Positions 1-64,000 of a stretch of DNA of 64,000 bases are shown here, one piece after another. Every line of letters begins with the position of its first letter. Position 1 is the stretch's first letter. Made by a program: the position numbers and the translations under genes. The stretch is taken from the NCBI GenBank assembly GCA_021234155.1, contig JAJEKV010000095.1:1119524-1183523 (forward strand), in the 5' to 3' direction. Source of the stretch: Isoetes taiwanensis (Eukaryota; Streptophyta; Lycopodiopsida; Isoetales; Isoetaceae). Under the pieces are notes generated by a model. It was given only the letters and a program-made list of their open reading frames with translations, searched no databases and was not told the DNA's origin.

Positions 1-190
1 CCTTTTTTTGTGTGCCCTTTTCCCTTCCATTTTACTTTTTCCCCTCCCGTTTTCCATGCCCTTTTTACCTTCCCTTTTTCCATCTCCTCTCTCTTTCCCT
101 TTTCCATGTTCCCTTTTTCTCTTCCCCTTTTCCATTTTCCTCATTTTTTTTTCCCGTGCCTCTCTCTCTTTCCCCCCTTTTCCATTCTTT
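1..190. repeat. Polypyrimidine array, cut by the window edge
   Basis: The plus strand is almost purely C and T, with islands such as CCATGCCC and CGTGCCC spaced a few tens of bases apart. It closely matches 12346-12480 inside Helitron H_c, so it belongs to the same cargo-type array. No Helitron end is visible at its right edge. The open frames across it encode only Phe, Pro, Ser and Leu and are not genes. Confidence 0.85.
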
Positions 191-193
191 TTT

Positions 194-217
194 GGGTTGC
201 CCCTAGGGGGCAAACCC
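194..217. other. Inverted repeat at the array edge
   Basis: TTGCCCC (197-203) pairs perfectly with GGGGCAA (207-213) across a 3-base loop, exactly where the pyrimidine array stops. It could be a structured boundary of the array. It lacks the spacing and CTRR end of a Helitron terminus. Confidence 0.5.
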
Positions 218-243
218 TCATTTGTATGGGGTTGTGGCATATC

Positions 244-269
244 CTGAGTATATGCTGGAATATACTCAG
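244..269. other. Perfect 10-bp inverted repeat
   Basis: CTGAGTATAT (244-253) and ATATACTCAG (260-269) are perfect reverse complements with a 6-base loop. No flanking duplication or gene context explains it. Confidence 0.5.
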
Positions 270-461
270 AATATGTTGATGACTGCTCTAAACGGATTGT
301 ACCCTGTAAACTCGCGGTCATTTGTGTTCTAAATCGAGAAGAGTCCAACCTGTTAACCGGCATGGCAGACAGAAGCTCGAATTTGATGAATCCGAGTATT
401 ATCTTGGTTCGAGTACCCTGGCATTTGGACGACTTACATCGTCATAATTTTCTTCTCGTGG

Positions 462-566
462 TTGATCCCTGACCTATCTGAATATCTACCAACAATAGAA
501 GATTGGCACTCGCAATGGAATATTAGGAGGCAAGCCAAGATTGAAAAAGAAGCCTCAGCTAAGAAG
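462..566 (+). pseudogene. Probable upstream exon of the CCAR1/DBC1-like gene
   Basis: This stretch reads IPDLSEYLPTIEDW and then a basic, coiled-coil-like run ending in two lysines. It stops at a good splice donor (AAG|GTTAGT at 566/567). The motif resembles the VPDL..CLPT..EW segment in the DBC1 domain of CCAR1/CCAR2 proteins. Just upstream, LLVV is readable only in another frame, so one base appears to be gained or lost near 458-464. The exon start was not found; the stretch from about 360 may belong to it. The match rests on one short motif, and the link to the clearer CCAR exons at 2794-5948 is inferred from order and strand. Confidence 0.4.
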
Positions 567-1056
567 GTTAGTAAACAATTATTTCCTGGCAGAAAGACTT
601 TGGAACATTTGAAAATGGAAAATTTAGTGTTTCAATGTAGTTGAATCTGATGGGACAGTTGAGAAATGAACAGAAAGGGGAGAAAATGAATACAAATAGG
701 AGTATAGATCTGAAAGTCTGAGAAGTTTATCTGGCAATTATGATTTTCCCATCTCTAATTAGGGCTAGAATGTGGAGACATATTTGGGTAGAATGTTTAG
801 ATTTTTGGACAAAAATTTCAATCATTTGTTGTGTTGGTAAATAGAGCTGCAGTTAGGCACCGTAAGGCGGTTTTGCAACCCATGGAATACCCAATACCAT
901 CATCTATTAGAGATCAGACGCACCTATAAGGGGTCATAATAAAATTGTCTGCAAGAGGGCATGAGGTGAACACGATGTCAACTAAAAGAATATGAATAGC
1001 GTCATATTAGGGAGAGGACAAAAAACTCGGTTTGGGGCATGCAAACCTATGAAATT
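567..1056 (+). other. Probable intron, no feature seen
   Basis: This is AT-rich non-coding DNA between the upstream CCAR-like exon and the retroposon at 1066. It has no long frame, repeat or RNA gene that I recognise. Confidence 0.4.
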
Positions 1057-1065
1057 GCACTTTCA

Positions 1066-2744
1066 GATCTTTGAGAAGAATGCGTTTAGGGTTTAGCAGC
1101 GGCTAGGGCGGCGGCAGGCGGCCGCCCGACCTCGTGCTTCTATTTTTCTTGCACGTCTGCTGCTGGATGAGTAGCCAGTGGAGAATCTGGTTACTGGCTT
1201 ATGCATTCGGTGATTTCTTAGCGGATTTTGAGAAGGTGGACGCAGCTTCAAGTTTTGTAGCAGAGGTTTCTTTGATGTTCGCCTTAACATTCGAAGATAC
1301 TCTCCAGCACAAGACCTTGAGGTCAAGAAACTTTCTTGCCCTTTCTTCTGCGTCTAAATCAGCTTATACAGAAGCCATGATGCATCAACAAGTCGTTCTT
1401 GTTTGTTGGTGCTGCTGAAGAAGATTCAGTTACAGGGTTTTATGGTATGATCTATTTCCTTCTCTTTTGTGGGTTTCTTGGCCAGTTTATTTCGTCAGAT
1501 TTCGGGTCAGAATAGAAAAGTTGCACTCAGTGTGGCTATGCTAGGTGGCTGCTGCACTCATTGCAGTCAAGGAAATCTACTGCACTCACTGTAGTTTGGG
1601 GCTCTAAGATACTCCTGGGTTCGGTTCCTATGTTGGGGAGGTGTTCAAGCCATAATGACCAGGTCGAATGTTCTTCAGATCATTAACATGGAAGAAATAT
1701 CCATCCTTCTAAGCGGATATTTTAAGGCATTGGGATCAGTTGGAGCAGAGAATGAACTCGAACTGTGTGGTCCCTCTACCATTTGTCTGCTGAGGCACTG
1801 GTCATTACTTGGGGTATGCCACACTTCTTATCGACTGCAGGTTGGCCATTGCAAGATTGGTACTCAAGTTTTATTCAACCGGCATCTTAAGCACTAATAT
1901 TTTGCAATGGTTTTCTGATGTTGAGCAGACTTGTGTTATATTTAGTATCCTGATTCTTGTAATGCTCCTTTGTATGAAATTTTTCGGTGGATGCTCAAGG
2001 TGCAAATGACCATCAGAAATGGGTTGCTTTAGCTGAGTATTTGTAATGTCTTGGAAGGCGTTGGGGGAGTGTGAGTGCATTGTTTTTGCTCAATTTCAGG
2101 TCTAGCAGATTCTGAATGCTTTAATATGTGCGCCTTGGAAGGGGGTTAATCTTTTCATGTTGGCCCTCTTCCATCCCAGCTGGAAGGAAGGTCTGGTTGT
2201 TGGAGACAATACTATGAAAGGGGGCTCTATTAAGGTGAAGATCTAGGAGGCATTTGGATCGGGAGGACCAAATGTATTTACTATTGCTTATCAGCTTGCT
2301 GGTTGGTTGAGTACAATGTTGATGATGCCCAAGCTGGTGACAAAGTAGATGATGAAGTAGTAGACCACCCATTGGGGAGGCCTCTAGAAGGCATTGGCAT
2401 CTTGAGAAGATAGCGAGGCACTTACCTCTTGGAAAAGAGGAAGGAGTCTCCTTGTAGTACCTTTTTGCAGATGTGCAGCTTGGGGCCAAGTTAATGCGCG
2501 GGAAGACATTCCTTCACCTCTACCTTTGTCTATCAGTATTTTCGGGTGGTGTTTCTAGTGGCATCTTCTACATGCATCATGGGGTTCTTCTCCTTTTGAT
2601 GATCTCCTATAAGTGGTGTTGTTTTCCACCTCCATACCTGGGTGGTTTTAGTACTTGTGCAGACATGGTTAGGCTATCTGGCTATTATAGAGCCATGAAT
2701 AAATGTATTTACTTACATATTATTAATAAAAATAAAAATATCTT

Positions 2745-2784
<40 letters not shown>
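1066..2784 (+). mobile_element. Poly(A)-tailed retroposon with 9-bp target duplication
   Basis: The segment ends in 34 consecutive A residues (2751-2784), preceded by AATAAA-like motifs around 2724-2738. GCACTTTCA is present at 1057-1065 and again at 2785-2793, directly after the tail, as expected for a target-site duplication. The 5' end is GC-rich (GGCGGCGGCAGGCGGCC near 1110), like a LINE promoter/5' UTR or the 5' UTR of a retrocopied mRNA. No long frame spans it, and I saw no reverse transcriptase or endonuclease motif. It may be a non-autonomous LINE derivative or a decayed processed pseudogene. It lies inside the CCAR-like gene, on the same strand. Confidence 0.6.
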
Positions 2785-2785
<1 letters not shown>

Positions 2786-3617
2786 CACTTTCAAGAGAAT
2801 GCAAAGTGCAAGGGAGAGGGTAACACAAGCATCCGAAGCATACCAATATGCCAGCTTCTGTGCAGTTATGCTCTATGACAATATCTCTTGATGGACTTCT
2901 TGATTATGAAGATACAGATAGAGAGGAATGCACTTTTGAGGTATGCACTGCAGCTCAAGTTCAAAACTAGAGAATGGTTGACTTATTTCCCTTCTATGTA
3001 GCTTTCTCTATTTGCAGAAGTGTTTCAGAAGATGCTGCAATTCAAGATGGGAAGCGTGATATTGGATGGATTGGAGGTGAGGGTGCTATTAGGAACTATG
3101 TTGCTTGGGACCCATTTGCGATGCAATCATGTAACCAGTTAATTGTGCATTTTGTTGCTTTACTTCTACAGGCCGTGCGGCAATCAAGCTACGCTCGTAG
3201 AAAGGATGAAAAAAAAAAGATTTAGGCAAGATGGTAAAACTGATGATGCAGAGCATGAAGGTCCCCATAAGCTAGCAAGTTCTCTGATAAGCCGGTAGCA
3301 CATCCAAAGATTGATAAGGCAGATACAGATGCGAAAACTAAACAAGCAGACAATGACATTGAAGCACCAGAGGAAACAAAGCCTGAAGATAATGGTTTGG
3401 GTTGCTGACAACATTGAGAAGCTCAACGATGCAAAGCTCGAAATAACAGATCAGGGCAACAAACTATCCGAGAAAACGAGCGCCAAGGAAATGAAGGATT
3501 CTTCACAAGGCAAAGACATGCCAGTAGAGCACGTTCTTAAAATTAAGTGTACTGTTGTTGCAGGAGAATGCTGAGGTACATAAAGCATAGAAGATAGTTG
3601 ACAAAGAACTTTTAAAG

Positions 3618-3719
3618 GTAATCAATGCCATTGCAATTCTTCATGGTTGCTTAGGTGTGAAGATTTGGGTAATCAATGCCATTGCAATTCTTCGTGGTTG
3701 CTTAGGTGTGAAGATTTGC
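3618..3719 (+). repeat. 51-bp tandem duplication at a splice donor
   Basis: The first 51 bases of the intron (3618-3668, beginning GTAATCAATGCC) are repeated at 3669-3719 with one or two differences. The GTAATC donor sequence is therefore present twice, 51 bp apart. Confidence 0.85.
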
Positions 3720-3986
3720 AGCTAGACTTTATATCCTTACTTGTAGATTGCACTTTGCAGGCATACCGCGTTTTTGACAAGAATTGGCTTGGATTTATCA
3801 AGGTCTATTTGATTCAGTTTATTGTCTGGTAACCTATTGGTCTGGCGGTTTTGCGTTAACATGGTGGCAATAATTCAGGCTGATGATATGCGCCGGCTAT
3901 TACATTCCTTGGGAAGGTACCTGATACACCGCAATGTCAAGGTTTGTATAGTCAATTTATGCTTTCCCTCTCTCATTATTATGCTA

Positions 3987-5829
3987 TCTTATATTATAAT
4001 GTTATAGCGTGTGTCTTTAATGGAGCCCTAGATCGGACGATCAAGGATTTGATTGACCAACGGTGGAGATGATGTGTGCGTGTCTTCAACTAAAGTTTCA
4101 TCTTGACCATGGCTCCAATATGATTCACTCAATCCGACAGTCGAACGATGAAAGGGAAAAGGGAAAAAGGAAAAGGGGAAGGGAAAAGGAGAGAAGGAAA
4201 AGGAAAAGTGAGAGAGAAAGGACAAAAGGAAAAAAGGAAAAGGGAAAAGGGAAAAGGAGAAATAAGAATATGAAAAAATAAAAAATGGAAAAGGAAAAAT
4301 AGAAAACAAAAAAGGGGAAGAAGGAAAAGAAACAAAAAAGGGTAAGGAAGGGGAAAACAAAAAGAGAAGGAGAAAAGGGAAAAAGGGAAGATAAAATGAC
4401 CGATGGCCAAAATTCACTCAATCCGATAGTCAAAAAGGGAAATGGAAAAAGGAAAAAGGAAAAGGGGAAGGGAAAAAAGGAAGAGGGAAATAAAGATAAA
4501 CGGAGACAAAAACAAGAAAAAAAATGGAAAAGGAAAAAAAGAAAATGAAAGAGGGAAAAGGAAAAAAAGAAGGAAAGAAGGAAAAAGGTAAAAAGGGTAA
4601 AAGTGAAAAAGAAATGAAGTGAAAAGAAGTAAAGGAAAAAAAATAAAAACTAGGAAGGATGAAAAAGGAATTAGAAAGGATGAAAAAGGAAAGATGGGAA
4701 AAGGAAAGGAAAAGGAAATAGAAAAGGGGACAGAAAAGGAGAGGTAAAAGGGCACCAAGAAAATGGTAAGAAAGTATGGTGGGAAAAGGAGAAAAAGTTA
4801 AAGGAAAATAAGAAAAGGTGGGAAGAAGGGGACAAACAAAGCGCATGGGAAAAGTGAAATAGAAAGGAAAAAGAAAGGGAGGAAAGGGGCAAAAGAGAAT
4901 CTGGGAAAAGGGCACGAGGAAAAGGCTAAATGGGAAAGGGCGTGGAAAAAATAGGAAGAAAGAAAGGGTGAAGAAAGAGAAAAAAGGAAGCAAAAAAAGC
5001 ATCTAGAAAAAGGGTGAGGAAAAAGATGGAACAGAAAAGGAGGAAGGGGAAACGGCATAGGACAAAAGGGAGGAAGAAAAAGATGAGTAAAGGGGAAAAA
5101 GAAAGGGAAAAAAAGCATGGGAAAGGGAAAAGTAACAAGAAAAACAGGAAAGGAGAAATTGGAAAGGCAAAAAGGGGGAGGAGGATGGGGAAAGAAGGCA
5201 AAGAGGCACATAAAAAAAGTTGAGAAAAGGGAATAGAAAGAGGCATATAAAAAGGGAATAGGGAAAGGGAAAGCCAAAGGGAAAATGAAAAGGAAGCGGG
5301 AAGGGAAAGGAAAGGGAAAAAATGCACGGGATAAAGCTAAAGGATGGGGAAAAGATGAAAAGGGAATGTAAAGTTGAAAGGACAAGGGAAGCAGAAAAAG
5401 GAATGTAAAGTTGAAAAAGGGCACGAAGAAAAGGGGAGAGGGAAATGGGAAAAGAGATGGAAAAAAGGGCACGTGATCAAGAGGAAGAGGATGGGGAAAG
5501 GAAGAAAAAGGGCACATAAAAAGGTGAGCAAAAGAGAACGAAAAAAAAATGCATGGGAAACGGGAAAGAGAAAAAGAATAAGAAAAGGAAAAGGAAGGGA
5601 AAAAACAAAAGGAAAAATAGAAAGAGCTGGGGAAAGATAAAAAGAAAGGAAAAAAGTCCATCAGAAAAAAAGAGAAAGGGAAAAAGGGGAAGGGGAAAGG
5701 GAAGCCAAAGGGAGGGACAAGGGGATTAAAAAAAGAAAAAAAGAGAGAATGAAAAAATGGTAGAATGAATAGGTTTTTGTCCGCACAGATTCCTAATTTA
5801 TGCCCGGCAACGCTGGGCACCATTACTAG
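3987..5829 (+). mobile_element. Complete non-autonomous Helitron (H1)
   Basis: The 5' end is TCTTATATTATAATGTTATA, preceded by A (3986). The 3' end has the hairpin GCCCGGC (5802-5808), AAC, GCTGGGC (5812-5818), then 7 bases, then CTAG (5826-5829), followed by T (5830). A|TC...CTAG|T with a subterminal hairpin is the canonical plant Helitron structure and gives an A/T target with no duplication. It carries no Rep or helicase frame; almost all its interior is a polypurine array. It sits in the last intron of the CCAR-like gene and increases that intron from about 71 to 1914 bp. Its termini match those of H_b to H_e, so the family was probably mobilised in trans. Confidence 0.92.
4141..5770. repeat. 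Polypurine array, cargo of Helitron H1
   Basis: The plus strand is nearly all A and G, with occasional GGGCAC, GCATGG or GGGCACGAG words. These are the reverse complements of the CCATGCCC and CGTGCCC words in the plus-strand pyrimidine arrays, so this is the same repeat in the opposite orientation. Such DNA can form triplex (H-DNA). Long Lys/Glu/Arg frames on plus and Phe/Pro/Ser frames on minus follow from the base composition. Confidence 0.95.
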
Positions 5830-5948
5830 TCTATAAGATTCACTTTGATTGACAGGACCTTGTTGGTTGTGCCTTGTTGGAAAGTAAATCACGAGATGAC
5901 CGCATCATGTATGTCAGATTGATAGAGAATTTTCCAACTACCCAGTAG

Positions 5949-6500
5949 TGATATTGTTCTGTAGATGTCTGGCCAATATTTTCTAATTTCATGCTTTGCA
6001 TGAGGAGGCGCGTATTGAAAATCGGAAGCTTACAGATTGCAAGTTCTATCTACTTGGGGATTAAGATGTGTTAAGTACTTAAATCAGGGTTGTTAAGTCC
6101 TTCCCTTTTCCAGTTTTACATTGGCATCTTTTGTAGGAGCGAGGTTGAAATATCTTGCATCATGTGTTGTGAGCTCTGCCATACATAGCCTTTAGTAAAA
6201 TGAAAGGCTTGAGGTTTAGACCAAAGCCTTGCTTACACCTAAACTTGGTTTTGATAGAATCTCTATGGTGATGAATCAGGATAGAAATAGATACAAGGAG
6301 ATTTAAAGTAGGCACCTAAGAGCTGCTGGCATAAAGTAAGTCAGAAGCCTGTTCATGGCCTAGCCAGATTTGATGTCAATAAGTGTTGCCATGTTCTCCA
6401 CCCAAGCAGTATGGTAAAAACTCCAGGTCTATAACCTCAGCTAGAGGAATATGCAATCTTTGAGAAAAGCAAGAATCATCTTTCAGTCCCTTTAAGTTGA
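5949..6500. other. 3' flank of the CCAR-like gene, nothing recognised
   Basis: This is AT-rich DNA just after the TAG at 5946-5948. The proximal part may be a 3' UTR. The distal part (6200-6500) may be further decayed LINE on the minus strand, but I could not support a frame. Confidence 0.4.
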
Positions 6501-7260
6501 GTTAAAGATCATGACATCAAGTCTTTTGCAGGTTCACTTGCTTTGGAAGGGCTTCTAAAAGTTGGAGGTATTTTTTCTGTAGCATGACCTCTCAAAGTCC
6601 AAATGAAGCTCTCCAGTTTCTCCAATTTATAAGTGAAGGCCAAATAATATAAGGGAAAGGGGACATTCCTTTTTAAATCCCAATTTTTGAAAATAATTGC
6701 CCATTGATTTTCAACCCCATTACATTGTGATAAAGTCAATACTAGGAGTTCCATACAGCTTTACTATCTCATGTGCAATATCTTGGAAAAACCAACACAA
6801 ATAGCTTGTTAAATAGGTATGTAATGATTGGTGCCAATGCCCCAACCCCATGTATAATAAGCTCAGGTTGGATCTTCACAAATTTTCACAAATTGAAGAA
6901 GAAAATGAATGCCTTTACCCCCTTCCTTCAACCTTTAAACTTGACATAGAGGCTACGTAAGCTGCCCACACCTGGACATTCTCGAGTAGATCTATATCAT
7001 TTATTAGCCGATGCACTGCTAGAGAAAAGTTTCAGCATGTCCTCCCTAGCTACAATAGCAGGTCTGAAAGCCCAAGCGTGCTTAAGTTGCCTTTTGAGCA
7101 ATCCCCATATACCATCCATTGTGTCACATAGAGCCTTTCCTTTTCTTAAGTTGCCGTTTGAGCAATCCCCATATACCATCCATTGTGTCACATAGAGCCT
7201 TTCCTGTTCTGCTTATATCATTTGAAAAGCAATTCCATTGGTTGGTCAGTCTCAAAGTGA
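6500..7260 (-). pseudogene. Decayed LINE reverse-transcriptase region
   Basis: Minus-strand fragments read, in order, an AFRPAIVAREDMLKLF-like segment (7170-7000), then GVGALAPIITYLFNKLF (about 6860-6800), then PLYYLAFTYKLEKLESF (6680-6600). The middle fragment resembles the segment before the fingers of LINE reverse transcriptases (..L.P.I..LFN..L). Stops and frame shifts separate the pieces, so no protein can be made. I did not see the YADD box or the endonuclease. The assignment to a LINE is tentative; the region was also altered by the small tandem duplication at 7081-7208. Confidence 0.35.
7081..7208. repeat. 64-bp tandem duplication
   Basis: CTTAAGTTGCCTTTTGAGCA and the bases that follow (7081-7144) are repeated from 7145 with only a few differences. 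The duplication lies inside the decayed LINE-like segment. Confidence 0.85.
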
Positions 7261-7316
7261 TAGCCAAGTAGTGTGCCTCTTTGCTTTTTGGTAAGAGTTC
7301 TGGTTACAGTAACACC

Positions 7317-7376
7317 AACCAAAGGTGCATGGTCCAAGGCCTTATTAACCAAAGGTGCATGGTCCAAGGCCTTATT
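7317..7376. repeat. 30-bp perfect tandem duplication
   Basis: Two identical 30-bp copies beginning AACCAAAGGTGCATGG occupy 7317-7346 and 7347-7376. Perfect identity suggests a recent event. Confidence 0.9.
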
Positions 7377-8236
7377 TGATAAAAGGTATTCACTTAGCTA
7401 GTAACATAGTTTGAGATCTTTCCATATTGGTGAAAAGCACATGTGTGTTTTGTAGATTCTGGCCGCTTTTGAAATCCATTTAAAGTTTATGGATCTGTGA
7501 TAGTTCCCAAAGGTGACAACTCACATATTCTATCATTGGGAATTTGCTTTTGTCTGCAAAAGTGCTACATTCACCTGCTTCTATTTCGCATATATATAGT
7601 TGTTGGTATTGTCTGGGTCATATTTTGTCCTCCTTAACGAATACCACATGTGCTATGTGGAGAATTCTCTTGACTGTTGCAAGGAACTTTGAAGCATAGT
7701 TTGTTTGTGAGCTCAGCTTTTACAAGAGAATAATAACATTTCATGCTTGAATCCGCTATTTTCAATCAAGATCTAATGCTTAATCATTTATTAGGGACTG
7801 GATTGTTTTTCAGTTGGTAAATACAACCTTGGTTTGTGGAGTTTCACACATGGGGCATAAGATGAGAATGGTGGATTCAGAATTTTGAGGCTACAAGTTC
7901 TCCTGAAAAGTTTGCATCATGGAACAAACATGCATTAGGGCGCATAACGAGGGAGTGCTCTCAAGAATTCAAAGTTATGATATTATTAAAAGGGACATAT
8001 GGATAAATCATACATACAATGGGGATATACAATATACAAGGTCCATAATAAACCCGTCTCATTAGGTACTACAACAAACATACCTCTAAGTGGCTCAGTT
8101 CATCATTTACTATAACAAGCATGTATTTAAGGGCCATTCTTCATAATGTCATGGTATCAAATTGAAGTAACAATCTTGATTGATTGTGAAAACATGAAAT
8201 TGAAGTATGATTTAAGCCACTTCACCCTCAGGCCAT
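7377..8236. other. Anonymous AT-rich DNA
   Basis: I saw no gene, RNA or clear repeat. TGGTATCAAATTGAAG near 8152 faintly resembles the tRNA-Met primer-binding site of copia elements, but no LTR was found next to it. Confidence 0.4.
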
Positions 8237-8251
8237 GGAGGGCAACCCTCC
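8237..8251. other. Hairpin at the left edge of the H_a array
   Basis: GGAGGG (8237-8242), CAA, CCCTCC (8246-8251) is a perfect short hairpin next to the start of the pyrimidine array. H_a has lost the family's usual hairpin/CTAG end here; whether this hairpin replaced it is unknown. Confidence 0.45.
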
Positions 8252-9522
8252 GTGCGCAGCACCTTGTTTTCTTTTCTATTTCCCTTTTCCCATGCCCTTT
8301 TTCCCACCCTTTTCTTCTTTCTATTTTTCTCGTGCTTCCTTTTCCTCCTTTTCCCACCCTTTCCCTCTTCCCGTGCAATTTTCCCTTCTTTCAACCCTTC
8401 CTTTTTTTTCTCTCTTTTCCTTTCCTCATGTCCTTTTTCCCTTTCCCTCCTCTCCATCACTCCCCTGCTTCCCTTTCCCTTTTTTCCCGTTTCCTTTTCT
8501 TGATGGATTTTTTTCTTTCCGTTTTCCTCCTTTGCCGATCCTTTTCCTGTGCACTTTTTCCCTTCCTTTCCTTTTTCTTTTCCCTTTTTCCATGCCTTTT
8601 GCACATTTGTTTTATTCTCTTATTTCCTATACCCATTTTCCTCTTTTCCCCACCCTTTCTCTCTTGCCCCTTTTCTTTTCCCTTTCTTCTTTTTTCCCTT
8701 TCGTCACCATTTTCCTCTTCCCTTTTCTCTCATGCCCTTCCCCCCTTCCCTTTTCTTGTTTCCCTCTTTCTTTTTCCTTGTGACCTTTACCTAGGTTCCC
8801 TTTCCCCCTTTTCCCTTTCTTTTTTCTTTCTTCTCACTTTCCCTTTTTCTATGCCCCTTTTCTTTTCCCCTCTCCCCATCCTTTTCTAATTCCCCCTTGT
8901 CCCTTCCCTTTTCCTCATTTTTCCAACCTTTCACTGTTCCCTTTTTTTGATGCGTTTTTTCCCTTCCCTTCCCTTTCCCTCTCTTTTTTTTTTCCCTTTT
9001 CCTATGCCATTTGTCCCTTCCTTTTTCCTCTTTCCTCAACGCTTCTCTTTTTCCCCCTTTTCCCATGCTCCTTCCTTTTCCCATGTTTTTTTCTCCTCCC
9101 CATTTCCATGCTTTTTTTCTCCTTCATTTTCTCCTTTTTTCAATCTTTTCCTCTTTTCCTTTTTTTTTCATGCCCTTTACATTTACCTTTTCCACTTTAT
9201 CTCTTCCTCCTTCCCTCGTGCCATTTTCCCAGGTTCCCTTTCCCTTTTTCGTTTTCCATGCCTTTTTCTCTTCTCTTATCCCCACCCTTTTCCTTTTACC
9301 CTTTTCTCTTTTCCCTATGCCTTTTTGCCCTTCACATTCTCTCTTTCCACTTCCCTTTTCCTTTTCCCCCTTTTCATTTACCCTTTCCCCTTAAAAGATC
9401 GAAGCATGACCAATCACAGTGTTGGTAAGTCGTGCAATCAATCTAGGCCTTCGGATGCATCCAGATGATCTCGGCCATTCAAATTAGGGCTCGATGCACT
9501 ACACACTTACGGTATAACATTA
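8252..9522 (-). mobile_element. Helitron H_a (outermost of a nest, 3' end missing)
   Basis: A pyrimidine array (8262-9400) is followed by the family's conserved 5' region: CATGACCAATCACAGTG, then a CTCGGCCATTCAAATTAGGG-like stretch, then GGTATAACATTA. At 9522/9523 it is interrupted by the CTAG end of H_b. The missing 10-13 bases of its 5' terminus (TAATATAAGA on plus) are found at 13634-13646, beyond H_c. Its array aligns by eye with that of H_c (12475-13590), so H_a and H_c are close paralogues. Its hairpin/CTAG end is absent, so it is 3'-truncated relative to H_c. Confidence 0.75.
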
Positions 9523-11915
9523 CTAGTTAAGGTGCCCAGCGTTGCTGGGCATAGCTAGAAACTGTGAATGACATACTGGAGCAATTGTTAAATGTATTTA
9601 TGTTTTTAAAATTAGATAATCAAGCATTCGACCACATTTTGCACTTCCCCTTATCTTTTCCGTTTTCTTTTTTCATTTTGCCTTTGTCTATTATTATTTT
9701 TTCCTATTTTCCCCTTGCCCTTTTCCCTTTTTACATTTTTCAATTTACTTTTTTCTTTTTCCATTATTCCATTTCTTCTTTTTCTCTTTTTTGTTTCTGC
9801 TTACCCATTTTTCCTTTTCTATTTTTCCCTTCCCTTTTCTCCAATTTGTGGTTGCCCTTTTTCCCTTTCCCTGTGCCCTTTCCCCCCTCTCTTTTTCCAT
9901 TTCCCTCATCCCCTTTGCCTCGTGCCCTTCTTTCTAAGTTTTCCTTTCTGCTTTCCCCTTTCCTTTCCCTTTTCCCTTTCCTTCTCCCCACCTTTTATTT
10001 TTTCCCATTTTTCCCTTCCCTTTTCCTCTTTTGCCCAACCCCTTGAGTCTTCCTTTTTCTAGTGCCATTTTCCCTTCCTTTTCCCCCCTCCTTTTTTTTT
10101 TTCCCTCTTTCCCTTTCCCTTTTTCCATGTCCATTTTTTCCTTTGGTTTCCCCTTTCCTCACCCTTTCCCTCTTCCCTTTTTTGCCATGTCCCTTTTCTC
10201 TTCTATTTTTTCATGCTCTTTTTTGGCTCCTCTTTTCCCCTTTCTTCACCTTTTCCTCCTCCCCTCCTTTTCCTTTTTTCCTTCTCTTTTCTTTTTCTAT
10301 TTTGCTCTTTCTTTTTATTCACCTCCCCTTTCTATTTTTCCATTTTACCTCCCGTTTTTTCCCTTTTGCCTTTTTCCATTTGCTTCCACTATTTTCATGC
10401 TTGCCTTTTCCATTTTCAACCTCCTTGCTTTTCCCTTTTTCTATCCCCTCCCCTTTTCACATTCCCTTTCTCATTTTACCTTCCTTTTCTCCCATTCCAT
10501 CCCCTTCGCTTCCCTTTCCCCCTTCCCCTTTACCAATGGCCTTTTTCCCTTCCCTTTTCCTCCTCTCCCGACCCTTTCTCTATTTGGTTTTTTTTCGTGC
10601 CCTTTTTCCCTTCTATTTTTCTCTCTTCCGCCTCCTTTTTATTTCTTTTTTCCCTTTCTTTTTCTCATGTCTTTTTTTCCCTTCCCTTTATTTCTCTTCC
10701 CCTTTTTACAGTGCCATTTATTCCTTCCCTTTGCCCACCCTTTCCCTCTTTCCTTTTTTTCATAGTCTTTTTCTTACCCTTTGCTCCCTCATTTGTTCTT
10801 TTCCTTTTCCCTTTCCCCTTTCCTCCCTCCTTTCTCTTCCTTTTCTCCGCTTCTCTCCTTCTTTTCTCTTCCTCTTTTCCCCATGCCCTTTTTCCCTTTT
10901 GCCCCTCCCCTCGCTTTTTCCTTTTACCCTTTCCATCCCTTCTCTCCTCCCTTTTTCTCTTTCTTTTTTTTTCGTGTCCTTTTTCCCTTCTTTTTTTCTC
11001 CTTTCCCCACATTTTTTCTCTCCCCCTTTTCCTTTTTTTTTTATTGAAGGCGACTATTTATATTAAGTATAGGTTAAATATACAAAAAGAACCTTTTTTC
11101 CAGGGAAGTGTAACCCTATTTCAGTTTAAGATACTTTTAGAAATCTCCCCCTTTTCCACTGTCCCTTTTCGCTCCCTCCTCCTCTCCCCTTTTTCCCTTT
11201 CCATTTTCCTTTCCTTTTCCCTTTTCCTTTTCCCTTCCCTTCTCTCCACCCTTTTCCTTATCCCCTTTTTCCCTTCCCTTTTAGTCCTGTCCTCACCCTT
11301 TCCCTCTCTTTTCATAGTGTCATTTTTTCCTTTATTTTCTCTCTTTCTTTTCCTTTCTCTTTTTTGTGCTATTTTCTATTTCCTTTTCCCTTTTATTCGT
11401 GCCTTTTTTGCCTTTCACTTTGGCTTTATCTCCTCCCTTTTCCTCCTTTCCCCACCTTTTTACTCTTCCCCTTTCCCAGTGTTCCTTTTCACTCCCTCCT
11501 CCTCCCCCTTTCTTTTACCTTTCCCTTTTCTTTCCTTTTCCCTTTTCCTTTTCCCTTCCCTTTTCTCTACCATTTTCCTCATCCCTTTTTCAACTTCCCT
11601 TTTACTCCTATCCTCATCCTTTCCATCTTCTCCTTTTCATAGTGTCTTTTTTTTCTTTATTTTCCTTTCCCTTTTTCGTGCTCTTTTCGCTTTCCTTTTT
11701 TCTTTTCTTTCTTTCCCTTTTACTCGTGCCTTTTTGCCTTTCACTTTGCCTTTTTCTCCTCCCTTTTCCTTTTCCCTTTCCTCTTCAGACATTAAAGCAT
11801 GGCCAATCATGGTGGCGGGAAGTCGTGCGATAAATCTCGACCTCTGAATGCAATCGGATGATCTCAGCCATCCAAATTAGGGTTTCATTCATGACATACT
11901 TACGCTATAACATTA
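9523..11915 (-). mobile_element. Helitron H_b (middle of the nest)
   Basis: On plus it starts A|CTAG (9523-9526), with the hairpin GCCCAGC/GCTGGGC (9534-9540, 9544-9550). It holds pyrimidine arrays at 9640-11040 and 11150-11790, then the family 5' region (about 11790-11915) ending GCTATAACATTA. It is interrupted there by H_c, and its last 12 bases (TATAATATAAGA on plus) reappear at 13622-13633. It is inserted between A and T inside the 5' terminus of H_a. It has no transposase gene. Like its relatives it is purine-rich on the TC-to-CTAG strand. Confidence 0.85.
11041..11150. other. Non-array island inside H_b
   Basis: About 110 bp of mixed-sequence DNA (beginning TATTGAAGGCGACTATTTAT) interrupts the pyrimidine array. 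It may be a small insertion or the seam between two arrays. I recognise nothing in it. Confidence 0.5.
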
Positions 11916-13621
11916 CTAGTAATGGTGCCCAGCGTTGCTGGGCATAAGTTGAGAGCCTGTAAATGCTTTGGGATGCAGTGAGAAAAGCCCTATCCCTTTC
12001 CCTTTCCCTTTTGCTCTATCCCGCATTTCATTTTTTCTTATTTTCTCTACTTTTTTTTTTCTTTTCTTTTTTTTTCTCGTCTTTCTCACATGTTTCCTTG
12101 TTTTCCCATCCCTTTCCTTCCCCTTTCCGTGTTCCCGATAACCTTTTTCCCTTCCCTTTTGCTCCTTTCTCCACCTTTTCCCTCTTTCCTTTTTTCTTTG
12201 CCCTTTTCCCTTCCCCTTTCTCTTTTTTTATGCCTTCTCTTTTCCCCACCCTTTTTCCATGTCTTCCCTTTTTCTCAACCTTTTACTCTTTCGCCCTTTT
12301 CCATGCCTATTTTCCCTTCTCTTTTCCTCCTTTTCCCACTCTTTTCCTCCTTTTTTTTTGTGCCCTTTTCCCTTCCATTTTTCTTTTCTCCCTCCCGTTT
12401 TCCATGCCCTTTTTACCTTCCCTTTTTCCATCTCCTCACCCTTTCCCTCTTTCCCTTTTCCATGTTCTCTTTTTCTCTATTTCCCTTTTCCCATGCCCTT
12501 TTTCCCACCCTTTTCTTCTTTCTATTTTTCCCGTGCTTCCTTTTCCTCCTTTTCCCACCCTTTCCCTCTTCCCGTGCAATTTTCCCTTCTTTCAACCCTT
12601 CCTTTTTCTTTTCTCTTTTCCTTTCCTCATGTTCTTTTTCCCTTTCCCTCCCCTCCATCACTCCCCTGCAATGTAAGGTGGTTGGGGGCAGGGCCCAACC
12701 GTGCAATGTAGTGTGGTGTGTGGTCACATGTCCAGTTGGATGCTGCCTAGTGGCGTGACATTAAAACTACTATCTATCTATCTATCTTTCCCTTTTTTCC
12801 CATTTCCTTTTCTTGATGGATTTTTTTTCTTTCCCTTTTCCTCCTTTGCCGATCCTTTTCCTGTGCACTTTTTCCCTTCCTTTCCCTTTTCCATGCCTTT
12901 TGCACATTTGTTTTATTCTCTTATTTCCTATACCCATTTTCCTCTTTTCCCCACCCTTTCTCTTTTGCCCATTTTCTTTTCCCATTTTTCTTTTTTCCCT
13001 TTCTTCACCATTTTCCTCTTCCCTTTTCTCTCATGCCCTTCCCCCCTTCCCTTCCCTTTCTTTTTCCTTGTGACCTTTACCTAGGTTCCCTTTCCCCCTT
13101 TTCCCTTTCTTTTTTCTTTCTTCTCACTTTCCCTTTTTCTATGCCCCTTTTCTTTTCCCCTCTCCCTATCCATTTCTTGTTCCTTTTCTTATCTTTCCTC
13201 ATTTTTCCAACCTTTCACTCTTCCCCTTTTCTTGATGCGTTTTTTCCCTTCCCTTTCCCTCTCTTTTTTTTTCCCTTTTCCTATGCCATTTGTCCCTTCC
13301 TTTTTCCTCTTTTCTCAACGCTTCTCTTTTTCCCCCTTTTCCCATGCTCCTTCCTTTTCCCATGCTTTTTTTCTCCTCCCCTTTTCCATGTTTTTTTTCT
13401 CCTCCATTTTCTCCTTCTTTGAACCTTTTCCTCTTTCCTTTTTTTTTTCATGCCCTTTCCATTTACCTTTTCCACTTTATCTCTTCCTCCTTCCCTCGTG
13501 CCCTTTGCCCAGGTTCCCTTTCCCTTTTTCATTTTCCATGCCTTTTTCTCTTCTCTTATCCCCACCCTTTTCCCTTTTCCTTTTACCCTTTTCCCTACGC
13601 TATAACATTATAATATAAAGA
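11916..13621 (-). mobile_element. Helitron H_c (innermost of the nest, complete)
   Basis: Left end on plus: A|CTAG (11916-11919), hairpin GCCCAGC (11927-11933) and GCTGGGC (11937-11943). Right end: CGCTATAACATTATAATATA then AAGA|T, the reverse complement of a TCTTT... 5' terminus (13620-13621). It is inserted at A|T inside the 5' terminus of H_b. Its interior is a pyrimidine array interrupted by a 117-bp GATA-tailed element (12670-12786). No protein-coding capacity was seen; the long frames here are array artefacts. Confidence 0.88.
12670..12786 (-). mobile_element. Mobile GATA-microsatellite element, copy 1
   Basis: This 117-bp insert in the H_c array has a matching empty site in the paralogous H_a array: CCCCTGC|TTCCC at 8468/8469. 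A few bases of the target (TTCCC) seem to be lost. On minus it reads (GATA)n, then AGTAGTTTTAATGTCACGCC, then a stem-loop (GGTTGGG 12680-12686 with CCCAACC 12694-12700), flanked by ACATTGCA repeats. Two longer copies lie at 44607-44862 and 53081-53311. Microsatellite plus 3' hairpin recalls HINE-type helentron derivatives, but no autonomous partner or CTRR end is visible. Confidence 0.75.
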
Positions 13622-13646
13622 TATAATATAAGATAATATAAGAAGA
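13622..13646. other. Two stacked orphan 5' Helitron stubs
   Basis: Directly after the 5' terminus of H_c come TATAATATAAGA (13622-13633) and TAATATAAGA(AGA) (13634-13646). These are the terminal 12 and 10-13 bases missing from H_b and H_a, in the order expected for H_a containing H_b containing H_c. They prove nesting rather than simple head-to-tail repetition. Confidence 0.8.
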
Positions 13647-13868
13647 TTGGGTCGTATAAAAACCACAAGTTGAGATTCCATTAATTGCAAGTAAAAGATC
13701 ATAATTAACCTCATGGTATACAAAATGATTTTGGTACTAAGAGACAAATATTATAAGAATCTTTTTCGTTTGATATGCTATGAATCAAGTTGTTTTAACA
13801 TTTAGCTCTTCATTTAGCTTCCACAAACATTTAGGTATGGACAACAATTGCATATTGATGTCATACAT

Positions 13869-14301
13869 GCATTAATTACAAGGGCCCTTGGGTAAGTCAA
13901 AGTTATTAAATATAGGTGACTGCATTAATTACAAGGGCCCTTGGGTAAGTCAAAGTTATTAAATATAGCTGACTTGCATTGCATTAATTACAAGGGCCCT
14001 TGGGTAAGTCAAAGTTATTAAATATAGGTGACTTGCATTAATTACAAGGGCCCTTGGGTAAGTCAAAGTTATTAAATATAGGTGACTTGCATTAATTACA
14101 AGGGCCCTTGGGTAAGTCAAAGTTATTAAATATAGGTGACTGAATTAATTACAAGGGCCCTTAGGTAAGTCAAAGTTATTAAATGTAGGTGACTTGCATT
14201 AATTACAAGGGCCCTTGGGTAAGTCAAAGTTATTAAATATAGGTGACCGCATTAATTACAAGGGCCCTTGGGTAAGTCAAAGTTATTAAATATAGGTGAC
14301 T
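13869..14301. repeat. Minisatellite, 8 copies of a 53-58 bp unit
   Basis: Copies start at 13869, 13922, 13981, 14035, 14089, 14142, 14196 and 14249. Each begins GCATTAATTACAAGGGCCCT (minor variants), contains the palindrome AAGGGCCCTT, and ends ATATAGGTGAC. The copies are more than 95% alike by eye. The unit's end (TATAGGTGAC) is also the start of the flanking repeat beside H_d, so the array probably grew from that sequence. Confidence 0.95.
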
Positions 14302-14343
14302 GCCCCATGGGGACCTCGTGTGGTATGTCAAAACTATTATATA

Positions 14344-15825
14344 CTAGAAATGGAGCCCAGCGTTGCTGGGCATAGCTAGGACTGGAGCAAATTGTAGATG
14401 AATTCACGTTCTTAATCACACAATTAGTCCACCTCCCCTTCCTTTTTATTTTTTCTTTTCCTTTTACGCTTCGATGCCCTTTTTTTCCTTCCTTTTTTTT
14501 TATTTAGCTTTTTTCTTTTTCCGCTCTTCCATTTCTGCCAACTTCCTTTTCCCCTTTTTGTTTTCCCCTTCCATTTTTATTTTTTTAATTTCGCAATCTA
14601 TTTTCTCCCATTTCTAGTTGCCCTTTCCTTTTTCCTTTTTTCACACTTTCTCCACCCCTTTTCCTTTTTCCTTTTTTGCTTCCTTTTCCATTTTTCTATT
14701 CCCTCCTTTTCCCTTTTTTCTTTTTTCTATTTTTCTCTTCTTTTTTGTTCTCTTCCCCTCCACTTCCTATTTTTCTATTTTACCCTTATTTTTTCCTCAT
14801 TCCCTTTCTTCTCCTCCCCATTTCACTTCCCCTTTTCCTTTCATCTTTTATCCTTTTCTTTTTCTCCGCTCCCCTCTCCTCTCCTCCCCTCCTCTTTGCT
14901 TCGCTTCCCTTTCTCCTTTCCCTTCCAATGGTCTTTTTCCCTTCTTTTTTCCTCCTTTCCCAGCCTTTTCTCTCTTCCACTTTTTCCTGTACAATTCTTC
15001 CCTCCCATATCCCCCTCCCTTTTCGTTTTCCTTTTCTCTTCCCTTTTCCCATATCCCTTTTCCCCACCTATTTTTTCTTCTCTTTTTCCCAGTGCCCTTT
15101 TTGCCCTTTCCTTTATTTTCGTGCCTTTTTTCCTTTCTTTTCCTCCTCCTTTGTTCTTTTCCCTTTCCTTTTTTCCATACCTTCCCTTTTTCCCTTTCCT
15201 CACACTTTCCCTCTTTCTTTTTTTTCCCTTCACTTTCCCCCCTTCCTTCTTCTAGTTTTCTCTATGCCCTTTTTTCTTCCCTTCCCCGATTCTTCCTCTC
15301 TTTTTCTTTTCCCTTTTCCTTTCTCGTCTCCCCTCCCTTTTTCTCTTTCCCTTTTCCCGTGTCTTTTTTCCCTTCCCTTTCGCCTTTCCCCACATTTTTC
15401 CTCTTCCCCCTCCCAGTGTCCCTTTTCACTCCCTCCTCCTCCCCCTTTCCTTTTTTCCTTCCCTTCTCTCTACCCTTTTCCTTTTTCCCGTACCTTTTAC
15501 TCCTGTCCTCACCCTTTCTCTCTTCTCCTTTTCGCAGTGTCTTTTTTTTCCTTCCTTTTCTCCCTTTCAATTTCTTTCCCTTTTTCTGTGCTCTTTTCCC
15601 TTTTATTTTCCCTTTTCCTTCTTTCCTTTTTACCCATGCCTTTTTGCCTTTCACTTTGCCCTTTTTTCCTCCCTTTTCCTTTTTCCTTTCCCTTTTCAAG
15701 GCATGGCCAATCACAGTGGTAGGAAGTCGTGCGATAAATTTCATTCTTCGGATGCAATTAGATGATCTCAACTGTATAAATTAGGGTTTGATTCATGACA
15801 TACGCTAAAACTTTATAATATAAGA
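14344..15825 (-). mobile_element. Complete Helitron H_d with a surviving empty site
   Basis: Left end on plus: A(14343)|CTAG (14344-14347), hairpin GCCCAGC (14355-14361) and GCTGGGC (14365-14371). Right end: GCTAAAACTTTATAATATAA then GA|T(15826). The same host sequence without the element is at 41131-41150 (TTATTATATA|TAGGTGAC), so insertion between A and T with no duplication or loss is seen directly. The interior is a pyrimidine array (14430-15690) and a conserved 5' region. No transposase is encoded. Confidence 0.93.
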
Positions 15826-16184
15826 TAGGTGACCGCCGTGGGGACACTAAGTATCTAGTGCCAGCAAATCGTTGTTACATTACAATTGACCTACTTAATA
15901 AAGATGCCATTTGTTGCTAGAGTGCAATATTATACTGCTGTGTAGAAGTCCCCTACATAGCGGAATGGAAGTAGGGCCGCACCATTCCACGTGACTAGCT
16001 GCTTAGGTTTTTTTTTTCAGGGTTGCGACTGCCATAGTTTTTCTATTCGAAGATCTTGACCTGCTTTGGATTCGATTCAGTGGAATGGTGCTTTGGATAT
16101 GGATTTTAATATTTCATTGATTGTTGTTTGCAAGTTATATGGAGTCGTCATTTTTACCTCTTCCCTAGAACCTATAAATATTTA
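15826..16184. other. Host repeat between H_d and H_e (copia-type LTR-like DNA)
   Basis: This segment (GACCTACTTAATAAAGATGC near 15889, CCCCTACAT near 15951, TTATATGGAGTCGTCATTTT near 16134) is repeated nearly unchanged at 41141-41500. With 18324 onward it forms one end of the copia/LINE composite. Its position beyond the 3' end of the minus-strand copia relic suggests LTR, but clean LTR borders were not found. Confidence 0.5.
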
Positions 16185-18323
16185 CTAGTAATGGTGCCCA
16201 GCGTTGCTGGGCATAAGTTGAAAACCTGTATGGAAGGAAACATGTTCAGCTCAACTCCCTTTCATAAATCTTAGATAATGGAATTTAAGCTCAAAAGGTT
16301 TTTGTCCACTCGAGTATCGTTTCCATTTCTCTTTGCCTTTTGCTCTATCCCGCATTTCCCTTTTTTCTTTTCTTTTTTTCCCATTTTCCTACACACTTTC
16401 CTTTTTCTTTTTCCCTACACATTTTCTTTTCTTTTTCCCTTTTTCCTTTTCCCCTTTTCTTTTTATCCCGCTTTTCCCTTCCCTTCCCTTTCCACTTCAT
16501 GTTCTCCTTTTTCCCTTTTCCCTTTTTCTGACATTTTTTTTCCTTCCCTTTCATCCTTTCCAACCCTTCCCCTTTTTAATGTACCCTTTTTCCCTTTCCT
16601 TCCCCCTTCCTTTTCCTTTTCTATTTCCTTTTTTCTATGCCGTTTTTCCCTTCATGTCCTTTTTCTTCCTTTCTGCACCTCTTCCCTTTTTTCTCGTGCC
16701 CCTTCTCCCTACCTTTTCTTTTTTATTTTACATTGTCCTATGCTCTTTTTCCCTTCACTTTTTTCTTTTTTCTCACCCTTCCTCTCTTTCTCTTTTCATG
16801 CCCTTCCCCTCCTCTCTTTTTTCATTTCCCTCTTCCCCATTCCTCGTGCCATTTTTTCCTTTTTCCCCCTTTTTTATGTGCCCCTTTTCTTCTTTTTTCG
16901 CACCCTCTTCCCGTTTTCTTCATGCCCTTTCTCCCTTTCCTTTTTTTTTTCCCTTGTGCCGTGCTTTTTTTCCCCACTTTTTCATTTTTCTCACCCTTTC
17001 TCTCTTCTCTTTTTCATGTCATTTTCCCCCTCTCTTTTCTCATTTCCCTCTTCCCCATTCCTCGGGGCCTTTTTTTCTTCCTTTTTCATCCTTTCCTCTC
17101 TTCCCGTGTCCTTTTTCACTTTCTTCCTCCCTTTCCCTTTCCTTTTCATTTTTTCTTTCCTTTTCCCTTTTCCCCGACCTTTTTCTCCTTTCTCCATCAT
17201 CTTTCTCTTTTCCCTGTGCCCGTCCCTCCTCCTTTTTTCTTTTTTCTTTTCGCTTTTTCCATGCTCTTTTTCCCTTCTTTTTTCTCCTTTTCTCACCTTT
17301 TCCCTTTTCCCTGTGGCATTTTTCCCTTCCCCTTCCCATTTTCCATTTCCCTTCCCCCTTTTCCTCGTGCTCATTTTCCCTTCCCATTTCCCCTTTCTGT
17401 ATTCCCTTTTTTTCTCTTCTCTTTATCTTTTTGAATGCCCTTCTTCCCTTCACTTCTCTACATCATTCTCCTCTTCCCCTTTTTTCGCTTCAATTTTCCT
17501 CCTTTCCATACTCTTATCCCTTCCTCACCACTTCATTCCTTCCCTTTTTCCCTCTTCCCCTTTTCCCCTCTTCCTCGTGTCTCTTTGCCTTTTCCTTTTC
17601 ATCTTTCCACCCCCCCTTTTTCTTTTTCCTTTCCCTAACTTCCCCCCTTTTCCCGTGCCCTTTTTCTCTTTTCTCCCCTCCTTTCTTTTCCTTTTCTCTT
17701 TCCCTTTTCCATTACGCCCTTCCTTTTTCCCCACCTTTTCCATGCGCTCCTTTTCCTCCTTTCTCTATCCTCCTCTTCTTTTCCATTTGAGCGTTCTCAT
17801 TCATTTTTTTTTCGTTTTACTTTTTTCATGCTCTTTTTTCCTTCCTTTTTCCCCTTTTCTCAACCTTTCCCTTTTGCCCTTTTCCCATCTCCCTCTCCCC
17901 TTTTCTAAATGCCCATTTTCCCTTCCCTTTTTCCCTTTCCGCATGTCTTTTTTTCTTCCCCTTTCGCTTTTCCAATGCCCCTTTTCCCTTCCCTTTTCCT
18001 CCTTTCCCCACTCTTTTCTCATTGCCCTTTCTCCCTTCCTATTCCTCTCGCCCCTCTTTGTTTTCTCTTTCTTTTTCCCTTTTCCCATGCCACTTTTTCC
18101 TTTACTCATCATTTCCTTCTTCCCCCTTTTCCCATGCCCTTTTCCCCTCTTCCCCTTTCCCTCGTGCCTTTTTCCCTTCACTTTTCCTTTTTCATTCTCC
18201 CTTTTCCTTAATCTTCGATATTGCAATAAAATCATCACCGTCCGATTAAGCCAATCAAATCTACATCATTAGATTTAGGGCTTGATGGAAAACGGACACA
18301 CGCTAAAACATTATAATATAGGA
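16185..18323 (-). mobile_element. Complete Helitron H_e with a surviving empty site
   Basis: Left end on plus: A(16184)|CTAG (16185-16188), hairpin GCCCAGC (16196-16202) and GCTGGGC (16206-16212). Right end: CGCTAAAACATTATAATATA then GGA|T(18324). The empty site at 41491-41510 reads ATAAATGTTTA|TTGTTAGACA, giving a precise A/T insertion. The interior is a 1.9-kb pyrimidine array, the longest in the window. The frames of 664 and 485 codons across it are low-complexity artefacts. Confidence 0.93.
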
Positions 18324-18730
18324 TTGTTAGACACTACAACCCCAACATTTGGTCCATGGCTAAAAACAATAGCAAAAATAAATTACGGATTTTTTTTTGA
18401 AGATTCGAAAAAAACCTACACGTAGTTATACAGTGGTGTGGTTTTTCAAGGATATGATGTAGTTTTTCTTATGAAGCCATAGCTTTCTTTTTTAAGAATG
18501 TGTGGTTTCTTAAGGAGGTGTAGTTTTTTTTTAAGGATGTGTTGTTTTCTCAGGCAATATGATTTTTTAAAGGGAAGAAAGATTTTTAATAGTCCGACTT
18601 TATTCGATTGCGTTATGAGAATTCTATCCATTTATTCTATTCTATTATGAATGAACAAAAGCCACACCTCACAGCCATCGATGCCATCGATGCTGCCAGT
18701 TAATAATAGGCCGATTGGCCTTAGTGGAGG
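18324..18730. other. Host repeat right of H_e, with degenerate short repeats
   Basis: It begins TTGTTAGACACTACAACCCC; the reverse complement TGTTGGGGTTGTAGTGTCTA looks like a copia LTR start on minus. From 18420 to 18600 a loosely repeated motif (TTTAAGGATGTGTTGTTTTC-like, roughly 27-bp steps) occurs. On minus it gives LKKPHILKK-like peptide repeats. The same motif occurs near 41620-41780, 42590-42730, 44960-45110 and 53400-53540. Confidence 0.5.
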
Positions 18731-18732
18731 AT

Positions 18733-19797
18733 AAAAAGCATTTATTCATTCAAGAAAAGTGTTCATATAATAATAGTCTATAAATACAATTGAATGTGAG
18801 ATGCAATGGTGCATCCAATGTCTCACTTGTGACCCTCTTGCAGAAATCAACTTCTATGTGTCTTCTAGTAGTGTTGTGTTCTTGTAGTATCCTAGTATAT
18901 TCTTGAGAATAGTTTTTCTATAACATTAATGTAACAGTGTCCCTATTCTCCTTACCCCTTACATTGCACCTAAGGCCATGTAATAGTTGACCAAATGATC
19001 CAACCAATCACTGCACAAGAATTGAAGACCATGTAAGTTTGAACTAGTTGCCTAACCAATCAGTCATGATGTCGAGATAATCACAATAAAATTATAGGGT
19101 TGTATAAAAATCACATAAGTTTATGCCATAATTCTAAGGACAAACCCGGCCCCCATACCCTACCTCCATACAGCACCACCGCTTGCACCAGCACTTTGAA
19201 TAACATTCTTTTCAAACTAAATTTCTGTATATCCGCTTTCACACATTTCCTTTGCAATGCAAAAAAGGCCTTAAGCCCCCCATTTACCCACTGCTCTACT
19301 GTTTGATTCCACCTGAATTTTTTATCCACTAGAAGCCTCGAGTACTTATACGATGTAGCAATCTCTACTGTGTTTCCCTTATATGAAAAACCATAATTCT
19401 TATCTAGGATCTTCCCAAAAAGCACCACCTTAGTCTTGCCCAAGTTCACCTGTAGCCCCCTCGCATCATCAAAAGAGGCTAGGGCATCTAAATGCCTCTG
19501 CATTCCCTCCTTGCTTAGGGCAATCAACAGAATACCATGTTCATATAACAGCAAAACATATCTAGCCACAACTGCACCTTTTTCCCCATACTTCCCCACC
19601 CATTCTTCCAATCCATCAATAAAGATCCCAAAAAGTGTTGGTGACATCGGGCACCCCTGTTTAACCCCCACATCGCTAATCATCTCCTCGCCACATTCCT
19701 CAACAAATGGGGTAGAAAGAGTAACCATATCTCTTTTATATAACATTCGCACCGCATCTTTGTATTCTGCAGGCACCCCTACCCGTTTCAACACAAA
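18733..19797 (-). pseudogene. LINE reverse transcriptase, 5'-truncated, catalytic box lost
   Basis: The minus strand at 19794-19111 encodes 227 residues of a non-LTR reverse transcriptase. It has the GVKQGCPMSPTLFGIFIDGL motif, then the thumb-side GLQVNLGKTKVVLFG and a YKYS.LLVDKKFRW motif. The YADD catalytic box, expected between these, reads YEHG, so the enzyme would be inactive. The protein starts abruptly at 19797, where copia integrase sequence begins, and the ORF ends before the usual zinc-knuckle region. The 18733-19110 part (starting GATAAAAAGCATTTATTC on plus) is probably the 3' UTR. Relics of the same piece are in the copies at 43.3-43.95 and 51.8-52.4 kb. Confidence 0.8.
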
Positions 19798-19827
19798 TAT
19801 TGAGTAAAAGCATATTGAGTAAAAGCA
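19798..19827. repeat. 15-bp tandem repeat at the LINE/copia junction
   Basis: TATTGAGTAAAAGCA occurs at 19798-19812 and 19813-19827. The two paralogous junctions (near 43970 and 52430) have only one degenerate copy, so this is a local duplication in this copy rather than a LINE target-site duplication. Confidence 0.8.
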
Positions 19828-19966
19828 TGTGATTTATAGTCACCACCATTGTCACTTTGCAATCTCTTCAATCGCCTGCCCGTTTGTGTTTCAGCCATTC
19901 CCTTAAGCTCCTTGAACTTAATTAATACCTCAGACTTGTTCTTGAGAATATAAACATGTGTATAAA
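19828..19966 (-). pseudogene. Ty1/copia integrase fragment
   Basis: The minus strand reads YTHVYILKNKSEVLIKFKEL and then ETQTGRRLKRLQSDNGGDYK. This is the copia integrase core with the second catalytic Asp in SDNGG. Copia similarity ends near 19966; the preceding DDFSR segment, visible in the copy at 52.6 kb, is replaced by unrelated sequence. The fragment is fused directly to the LINE relic. The same fusion in three places shows that the chimera formed once and was then copied. Confidence 0.85.
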
Positions 19967-20039
19967 GAACACAAAAATCGGCCGGATAGATAGGCTTGTC
20001 ATTCATCACAGCCGCAGAGGGGTAGCCGACTATAGGAAC

Positions 20040-20445
20040 AATATCAGGCTACCCCGAAAAAAAGAAATGTGCACAGGCAGTATAGAAGGGTAATGGCGAC
20101 AACTTCTCATCGGGATAAAAAACCCCGCCCTTTTGGGTTTTCGAGGAAAACCCTAATGAGATATGGTCGCCAGCAACCTTGAATGTGTTGCCTGGAGAAC
20201 CGAAGAAGATGGGTCGATGGCGAAGCCCCAAAAAAGCAGGACTTCGGAAGACGGCGTAAAACCTGCAAGCAACACAAAGAACCCTAAAAAACATCCGTGA
20301 ATGGTTAGAGAACATCAAACATGCATGGCAGTGACGAGGCAAGCCGCACAACAACAACAACATAGATGAAAAATCACCCGTTAGACGTTAGGAACTGTAA
20401 ACAAACATATATAGAAATAGAAAACAGCACCGAGAGGTGATAAAA
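20040..20445. other. LINE 3'-end-like segment with conserved hairpin
   Basis: AAAACCCCGCCCTTTTGGGTTTTCGAGG-type sequence at about 20118-20146 matches 22480-22506, in the 3' part of the LINE inserted in the methyltransferase gene. Both can fold as AAAACC..GGTTTT stems. The rest (20150-20440) was not recognised. AAGCATTCATTCATTCAATA near 20446 matches a motif near 18739. Confidence 0.4.
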
Positions 20446-20835
20446 AGCATTCATTCATTCAATAAAAGTGTTCATATTCTAATATTAATATAGTTATAAG
20501 GATGAGGGGGTTTCTCATGCCCCCTCATCCACACCCCATAGATGTATGCCCATGTGTTCCCCCTTAATCCCCACCGTCCACTAAGATATGAAAGGTGGAG
20601 ATCATGACAACTCATGGGGGAGTTATGCATGGGGACATGGATGGGCATGCATGGGGTCATGCATCCCATCTCTTATCCGTCGGATGAAGAGGGGGAGGCA
20701 GGATCCTGGCCGTCGAGTGTGCCTAAGAAGGTTTTAAGAAGATTCGTAAATTGGGGCAATCAATCTGAGCCATTCGTAAAAGGGGCATCAATTTGGGCCA
20801 TTGATTATATATATGGGAAAAATTTAATACCATAG
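20446..20835. other. Unclassified segment with strong hairpin
   Basis: TGAGGGGG (20503-20510) pairs with CCCCCTCA (20520-20527) over a 9-base loop. Downstream are clustered CATGGGG and CATGCAT words (20608-20665). It could be a small transposable element, but I found no matching ends. Confidence 0.35.
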
Positions 20836-21723
20836 TGCAGTGGCAGTCCTCTTCTCTAGGCCCTTGAATACTGTAGATTTGAAGATGTCGGATGAGATCG
20901 CAGAGTTACCCATTTGATGCATTATCTGCAGGTTCAATCTTTTTCTAAAGGAGAGTTTCCTGTTGAGAATTTCCTGTCGATGCTTCGCCCTCTTGTGTTT
21001 TCTTCCTTGGCTCATAGCTTCTTTAGTTTTTTGATGTGCCATACATGGACCCTCCATCATTTCTAGGCGAGATTGTCCTCCTGTTTTTGTTCTTTGCACT
21101 GGACCATTGGCATATCAGGTTCTTAATTTTGATTATTTCTGTCGAGTTTCAGAGCTTGAATCTTTCGCACTGATCCTTGGCTTGGTGCAGTAAATGAGGG
21201 TAGAAAGGGGCTCATCGCAATAGACAAATTCGCTCACCCACAGGTCTTCTTCTTAATCTGCTGAGAGATTCTGATGCATGAGATTTTTTCTTTCTTTCTT
21301 CTTTTTAACACGTACTATGTCTATTGTTCAGGAAATGTTCAAGGTCAGACCTGTTATGGGCATTATACTGGGGGGGGCAGGAGCATTCATATGCCAATCG
21401 CTAGTAGGTGTAAAGATCTTTGTATGGATGTTGTCGAGGAGTAAGCCCACAGTTTTGAAGATTTATAAGTACTTCGATAAGCTCCACTAGATTCTGCGAA
21501 AGCATTACCTTTAGCGTTTTAGAGGATACAACAGCATTGCAACCAGGTAGCTTTTACATAACCTAAATAGTCCAAATTTTAGAATATGATTTATGTCTTC
21601 GTGAATTAACCGTATATCAGAAGAAAGCATTTAGACTATTAAGTTTGCTCGTAATATGTGATTACCATTGTGGCATGTGTTCCATTATTTTGTTAGATTA
21701 AATCTTTTTTTATACGTCCCCAG
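20836..21723 (+). other. 5' flank or unrecognised early exons of the methyltransferase gene
   Basis: Several exon-like stretches exist, for example a frame containing FKVRPVMGIILGGAGAFICQ at 21332-21400, but none matches a protein I recognise. The first clear coding exon starts at 21724. Confidence 0.3.
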
Positions 21724-22377
21724 ACATACCAAAGGTGGTCTTAAAGAAGGGGAAGGCCCAGATATTTCGTGATGGGTCCACAGTGGTCTACAGTGGTGCA
21801 ATAGATTGCGTGCTTGGGAGGCCACCTCCAAAAATAGGAGATTCAGTGCTAGTAACAGATGGAAGTAGGAATCCAACTGCTTCAGTATCAATGTTCAGAG
21901 TACAGATAATGCAGAATCAGATAGATGCAGAGAGGTAGGCTTGCTTCTTTTTATTAACGAAGATATGGACATCAAATCCCAGTAGGTATTATGTCTAGCA
22001 GGGACCTTGCTGCAGTACTTGACATAGAAAGATGTATTGTTTCAAGAATATCTGAAGCTGCAAGCTTGAGAAGTTCTCTTGGTTTTCCATCTGCAGCTAC
22101 CACGGCCTTCCATTTTATAAATAGCGAAGGCGATGGGCACGTGCTTATCTCTTAGGTTGTTATATGTTGGCTGATAGTCATTAATTCAGCTCCAGTAACA
22201 CAATGTATACATTTTTACAGGTTGTCTGGCCTTATTGTTAATGTATTTGGGAACCATATCGTAGTTGCATCATCTGCAGCATGGGTTGAGAAATACCAAT
22301 CAGCAATTGAACAGGCCCTTGTGAAAGCAACAGGTAAAACATGCATTTCCTGGAGACCATCAAGAGAAGTTTTAAAG

Positions 22378-23093
22378 AATAGAATAGAATAGAATAGGTT
22401 TTTAGCGTCCACGGAGACCAATTGGCCTATGGGACCCAAACAAAAAGAGAGCAGCAAGCGTATTACTGACAGGATTAAAAAACCCCGCCCCGAACGGTTT
22501 TCGAGGGAAAAACCTTAGCAGTAATAAGCATGCTGGCATACTGTACAATTGCATATGACAGTTCAATACCGTCCCGTAGGATACAAACGAGTTCGTGCAT
22601 CCATAACCTCCTGGAGGTATGACCCCAACAATCCCACTGACGCCATAGTCAATAACTGATGCAATGGCTGGCCAGGCACTAGTAATCGAACATATTACTC
22701 TCGGACATGGGCAAATACTGGGCAGATCTGGAGGGTATGACATTCATCCTCAATCGCGCCCTGGTGGCAACACTGGCAAAGCCTTTGCTCTCGTGGTTCC
22801 CGAGCCCAACGTCCTGTTTCAATGCGGAGGCGATGTGCACCCGTGCGAATGGAAGCTATAAGTTTGCGCTTCTTCATGGGCAGCTGGGTGTAAAAGTACT
22901 GGTATGGGCCTCTTATGAGCCTAGGATTGACTTGCTGCTGATAGTATGGCAGCTTAACGTGCGTCAGAGCCTCTGCATCCCAGAGCTTGCGAAGGAAAGT
23001 AGCATCTAGATACAGTTTAAGTGTCTCGCGATCTTTCTTTGTCCTAACCTGGACGCATCTGTTTGCCTGCACACCCCAGCGTGAGAACCACTG
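22378..23093 (-). mobile_element. LINE 3' end inserted in a methyltransferase exon
   Basis: The minus strand encodes the C-terminal zinc-knuckle region of a LINE ORF2: ETGRWAREPREQRLCQCCHQ, then EDECH and ICP (CxxC..H..C). The minus 3' end is a pentanucleotide tail, (TATTC)n, seen as AATAGAATAGAATAGAATAG at 22378-22397. The copy is strongly 5'-truncated (716 bp). Host coding sequence ends at AAAG (22377) and resumes at AAG (23094), so a target duplication, if any, is about 3 bp. The CCCCGCCCC..GGTTTTCGAGG hairpin near 22480 is shared with 20118-20146. Confidence 0.85.
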
Positions 23094-23201
23094 AAGGAGG
23101 AGGGTATGGATCTTAAAGAGGCTGATATTCCTAGCAGGGAAGCTGGTGAGCTAATTCATGTAAAGCCCTTAAACCTTTGTTTCTAAGAAGTAAATTGATT
23201 A

Positions 23202-23223
23202 TTTTTTTTTTTTTTTTTTTTTT
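23202..23223 (-). other. Poly(T) run, probable minus-strand retroposon tail
   Basis: Twenty-two T residues are followed by TTTATTAAATAATAAAACA-like sequence, whose complement contains AATAAA-like signals. It lies in the methyltransferase intron 23160-23572. The other end of the insert and a target duplication were not found. Confidence 0.4.
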
Positions 23224-24016
23224 GTAGTCAAGATATTTATATTTTATTAAATAATAAAACAGGGTACATGACCTTATTAAAGGCTCCACAATAGGCCAGA
23301 TTCTATTTATTTCTCTTTACTTCTAACCTATGTTAGCTATGTTTGAATGTGTATAACATGTATGGTGGCAAGGGCCAGTTTTGTGGTGGTTTCAAAGTCA
23401 ATAAAAGTTAATAGAATGTCATGACAATCATTAGTGTAGAGCCAAACATTAGTACTGGATAGATGGTCACGTATATATTTTTGTTATATATTGAAACGAG
23501 GGAACTATAGTAACCCACTATACTGTCTCTTTTATCCCTCATTAGTGGTTTCTAGGCGTCCTGTTTCTACAGGTATTTGAGCATGGGATCACATATCAGG
23601 TATCTCTTCAAGGTAAAAAAATAGGATTTTATGTTGATCAGAGGGGCAATCGGCTTCTGGTACAGTCTTTATCAAATGGTAAGGCTGTACTTGATCTTAT
23701 ATTGTTATACTGGTGGGTTTGCTCTAAATGCCATGGTCGGAGGAGCGACATATGTCACAGGCAAGATTGGTTCTATGCTTAACAACTTATTGGCCTGCTT
23801 CTCTCTTAATCTAGCTTATCCTTTTATTTTTAGGAGTTGACTCGTCATCACCAGCATTGTAACTTGCTAATATAAATGCACGTCTCAACAATATTAATCA
23901 TGAGCACATCAAGTTCCACAAATCTTACATTACAGAATTTATGCGAAGTGCAATTGCAGAGAAAAAAATTATGGGACGTAGTCATTCTTGATCCACCCAA
24001 GCTAGCTCCAAAATTG

Positions 24017-24756
24017 GTTTGTTTCTATGGGGGTTGCTTATAAATGGGGTTGCTTCTAATGTCTGTATAAAGAGTCATCTAAGTAAAACTAATTGTGTCT
24101 TTTTTCGTTAGGCTATTTTCCTTTTTTGCATGGTCTAAATTTTAGATCTTGGATGACCCAGAGCTATGGCTAAACTTAGAGGCTAGAATCGTCTCCCGAA
24201 ATCCATGGTAGACTCTTACCTTTGTTGCTCTTAGACAATAGAACTTACCCTGCAATTCCTGTATTTTCGGCAAACAGGCAATCTGGGGGAGCCCAGATTC
24301 ACTTCGTTTCTTCCTATTCAATATCTACGAAAACAAGTGACCATGTCTTTGCCCAGTTTCGTGCTTCATCTCATTGCTTTTCCTCATTCTATTTTTTCTC
24401 CAAGATCCAAGCATGGTGAGCTGCCAGCATTCTATAACCTTTAAGTTCCTGGGAAATATCTGATTTCGAGCAGTTTAGTGGTATAATTTCTAAATTGGTC
24501 CATAAATTGTAAGCCCTAGTAATATTCCACACATTGGAGCAGTCACATCGCAAGATAAGAAAGGAGCAAAGGAGAATGAGATAATGAAAGCAGGATAAGT
24601 TTTTTGTTTTTTCTAGTGATGATCAAGTGCTGGAGGGATGTATGCTTGGCTGCTGGGAATATGTACAGGGCATTACTTATTGTGCTTTAATTGTGTACTT
24701 ATTTGACTTCTTAAGATCAGCTTGCAGGATTGAGCTTAGTTTTAAGCTTTGTTTAT
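24017..24756. other. Region after the last recognised methyltransferase exon
   Basis: The C-terminal exons of an RlmI-like gene (with the CSCSG motif) should be here, but I could not find them. Either they are lost or intron-rich and decayed, or the gene ends at a rearrangement. Confidence 0.35.
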
Positions 24757-24825
24757 GGCAATATGTAGAATATGCAGAATAGGATATGCAGAATATGTAG
24801 GATAGGATATGCAGAATATGTGACA
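24757..24825. repeat. Short degenerate tandem repeat
   Basis: ATATGCAGAAT and ATATGTAGGATAGG-type units of 11-26 bp alternate about five times, immediately before the LINE fragment. Confidence 0.7.
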
Positions 24826-25045
24826 GGGGGGGAATAGAGGATGAAAACCATATGATTAACGACTGCCCGATCTATGGGGACATCAGGGACAGATATAGAA
24901 ATATAAAGTGGGGGGAACCAATCCCGGGATGATGGCGATGTGAGGAATCGTTACGGGATCTGGCAGATGCGATCCAAAGAATGATGACCAGACACAGAGA
25001 GGTACACAGTGAAAGAGGGCTTGTAATATGATCTGTACAATACGG
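24826..25045 (+). pseudogene. LINE C-terminal fragment
   Basis: The plus strand reads EDENHMINDCPIYGDIRDRY, then a segment ending LADAIQRMMTRHREVHSERG. The E-D-E-x-H...CP motif matches the zinc-knuckle end of the minus-strand LINE at 22.7 kb. This is a second copy of the family, in the opposite orientation. It is a fragment with stops and no reverse transcriptase upstream. Confidence 0.65.
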
Positions 25046-25586
25046 GTCATATAGCCCCACACAAATTGCTCAGCTAAAAGCTGATTGATAACGACGCATC
25101 ACTGCACGGCCAAGAAGAACAAGGTTTAAAATGAAACGCACTTATTTAAGAAGTGCGTTTGAAAGATTCCTTTATAAAAATTGGAAACTTGAAAAAAATG
25201 GACAAAATAGGGAGCAAAATAGATTGTTGAGCAAATAGCATTCGAAATACCCCAAAAAAAGCAACATTTTTGAAGCCTTTTCATTTTTTAAGAAGGGCAA
25301 AAAAAAAAAAAGCTTGTTTTGAGGAGAGAGACATTACATTTAAAAACTCATTAAGTATTTGTTGTTGAAAATAGAAGGAAATATAGTTTTGTGTTTTTGC
25401 AAGCTTAATATAAGTACTAAGAAAATCAAACATAGAAAAGAAAGAGTGCGAAATCATGAATCAAAAAAAATTGTTCTAATTAAGCATTGTTGAAGAGACA
25501 AAGTTTTTTAGGTTGAGAAATCTTCATCAAAATATATTGAAATTAAGTAGCACATAGATTACAATGAAAGATAGTTTAAAATCTTT
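25046..25586. other. Anonymous AT-rich DNA
   Basis: No gene or repeat was recognised. There are A-rich stretches near 25255 and 25300. Confidence 0.4.
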
Positions 25587-25997
25587 GTGCGTATAAATTT
25601 ATCACGGGAGGTGGCTCTTCCCGTCCACAGGACTCTCTTTCCCCTTAGGATCGGTCTCTTGCGAGGTTATAATTGCGAGAGGCGCCCCTCCCGATTCAAT
25701 GGTGCAGTGCAGTACATTTCTCGGCTCGAGGCACCACGGGCTCGGATCGGCGAACTCCACCTCCTCATTTCTTCTTCCCGTAAGTGGAATTTTGGATTTA
25801 CGTATATGTGCCTTTTACATCGCCCGACACCATTTTTTGCTCCCAATTCCTCGTTTTCATCGGGGAAAGGATTCACAAGAGCTTATCACGGTCACGATGA
25901 AACTTATTTTGTCGGGTCTATGTCGGCGGAGACAACATTGCGCCCACAGCAAGAAGCAAAGCTGGCTTCAATGGTGCTGAGCGAGAAAATCGTCTAA
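25587..25997 (+). CDS. Unrecognised 136-codon frame, possibly an exon
   Basis: The frame begins beside a lone copy of the TATAAATTTAT motif (25591). It encodes a basic, Ser/Arg-rich product with no domain I know. GC content rises abruptly here relative to 25.0-25.55 kb, and an overlapping 93-codon frame exists. It may be an exon of the transposon-like region that follows, or chance. Confidence 0.2.
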   Translation: MRINLSREVALPVHRTLFPLRIGLLRGYNCERRPSRFNGAVQYISRLEAPRARIGELHLLISSSRKWNFGFTYMCLLHRPTPFFAPNSSFSSGKGFTRAYHGHDETYFVGSMSAETTLRPQQEAKLASMVLSEKIV

Positions 25998-26350
25998 GAT
26001 CCGGTCCCGGTGAGAAAACCACGTATCAAATTATTAATAAGTATTTGTGGCCCGATAATGGGACACCACGGCCTTGTCGGCCAATGGGTCTCTTAATTTT
26101 TGCAAAACCGCCGGGGGCGAAGCGCGTGCGGGGAGGAGTCTTTTCATTTGCGTATTAAAGTGAACCATGGTTTTTTGGCGTCTGCTTATTTGTAAAACCC
26201 TATGTGAAAATGCTTTCGAAACAACTTACTAAGCGCGGACCACCACCATGACCCTTAGCGTTTGTTTTAAGCACGCCAAAGCTTGACACAACAATGAAAT
26301 ATTAGTAAAATAAAAACAAGGAAAATAAGTTAGCTTCGATGTGGTGTGGC

Positions 26351-26482
26351 GGTATAAATTTATACCGGGGTTGCCTTGCGGTATAAATTTATCCACAGTA
26401 TTCTAGCCGATATAAATTTATCTGAGACATTGCCTTGCTATATAAATTTAAACCTTAGGCGGTTGTGGTATAAATTTATACC
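26351..26482. repeat. Palindrome array 1 (5 copies, about 29-bp period)
   Basis: GGTATAAATTTATACC or close variants start at 26351, 26380, 26409, 26439 and 26467. The intervening 12-15 bases differ. The copies at the ends are intact 16-bp palindromes; inner ones are altered on one arm. Confidence 0.9.
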
Positions 26483-26616
26483 GTGGAGTTACTAAAAGAA
26501 AAGCGTTAAATGTTAAGCTTACCAAATCACGGTTTTCAAAGCCGGCATTCTGAGACGGCTCCCATAGGTTTAAGCAGGCATTGTTTGTAGGTCGAATGGA
26601 AAATGATGACCCTCGG

Positions 26617-29420
26617 TTAGCGAGATAAGGTGACTTCCTTGAGGGCCTTCAAAAAGAGTGGACTTTGCGTCGTGAAAGCCTCCTCGTCAAAAGCGTCGTC
26701 CTTAATTTTTGAAACCATAGGGGAATATCGCAATGCATAATGTGAAGTTACGCTTCTCCAAAAGTGTCCCCGACCTCGTGCGGTCACCCTCAACAACTCG
26801 TACATGCGGTCGACCAAGCGTTGTAAATCTTTCATAAAAGTGTCAAAATTTGCTAGTGGCGACCTCCTTTCCTGTTCGATTGCCTTAAGTCTACGCCTCT
26901 CTTCCTTGGCCCTCTGAACCCGGGTTTAAAAATCAGTGCGGGGCCCCTTTTTCTTGTTACGTAAGAATATTGTGAGAAAAAGGCACAAACAAAGAACATA
27001 TTTTTAGCAAAACTTACCCGACCACTAAAGTTAACGGCGTGCTCTCTAATGATACTATCGATTAATTTACAACTTGGGTAGAAAGCTTGCACTCCTCCAG
27101 TCCTCTAGGTTTAAATTTTGCTTCATTAACTTCGGCTGGCGGTGACAATGTCTTCATTTGCAAAGAGAAACATGTTGTAAGACCAGAAAATGTAGAAGAA
27201 ACCACGGCATTGCAAATGTGGCTACGTCTTAGCTTCCTTGGCCATTTTAGATCTAATGTAAATTCCTTGGTACGACTTTTTTCAAAAGGCGAACAAAAAT
27301 TTCTTTGCTTTTTAATCCCCATAGCTGCGTCCGGTACAATGCTCATATTTTTTCTGTTTTAATTCTCCACCCTTTTTGGTTTTCCTGCGAAGACTTTGCT
27401 TGCTCTTTAAGCTCACCATCTTGAACATACAAAAATTCTTTCTTGAAGATCCCACACGTAAATGGACAAAGCGCCATTAGTTTAGTGTTGCTTAAGCGTA
27501 AGAGAATATGTTACCACGATCTACTTTCTAAATCATTATGTATGGTGTGTAGTCGCGGTATAAATTTATCACGATCCACGGATACGGTATAAATTTATGC
27601 TTGACTAAACCGCGGTATAAATTTATCTGCGCGACTAGGGGCGGTATAAATTTATACCTGGTGCCGATTATGATATAAATTTATACCATGCGGACGCGGT
27701 ATAAATTTTATCTGACTTAAACGCGGTATAAATTTATCTGCGACTAGGGGACGGTATAAATTTATACAGTGCACGGCCCGGTATAAATTTATACAGCTGA
27801 CTAGTCTTGGTATAAATTTATACCGTTGGGGCGCGATATAAATTTATAAATCACTATCGCGGTATAAATTTATCGCGGCCCGCGGTATAAATTTATACCG
27901 TCTTGAAGAGCACTTGTAACCGCGCTAAACATACTACAAAACATAGAAGAAGAGCATTTACTTACTTGACCATCTCGAATGCGGTGAAAGTAGTTATCGT
28001 ATTGCTTCTTTGCCATAATGGGCTTCTTATCATAGTCATAGGCGAGGCTGACACTCATCCAGCGGGGCTTTCTCGAAGCTCCTGCGGCTTGTTCTTTTGC
28101 TTTTTAAAATCCTCTCCATACATTTGTTTTAAATTCCCGCGTACTCCGCGTTGCATAAAGCGGATCTTGTCTATTAAACTCATTTTAATCTGAAGTCATT
28201 GTCGAGATTATGACTCACGGCAATGACTTTTGCTTCTTCATCGTTACACCAAGCGTATATATGTGCTTCAGCGGCTCTTCCACACGCCGTTCACGGCTTT
28301 CCTCTTTTGCTAGTTCTTTCCTTGCCTTGTAACTATGTGTGCCTCCAAACGTGGTATGTGTAATCTTGAAGTGACCTTCTTGTAATCTTTTAGTTGGTTG
28401 CCTTTGACTCTGTCCACCATAACAACTAGTGGCGACACATGGGCATGAGGATTTCTTCTCATTCTTTGTTTGATTATAGCCACATGTGCAGCATCTGACT
28501 TCCGGGACCTGTAGCACTCGACCCCATCTTCATTTTAGGTGGCCTCTTAATGGTGCTCAATGTCAAAGAAATAGTTTGCTTTAGCGGTTTTAGTGTCATT
28601 CACCCGGCTTGAGAATAGCACTTGATTTATCTGCGAGGCTTCACAACAATATCTGCTCCGGGGAGCCTACGAAGAGCTTACGTTGACTCCTCTATAGTCA
28701 AAGCCTTTGTGCCTCTAGATTTTTTTTTTGTAGGAGCACTGTGTATCTACTCTGAGGGAATGCTTTCTACCCTTTCCCTTTGTTACCCTTTGGTTCCTCT
28801 TCCTCTTCCTCTTCTTCTTCTACTTCCTCGTCCTTCTCTTCAAACTCTTAGTTAGGGTGGGGTACCACTGGACCTTTGACCAACTTTGTTTCTTAAAAAG
28901 CACTGGCCCGACATCAAAATGTCCACTATATCTGTAATGCGGGGTTAAGTTAGGAAGATGCCGGTATAAATTTATACGTAAAGACACTAAACAATACTTA
29001 CATGGCCACTCTTGTAATTGTCGATACGTACTCATGCACATCTTTGGGTTTGCACATGCTTATTGAAGCATTTTACTTTCAAAACGTGAAGACTTCCCCT
29101 TGTCATGCATGCACTTCATTAAGATTTCATCATCGACCTCTGTAGCAATAAGGTTGACAATTTGCCCGGCGGGGTAATAATCGTCGATCTTGTACTTGCC
29201 CTTCCACGATTGATGACACAAGTAAAGATGCGCCTCGGTGGGTTTGCTCTCTCTTGCACCCCGTGGGCGTTACCGCGTCAATCTTCGGTTCGTAATACGT
29301 GGCTCTATTGGTGCGACCTTTGATGGGCCCCTTGTTTACAAACCTGATCTTGGGGCTGGAAAAAGCGTAAAGAAGGCCATTTTTATGCAAAAAGGAACCT
29401 TTTAAGCCCTTTTGTAACAT
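26617..29420 (-). CDS. Unrecognised multi-exon gene, probably transposon-borne
   Basis: Minus-strand coding-like segments end in consensus donors: RVAM|GTAAGT (exon end 29002), GATGGTCAA|GTAAGT (27966) and GGTCGG|GTAAGT (27018). Segments include TEAHLYLCHQSWKGKYKIDD (about 29240-29180), a Cys cluster CCTCG..CPCVATSC (28490-28425), YDYDKKPIMAKKQYDNYFHR (28040-27980), KLIDSIIREHAVNFSG (27070-27022) and LQRLVDRMYELLR (26828-26790). Frames shift between segments and I could not join them into one protein. No family was recognised. Palindrome arrays lie in the presumed introns. The neighbouring DUF7869-type relic suggests a mobile-element context, but that is inference. Confidence 0.35.
27557..27898. 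repeat. Palindrome array 2 (13 copies, 22-30 bp period)
   Basis: Copies start at 27557, 27586, 27613, 27643, 27672, 27698, 27724, 27753, 27780, 27809, 27835, 27861 and 27883. The core TATAAATTTAT is almost invariant, while spacers of 8-16 bp vary. CTGCGCGACTAGGGG / CTGCGACTAGGGG recurs in two of them. The array lies just inside the presumed intron that starts at 27965 on the minus strand. Confidence 0.92.
28963..28978. repeat. Single dispersed palindrome copy
   Basis: One GGTATAAATTTATACG copy stands alone, about 25 bp inside the presumed minus-strand intron that begins at 29001. Confidence 0.8.
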
Positions 29421-29580
29421 AAAAGCAGTAAAAATAAAGAGTGAAAAAGAGCATAAAATCTACACTAAATTATCACTTTATTTGTGTTATTTAAGCTAAA
29501 AGCGCTTAAAGAATATTCTTTGAAATATTAAGGTTTTGCGACACTTCTTTAAGCACTAGACACCAAGATGGTTACGGATC

Positions 29581-29990
29581 GGTATAAATTTATCTGCTTC
29601 GACACGGCGGTATAAATTTATCTGCGAAACTTCCGATCGATATAAATTTATCTGCGGTGCTTTCGGCGGTATAAATTTATACCGTTCGAAACCGGTCGGT
29701 ATAAATTTATACGCATGGTGCTTTCGGCGGTATAAATTTATACCGTTCGAATTTCCGATCGGTATAAATTTATACCGCCCAGTGCTCGGCGGTATAAATT
29801 TATCGGCGTATTCTGGAGCGGTATAAATTTATACCTTCGAGCACCTAACGGTATAAATTTATACCGATCGAACTATATCGTATAAATTTATACCGCGTGT
29901 TGCAGGCGGTATAAATTTATACCGGTGGCTTCGTGCTCGGCGGTATAAATTTATACCGATCGAAATTACGATCGATATAATTTATACCGT
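29581..29990. repeat. Palindrome array 3 (14 copies, 30-bp period)
   Basis: Copies start at 29581, 29609, 29639, 29668, 29698, 29729, 29761, 29791, 29820, 29850, 29880, 29908, 29942 and 29974, with steps of 28-34 bp. Many are perfect GGTATAAATTTATACC. Spacers fall into recurring types (GGTGCTTTCGG, GTTCGAA..CCGAT, GATCGAA), giving a partly alternating higher-order pattern. Confidence 0.93.
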
Positions 29991-30252
29991 GGGCGCTACA
30001 CTCTAGCGATTAAAACAAAGAGAAACTAGAGCGATGCGGGTAGTAGACTTGCATTGGCCATGGCGGTATAGACCCGCGTATAGGCGTTCGAGAGAGCAAA
30101 TAAGGGGGTATATAAGCGCACCCCTTGGCGCCGACTCCGAGCTAGCATTATATAGAAAATAGGGTGGCAGCGGCAAAGTACCCTCTGCTAAGTCTTGCTT
30201 CATATAAGCTTCTCCATAAAGTTTTCAATACAAGTTAATGCGTGAGTTTTTA

Positions 30253-30395
30253 GGTATAAATTTATACCGCTCTGTTCTATGTTGCCCTCCTCGTATAAAT
30301 TTATACCATCTCAGGTATAAATTTATCTGATCTGCCGCCTTAAGTTTTTTCTTCCTGTATAAATTTATACCAACTCTCGTATAAATTTATACCGT
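30253..30395. repeat. Palindrome array 4 (5 copies, irregular spacing)
   Basis: Copies start near 30253, 30293, 30314, 30356 and 30378, alternately about 21 and 41 bp apart, with T/C-rich spacers. Several begin CGTATAAATTTAT or TGTATAAATTTAT rather than GG. Confidence 0.85.
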
Positions 30396-30399
30396 ATCT

Positions 30400-31480
30400 T
30401 CGAGAGAAAAAAGCTGCCGAGCCTCAACTCTGATTCATGGGCTTCCTCCTGCAATGGCTTTCACACCTCCTCCACGGACACCGGGGAAGTAGCCGCAGAT
30501 ATTCTACATCAGACATTCCAACACCCGGACTCTGTTGAGTTTACTCGGCAAGACCACCTCGGCTTCCACCACCGGTTCAATTTACTCCACCACACCACGC
30601 TCTGAGGCGTCGTACGCCCCCCACCAATGCGTTTCACCCCACCTCGGGCTAGAGAGCTCGGACTACCTCCTCAATTCATCTTAGTGCGTCGCCCATAGTC
30701 CACGTGGTAGGCTCCCTCCACGGAGGCAAATCACACCAACTCCATCCATTTAAGCTAAATGGTACTACAACAAGTGGGGCGGTCGGCGACACGCCAACTC
30801 TGTGTTCTCACGACGCCGGGAGCTGGTCAACTCGTCACCGGCCTCGATTACTTTTTCGAGAGGAAAGCACCTCCCCAGGGCCTTGCCCACATCAAACCTC
30901 TCGGCATCTACAAGTACACCTCATGTTGATCTCTCGGGACGAAGAAACACCTCATGTTGATGTCTCGGGGCGAGGACCTACCAAAGCCACAAGACTCCAT
31001 GTTGAATTCAAAGCCCACGCAAGTAAAAATCTTAAAGCGTAACTTACACAAGGCGGCATGTACAGCCGTTAGAAGAAAGAAACTCATGGGCCGAGGCTCA
31101 CTTGCGGGCAACACATACAAAGCAGCTTGTTGTTCTCAAGCGTTGTTTGCTTAAGATTGGACTAAAGGAATTGAGGTTTGCATTGATAGTTACGGTTCAA
31201 TGACTACGCTAGACCAAAGGGGCTACTTAGCCTTCAATATTAGGCGGATGATGGTGAGAAGTTTACTTACGGTGACTGGTGGCCACGCAGATACGTCAAG
31301 CGGCCTTCAAATTGATTCATGCTTTAGGCGTGAGGCGACTTGACCGCTGAAGAAAAGGCGACAAGAATCGGGCATCAATGACTCTCGCCATTGGGAGGCA
31401 TAACGAATTCATGCTCTTCAATGTGTTTCTGGATGGAAGGTTTCTTTAAGAGTCTTGTGAGAAACTCCCCTAACAGCCCT
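30400..31480 (+). other. C-rich segment, unrecognised frame
   Basis: Base composition changes to C-rich (ACCTCC, CACCACC words) at 30430-30930. A 112-codon frame (30704-31042) encodes a His/Ser/Thr-rich product with no recognised domain. A 31-bp direct duplication (CACCTCATGTTGAT...) starts at 30917 and 30948 within it. It may be the 5' part of the DUF7869-type gene. Confidence 0.3.
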
Positions 31481-31489
31481 ATGTACCGC

Positions 31490-32330
31490 ACTTGGTGACA
31501 ATTTCAGAAACCGAAGTCCTCGCGATAATTATAAGGAGATGTGTGTTGAGGTGGAGAGCGCTTTATGCGCTGCACTCTTGCTTTCGCATTATGCGGAAAA
31601 AGGAGTTTTCTCGGCGTGGCCGTTTCCCTAGAAATAGGATGTCGACATTTTGCAGATTAAAATACCGAGACAAAATGCAGGACACTTCGCACTAAAGTAA
31701 GCTTCGGGCCGTGTTCTTGCCTAGTTCTACGCAAAAGTAGGTTCTTTTCCTAAACATGTTTTCCTTTCGGATGCATTGAAGGGGCCCGAACAATACGAAC
31801 AACAATCTTTGGAAAGGAAAATTAATGAAACATAGGAAGAAAGCCTTTGGAACAACCACTCAACTACATATGGTTATTTATTGGAATGGACGGGAAGAAG
31901 ACCACCTACCACATTTTGTCGTATTGCCTAGGATCTTCTTGAGAAGAAGATTTCATACATATGTTGTTTGGTGCTGTATTTAATGGAAAACTATCTTAGA
32001 GGCATTTTTGAATTATCAAACGTTGGTATGATCCAAATCTCACTGTCACAATATTGAATAAGCTTCTTTCCAATCCTACAGAGACATGTAGGGTTCTGTA
32101 TCTTAATTTAGATAACACGACGAGGGAAATAAGAATGCGGCGTTGTTTGCCCTGCTTGTGCTATGCTAGTAAGAAACAAATCTTCAAGAAGGTGAAGATT
32201 GGTTTTCACCTTGTTAGTCATACACCACGACCAAATTGATGGATGTTACATTAGGTTCTCCTAAGCGTCTTGCTGAAAAAACAAGCACGCGGCCATGATT
32301 GAGGTCATCCAAGATTCCCTGTCGTCCGGA
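31490..32330 (+). pseudogene. DUF7869-type transposon gene, decayed
   Basis: The clearest part (32054-32290) reads VLYLNLDNTTRE, then a damaged stretch, then KKQIFKKVKIGFHLVSHT. After a one-base frame change it continues HDQIDGCYIRFS. LDN..REN, F..V...FL.VGHTH..ID is the hallmark of DUF7869 proteins, encoded by transposon-like elements in algae, early plants and animals; their biochemistry is not established. Upstream, DGKKTTYH-like and LFGAVFNGKL fragments (31890-32000) and a basic frame at 31492-31680 probably belong to it. Frameshifts and stops show it is dead. Confidence 0.6.
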
Positions 32331-33190
32331 CATCGAGTTATTGGAAGAAACTTATGATTTCAAGGAATGGATTTTTGGGAGATCAGCGCTAGGTCCTTTG
32401 TGCTATTGAGCCCATGAGAAACATTACATTTCGGCCTTCAGGATCAAAATTTCCTTGTAGATGGCAAGGCCATCTTACAAGAAGAAGGAAATATGCCACT
32501 ACATCCTTCGCATTTGGCAGCCCGGTAGCGGTATTCAATTCATTCACTTAACATCCCCAATACTAGTTCCATGCTCTCTGCCGGGTATAAATGCCTCTAA
32601 AAAGCTTGAAAGAAATCACAAGAGTAAAAGGAGGAAAGAGCATTTGACTCAAATAAATCATTGGATTGTATTGAGACAAGTATTGATCTGCTCTAACCAC
32701 TTTGGGGAAGCGGATGCTTTATAATTGGCCTCAATTTTTTCTACCGACAGCGTGACATGTTGCAAGCTTCATTACAAGGTCGAAGGCCAGTTACATTCAG
32801 CGGCCATCTAGGCAAACCCTCCTGATACCAGTTGAGAATCCAAGAGAACATGTAGAGATATTGGCTGGCTCGGATAGAGATGGCGGAGTCATATTACCGC
32901 GGCTGAAGCGCCGCGAAGCATGAAGTTACTTTCGAGTATACGAGTTCGATCTCTGAGATTCGAGAAAGGAATGCTCATAAATTTGTCGGCTAATGTGAAT
33001 GAATCACGGGAGGCCATTACGGCTAGCTAAAATCTTTGGAGAATGCTCGAGAGGATGGAATTCCCTCAATTAAAATTACCTTTGGATGAGCATTTATTTG
33101 CCAATGCTTTGATGGGAGTTATACTTTGGAGATAAAAGCGAGGAGTGGGAAAGAGAGCTAAGTCCAAAACAAGCAACTAACATCATAGAT
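32331..33190 (+). other. Probable 3' part of the DUF7869-type relic
   Basis: Scattered coding-like stretches (FKEWIFGR near 32350, RPSGSKFPCRWQGH near 32440) are on the same strand but separated by stops. An 87-codon frame (32461-32724) is in another frame. No domain was recognised. Confidence 0.3.
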
Positions 33191-34040
33191 CTAAGCGGAA
33201 GTAAAAGTTCTTGCATATGACTTTGTTACATTTGCTTTGCTAATAGGATTCACGTGGTCCTCCAACTTTAATAAAAGGTCGGCATGTGGATTAGACAAAC
33301 AAGCCAAAAGGTGGCCAAAAGATGATGATGAAGACTCACTTGTAGGCAGGTGAGGAAGAAGATCGTTCGAGTACATCGATCTTTGAGTGAAGGCGAGGAT
33401 GAAGGCTCGGTGTCGGGGAATAAATGAGTAGAGGATGAGATGCATCCACGATCTTCTTTGCAAAATGTAAGTTTGTCAGATGGCTTCGAACATGTAAGAA
33501 ACGAGAAAGTCACGGTGATGAAGTTATACGTCAAAATATCCTATATTTTGACAATTTGTTCATAATTTTGTACAATTTTCCTGGCTTAGCAGATATATCA
33601 CTTCTTTGTCCTCTACCCTTGCTATTTTTTTATTGCCCTTTTTGCTTACACTTTATAAAAGTAACTATTTTTTGTTCTAGTTTAGGAGGATGAAAATTGC
33701 TGTTTCTAAAATTTTTGCGAGTTATGTTCAATCAACCCCTCAAAAATGGTACCTATAAATTATGAAATTGTCACACTGTCACAAAAATCTTAAAAATAGA
33801 CTTTTTAAGGGAATTTTTAGGGAATCTTTCAAAGATTCCTTTGAAGTCGTTCCAGCAAATAGTCGTTTCATTTTAAACTTTGTTGAAGCCAGAAATTAAA
33901 AGCGGGTCTTGGTATTAAAGGAAAAAATTGACCTTAGAAAGGCTACATTAAAGCAGTGATGTACTATTAGCACCCTTATGAGGAGCTTCGCCCATGCTAC
34001 ACAAGTCCGGGGGCCTTCACGGCACAAAAGGACATAAATG
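33191..34040. other. Mixed DNA, acidic coding-like stretch then AT-rich
   Basis: Plus strand 33280-33450 reads a short acidic stretch (DDDEDS) ended by stops. 33530-33960 is AT-rich with nothing recognised. From about 33970 a GC-richer stretch leads into the pentanucleotide tail at 34043 and is probably a LINE 3' end. Confidence 0.35.
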
Positions 34041-34042
34041 CT

Positions 34043-34071
34043 TATTCTATTCTATTCTATTCTATTCTATT
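34043..34071 (+). repeat. (TATTC)n tail of a plus-strand LINE
   Basis: Five to six TATTC units follow GGACATAAATGCT. The same pentanucleotide ends the LINE at 22378-22397, and ATAAATGCTTTTTATC is the complement at 18733, so this marks another LINE 3' end. Confidence 0.65.
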
Positions 34072-34620
34072 ACATATTTACAAGGTATGAGATAAGCGTA
34101 AACTTGGCTTCCTTTTTGAACTAGTTCCTAGGATGATGGGCCTAAGCAAGTTATTTGCTACTATATTACATAAGGAAGTTTAGCGAAGTAATGGATTATT
34201 TGAGGAGCTATTCTTACTTAGGATAGCTTCCCAAGGACATTACTTACGACAAAAGAAATCTACGAGTTGTAGCCTGATTCACAAGTGCAATTTGGAGAAA
34301 ACCATAAGCCCCTTCTTCTGTTTATGGCTAGGAAAATCTGAGGCGTGTGGGTAGGAAACCACCGGATGTGGAGTTTTATTATCTTAAAAGCGTACTTTGG
34401 CTATATCCATGCACATAGGCGGAGGTATATTTGAAACCGAGGGGATAGGTTAACGTATATACGAAATTATTTTCGGGGGCGATATAAAGTCCAAAATACA
34501 TATTTTTAAGGTTAAATACATTATTATTAGTATTTTAACCTCAGGCGAAAAATAAATGTCCCGAAACCGGTTGCAAACTTCTTGTATACAACCACGTGGC
34601 GAAATCTTGATTTATCGCGA

Positions 34621-34717
34621 TTTTTTTTTTTTTTTTTTTTTAAAGTTTGCGTGTAAGCTGATGGATTCGCTTATCGCGAAAAATTTACCGGCAATACGAG
34701 ATTTTTTTTTTTTTTTT
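34621..34717. repeat. Two poly(T) runs 60 bp apart
   Basis: T21 at 34621-34641 and T16 at 34702-34717, each preceded by CGCGA or ACGAGA. They may be tails of two minus-strand retroposons or a duplicated segment (TTATCGCGA occurs before and between them). Confidence 0.6.
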
Positions 34718-36967
34718 GCCATATTTTTGGCGTATTATACTTCAAATTAATTGCCATATTATTGAATAATGCATTATTGAGTATAAAGCATTATACAATA
34801 CTGAACCTACCCCACATGCAGAAACACCCAGGTAGGCTGACTCTTGATCCAACTAAGTTTGACAAATGGCCACTTCCAAATTTTGTTTGACCATTCTATG
34901 GATCCACATGACCCAATCTTCTGTTATGTCTAAAGGAGAAAGTTGTTTTGTGGTTGTAGCAATCACAGTGGTAGAACAATTTTACTAGAAATATGGAATA
35001 GCAATCCATTTGTAGTTTTTATTTTTGGCTTTCGAAGCTTAAAATAAAGTCGACCCAATTTTGTGCTCTGTTTAAGCGGGGGGCTTCAAAGCCATTGTTA
35101 ACCAGGCAATATAGTTGGTATTCATACGGTTTAGAAGATCTTTGCGGGGAGAGATCGCTATCATGACAAATATAGGGAAATGCATGGCATGAATATGATG
35201 ATAGTTCATAGATCATAGAATCTGGCGGCAGGCGGTATCACGGCACCTAGTGCAATACGGAAGCATGTGGCTGCGATACATGCTCGGGTTGGGAGTATTA
35301 TAAATCATTAGATTTGTGCCGATTCGCGAGAAGATGATTTTTAGATAAGTGGAAAATTGAAGTAGATTTTTTTTAGAATTTTTAGGCATATATGAAAAGC
35401 TCTCTCGAAGCACATGTAAGCAAATTAGGTGCTTTGGATTTCTCCTCTATTTATAAGGTGATGCTATTTAAGTACTGTTGCATTCACAAGGGCAATTTGG
35501 TTTTGCATTTTGGGCATATATTTTGACAAGGAGTGAAATACATGAGTATTGATTTGTGTTGTGAAATAGCTGATTGGGAAATGGTCTAGTGGAGCGGATT
35601 TTTATAAATATATGTTTTGGGAGGATTTGGAACCATCGCGCCATTTGTTCTAGTGTAAGGTTGCTTTAAATTGCATCATTATTGCAGCTTCTGTTGCTCC
35701 TAAATCACGTAGTTATATGAAACCCGACTAAGTTATCTTCTGTTTGAATCAGCTTCAAATCAAGTCATCTAGAATGGTGGCGCTTCCAGGTTTGTAAAAG
35801 GGATTTTCTACATTATCTGGAAGTGCGATTGGGAGAAACTTATAGATATCTCCTTTTTTATCCTATTTGTTGCGCGGTCGATTTCGCCAGTATATGTTGT
35901 TGCCCGCGTCTAAGTTCGCAGGTTGGTTGACTAGCCAAAATCACTCAAATTTAACCAATTGTGTCTGTATATATTTGTAGGAAGGCCCAGCAATATGGAT
36001 GGCATTATTTATTTGGATAGCGGTGATAGCGTAAGAGGACTCCTTACAGTGCTACTTCATTTTATGCTATGCTGTAATGTAATGAAATTTGGACTTCATT
36101 TTCACAATCTAATGAGTCCACGAACATGTTTGCATTTTTGTTGCAAGAGGATTGAGTTGATGATCATGGTGTTCATCTTGACTTGATGGCAATTGTTGTT
36201 TCGCAGTTAAGAAGCCTAAAGCCTGCTTTGACCTCTAAAGTTCTGGCTGATGGTCTATATTATGAGCATTAAGGTATAATTTTGGCTTCATTATAGTGCA
36301 GTTCATCGAAGTCATCACGAGCGTGTTTTTGTTGAAGGGCCGTCGGACTTTATTCAATCAAGGTCAAATACAAGTATAAAATCTGAGGAGCCGGGGAATA
36401 AAATCTCGGCGGATAAGCGGGGCCCGCAAGTGGAAACGCTTTTGCCTAAGCATAGAGTGCACATCCAAATACTTCCTCAAAAATCAATGCCTCTTGCGAG
36501 GGTAGTAGAAAAATGATAGAGCTTTACAATGTAACCTTGAGCTTCTTGGAGGAACCACGATTATCTGCATCGGAACCTTTAGAGATTTTATTTGATCTTT
36601 TCGGATAGTCCAAAGCAACCATCCTGGCGCTGGTAGAAAGCACGGCCTTATAACTCTGTCCGGTACTTGGGTAAATTACTTAAAAGCGATTGTTGGTGTG
36701 TTTTTGGTATCTATTTGTGTTTGGTTTTCGTGGTAACATATGGCATAGCATCAACGATCTTATGCACTTCAGAGAGGTTCCATTGATGTAAGCGGCATAA
36801 ATATTTGATGTGGAGCAAACCAAGTGAATATTTGCACATAAGTGATGATTGTTTTTATTAAAATTGTTTTGAACATGCATGCATGCCATATACTGATTGG
36901 ACTACGGGATATGATAAATCATTATATCACAGTAGCGTAGTAGTTTTTGTGGATCGTGTAGAAATCT
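34718..36967. other. Anonymous DNA, no gene recognised
   Basis: Frames are all under 80 codons and resemble nothing I know. The region is AT-rich with GC-richer patches at 36340-36440. Confidence 0.4.
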
Positions 36968-37359
36968 GAGGGTGTAAATTTGATAGTGATACCCCAAAAT
37001 GAAAGCACCGGCACCTAAAGCACCTAAATTTGATCAAGGAATTGCAATTCTAATTTAGCCGAATTACAATTACCAGGCCAAACTAGTTTATTTAAAGATT
37101 GGCCGAATGATAGCAAGGCTGATACAAATTCCGCCATCCAAAATCACGCCATCGGTAGAATCAACTAAGAAATCAATCGGCGCCCAAAAGAATCAATCAC
37201 GCCATCCTCGATCCCTTCCTCCCAGGAAGAGGATTGCTATTTCTGGAATAACAACCTCAAAATTCGTTACTCTAAATTTCGTCGAGGAATAAGCACCTAA
37301 ACACTTAAAACGGTAATGAGACTGATGCTTTTGGGGTACCACTATCAAATTTACACCCT
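36968..37359. mobile_element. MITE with 30-bp terminal inverted repeats
   Basis: The left end AGGGTGTAAATTTGATAGTG (from about 36969) and the right end CACTATCAAATTTACACCCT (37340-37359) are inverted copies. Extended through TACCCCAAAA they give about 30 bp with one mismatch. Total length is about 392 bp, with no coding capacity. No convincing target-site duplication was found, so the superfamily is undetermined. Confidence 0.78.
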
Positions 37360-37368
37360 ACAAGGCTG

Positions 37369-37743
37369 TCACAAAGCAAATCCTCGCTCTTGATTGGATG
37401 TATCTGAGTTGGTTTTACTTTGTTTATCAATTTTAGATTGCTTGCTTGATTCATGTTTTGTATAAAGGCATTCTTTGTATATATTTATGAGATGGCGATT
37501 CACCATTTCGAGGGAATTAGGTCTCGTTCTATGATGGATGCCTACGTGGAGTATATGTGAATCGAAGTTGGCTATATAGGCACCAAGAATGCTTTCTACG
37601 AGTGAGTGCAAAAACTTTAGTTCATCATACATCATTGCCTCCTGTCGGGAAGCGGCCTTCATCATCTCAAAAGTTGGATTTTTCTCAAGTTCCTCAAGAA
37701 AATTAGAAGGCGTGGGAGATGTTATGATAAATGTTGAGTTCAT
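37369..37743 (-). CDS. Hypothetical 124-codon frame
   Basis: From ATG (37743-37741) the minus strand reads an uninterrupted 124-residue hydrophilic protein with FLEELEKNPTFEMMKAASRQ near the start and a Lys/Ser/Gln-rich tail. No domain, signal peptide or membrane segment was recognised. It is the longest frame in 34-41 kb that is not low-complexity. It could be one exon of an unknown gene or chance. Confidence 0.3.
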   Translation of the reverse strand: MNSTFIITSPTPSNFLEELEKNPTFEMMKAASRQEAMMYDELKFLHSLVESILGAYIANFDSHILHVGIHHRTRPNSLEMVNRHLINIYKECLYTKHESSKQSKIDKQSKTNSDTSNQERGFAL

Positions 37744-37759
37744 GCACAGCAAAAGCGTC

Positions 37760-38134
37760 GATTAATAAATAATTAAAGATATTTAATAGCGGAGTTACTT
37801 GAGAAAAAGAAAACCTACCCGCGTATTGGCCAACATATGTGTACAACTCATATAGGTAATCTTTTGTTGATAGAAAGATCTAGTTAAAAATGGTACTCCA
37901 TAGGGCCTAAAGATGAACTCCTCATGAAGCTTCCCAAACACGCAAAAAAAGGCTTTTGATTAGAATATACCAAAAAATGCATAAACAATGCTTATATACA
38001 CTTCGGTGATGTGGCATACTCCAAATTAAGTAAATGACCATTTTCTAGTAGAGACTACACTTTAAAATCATTAAAGAAAGAACACGAGTCTGGTATAATA
38101 AACTACTAATAGTACATGACTCTAAAGTAAACAT
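37760..38134. other. Anonymous DNA
   Basis: A possible minus-strand donor (GGGTAGGTTTTC near 37815) lies upstream of the 124-codon frame. Nothing else was recognised. Confidence 0.3.
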
Positions 38135-38390
38135 ATTACGCCTTGTTTAATAGCTTCAATTTTCCACATGCTTGCACATTTGTGTTTTATCCCTCCTACT
38201 TTGTTTCTAGAAAAGGCTAAAAGCAATATGATTTTCATTTGGCAATTTGCACCCTAGGAAACATTACGCCTTGTGTGTCGCTCCCAATTTCCACATGTTT
38301 GCAAAATGCTCAAATATATAATCATTTGTTTTTATATCCTCTGTCTTGTTTCTAGAAAGACTAAGTCAATATGATTTTCATTTTAGCGAA
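38135..38390. repeat. Diverged tandem duplication of about 127 bp
   Basis: ACATATTACGCCTTGT..TTTCCACATG..TTGTTTCTAGAAA..CAATATGATTTTCATTT (38135-38255) is repeated at about 38262-38390 with many small differences. Confidence 0.8.
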
Positions 38391-41046
38391 TTCCATTAGA
38401 AGCTATCACCTCCAAAATATTTTTCATAAAGCCCAGAACAATCACGAGCATGGTAAGCTATCACTTCCAACTATGACTACCACTTACTGGTGTTGAATAA
38501 AAGAAGTCGAGAAAAGATTATGAGGCCATCTGACAATTTATCAACAAGTGGAATTCATGGCTTTTGAAACGTCCTTAACCCCTCACGTTTAGCAGATATC
38601 TGAGGTAGTAAAGTGCCTTCCAATTTTTGGCTTGGAATTTTTTTGTAGAGGTTAGGTGATCTTTTGTTGATTGGAAACGCACACAAATAAAGGGAAAAAC
38701 CCCAGGTTATAGTAGAGTCACAGTTAACCCATGGACCACCTAATTATGCCCAACCTAATTAATCATATGGCCTAAAGGTTTCTCCTTAAGGCTTGGTGCT
38801 TGATTCTTGAGGCTTTCTTGCAATTGCTTATTTCCAAATCACTCCTATACTGTACTTAAAAACAGCGAGACATTGTGCCATTAGGTTTAGCTTGAAAACA
38901 TAGTTCATGCAGCATCTATAAAGCCCGGAATCAGTTCAATCAATTTGATAATATCTATATATGTGCATCCAACTGATGAAATGGAGTTAAAATTTGGCTC
39001 CGTAGATAAGGGCAAAAGCCGCATGCTGAATACTCAACTTGGTCACATATACCTTTCGAACATATGCGCGTTGTGATACAAATCCGAGGAGGAACTCTGT
39101 TGCATTACAATTGAATGAATGATGTCAGTATGTGTTGAGATGGATTTTTAACCACGAAATAACCTAAAATCTATGTAATGAACATGGCAAAATGTTTGTG
39201 TCAATAGTTGTAAAAAATTTGAGTAAGAACATTTACCACCTATTTCTTCTATCCTGCGCTTGCACACACATGTTTAATAAGCGCGCTAGAATACCGGTCC
39301 AACTACCAAGTAGGATGAATCTTGTTATCATGTTATGCGTTATGGAAAGATATCTAACGTAAGCCACAATAGGAATGAGCTGTATAAACCACAAACTAAA
39401 ACCAATATTACAAATTTGGTAAGTTACACGAATAATCCTTGAAGCGTTGTTAAAAAAGCTCTAGAACAACTCATATACAACAAAAAAGAGGGACAACTAT
39501 AAATATTATCGCGTTCCTGTGATTAAGCTGTATCTTGTGCTCTTACGGATTTGCAAATCGCGACGAAAGGAATTTCCAATGGTCACGTGCACCGGGAGCA
39601 ATTCACGACAAGCAGGCTCAAAGAGCGAAGAAAAAGAGATGCAATGCGTGTCCAGCAGTTTTCCACAAATAATAGAAATGTGAGAATTAAAAAAGTGGTG
39701 TCTCATGTCACGATGGAGACCTTTCAAATGGCTACGCCTTGTTGATCTATGAGTCGCCTTCCTTGTATTTCAAAACAAAAATTTAAAAAATGCCAAATCA
39801 AGAGCGGAAGATGTTTTTTCTATTGCCTGCATGAGTAGCCTCATTATTTGCTCATGGCTACACAATATAAGTGGAACAAATCAGCGAAGTTAAACCTTTC
39901 CGTTTACGTACCAAAACACATAAATTTGAAAGTGGATGTGTTTAACATAAACTATACCAAGTGTTTACGCATATCTAAACCCTACTTGAGTTGCATCTTA
40001 AGTTTTTTATTTGTGGCGTACTTTGTAAAAACTTTTGTAAAAAGCTGTATTCTTCCTTAGATTGGTGGTGACATTGTTGGTGCAAAGCTGAACCGTGTTG
40101 AAGGCGACATCCATTAATGATATTTGTGAAGCTGGAGTTAAGCATTTAACAAAATTAGTTGATTTATAATATCATGATACGTAGAAGTTGAGTTCATGGG
40201 ATGCAAGTCATTAAGCGAGAGATATAAGCTGAATTAAGGAACTACCATGGTGTTTGTGAACGGATTCTTATGTTTCAATATTTCATTAAGTTTGTATTTT
40301 GTTGATGATTGAGGATTTGAATACTGGGCTAAAAGATATGAAAAAAGAAAGAAGGTTGGCGTACTCCAAAAGGATCTCAAAAAGATCTCGACCTTCAAAG
40401 ATTTGTTAGTAGTCATTGTCTTTGTATATATAAATATTGGGAGGGTTTCTTCTCACTCACGATTAGTTTGCTTTTAAACACCTATAGTAATTTTATTCTA
40501 TGTATGGGGCATTGAAGCATTTAACCTTTCCTATTCACATACATTTAGTACTTTGTTAGCTCTTCTACCAACATAAATTTACCACGAGAATATCGCGGAT
40601 TTTGTTCTTAATAACGAAGCGAGATATATGCATGGATTTATTTCTCATAATTACCATTTGCCACTTTCCCTCACCCCTACCTTAACCAATATAAAATGTT
40701 TTATCAAACTATGACACAACTACTAACACATAGAGAATGGACAAAAGATGGATGTTGAGCTTTTGCATCAAGAGCTTTTTAAACTTAGAGTGACCCCAAA
40801 GGGTTGAATTATGCAGTTCTACCTTATCGGGAAGGATTTTTACTAAGGATTACAAAAGAAATAATCTTGAATCACATTAACTCACCACGTGCATCAATAT
40901 GCATCTCTTTGGATAATATTAGGGATCATCAGGCACCCAGCACTACTTTACAAGCGACGCATTGAAAGTGCGAGAAACAATTACAATTCAAAGTCCACTA
41001 CATCGTCCCTTCCACGCCGATGGCTTCCCACACTTTGATGACTAAT
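38391..41046. other. Anonymous AT-rich DNA
   Basis: No gene was recognised. Opposing frames of 64-73 codons at 39506-39745 overlap each other and match nothing. The right end may be the interior of a Helitron ending at 41074. Confidence 0.4.
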
Positions 41047-41074
41047 GCCGCGCATCGCCGGGCCTGCGTTACTA
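41047..41074 (+). mobile_element. Possible 3' end of a different Helitron
   Basis: GCCGCGCATCGCCGGGC can fold as an imperfect hairpin and is followed 7 bases later by CTAA and then T. This fits the Helitron hairpin-CTRR|T rule in plus orientation. The 5' end was not found. Confidence 0.4.
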
Positions 41075-41079
41075 ATAGT

Positions 41080-42310
41080 TATATATGTTAAGATAGGTGG
41101 CGCCATGGGGACCTCGTGTGGTATGTAAAGTTATTATATATAGGTGACCACCATGGGGACGCCGTATCTAGTGCCATCAAATGTTGTTACATACTTAATT
41201 GACCTACTTAATAAAGATGCTATTTTTGCTAGAGTGCAATATTATCTTCTTGTGTGTAGAAGTCCCCTACATGTAGGAATGGAAGTAGGGCCGCTACCGA
41301 TCCGCATTGACTAATTTGCTTAGTTTTTTTTTGAGGTTGCGGCGCCACAATTTTTCTATTCAAAGTTCTTTACGCTTTGGATTCGAATTGATGGAATGAA
41401 TTCAAGCACGGATATGAATTTTAATGTTTCATTGACTATTATTGTGCAAGTTATATGGAGTCGTCATTTTTACCTCTTCAGGTAGAACTATAAATGTTTA
41501 TTGTTAGACACTACAACCCCAACATTTGGTCCCGCATTTAAAAGCAATAGCAAAAACAAAATCTGCAGTTTTTTTTTTTTGAAGATTCTAAAAAACCTGC
41601 GCACGTAGTTATACGGAGGAGGATTAATGGTTTTTCAGGAATCTGATATATAGTTTTCTTCTGAAGCCATAACTTTCTTTTTTAAGAATGTGTGGTTTCT
41701 TAAGGAGTGTAGTTTTTTTTTTTAAGGATGTATTTGTTGTTTTCTCGAGCTGATATGATTTTTTTAAAGCGAAGAAAAGATTTTCCATGATCAGAGCCTT
41801 ATTTGATGCGTTATAGAACTCTATCATTTATTCTATTCTACTATGAATGAACAAAGCCACATTTCATAATACGCCGATGCCATCGATCTTTGCCCGATTA
41901 ATAATAAGTAGATTGGCCCAAGTGGACGATAAAAAGCATTTATTCATTCAGAAAAGTGTTCATATAATAATAGTCTATAAATACAATTGAATGTGAGATG
42001 CAATGGTGCATCAATGTCTCACTTGTGACCCTCTTGCAGAAATCAACTTCTATGTGTCTTCTAGTAGTGTTGTGTTCTTGTAGTATCCTAGTATATTCTT
42101 GAGAATAGTTTTTCTATAACATTAATGTAATGGTGTGTCCCTATTCCTTACCCGTACGGTGCACCTAAAGGCCATATAATAGTTGACCCGATGATCCAAA
42201 TAATCACTACAAGAATTGAAGACCATGTAAGTTTAGACCTTCAGTTGCCTAACCAATCAGTGATGATGTCGAGATAATCACAATAAAATCATAGGGTTGT
42301 ATAAAAAATC
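41080..42310. mobile_element. Copia/LINE composite, copy B1 (partial, Helitron-free)
   Basis: This is a near copy of 14290-14343 + 15826-16184 + 18324-19110. It lacks H_d and H_e and preserves both empty A|T sites (41140/41141 and 41500/41501). It ends in the LINE 3'-UTR-like part without reverse transcriptase and is followed directly by copy B2. Confidence 0.8.
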
Positions 42311-44500
42311 CGTAGACCTTCGTAGTTTGAGGTTGCGTACGCCCGCAATTTTTCTTTCAAAGGTTCTTTACACTTTGGATTCGTTGGTGGATAAGTTAGC
42401 TTTGGATAATGGATTTTAATGTTTCATTGACGGTATTATTGCAAGGATTGCTTATGGAGTCGATGTTTTCTCTTGTTAGAACCTATAAATGTTTGATGAC
42501 AGACACTAACTAACGGTCCCGCGGTAAAACAATATGAAAACAAAATCTGATTTTTGAGAATTCACAAAACCGTGGATTATCTTGATTGGTTTTCAGGATC
42601 TGATATAGTTTTTTCTTCTGAAACCACAACTGCTTTTAAGAATATTATTGGTTTCTTAAGAGGTGTAGTTTTGGAGGATGTGTTGTTTTCGAGCCGGTAT
42701 GATTTTTTAAAGCGAAGAAAAGATTTTCAGCAGTCCGTGCTTATTTCGATTCGTTATGAGAACTCATCCATTTGTTATTCTATTCTACTATGAATGAACA
42801 AAGGAAGCCACGCATTTTTCACTTAACCATCGATACCAATACGATGTTTTGCCGGTCATAGGCGATTAGCGTAGTGGAGGCATTTATTCATTCAGAAAGA
42901 GATGATGTTCCTTATAATAATAGGTCTATAAATACAATTGAATGTGAAGGATACAATGATTTGCAAATGTCTCGCAATGACCTCTTGGAAATCAACTTCT
43001 ATAATGACTACTAGTAGGTGTTGTGTTCTTGTAGTATCCTAGTATATTCTTGAGAATAGTTTTCTATATGATAATGCCGTAGTTGATACTATTCCCCTTA
43101 CCCATTTTACACATTGCACCTAAGGCCATATAATAGTTGACCAAATGATCCAAATAATCACTTTACTGAGAATTGAAGACTTCATGTAAAGTTTGAACTA
43201 GTTGTTACCCTAACCAATCATTGATATTGAGATAATCACAATAAAATCATGGGGTTGTATAAAATCACATAATTTTTATGCCAGCAATTCTGGGACAAAC
43301 CGGACCCCCATACCCTACCTCCATACAACACCACTTGCACCCGGCACTTTGAATTAACATTCTCTTCAAATGAATTTAGGTATATTCACTTTAACACATT
43401 TCCTTTTGCAATGCAAAAGGCCTTAAACCCCCATTTGCACCCAACGCTCTACTGTTTGATTCCGCACGAATTTTTATCCACTAGAGCCTACAGAGCTGCT
43501 TATGCGATGTAGCAATCTCTACTATGTTTTCCCCTTATATGAAAAAACCATGAATTCTTATCTGGGGTCTTCAAAGAGAGCACCACTTTGGTCTTGTCCA
43601 GAGTTCACTTTTGTAGCCACAAAATAAATGTCAAAGGGTTAGGGCATCTAAATGCCCCTCTGCATTCCCTCCTGCTTTGAACGTCAACGCAATATCGTAT
43701 TGCATGTAAAGCAAAAGGCATCTGACCACTGGCGCACCTTTTCCCCATGCTTCCCCGCCGTTCTTCCCAGATCCGTCAGTAAAGGATCAAGGGGTGTTGG
43801 TGGGCATCCGGACGTAACGTTTAACCCCCACATGATCGCGCTCCTGCATTACGTTTCGCCGATGGAGTTGGAAGGTATTCATGTCTCTCTTATGCTTAAC
43901 GTTAAGCGCGGCATCGATGTTACCTTGCGGGCACTTACCGTTTCAACACAAAAATTGGTAAAAGCATGTGATTTATATTCACTATACATTGTCGCCATGT
44001 CTCTTCAATGCGCTTTACGCCGTTTGTGTTTCAGCCATTTATGTAAACTCCTTGAACTTAGAGTAATACCTGGAGACTTGTTCTTGAGAATATAAATATG
44101 TGTATATCGAGAAAAAATCATCAACGAAGATTAAAAGTAGCGACCAACATAATGTGAATGTGGCAATGGACCACAAATGTCGAATGAACCAGGGTAAGGA
44201 AATATGAGTTGTAATCCTCAGGCACAGGAAAAGGAAACGAACACCATGCAATTTTCTAGGCACATCTAACTACGCCCATAGACTTTGAAGATACAGAATG
44301 AAATCAACTTTCATACATACATTGCATTCGAGGAGACCTGAAGATAGAGCTGACTTTGTGACCAAGCTTGTGGTACTGCTTAAGCAACAACAAACTTCTT
44401 CCTTTATCGGCCAGCGATGTTCAAAATCAGTGGTATGGTGCTTTGATGGGAATGTCCCATGCGGTGAAGGCAATATGCTCTGCACTACAACCTCAACTTA
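42311..44500 (-). pseudogene. Copia/LINE composite, copy B2 (decayed)
   Basis: It begins with degenerate LTR-like DNA (42311-42800) and repeats the 18.65-19.1 kb segment (42780-43260). Minus-strand LINE reverse-transcriptase relics follow (43270-43950). Copia integrase then starts: LLIFVDDF at about 44140 and YSKFKEF near 44050. Upstream on minus are scraps of the GAG-pre-integrase region (44270-44485). Many small indels destroy every frame. Copia and LINE are joined at the same place as in copies A and C. Confidence 0.7.
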
Positions 44501-44606
44501 TTTTGGTTCCGGCTGAAACAACACGATAGAAAACAAAAATCACGGGTTGTTTTGAAAGATTTGAAAAGCAGCGGTGCTCTGAGGGTGTATTTTCAGAATA
44601 TAACGT

Positions 44607-44862
44607 AATGAATGAATGAATGAATGAATGAATAGATAGATGAATGTAAGATGGAGTAGATAGATGGATAAGATAGATGAATAGATATAGATAGATAGAT
44701 AGATGAATAGATAGATGAATGTAGATGAATGAATGTGAATAGATAGATAGATAGATGAATGAAAAGTAGTTTTAATAATCCGCGCCACTAGGCGACATCC
44801 AGCGAACAATGTGACCACACACCACTACATTGCTTGGATTTGGGCCCTTTAACCACCCCGAT
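44607..44862 (+). mobile_element. Mobile GATA-microsatellite element, copy 2
   Basis: Mixed (TGAA)n and (GATA)n runs (44607-44765) are followed by AGTAGTTTTAATAATCCGCG, GCCACTAGGC, TGTGACCACACACCACTACA and a TTGGGCCC region. This is the same order as the inverse of 12670-12786. The hairpin arm is damaged here. Confidence 0.7.
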
Positions 44863-45217
44863 AGCGTCTGTTGAGTTTACCCCAACGATGTACCGGGGTC
44901 AATGATTGCGGGAAAGAGTTTCCAAGATTTGAAGGACCACAGCCCAACCTGGAACCATAGTTTTTTTTCTACAAGAAGCACGATGGTTTCTTAAGGAGGG
45001 TGTTCTTTTAAGGATGTGTTGTTTCTCAAGGCAGTATGGTTTTGAAAGGATGTTTAAGGTGAAGATTGTTTTAAGGTAGTGTTTTTGAAGGGTTGTGGTT
45101 TTATATGGTTTTCTAAGAATCCATGTATGACCAAGTTGTCCACATGCCATTACTCCACAAAATGGTAGCATACAAGAGTTATATGCATGCTTGACATACT
45201 TCACTAGCATTTTACTT

Positions 45218-45240
45218 CGCGCGCGCGCGCGCGTGTGTGT
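45218..45240. repeat. Alternating (CG)n(TG)n run
   Basis: Twenty-three strictly alternating pyrimidine-purine bases (CGCGCGCGCGCGCGCG then TGTGTGT) make a likely Z-DNA former. The paralogous position in unit 2 (near 53640) has GAAGGCAGGTGTGC instead. Confidence 0.9.
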
Positions 45241-48200
45241 AAGCTTGTAGACCATGAAATGAAGACACCCATCACTTGGCAACTTGTACAAGACACATTG
45301 ATATGAAGAACCAAAGATGGGCACTAGTTTGGCATCGTATAGGCATTTTTAAAACATTTTTTAAATCAAAGAGGTGGCTCAACCATGCCACGTGGTTCCA
45401 ACATGCCAAGGTGGCTCCAACATTCCATTTCAAACATTAATGTCCTAAAAATGCCATTTCTAATGAAATATTTTTCAATGGTTTAAGTGATTAGTGTTCA
45501 TCGATATGGCTGCGGGAGACATTCCGCATTAATGGTAAGAACCCTTAGGGTTCTAGTTGCCATGGCTCTGCCTGCATGTTCAAAAATGGTGCACCTAGTT
45601 ATCTATGAAAACAACTACGTTTCGAACTCCGAAACATAAACCCTGTGTTTTGCTAGGTTATTGTAAGGCTTAGGTTATGGAGGTCGAGTTTTGGTCATTT
45701 GCACTTGGGACATGGTCGAGAAGTTGCAGTTGAAGACACGAAGCAATATGAACCGACAGAATGGGGTTTGGATCTATTCTCCTCCTGTTGTGGCAATTAT
45801 AAGTTAAGAGCTAATTGTATATAGATTATCTTTAATAAAAGTGCCCAAAAGAGTTGGAATTATTGGCCCTGCACTTGATATTAGCCCTGTTCAGACCTAT
45901 GACAGTTGAAATCATGCAAGAAACCCTTATAAAGCTCAAGATCCAAAAAACTACTTGCTAGTTTTCTGTGAAAGTTCACTGGGGAATGGCAAATAGATTC
46001 AGAACGTCAACGTTACCCGGGGGACCAAGTTTCATGGGCAGAAGACCATCATTTCTCCAAGAAGCACCAAAATAGCTCATATCCAACACATTCGTAGCTA
46101 ATTGGCCTAAGAGTTGGTTGCAAAATAATGCCATGTAGAGTGTTCGTGTTTCTTTCGTTGCCAAAACTGACCGTGTAACTTGGTCCCTAGGGCAATTTCG
46201 ACATTTTGGACAATGTATGGACTTCAATGGGTAGAGTCCCGCCACACGCTTCTCCATGAGGTCCCCCAATAACAACAACAACCCCTCCCCATCGGATGAC
46301 ATGGTGCCAACTCGTGGAATATGGCACTCCATTTTAGGTTTTGCAAGTTGTATCTAAATCAGCTTCATTGGTGCAGAGTGCGTAGTAGGATGCACAGCAC
46401 AAGGTGACATGGCAATGATATGCACTATAAGTGATGAGGTGGCATCAAAAATGTGAGTGGGGCACACTTTTTTCTGCAGCACTGGTGGGAGATGACATGT
46501 CATGAGTATGCTATGGTGGCAAACTATGAAGGTGGAAACAATGAAGAACGTAACTCTAGTCTTCTAAAGTAGGAAGTTGGTGTCTGCTTTTTATCTTTAC
46601 TCCTAAATTATAATTCAACAGGGTCTAGTTTAGATCATGTGCATCACATGCTGGGTGGATCTAAATTAGATACCACCATTAGCAACATCATTATAAGCAT
46701 GCATTGTAAGTATGGATAATGCAATATGCCGCTTTCTGTCACCAAACCCTCCCCGAATGATCTTTCATGTCAAGAATTACTCTTTATATACAAAAATACA
46801 TGAATCACATTAAAACAGTAAAAATAGAAGATTTCTAAAATGAAAATCATCTGCATCATTTTTAAAGGCTCTAAACTCGTGAAAATTTTTAAGGGACCTA
46901 ATTTTGCAGGCACACGGGCCGGCCTGTAAAAATATGCCCCAAAAGTAAGCCCGAACTGACCATTTTCCTATTTTTTCTAATATGGTCATAATACCATGCA
47001 TTTTGAACCAAATATCTAATATTGTATAAGCTCAAATGGCTACTTCGAATACTTGCTTAAATAGATAGAGCTAGTTGCCCAAACCCAAAAGAAGTCGCTA
47101 ATTCTATATAAATGTGTTTTGTTACATGTTGTATGAATTTAAATTCATGTTCTATGTATTTCAATAATGCACAGATTATCGGGTAGGGAGAATCGGAACG
47201 GATACCCCATGGTCTTCATAAAGAGGATTGAAAAGTGCCTCATGACATTTTCCAAAAGATTCTAATAATGTTAAATTTCCACCTCCATAAGTGACTTTAC
47301 CATGAGGGGGGCCCCTAATGAAATTAAGATTTGGCTAACTTAAGGCATTGCAGATTTGGGCTAAGTGGCCTAAATGCCATCCAGAACATGTTCAGTTCCC
47401 TCACTCCAATTAGTAAAACATCTAATAATATTCTAAATTACGAATAGCCAATAAAGTGCCAATTTAAATGGAGAATCCGTAGAACTGTAGAGGTGGCAAC
47501 CGTACCAAGCCGCATTCATCGTGATTTTGCCCTAACCTCAGAATTTGTGGCCAAACACCGGGCCACTAAAATTTTGCCAGCCTCTAACGTAGAATTGCTT
47601 TGAATACCATTGGGAAGACCGATCTGCATACCGACAACATACATGATGTTAACTTATTATGGCATCCATGTTCTAGATTGCTTGAAATGCAAGGCACCAA
47701 GAGCTTCATTGAACCATGTACAGGCAACTTCATTCTTTCAAGATGCCTAGATAAATTGTTTACGTTTCAATACATATGAAGTGCCTTTGTATTTAAGTTC
47801 TAGATTGCTTAAAATATTAAGGCACTGTGGGTTAATTTAGGTTTTTAGTTGTGAGAAATATTCTTAAATAATATACAAACTAAGTTCAAAAGGCAAACAA
47901 TCATTAGTTTATTCAATGCTCAACGGAGTAACTGATCCTCATATAGAATTTAGGATAACATATGCAAGAACAAATCTCTTCCACATGAATTCTCCTGACA
48001 TTATTGTTTCCATCATTCAAATATTATTTGATATTTAAACTAAATCAAAACCACAAAATATTTACAGAGTACGTACATTGACTTGCCTCTAGCATTTACT
48101 AACCTTTACCACAAAGAATCGGTAATTTAACCGCCTGATGTATTCTAAATCGACTTTGAAAACTACTACATCTTGGTTTTAATTTACATTGTGTCCTGAT

Positions 48201-51200
48201 GGTTTTGCCACTTGTCTAAAAGATTGACCTCAGGTCAATAGAATGCTTTTCTAAGAAAAACAACTTCATATGTTTGTAATTTCAAACCATCTCAACATTA
48301 AAACAAGTAAAACCATTGATTTTCCAAAGATAGATAATTGTTCCTATGTTATTTTTGTCTCCGCTTCTATATGCATCAAGTTTAACTTGTTCACGTAACT
48401 TTCGCTTCTTTCCTTGATTTTGTTAACTAGCCATTATTATCCTGACTCATATATTTCGTACCCCAATTTGTAAGGGGTTTTTAGGTTGCCTAATTTGCAA
48501 AGTTAATGTTCACGTTGATTGCCCTTGAATTGCGATGACTAACCAAATGCAAAACATGCTACTTCTAGTATGGTCTAAGCATTCTACATTATGTTTATGG
48601 ATCCAATTAAAACCAAACGCTGGTGCTAAGTAGCTTGGTACAAATCGCTCAAACATGTACAACTAAAACATGCATTAAAACTCTACTTGTTCAAATATGA
48701 CAACTGACATTAGATTGCCCCCATAATTGTTATGAAGTTTCAGAAAGTGCCTTAGCTTTAGGTAAGAGCTCATGGGATACTAGCTGCAACATATACATGA
48801 TCAAAGTTGCCTAAAAATACAAGGCACATTATCTTGTTATTATCTTGTTTGCTTCAAAATACTCAATTGCTGATGCTTCACATATGAGATACAAACTCTA
48901 TATGCACTTTGAGATATGGATTGCTCAAGAGGATGAACGTAACTTGATTTTGACAATTATTAGCAAGATATATTTGCCCAAACATGTTAAAGCCAGTATG
49001 CCTAGCCAATCATAGATGCATTAATCGAAAGTATTAGCAACTCACACCTCTCGCTACAAAACTATGGTGCCAAGGCGACAAGGTAATGATCGCCTTCGCC
49101 AGTGAGTCAGTCATGCGTGCATTCCAACCGCGTGATTTTAACGTAGGCCAGGGCTTGCCCTTTATGGACAACCCAAAATATGGGGAGAATTTTCCTATGA
49201 ATATCAAAAAGGAAAAAAGGAAAACATATTGGAAATAATAGCCACCAATAAAAGAAAAATGGAACTAATGCCCGCCAGAACAATCTATTTTGAATGGTTC
49301 AGATTAGTTAATCTATCGAGCTCAGATTGATCCACCATCGATCCACAAACAAAGATGTGGGGGATTTAGCTATTCCGCTTAATCCGCTATTGCTTCCGGG
49401 CTTCATCCTGGCTTAAAAAGATATACCCCGTTTTTGCAACCGACCTCAATCTTATGCATATTTTGTTTCCAATCCATTGCAATCCGCTCCTCAGCTTCAT
49501 CCGCTTCCAAGATATGCCTTTGTTTTGCGATCCGCCTCAATCTTTATAACAATCTCAAGTATCCGGTCATACTTGCTACTGGCTTTGTCCGGGTAACTTT
49601 CTTGCATTTTGCAAAAAGCCTCTTACTTATAGATCCGTTTCACCAATATTGCAATGGCAAGATCTAAATGTAAGCTTGCTTTTCAAAGAAGTTTCTTCAC
49701 ACTTCCTGCTAAGCACGATTTAGGAACCTTTCATTTCCATTTGAATGCTTTGATGAGCTATCCGCAATTGTTAATATGGGCTTTCTGCTACTTCCAAGTT
49801 TTCGTGTTCTTATATGCGAAACTAATGGCGGCGAATGGTAGAAAAGCCCCAACATTTTTTCTGCCCTAACTGCACCATGCCCATTCCAACCTTCAAGATA
49901 TTGCCAGATTCTACAGAGCAAAATCACCATTTCTAACTTCCCCGGAATCTCCTTTTCTATATTTGTATATGTACCCTTTTAAGTTCCTCAAGCATGGCTT
50001 TGCAATCAAGACTTGTACTACTATTGTTCGCTGTCTTAAGCATATATTATTCTTTTGCCTTAAACCGATCTATGATTGGCGGATTCCGTGCTCTCGTGAC
50101 CAAGAATGGCATATGGCAATAAGTTTTTAACATAAATGTGGTTTATATGCACCGGGCTTCTACATGGCTACCTAAGAAAACCTATGAAAGGAATCAAAGA
50201 TGCCAGCTGCAACTAGAGTTAAAATGATAATACGCATTTGAATTTGTTTCAATAAAATATGTGAGCATGAACAAGTTTTTATGAACTCGGTTTAAAGCAT
50301 GATTTGTTGTAACAAAATATGTGAATAAACTGCTTTTAAAACATGCCAAACAATAGTACATACAAGAAATGCCGATGTATATTCAAAGTTTATATATTTT
50401 GAATAAGCCGTGATTCAATGGAAAATTCCTTTGTTTCTACTATTTTCATAATCATCTAACTCAGATTCTCTCGCGGACGAAACAATCGCTAATCTAACGC
50501 TTCATATCTTTGTTGTTTCTGCCACACTAGAGTAATGTGATGGACCGTAAATGGTCCATTTGAAATGTCTACTAAAAATCTATATAAAAATCAATTTTGC
50601 AAAATCTAGTCAAGCCCTTCCTAGACTTCATATATACCGGGCCATGCTTCATGGGAAAAATATGCAAAATGTAGCCCACCTACGATATTGTGAGTTATGC
50701 CTCAAAAGTCAGAGGGGGTCACAAAACCTTCCGGGGCCATATGAAGTGAAACTGCTCTCAAGATTTTGATTTTGCCTATAATGATATTTTTCTATAATGA
50801 GATAGAGAAAAAGACCCAAAAATCCTCATGTCAACTAAGTCCGAGAGAAGGAGATATTGCCATTCAAACATGCTGTGGTCAAAACTGCTTTTCATTCTCA
50901 TTGAACCAAAGATTGGTTCCTAAGGCGCTTCAATGTATAAACAAGAACTTTTGCAAAATTGTGAGTTTCCGGAAAGCTCAAATTTGGGCAGCTACTAATA
51001 ATACATAAGTACCCCATCAACAAAAAATAATTTTAGGCCTTGAATTTGAAGTTTAGCATTTCACTCTTGATTTCAATTTGAGGGAAGTTTTAGATGTGTC
51101 TAAAAGCCCCTTTGAAAGAAAGGAGACTTTATGTCCCGAGAAAATCACACAAAGACGTAAGGTATTGTACAAGTTATTAGACAAATGGAAAAAGAATCAT

Positions 51201-51570
51201 TTAAAAGAGCCAAGCATGTGCTCTCAAGAATTCATGGAAGGTTTCGTACGTACCTCACAGCTATAATTTAACCTGGGTCCACGTGAACCCAAAATTCTCA
51301 CTTGAAAAATAACAACACACTCATCTTGTAGCAAAGAAGTTCAAATTGAAACCATAGTCCATAAGATGTTTTATTAGGAAAACAATGGGAAGCCTAAGTT
51401 GGACAAGTTGGTTGTGCAAATTGAAGGTTATTTTACAACACATATTATGGGCACCAATTACTAGCAAGCTTGGGAAATAGTTCAAGCATTCATCCCACAA
51501 AAATACAATGCATGAAAGTATTGGAAGATAAACAAAATGGAAAAGAATACAGAGAAAGAGCCAAGCATGT

Positions 51571-52905
51571 GCCTCAAGAATAGTTTTCTATAACATTAAT
51601 GTAATGGTGTCCCTATTCCCTTACCCATTACATTGCACCTAAGGCCATATAATAGTTGACCAAATGATCCCACAATCACTACACAAGAATTGAAGACCAT
51701 GTGTTTTGAACTAGTTGCCTAACCAATCGCTGATGATGTCGATAATCACAATAAATCATAGGGTTAGCAAAATCACATAATTTTATTACATAATTCTAAG
51801 GACAAACCGGCCCCCATAATTCTACCTCCATACAACACCACCGGCTGCAATTCACAAAGACTTCTGAATAACATTCTCTTCAAACTCAATTCCGTGATAT
51901 TCACTTTAACACATTTCCTAATGCAAAAAAGGCCTTAAGCCCCCCATTTACCCATCAGCTTCATCGCTTTGATTCCACCTGAATTTTTTTATCCACTAGA
52001 AGCCCCGAAAGTATATATAATGATGTAGCAATCTTCACTATGTTTTATGGCGAAACCCAATTCTTATCTAGGGTCTTCCAAAAGCACCACTTTAGCCTGT
52101 CCTAAGTTCACCTCAGCCCCTCAGATCATCAAAGAGGTTGTGGCATCTAAATGCTCAGATTCCTCCTCCTGCTTTGGGGTAATCAACACAATATCATGCA
52201 TAAAACATATCTAGCCACAACTGCAGACCTTTTCCCCCATACTTCCCACCCATTCTTCCATCAATAAAGATCCAAAAGTGTTGCGATGACGGCATGCCGC
52301 TTTAACCCCCACATTGCTAATCACCTTCTACATTCCCAATAAATGGGGTAGATAACCATATCTCTTTATATAACATCTCGTGACAAAGATCTTTGTCTTC
52401 CTCACAGCACCCTACCCGCTTCAACACAAAAACAGCAAAGCATGATTTACATTCACTACCATCATTACTTCAAGAATCTCTCTAATAATCACCGCCTGGC
52501 TTGTGTTTCAAACATTCTCTTAAAACCCTTTGAACTTAATTAATACCTCGCACTTGTTCTTGAGAATATAAACATGTGTATATCGAGAAAAATCATCAAC
52601 GAAGATTGTGCAAGTGAAATGACGATCGCCATGTGAATGCGGGTAAATGGACCACAAATGTCGTAATCGAACCGTCAAGAATAGCGAGTTAGTCAAATCT
52701 CGTGACTTGAAGAACGGGTAACTTGCGTTCTAAGAGCACATGTATCACAACCGCCCATAGACTTTGAATGCAATGATCCTTTCACCGCCTTTGTTAAGTA
52801 CTCCTGCAAGATATGGAAACCGACATGACTAAACCTGTGGTGCCATAGCAACAACAAACTACTCTTTATCCTGTCATGTATATTTAAAAAATCAGTGGTA
52901 TGGAT
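51571..52905 (-). pseudogene. Copia/LINE composite, copy C (GAG-pre-integrase to LINE)
   Basis: On minus, the copia GAG-pre-integrase domain reads LWHHRFSHVGFHILQEYLTK and then CDTCALRTQ (about 52860-52710), a zinc-binding HH..CC-type region. The integrase start (VDDFSRYTHVYILKN, about 52600-52550) follows after a frame change. From about 52430 down to 51790 come LINE reverse-transcriptase relics, then the 3'-UTR-like part to 51571. This is the most complete view of the copia side of the chimera. It is non-functional: frames are broken repeatedly and protease, copia reverse transcriptase and RNase H are absent. Confidence 0.75.
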
Positions 52906-53080
52906 TATTTTGATAGAGATGTCCCAGCAAGTGGAGCAATAGCTGATTACTACTACAACCTCACATTTGGTTCCATACGAAAAACAACAAGAGAAAAACA
53001 AAATACTCGCTGTTTTTTGAAGATTTGAAAAGTCACACGTGAAGTTATACCTGAGGTGTGGTTGTTTTCCATGATATACC

Positions 53081-53173
53081 GATAGATGATGTATAGATGG
53101 ATAGATAGATAGATAGATGTGATAGATAGATGGGGATAGATACATAGATAGATAGATAGATGTATAGATAGAT

Positions 53174-53206
<33 letters not shown>

Positions 53207-53311
53207 TAGTTTTAATGTCACGCCACTAGGCGCATCCAACGTAATGATGTGACCACACACCACACTACATTGCTTGGTTGGGCCCCGCCCCCAACCACCT
53301 TTACATTACGC
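53081..53311 (+). mobile_element. Mobile GATA-microsatellite element, copy 3
   Basis: A (GATA)n tract (53081-53208) is followed by GTAGTTTTAATGTCACGCCA, CACCACACTACATTGC, and the stem GGTTGGG..CCCAACC around 53274-53297, then TTACATT. Apart from the longer microsatellite it closely matches the reverse complement of 12670-12786. Confidence 0.8.
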
Positions 53312-56300
53312 GCCTCATGGGATTTCACCCCAACAAGCATCGAAAGTGTGATTTCGGGCGTCTCAACTCGACCACATTTCGGGCGGTTTCATAGTTTTTT
53401 TCTAAAAGAACGCGGTGGTTTTGCTGGCGTAGTTTCTTTTACATGTTGTTTTCAAGACGATGGTTTTTGAAAGGATGTTTTTTGCTGTGCGGCTTTTTAA
53501 GGTAGTGCTTTTTGAGGTGTGGTTTTTTATATGATTTCTAAGAATCCTTAGAGCGATCTCAAGTTGTCCACATGCCATTACCTCCACAAAATGGTAGCAT
53601 ACAAGAGTTATATGGCATTGACATACTTCACTAGCATTTGAAGGCAGGTGTGCTTGTAGACTATGGTTTGCAAGATACACCTATCACTTCTGGCAACTGT
53701 ACAAGACACATTGATATGAAGAACCAAAGATGGGCACTAGTTTGGCATCGTATAGGCATTTTTAAAACATTTTTTAAATCAAAGAGGTGGCTCAACCATG
53801 CAATGGCCCTGCCATGCCAAGTGTACCTAACATTCCATTTCAAATACATCCTCAAAATGCCATTTCTAATGAAATATTTTTCAATGGTTTTCATGATTAT
53901 GTCTATCTATAGTACGCGGAGATATTCCCGATTAATGCGGTCCCCTTAGGGTTCTAGTTGCTACGGCTCTCGCGATGTTCAAAAATGGTGCACCTAGTTA
54001 TCTATGAAAACAATCCACGCTTCGAACTCAAACATAAACCCCGTGGTTTTGCTAGGTTATTGTAAGGCTTAGGTTATGGAGGTCGAAGTTTGGTCATTTG
54101 CAATTTTGGGATATGGTCGAAGCTGCGCTTGAAGACACGGCAATATGAACCGGCTGTATCGGGTCGGATCTATTCTCCTCCCCAAGAAGCAAAATGGTAC
54201 GCGGTTAACAGGCAGACGACTTAAATGCGCGCCCAAAAGAGTTGGAATTATTGGTCCCTTGACTTGATATTAGCCCCCTGCTCGCATCTATGACAGCTTG
54301 AAATCATGCAGAAACCCTTATAAAGCCTGGAAGATCCAAAAAACTACTTGCTAGTTTTCTCTCGTGAGTTCAATCGAATGGCAAATAGATTCAGAACGTC
54401 AATCGCACCTCGGGGACCAAGTTTGCTAAGACCATCATTTCTCCAAGAAGCACCAAAATAGCCCATCCAACATTAATTCGTGAGCTAATTGGCCTAAGAG
54501 TTGGCTACAAAATAATGCCATGTAGAGTGTTCGTTTCTTTCAAGTTGCCAAACTCCACTGCGGTAACTTGGTCCCTTTAGGCAATTCCCTGGCCACTTTT
54601 GGACAATGTATGACGCACGGTAGAGCACACATCACTTCCATGAGGTCCCTCCCAATAACAACAACCCCTCCCCACGTGGATGACATGGCAACTCGTGGAA
54701 TATGGCACTTTTAGGTTTTTGCAAGTTGTAGTCAAATCAGCCTGCTGGTGCAGAGAGAGTGCAATAGTGGCACACAAGCGTGACATGGCAAATGATATGG
54801 CACTCATAAGTGATGAGGTGGCATCAAATGCAGAGTAAGCAATTTTTCTGAAAGTGATTATATGCAAAATTTATGGGAGATGACATGTCATGAGTATGGT
54901 GAGGTGGCAAACTATGAAGGGGTGGAACAATGAAGAATGTGGTCCTAGTCTTCTAAAGTAGGAAGTTGGTGCTCCGTTTTTTATCTTTTACTCCTCCTAA
55001 ATTATAGACCAATAGGTCTAGTTTAGGATCATGTGCATCACATAAAGGGTGGACTGAAATTAGATACCACCATTAGCAACATCATTATAAGCATGCATTG
55101 TAAGTATGGAGCAATGCAATATGCCAGTTTTCATACCAAAACCTCCCCGAATGATCTTTTCATGTCAAGAATTACTCTTATATACAAAAATACATGAATC
55201 ACATTAAAACAGAAAAAATAGAAGATTTCTAAATGGGCAACCATCTCGCATCATTTTTAAAGGCTCTAAACTGTGAAAATTTTTATGGACCCATATATAC
55301 TTTGTATAAGTATACCGGACCGGGGCTATTCCTTGTAAAATATGCCCTAAAAAAGTGTAGCCCGAATCACCATTTTTCCTATTTTTTCTAATATGGTCAA
55401 GAATATCAATTCACATGCATTTTTGAACCAAATATCTAATATTGTATAAGCTCAAATGCATGCATTTTAGTCATATCTCTTATTAAATAGATAGGTTTTT
55501 ATTGCCCAAACCAAAGAAGTCGCTACCCTATATAAATGTGTTTTGTTACATGTTGTATGAATTTAAATTCATGCACCCTATGTATTTCAATAATAATGCA
55601 TGATTAGTCGGTAGGAGAATCTAAATCTGATACCTGCACCGCAAAGAGGATTGAAAAGTGCCTCACATTTGGATTTTCCAAAAGATTCTAATAATGTTGC
55701 CCTCCCACCCTCCATATGACATCTAATTTATGAGGGGGTCTCTAATGAATTAAGATTTGCTAACTTCTAAGGCTTCTTATGATTTGGGCCAAGTGGCCTA
55801 AATGCCATTCCAGAACATGTCTAGTTCTCACTCCAATTAGCAACATCTAATTGGCCATTCTAATGACGTGAATAGCCACAAAGTGCCACTAAATGGAGAA
55901 TCAGAGGGTAGTCCAGAGGCATCATACTGCTTCTAATTACACGATTTTGCCTCGAACTCCAGAATTTGTGGCTAAATGTTCACGGGCCACTAAAATTTTC
56001 ATTGGCTCTAACGTGTAGAATTGCTTGAATACCATTGGGGAAGACCGATCTGCATGCTGACAACATACATGAGATGTTAACTTATTATGGCATCCATGTT
56101 CTAGATTGCTTGAAATGCAAGGCACCAGTAGCTTCATTGAACCATACAATATGGTGCAACTTTTATCTTTTCTAAGATGCTCAGGATAAATTGTTTACAA
56201 GCCGCGCTTCAATACATATGAAGTGCTCTTGTATTTAAGTTCTAGATTGCTTAAAATATTAAGGCACTAGAAGCATTTAGGTTTTTGAAGTTGTGAGAGA

Positions 56301-59300
56301 AATATTTTAAATAATATACAAACCAAGTTCAAAAGGCAAACAATCCAGTTAGTTTATTCAATGCTCAACGTGAGTAATCCATTTGATCTCATATAGAATT
56401 TAGGATAACATATGCAAGAACAAATCTCTTCCAACATGAATTCTCCTTAGATTATTATTGTTTCATCATTCAAATATTATTTGATATTGAAATTAAATCG
56501 AAACCATTAAAAAAATATTTACAGTAGCATTGGTAATGATTGACTTGCCTTGAGCATTTAATTAACCTTTTTATTCACACAAAGAAATCTAAGACGTAAC
56601 CGCCTGTGATGGACTGTGAAATCTACTTCGAAAAACTACTATACATCTTGGTTTTTAATTTACAGTCCTGATGGTTTTGCCTGGCTCCAAAAGATTGACC
56701 TCGTACGGAATAGAATGCTTTAAGAAACAACTTCATATGTTTGTACCTCTACAAACCATTCAACATTAAAACAAGTGTCCATTGATTTTCCAAAGATAGA
56801 TACCGTTCCTGGTTTTGTCCGCTTCTATATACGTAACAAGTTTAACTTGTTCAATAACTTCTCGCTTTTCCTTGATTTTGTTAACTAGCCATTATTATCC
56901 TGGACTATATTTCAAATTTCAATTTGCAAGGGTTTTTAGGGTTGCCTAATTTGCAAAGTTACAAAACAAGTTCATGTTGATTGCTCTTGAATTGCGTGAT
57001 GACTAACCAAATGCAAAACATGCTACTTTCTCAAGATGGTCTAAGCATTCTTCTACATTATGTTTACAGGACCAATTAAAACCAAAAGTTAAGTTGGGCA
57101 GCTTAAGGTACAAACCGCTCAACATGCACAACTAAAACACATGCATTAAAAACTCTACTTTGTTCGTAATACGCGACAACTGATATTAGATTGCCTCATA
57201 ATTGTTATGAAGTTCTAAAGTGCTCTAGCTTTAGGTAAGAGCTCATGGGATACTAGAATGCAACATATATACATGATCAAAGTTGCCTAAAATACAAGGC
57301 ATTACTATCTTGTTATCTTGTTTGCCTAAAATACTCACCATTATGCTTCACATATGAGATACAAACTCTATAATATGCACTTTATATACTACTCATATAT
57401 TAAAACCGTAACTTGATTTGAATTATTAGGTGATATATTTCTTGCCCAAAATTACAAAGCGAAGCAGTATGCCTAGCCAATCATAGATGTATTAATCGTG
57501 CATTAGCAACTCTACACCTCTCTCGCTACAAAACTATGGTGCTAAGGCGATGGGCGGTAATGATCGCCTCGCCGCTTTAGGGCCTATGCGTGTATTCCAA
57601 CTGCATTTTAATTCAGACAGGGCTTCTGCTCCCTTATGGACAACCCAAAAATATGTGGAGAATTCTTCCTATGAATATCAAAAGGAAAAAGGAAACATAT
57701 TGGAACATTGCTAACTAATAAAAGAAAAAATGGAACTAATGCCCGCCAGTAAACAATCTATTTTGAATGGTTCGATTAGTTAATTCATTGACAGCTCACA
57801 TCTACCATCGACCTGGGCCGTAAACAAAGATGTGGGGATTTAGGGCTATTCCGCTTCTTAATCCGTTGCTTCCGCTTCATCCGCTTGGTAAGATATGCCC
57901 GGTTTTTGCAACCGACCTCAATCTTTATGCATATTTTGTTTCAATCCATTGCACCCGCCCGCTTCATCCGCCTTCCAAGTAAGATATGCCTTGGTTTTTG
58001 CAGATCCTACCACCTTTATGCAACAATGGCCCCGGCAGATCCGCTGCTAAGCTACATACTGGCTTTCATTCGGGTAATCTTTCTTAGATTTCTTTGCAAA
58101 AAGTTCTACTTATAGATCTCTGCTCACTAATATTGCAATGGCAGATCTAAATGTAAGCTAAGGCGCCAAATAAAGCTTCTTCACACTTCAAGCAATGCAT
58201 TTAGGAACCTTCATTTTCATTTGAATATGAGCTGGTCGCGAATAGGGCTAATAATATGGGCTTGCTATTTCCAAGTTTTCGTTCTTATATAAACTACGGC
58301 GGCTATGGTAGAAAGCCCCATTGATTTTTTTCGCCCTTGCAATAATCCATGGCACCGTTTATCTCCTTAACCTTCAAGATATTGGCTATGGATTCTTAAG
58401 AGTTATGGCACTGACTATTTCTAAATCCCTTCATCTTTCCTGAATCTCCTTTTCTATATTTGCATATGTACCTTTTAAGTTCTGCTATGGCTTGCAATCT
58501 GCACTTGTACTACTATTGTTCGTTGCCTTAAGCATATATTATTCTTTGCCTTAAACTGATCTATGATTGCGGATTCCGTGTGCTCTCGTGACCGCACGGC
58601 TTATGGCAAAATGCTTGCGTATCATAACAGGTTTTGAGGCGTAATTCCGGCTCTTCAAGTATGGCTACTCCAAGAAAACCAAGAAAGGAATCAAAGATGT
58701 TGCCGCTAACTAGAAAGGAACAGATAAATACGCGCTTGAATTTGTTTCAATAAAATATGTGAGCATGAACAAGTTTTATGAACTGGTTTAAAGCATGATT
58801 TGTTGTAACAAAATATGTGAATAAACTGGTTTTAAAACATGTTGTAAACAATAGTACTATACAAGAAATGCTTGATAAGAGTATTCAAAGTTTATATATT
58901 TTGAATAAGCGTATTCAATGGAAAATTTGTTTATTATAATCATCTAATCAGACTTCTCAGATTTTATGGAAAACACCGCGACCCAGTTTATCTTTGTTAT
59001 TTTGTTTAACACCAGTGGTCGTGACGGACCGAATGTCCATTTGAAATGTTCACTAAAACTGTTAAAATCAATTTTAAAATCTACTGTTCTTCCACTTCTG
59101 CATATATGCCTCGGCGTTTCATGGAAAAATGCGAAATGTAGCCGAATTTATTATTGAAAGGCGTCTCCGCAAAGTCGGCTGCTAAAACCTTCCAGTCGCG
59201 AAGCGGAACCGTTCTTTGCAAAAGATTTTTGATTTTTTGGTCATACGATATTTTATACGATAGAGAAAAAGACCTTAAAATCCTTAAGTGTCAATCCGGT

Positions 59301-59620
59301 CCGAGCGGGAGATACGCCATTCAAACATGCCGTGGTCAACCGAAAGTTGTTCATTGAACGATATTCCGGCGCTTTCTACTGGGAGCAACAAGAACTTTTG
59401 TAAAATTGTTTGCTCAAATTTGTTAATACTAATATAAAATTCTATCAACAAAAATAATTTAAATGAATTTGAAGTTTAGTATTTCAATTTTGATTTCAAT
59501 TTATGGGAAGTTTGATGTGCCCAAAAAGCCTCTTTGAAAGAAAGGAGACTTTGGTGTGTCCCGGAGAAAATCACAAAGACGGTATTAATAAATAAAAGAA
59601 CGAAAGATAAGCATAAAGTC

Positions 59621-60063
59621 AAGAATTCATGGAAGGTTTCGTAATACCTCACAAAGACTGTGAACCGTCCATTAACCCACCACCGGAGTAAATATTACCA
59701 TCTTGTAAAGAAGTTCAAAATTGAAACCAGTCCACATAAGATGTTTCATAAAATAATGAAGCCTGTTGACAAGTTGTCAAACCAGCGTTATTTTACAAAC
59801 ACATATTGGCGGCACCACTACCAGCAAGCAAGCCGGGAAATGTTCAAGCATTCATCCGCCAAAAATACAATGTATGAAAGTATTGGAAGATATGAAACAA
59901 ATGGAAAGAATCACAGAGAAAGAGCCGCGATGTGCCCTCAAGAATTCATGGAAGGTTTCGCCTCATACATATGCACGAACCGTCCATTTAACATACCACT
60001 CTTGAAATAACAACACACTCCATCTTGTAGCAAAAGAAGTTCAAATTGAAACCATAGTCCACA
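59621..60063. repeat. Sub-repeat of about 319 bp at the end of unit 2
   Basis: AAGAATTCATGGAAGGTTTC starts at 59621 and again at about 59939, and the intervening sequence is repeated. The second copy is split by H_f and continues at 61820-62016. Unit 1 has the corresponding copy at 51225-51570. Confidence 0.7.
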
Positions 60064-61819
60064 TATAAGACGGTGCTCAAAGATTGTCGGGCAACGTTGG
60101 GAAATATTTGTATGAAACCTATTCAAATTTCGGGGACTCATTTTAGGTACATCTAATAATAAACCAAGTCCATCATTAGCTATAAGGTTTTGCATCTGAT
60201 AACCTTCCCTTTGCTCTATCCCCGTGATATCCTTTTTCCTTTATTTTCCATTTTACTTCTCCTTCTCTTTACCCTCTTCTCCCTCCTCTCTTTTCTTCCT
60301 TTTCTCCCTGCATTTTCCTTTTCCCCTTTCCCCTTTCCCCTTTCCCCCTTTTTGATCTTTTCCTCCCTTTTTCAATCTTTCTCCACCCTTCCCATTTTTC
60401 TCATGACTTTCCCTTCCTTTTCCATTCCTTTGTTTTCTTTTTCCCCCTTCCCTTTGTCATGCCCTTTTAGCCCCTTTTCCCCAGACCTTTTTATGTTTTT
60501 CTTCCTCTCCCTGTCTCTTCTTCTTTTATCTCATGTCTTTTTTTCCCATTTCTTCTTTCTTTTTTCTCATGATGCCTTTTTTCCTCTTTCCTCCCCCCTT
60601 CCGCCTCCCTTTTTCCTTTTCCCTTCCTCTTTTTTTCATCATTTTCCACCCTTCCATTTTTCCCTGCGGCCCTTTCCTCTTCCTCTTCCCCTTCCTTTTC
60701 TCTTCCCTCTCCCTTCCCTTCCCTCTTCCCTTTCTTTTCCTCTTTTTCCTCTTTTCCCCTTTCTTTTTCCCATGTATTTTTCCATCCCTTTTTTCCACTT
60801 TTACTTTTGCATTTTTCTTCCCACTTTCCTTAATCTCTTCCCCTTTTCTCCCCGCTATTCCCCTTTTTCTTTTTTTTCCTTTCCCATGCTCTTTTTCCCC
60901 TTATTTTTAATCTCTTTCCCTCACCCTCTTTCCCTCTTCCAGCTTTTTTCCGTGGCCCTTTTTCCCTTCCTCTTTCCATTTTCCTCCTGACCTCACAGGT
61001 TCTTTTTCTTCCCTTTCCCTTTCACTTCCTCCCTCACTTCTTTTTCCCTTTTTCTCCCTTCTTTTTTTCATCTTTTTCTCTTTTTCCATGTTCCTTTTCC
61101 GCTTCAACTTTTTCTCCTTCTCTTTTCCTTTCCATTTTCCACACCTTTTTCCATTCATTTTTCCAATCTTTTTTCACATTACGCCCTTTTTCCTCCTTTT
61201 CCCACCCTTCTCCTTTCTCCCTTTTCCCTCTTCTCCTATCCCATACTTTCTCTCGTTCTCTTTGTTTCTTTCGCCTTTCCCTTTCCTCCCCTTTTCTTTC
61301 CCTCAACTTTTCCTCTTCCTCGCGCCACTTCTCCTTCCTCCCTCTCCCCATCTCTTCTCCCTTTCCCTCATGCCCTTTTCCCTTTTTCTCACTCCTTTTC
61401 CTCTCCCTTTCTATTTTCCATGCCCTTTTCCCTCCACCATTCTTATCTCCCCCCCTTCCCCTTAATCTCTTTCGCCTTCACATTTTTCGTTGCCCCTTTT
61501 TTCTTCCTCTTTCCTCCCTTCCCTTTTCTTTTCCCTTATTCTGTCCCTCACCCTCTTTCCCCTTTCTCCTTTCACATCTTTTTCCCCTCCCTTTTCTCCC
61601 TTTTTCTCCCTTTTTCGGCTCTTTTCCCCCTTTCCTTTTCCTCCGCCTTTCCCTTTTAATCTTTTGCCTCCTTTAATTTCGTCTCTGCCATTTTCCTAAG
61701 ACTGCAGCACAACAATCATGGTGGAAGAAAGGACAACTTCGGCTCCTCTCAAAATGCAATCGTGACGATCTCAACCATCTAAATTGATGCAAGACATAAT
61801 GCTTAAAACTCTTGAGGAA
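60064..61819 (-). mobile_element. Decayed Helitron H_f
   Basis: A pyrimidine array (60200-61690) is followed by the family 5' region in decayed form (AACAATCATGGTGG, ATGCAATCGTGACGATCTCA, then TTAAAACTCTTGAGGA). The surrounding sub-repeat is cut here: TCCACA|TA.. on the left and AA|TAAGATGTTTTATTAG on the right. Uninterrupted versions are at 51355-51380 (CCATAAGATG) and 59731-59750. The hairpin end is hardly recognisable (GTCGGGCAACGTTGGG near 60087), so this is the oldest of the six. Confidence 0.7.
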
Positions 61820-62016
61820 TAAGATGTTTTATTAGTAAAATACCGGAAGCCTGCTGATTGGGTTATTATTTTACACACATTATGGCACCACTGATTTAGC
61901 AAGCGTTTCTTGGGGAAATGTTCAAGTATTCATCCCACAAAATACAATGTACGTGAAAGTATTTGATAAATATGAAACAAAATGGAAAAGAATCAAAGCC
62001 AAGCATGTGCTCTCAC

Positions 62017-62779
62017 AATTACGCAAGGTTTCTGTACAAGACTTAATCCTCGGTCCACGCAACCACCACTTGAAAAATAAACCTCAAACTATGGCCAAAA
62101 CAAGTTCAAACCTAATGATCACCATTACGCAAAGGCCATACTCCTGATAAAAATATAAACCTAAAATTTGAGATATTGTCAATCTCTTTAGAACTTTGTT
62201 AAAATAATCATGTACTGAAGCAAGCGTATTCATTAGAAAAAAATCTTTTGGGGATTTTAGTTGCTCGTGGTATTTTATAAAGTTTAACATATCAGGAAGG
62301 GTCCGCAAAATCGAGCAGAATTTACCGGATTCACTACTATAAGTTTCGAATCCGATTGTCTTGTGGACCATCATTATCCACATCACAAAAAAATGAAGGC
62401 ATAACCGGGACTCCATATTAGGGTCAAAGAATTTGAAAAGTAGTCACATATACAATCTTCTTTGTTGCTAAAAATTATGATGAGAATAGTGTCCGGGAAC
62501 TTGTGAAGTTTCTCCCCACCTGAAACCATAAACCCTGCAGCGCATGCATTGGTTTTTTGTTGCCTCGATAGAAAATTTGCAGCAACATACCTTACCTTGC
62601 GTCGAGTCTTCATACAATGATATTTCCATCAATCATAAACAACCCGCTTTAACCCTCTTTGAGCCTCTCGCCATGCAAGTAACTATGATATTTGATGTAA
62701 TGCAAATACCAGCACAAAACATAACTTTCATACCGCTAATTTCATCACCTCTTCAGCAATGTCGTTTTCTTAGCATCCT
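62017..62779. other. Remainder of duplication and anonymous DNA
   Basis: 62017-62060 is the last trace of the sub-repeat. The rest is AT-rich. A 110-codon minus frame (62084-62416) matches nothing I know. Confidence 0.4.
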
Positions 62780-63950
62780 CCAAATAGGAGTCCACATTCG
62801 GTCGGCATCACATGCACCCTCGACAAATGTATACCTTTGCATATTGACAATAGAACTTTGTTCTTCGAGTCAGCTTATGTCTCGCGCATGCACTACACCC
62901 GCCTTTCTTTCTATATCCGCCGGTCGTGACACACTACATGTCCGGCGTCGCCTCGGATTTGTAATAGGTTGTATGCCTTGTTCCAAATTTCAGTTTCGAT
63001 CTTTGTCGGCGTCAGTTCCATCAAGATTTGATATCAATTCATTCTGCAGCGGAGAAATCATAAAAGCGTGGATTACCGGATTCCAATGTTTAGATTGGTG
63101 AATGCATTGTCAAAATGACCCAGCATCCCCAAAATGCCACCACTTCCAAGAGATCATCTCCTTCTCTAAACTATAATTTGATGCCAAGCACATTTTGTTG
63201 TGCACATCACACCCCGCTTTATGCTCATTATAAGCTATTGCTATCTCTCGAGCAGCAACCTCCTTGACGCATTTCTCTCAACCAGGTAAACTAAGAATCC
63301 AGACATATCTATGCCATGGACATTTCTTTTGAAGCAAAGTAACTGCTTCTTTGTCTTGCCATGCACTACAACAATGCCATTCTCCCCACAGATGCAACTT
63401 ATGGCTACCCCTTTGGGATCTCTTTTCTTGCCATCAAATTTCAGAAGTTTGATTGGAAACATTTTAGTCTGTTGGGGCTTATAGTAACGCCAATCTCGCT
63501 TTCTCTTAGATAACCACCGCAGCACAGCTTGACACTTGTAAAAGTAACTACTAAAAGAAGACATGATGGCCTTTGTATGCCTTCTTCAATTGGGCTGATA
63601 ATCGCATGAAACCCCAAACCCTCTTCTCGCTTGGAGCTTGTCATACACCTCATACCTACAATACCCTCAAGCCAATCACATAAAGTCCAAAGCTGAATTC
63701 CAAACTTGTGAGGTTTCTTTGGATTGTAAATGCAGGGGTCTTTGGAATTTCGATGGGATAATCCTCTCTGGCCAACTCAGAACCTCTTTACCTCGTGTAT
63801 ACAACTCGAAACTTCTTGTTCCATTCCTTTTCAACATTCTCAACCCGAAGATTTGTACCCTGCCTTCTTTATCTGTGGACGAAATTGTTGGGTCCTCAAA
63901 TGGAAGAACCTCTTAATTTGGTTGAAATCTTTTCATGGACATGAATCTAC
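62780..63950 (-). pseudogene. PiggyBac-type transposase (DDE_Tnp_1_7), decayed
   Basis: Minus-strand pieces follow the order of PiggyBac transposases. ERIIPSKFQRPLHLQ (about 63760-63720) corresponds to the DE.MIPFKGR segment with its first catalytic Asp not visible. Next come PKKPHKFGIQLWTLCDW (63710-63660), GLGFHAIISPIEEGI (63625-63580), VTFTSVKLCCGGYL matching NFYTS..L, and ISPNRLKCF matching RPNRKG. Then GVAISCICGENGIVVVHGKT, YNEHKAGCDVHNKM with WKWW (63235-63140, matching YN..MGGVD..D), and RTKFYCQYAKVYICRGC (62880-62830), the C-terminal Cys-rich domain. At least three frame changes and stops separate them. PiggyBac elements insert at TTAA; ends were not located. The plus frame of 185 codons at 62544-63101 is antisense to it. 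Confidence 0.75.
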
Positions 63951-64000
63951 CAAAGTTTGCCAATTGGATCACTTCCTACCTCACCCGGACAAGCACAGGA

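Follow-up and report, generated by a model that had tools for sequence, protein, structure and literature searches.

Palindrome arrays in a two-gene DNA transposon of Isoetes taiwanensis: candidate recognition sites that differ between sister clades

In a 64-kb stretch of the Isoetes taiwanensis genome (GCA_021234155.1, contig JAJEKV010000095.1, 1,119,524-1,183,523, forward strand), referred to here as the window, a short palindrome recurs in several arrays. What these palindromes belong to, and what might read them, are the questions that this locus raises.

Palindrome arrays and the element that carries them

With up to three mismatches allowed, GGTATAAATTTATACC is found at 35 sites across the 64-kb window, all within 25590-30393, compared with a mean of 0.51 and a maximum of 4 in 100 dinucleotide shuffles; 37 units are counted when two mismatches are tolerated in the 12-bp core. 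The initial annotation spoke of about 39 copies, a figure that takes in a few more degenerate ones, and its grouping into arrays of 5, 13, 14 and 5 units plus two singles agrees in position with ours (Table 1). The arrays are thus confirmed as real. Units in the window most often lie 29 bp apart, within the 28-30 bp originally given, except in the last array, where the spacings are 39/22/42/22. Parts of the arrays also show higher-order duplication, with periods of 59 and 111 bp and 73-82% matches, indicating that tandem duplication helped to enlarge them.

Table 1. Features of the transposon copy in the window (window coordinates).
Position	Strand	Feature	Basis or remark
25114..25117		Left target-site duplication, GAAG	Same as right flank 33885-33888
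25118..33884	+	DNA transposon copy, 8,767 bp, member of a dispersed family	Sharp match ends and terminal inverted repeats
25118..25138	+	Left 21-bp terminal inverted repeat, AACAAGGTTTAAAATGAAACG	Sequence
25590..25605		Single palindrome near left end	Element position 475; kept in 7/7 copies and in L008
25718..26183	-	Methyltransferase piece resembling the SAM-binding (FSGSG) piece of L016, frame broken	tblastn, E 3e-23
26351..26482		Palindrome array 1, 5 units	Flanked by methyltransferase-coding pieces
26554..27003	-	Methyltransferase piece resembling the D-I-P-Y catalytic motif piece of L016, frame broken	tblastn, E 3e-35
27557..27899		Palindrome array 2, 12-13 units	Downstream of splice donor of minus-strand gene
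28142..28767	-	ParB-like region (weak assignment), frame broken	tblastn with L008 piece, E 8e-27
28963..28978		Single palindrome	Within ~70-bp intron of ParB-like gene
29042..29263	-	N-terminal piece of ParB-like/methyltransferase gene	tblastn with L008 piece, 55% identity, E 6e-23
29581..29989		Palindrome array 3, 13-14 units, last one degenerate	Divergent intergenic region
30253..30393		Palindrome array 4, 5 units	Upstream of and overlapping start of transposase N-terminal match region
30365..31150	+	Transposase N-terminal, proline-rich part, frame broken	tblastn, E 4e-30
31712..33308	+	DUF7869 (PF25273) transposase core and C-terminal part, frame broken	tblastn with L008 and L034 pieces
33864..33884	-	Right 21-bp terminal inverted repeat, AACAAAGTTTAAAATGAAACG on minus strand	Sequence
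33885..33888		Right target-site duplication, GAAG	Same as left flank

The suggestion that the sites belong to a transposon proved correct, all the arrays lying inside one element. This element matches other places in the genome at 83-90% identity, with the matches ending sharply at its borders, and on both sides it ends in AACAARG... (AACAARGTTTAAAATGAAACG). Exact 4-bp target duplications flank seven of the ten elements of its class (class A, defined below) that have both flanks, a count that omits L012, whose left end has been replaced; of the other three, one has a 5-bp repeat and two have none. L032, of class B, likewise has a 4-bp duplication, AATT. In a genome-wide search the exact palindrome occurs 7,218 times and the reversed word not once, and the class A clusters fetched first all lie inside elements (6/6).

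Within the element the arrays occupy positions from about 1230 to 5280 of 8767; apart from the site at about position 475, palindromes are absent near both termini. They keep their place in relatives as distant as L008 (about 76% identity), in which array 2 has shrunk to one imperfect unit, and L006 (70-74% identity). Derivatives that have no genes and largely unrelated interiors (L005, L007, L010; L009) still carry palindromes in their usual place.

Two divergent genes

The element carries two divergent genes, one for a DUF7869 transposase and the other for a ParB-like region, weakly assigned, together with a β-class N6/N4 DNA methyltransferase, a gene on which the initial annotation had been silent. 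PF25273 is matched in L008 with E 1.9e-52, and PF01555 with E values from 7e-16 (the L016 piece) to 2e-17. The nearest solved structures to the methyltransferase are MboIIA, RsrI and CcrM. In β-class N6/N4 enzymes a DPPY-like motif precedes an FxGxG motif, and the same order is seen in classes A and B, where, along the coding strand, the piece with D-I-P-Y or D-L-P-Y comes before the one with FSGSG. Among the best 150 matches of each family there are 24 PF25273/PF01555 pairs no more than 15 kb apart, 22 of them divergent, and all 17 pairs within 8 kb are divergent; the control for this pairing, 1,000 shifted sets, gave a mean of 0.4 and a maximum of 3.

The ParB-like assignment is weak, and stands as evidence against the explanation proposed below. 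With the L008 piece, ParB-like PHROG profiles reach only E 0.004-0.011, and with L008 and L030 together E 0.004-0.018; L029 has no match, and a Pfam search of the element proteins returned no ParB match. A profile search against solved structures gave nothing significant for this region; sulfiredoxin, a ParB-superfamily relative, appears only at E 2.3, after unrelated chains at 0.11-0.49. An alignment of six sequences has 50 invariant columns, among them GG[NT]HS[FY]KAR. Viral and prokaryote collections yielded no confirmed relatives of the ParB-like region, nor viral contigs any of the transposase; for the methyltransferase one weak viral-contig match was seen (L112, 29% identity). DUF7869 is not named anywhere in the literature that we searched.

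The palindromes are placed at the divergent promoter and between methyltransferase-coding pieces, with at least one in an intron, where GTAAGT and TTACAG are seen on the minus strand around the site at 28963. The splice donor next to array 2, read from the sequence, lies at about 27961-27965.

Sister clades, conservation and spacing of the sites

Four transposase clades, with the same genes and with palindromes in the same place, have four different centres: AAATTT (class A, that of the window element), TCCGGA (class B), GAATTC (class C) and GCGCGC (class D). All share the form TAT-N6-ATA. In the DUF7869 tree each of the labels A, B, C and D occupies a single clade, L071 having been entered as B, on the half-sites seen, and L056 as E (stops were written X). 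The finding that sister clades share their genes yet differ in the palindrome at one and the same position is new here; it goes beyond the initial annotation, as does the ParB-like methyltransferase.

Systematic sampling covered 38 upstream regions. The ParB-like N-terminus is present in 22 samples, 21 of which have a GTAT-N6-ATAC site within the same 1.5 kb. A palindrome is also present in 5 of the 16 samples without a ParB match; for L035 (C) and for L055 and L062 (D) the N-terminus of their classes was absent from the queries, whereas L036 (A) and L057 (B) are not of those classes. Twelve of the 38 have no palindrome A-D in the expected form, L071 and L056 being counted among them; L071 has the ParB-like N-terminus. 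The 21 of 22 speak for the explanation favoured below, these twelve, together with L036 and L057, against it. The class B count of 15 comprises 12 with the exact TCCGGA centre and three with variants only (L049, L057, L067), and class D is based on two loci: L062 shows three exact sites within 1.5 kb, L111 supplying the fourth, and L055 has a single exact site besides another whose centre is GCATGC. A possible fifth class, CCCAT-TCTAGA-ATGGG from L056, was dropped: two of its three copies, 358 bp apart and with flanks identical over 14 bases per side, look duplicated, and L056 lies inside the class B transposase clade.

The centres themselves are 6-bp palindromes, in the manner of type II methylase sites, and differ by clade. 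It might then be that each clade's methyltransferase, an N6/N4 enzyme encoded in the element, modifies its own centre in a self-marking like that of restriction-modification. We think this improbable, as the conserved site spans 14-24 bp, exceeding such targets, and the GCGCGC centre has no adenine, whereas a D-I/L-P-Y motif as a rule suggests an adenine methyltransferase. Still less probable is the capture by the element of sites for a host transcription factor or silencing factor; the palindromes do flank the divergent promoter region, but clades within one host use different palindromes, and the six class A clusters fetched first are all inside elements.

The better conservation of core than spacers, proposed in the initial annotation, holds when class A units are compared with one another. 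Across six loci, 92 units picked by their central TAAATTTA carry 0.6-1.85 bits at the ten further positions of the 18-bp palindrome CGGTATAAATTTATACCG, and 0.01-0.25 bits beyond it. Comparison of element copies does not clearly bear the claim out. Core columns have 0.031 substitutions each, compared with 0.0425 and 0.052 for two A/T-only sets of control positions elsewhere in the element and 0.051 for all other A/T positions; gaps per column are more frequent in the core (0.055) than in the comparison positions (0.016-0.023). The share of other copies that retain the base of the window is higher in the core, at 0.93 versus 0.78, 0.72 and 0.90, but in units that had been picked by match; for the spacers, misalignment of array units raises the value (0.22) artificially. 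Selection on the core, measured as divergence from copy to copy, is thus not clearly supported against the A/T-only controls, and the claim rests on the unit-to-unit information in class A and on the other clades. The assembly, a noisy one, is nanopore-based (PMC8566536), and to us TATACC/TATCTG and similar variants look like errors of base calling.

These data also bear on whether the arrays are an ordinary minisatellite or satellite without function, which we regard as the least probable explanation of all. The higher-order duplication would fit it, as would the class B motif flanks, which are also informative (0.1-1.1 bits in 34 units). In class A, however, information drops off abruptly at the edges of the 18-bp motif; L008 and L006 keep the arrays where they are in the window element; and one place carries four motifs in four clades. 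A simple satellite, which the initial annotation named as the contrary case, would have conserved spacers and arrays independent of other elements, whereas here class A spacers are nearly without information and the arrays lie inside dispersed elements.

Over 15 class A loci (192 spacings) the best period of unit spacing is 10.5 bp, and for the 70 spacings outside the main 25-37 bp mode, from copies that are related, R = 0.60 at this period, a value reached in none of 5000 random draws. A less redundant class A set of 60 spacings gives a broad peak, with R of 0.60 at 10.5, 0.57 at 11 and 0.56 at 10. The best period is 10.2 in class C (10 spacings), 13.9 in the window copy by itself (30 spacings) and 8.4 in class B, where 22 of 31 spacings are 41-42 bp and phasing is inseparable from this usual spacing. 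The phasing claim therefore rests on class A over 15 loci, in which site spacing tends to follow the DNA helix, in line with the three helical turns first suggested.

A possible self-recognition system and its relation to known systems

The sites have the look of targets for a symmetric, dimeric protein, as the initial annotation proposed. The explanation that we favour, holding it with about as much doubt as confidence, is a joint one, in which the palindromes would be cis-acting recognition sites of the two-gene transposon and, specifically, private binding sites of its own ParB-methyltransferase, serving self-regulation and self-marking. The protein, as a dimer, would bind the phased palindromes and build a multi-site complex on the element; it would govern the divergent promoter and methylate the element that encodes it, giving each lineage a means of self-recognition. 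Gene-less copies may retain palindromes because these are required in trans for mobilisation or protection.

The main rival is that the transposase itself binds the palindromes, assembling both ends or regulating its own promoter, with the methyltransferase a separate accessory. TNPA binds repeats in Spm/CACTA. Since transposase clade also predicts palindrome class, the binder could be the transposase; sites lie directly upstream of its gene, and gene-less copies, movable only by transposase acting in trans, keep them. Against this, the arrays of the window copy lie 1.2-5.3 kb from the left end, away from the ends, with just the one site near the termini, and many palindromes fall between coding pieces of the other gene. 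We judge this rival unlikely, though clearly less so than the other alternatives considered above.

A broader picture can be offered tentatively, with the balance somewhat against it: a private address code in a plant transposon clade, with a fixed half-site TAT...ATA and a 6-bp centre changed by lineage, phased on the helix and read by the element's own ParB-methyltransferase to mark, regulate or shield only its own copies, gene-less ones included. Such a code would amount to a counterpart, carried by a eukaryotic transposon, of parS/ParB or of restriction-modification self-recognition, in which recognition specificity diverges between competing families within one nucleus. The arrays supply concrete candidate sites for the suggestion, made from an alga, that a ParB-methyltransferase may bind and modify its own transposon (PMC12477816). 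With four clades having the same genes and different palindromes, a vascular plant genome offers a natural experiment in which that suggestion is directly testable as to which protein and which base are involved. The matter bears on how transposons evade silencing, on how related families avoid cross-mobilisation and on whether plant nuclear DNA receives N6-adenine or N4-cytosine methylation.

CACTA/EnSpm elements, whose subterminal repeats were the precedent named in the initial annotation, have CACTA/CACTG termini, target duplications of 2-3 bp and binding motifs confined to subterminal regions. In both, one short motif is repeated many times and the presumed reader is encoded by the transposon. 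Membership is rejected on the ends, on the 4-bp duplication and on the placement of the arrays, at a divergent promoter rather than subterminally, and the motif here is a long palindrome. The original interpretation is thus partly supported overall.

Bacterial parS is a palindrome of 16 bp, similar in length to the sites described here, and a ParB-like protein is encoded alongside in both cases; here, however, the ParB-like region is part of a methyltransferase gene and its ParB homology is weak. The bacterial ParB-type nucleases studied, among them the ParB-methylase Bce_0392, are reported to be largely nonspecific as to sequence, and in the accessible part of its description Bce_0392 has a nonspecific nicking activity and no palindromic site appears (PMC5512222). 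Bce_0392 is alike in fusing a ParB domain to an adenine methylase; its family's largely nonspecific action, as far as that account goes, may count against the ParB-methyltransferase as reader.

Sola1 elements make 4-bp target duplications, as does the Isoetes element, in which the only transposase family matched well is PF25273 (DUF7869). The same length is reported for Sola2 (PMC3627910). Sola1-1_Ec32 of the brown alga Ectocarpus has a similar accessory gene for a ParB-like protein with an N4C/N6A methyltransferase, and its authors put forward the idea that proteins of this kind may bind their own transposon and alter it epigenetically (PMC12477816). The likeness extends to the opposite-strand position of this gene, its ParB-like part being weakly matched in Isoetes and its methyltransferase strongly. 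Sola1-1_Ec32, compared by description only, is 21.5 kb long whereas the Isoetes element is 8.8 kb, and the accessible part of that description makes no mention of palindrome arrays or clade-specific sites. ParB-methyltransferase proteins are also reported in green and red algal transposons (Iyer 2011; Petroll 2025, as cited in the accessible part of PMC12477816); these appear to be proteins of the same type in other lineages, the Isoetes host being a vascular plant.

Palindrome arrays within a DNA transposon

The palindrome GGTATAAATTTATACC is found at 35 sites in the window when up to three mismatches are allowed, all within 25590–30393, against an expected 0.51 (maximum 4) in 100 shuffles of the window, which bears out the repeats described in the initial annotation. 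We name palindrome classes by their centres: A (AAATTT), B (TCCGGA), C (GAATTC) and D (GCGCGC). In 1,658,258,908 bases genome-wide, the exact class A 16-mer occurs 7,218 times, the class B 18-mer 2,585 times and class C 13 times, and the reversed word of each is absent. Of the 13 class C sites, five have a transposase or methyltransferase match no more than 6 kb away; the other eight have none among the matches listed. The Isoetes taiwanensis assembly is described in its published account as 1658.30 Mb in 204 scaffolds and 909 contigs, built from nanopore reads with racon and pilon polishing (PMC8566536).

Stretches of the window used as DNA queries retrieve dispersed relatives that share both sharp ends of one element; copy counts from these queries are "at least" values, and scores refer to the best candidates only. 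The terminal inverted repeat occurs genome-wide 781 times in forward and 815 times in reverse orientation (reversed control 0), and in the window element a short hairpin-like sequence comes after the left repeat. Both flanks could be compared in ten class A elements: seven show an exact 4-bp duplication (GAAG, AAAT, ATAG, TTGA, CCTG, CTGA or AATG), the remaining three having a 5-bp repeat (one) or no duplication (two); an eleventh copy, L012, was left out of this count because its left end is replaced. Genome-wide searching and cluster mapping, as the initial annotation had proposed, place all six first-fetched class A clusters inside such transposon elements. The left ends of class B elements L029–L032 (AACAAGGTTGCAAATTAAACG and variants) are similar to class A ends, and just inside them lies a short inverted repeat, as on the class A left.

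Features of the window and of related loci
Feature	Position	Strand	Description
DNA transposon copy	25118-33884		8,767 bp; sharp ends shared with relatives
Terminal inverted repeat	both element ends		AACAARGTTTAAAATGAAACG, 21 bp
Target duplication	either side of window copy		GAAG
Arrays 1 and 2	26351-26482; 27557-27899		
Arrays 3 and 4	29581-29989; 30253-30393		
Single palindromes	25590; 28963		
ParB-like gene, N-terminal region	29042-29263	minus	protein mapped onto window
Transposase, N-terminal region	from 30365	plus	protein mapped onto window
Class A clusters L005, L007, L009, L010			recognisable repeats at both ends
Class A cluster L008			left repeat only
Class A cluster L006			no recognised repeat; interior 70-74% identical
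Extreme strand asymmetry	4000-5900; 8100-18270; 60160-61700		GC skew magnitude up to ~0.68 (2-kb windows); CCTTTTCC- and CATGCC-type repeats, degenerate and polypyrimidine, giving long spurious open frames
Tandem repeat in polypyrimidine region	13868-14301		eight 54-bp copies, 93% matches
Reverse transcriptase fragment	19114-19833	minus	PF00078, E 9e-10
Second reverse transcriptase fragment	L008, 414-1286		E 5e-19; outside element left end at 1916

Two divergent genes and the placement of the palindromes

Reading frames in the window copy are broken, and protein domains were therefore read in other copies. The plus strand encodes a transposase-like protein with a DUF7869 domain (PF25273; E 1.9e-52 in L008, 1.9e-51 in L029). 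On the minus strand, a DNA methyltransferase (PF01555; E 7e-16 in L016, 2e-17 in L030) is accompanied by a ParB-like region and a conserved N-terminal region; from their order and strand, these pieces would be parts of one protein. The closest solved chains to the methyltransferase are MboIIA (E 1e-8), RsrI and CcrM. Its motifs run D-I-P-Y or D-L-P-Y, then FSGSG, which is the beta-class order, and the D rather than S in the first motif points to adenine as the target. A weak methyltransferase relative (29% identity) is also found on a viral contig (L112, from IMG/VR, 1739–1999).

The ParB-like region matches PHROG ParB-like profiles in L008 and L030 (E 0.004–0.018) and none in L029, and it has no significant match among solved structures; taken by itself, the ParB-like assignment is weak. 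The region is nevertheless strongly conserved across clades, with 50 invariant columns in six sequences drawn from classes A, B and C, and a ParB-like domain is also named in the published account of a similar element (PMC12477816). When the best 150 of 9,907 PF25273 candidates are compared with the best 150 of 1,444 PF01555 candidates, 24 pairs are no more than 15 kb apart and 22 of these are divergent, against a mean of 0.4 pairs and a maximum of 3 in 1,000 shifted controls.

Arrays 3 and 4 lie in the divergent region between the N-termini of these two genes. The remaining window sites fall between minus-strand coding pieces, except that at 25590, which is beyond them; the palindrome at 28963 is inside an intron of about 70 bp with ends GTAAGT and TTACAG, and a GTAAGT donor, read from the sequence, stands upstream of array 2. 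Site positions are conserved over seven copies and in L008 (75–77% identical), with the exception that array 2 in L008 has shrunk to one imperfect unit; the spacing of array 4 is near 40/21/42/21 in all seven copies. Three derivatives only about 2.2 kb long (L005, L007 and L010; 89–91% mutual identity) have the first 65 bp, the last 156–172 bp and the palindrome cluster in common with the window element (L005 and L007 compared). They carry a single palindrome near 505–510 (imperfect in L005 and L010), another near 1217 and a cluster at 1356–1625, and the 3.4-kb derivative L009 retains eight palindromes.

Spacing and conservation of the class A palindrome

The class A spacing fits the DNA helix. 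Over 192 spacings from 15 loci the best period in the 8–14 bp range is 10.5 (R 0.51), and for the 70 spacings outside the main 25–37 bp mode R is 0.60 at 10.5, a value that no random set out of 5,000 attained. With redundancy reduced (60 spacings from five loci), R is 0.60 at 10.5 but 0.57 at 11 and 0.56 at 10. The helix period is not clear in the window copy alone (30 spacings), nor in class C (10 spacings). Class B has essentially a single spacing.

Class A units picked for their central TAAATTTA (92, from six loci) show 0.6 to 1.85 bits at each of the remaining ten positions of CGGTATAAATTTATACCG and 0.01 to 0.25 bits outside it. For class B (34 units picked by TCCGGA) the edge is less sharp, as the flanks too have 0.1 to 1.1 bits. 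Between six copies, the core has 0.031 substitutions per column; two A/T-only control sets have 0.0425 and 0.052, and all other A/T positions 0.051. The gap rate is higher in the core (0.055 against 0.016–0.023). The window base is retained more often in the core (0.93 against 0.78, 0.72 and 0.90), although these units had been picked for their match. Core conservation between copies therefore gives no clear proof of selection; the earlier claim of a core better conserved than its spacers stands between class A units, but between copies the core is not clearly above A/T-only controls.

Variants that separate otherwise equal copies, TATACC against TATCTG for example, resemble noise of the nanopore assembly at G/C positions. 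The window element and L011–L016 show 192–295 gap openings per pair, while the first 90 bp are identical in six of seven copies, which suggests uncorrected nanopore errors in repeats of the assembly.

Palindromes of sister clades and their candidate readers

In other elements that have this pair of divergent genes, different palindromes occupy the same place. Five 10-kb stretches (L029–L033) have sites of the type AAAGTGTAT-TCCGGA-ATACACTTT, the class B spacing overall being 41–42 bp in 22 of the 31 spacings that measure up to 130 bp, and L034 has GGTAT-GAATTC-ATACC, its centres being mixed, together with a single class A site. For an unselected sample we took every fourth of the best 150 DUF7869 matches, or the following one where that was already in use, and examined the 1.5 kb upstream of these 38 further loci; as best-scoring matches, they may miss rarer or more diverged clades. 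Class A is found in 8, B in 15 (12 with the exact TCCGGA centre, three with variants only), C in 1 and D (CTAT-GCGCGC-ATAG) in 2; the other 12 have none of these. TAT-N6-ATA around a palindromic 6-bp centre is common to all four classes. The pattern is consistent with a symmetric protein whose outer contacts stay fixed while the centre changes by lineage. In L056 a palindrome CATTCTAGAATG, possibly a further class, is repeated at 258, 816 and 1174; two of the three copies, 358 bp apart, are apparently duplicated.

We consider it most likely that the ParB-methyltransferase, as a dimer, reads the palindromes; it could then occupy several helix-phased sites, control the divergent promoter and methylate the element. 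A ParB-like N-terminus lies within the 1.5 kb in 22 of the 38 sample loci, and 21 of these have a GTAT-N6-ATAC site there; without it a palindrome is present in 5 of 16 (L035, L036, L055, L057 and L062), and in L062, of class D, the methyltransferase and ParB-like gene are present further upstream. This association is in part only one of shared promoter location. The ParB domains that have been studied, that of a bacterial ParB-methylase among them, are reported to have a largely sequence-nonspecific nuclease activity (PMC5512222), which counts against this reading.

The transposase is a serious rival, because palindrome class follows its tree. Among 42 DUF7869 domains (the sample with L008, L029, L033 and L034; 65–77% identity between classes), the A, B, C and D rows each fall within one clade, A adjoining C and B adjoining D. 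Ten rows labelled as having none are scattered over these four clades; the one row with the dropped label E (L056) is inside the B clade. Label changes number 13, against a shuffled mean of 21.2 (none of 200 as low), near-copies contributing to this difference.

The data show the arrangement, the persistence and the clade specificity of the palindromes. Our searches of the open-licence part of the PubMed Central literature showed no paper in which elements of this type are described with arrays of palindromes or with sites specific to a clade. Clade-specific palindromes are thus an unusual and testable feature within a known type of element.
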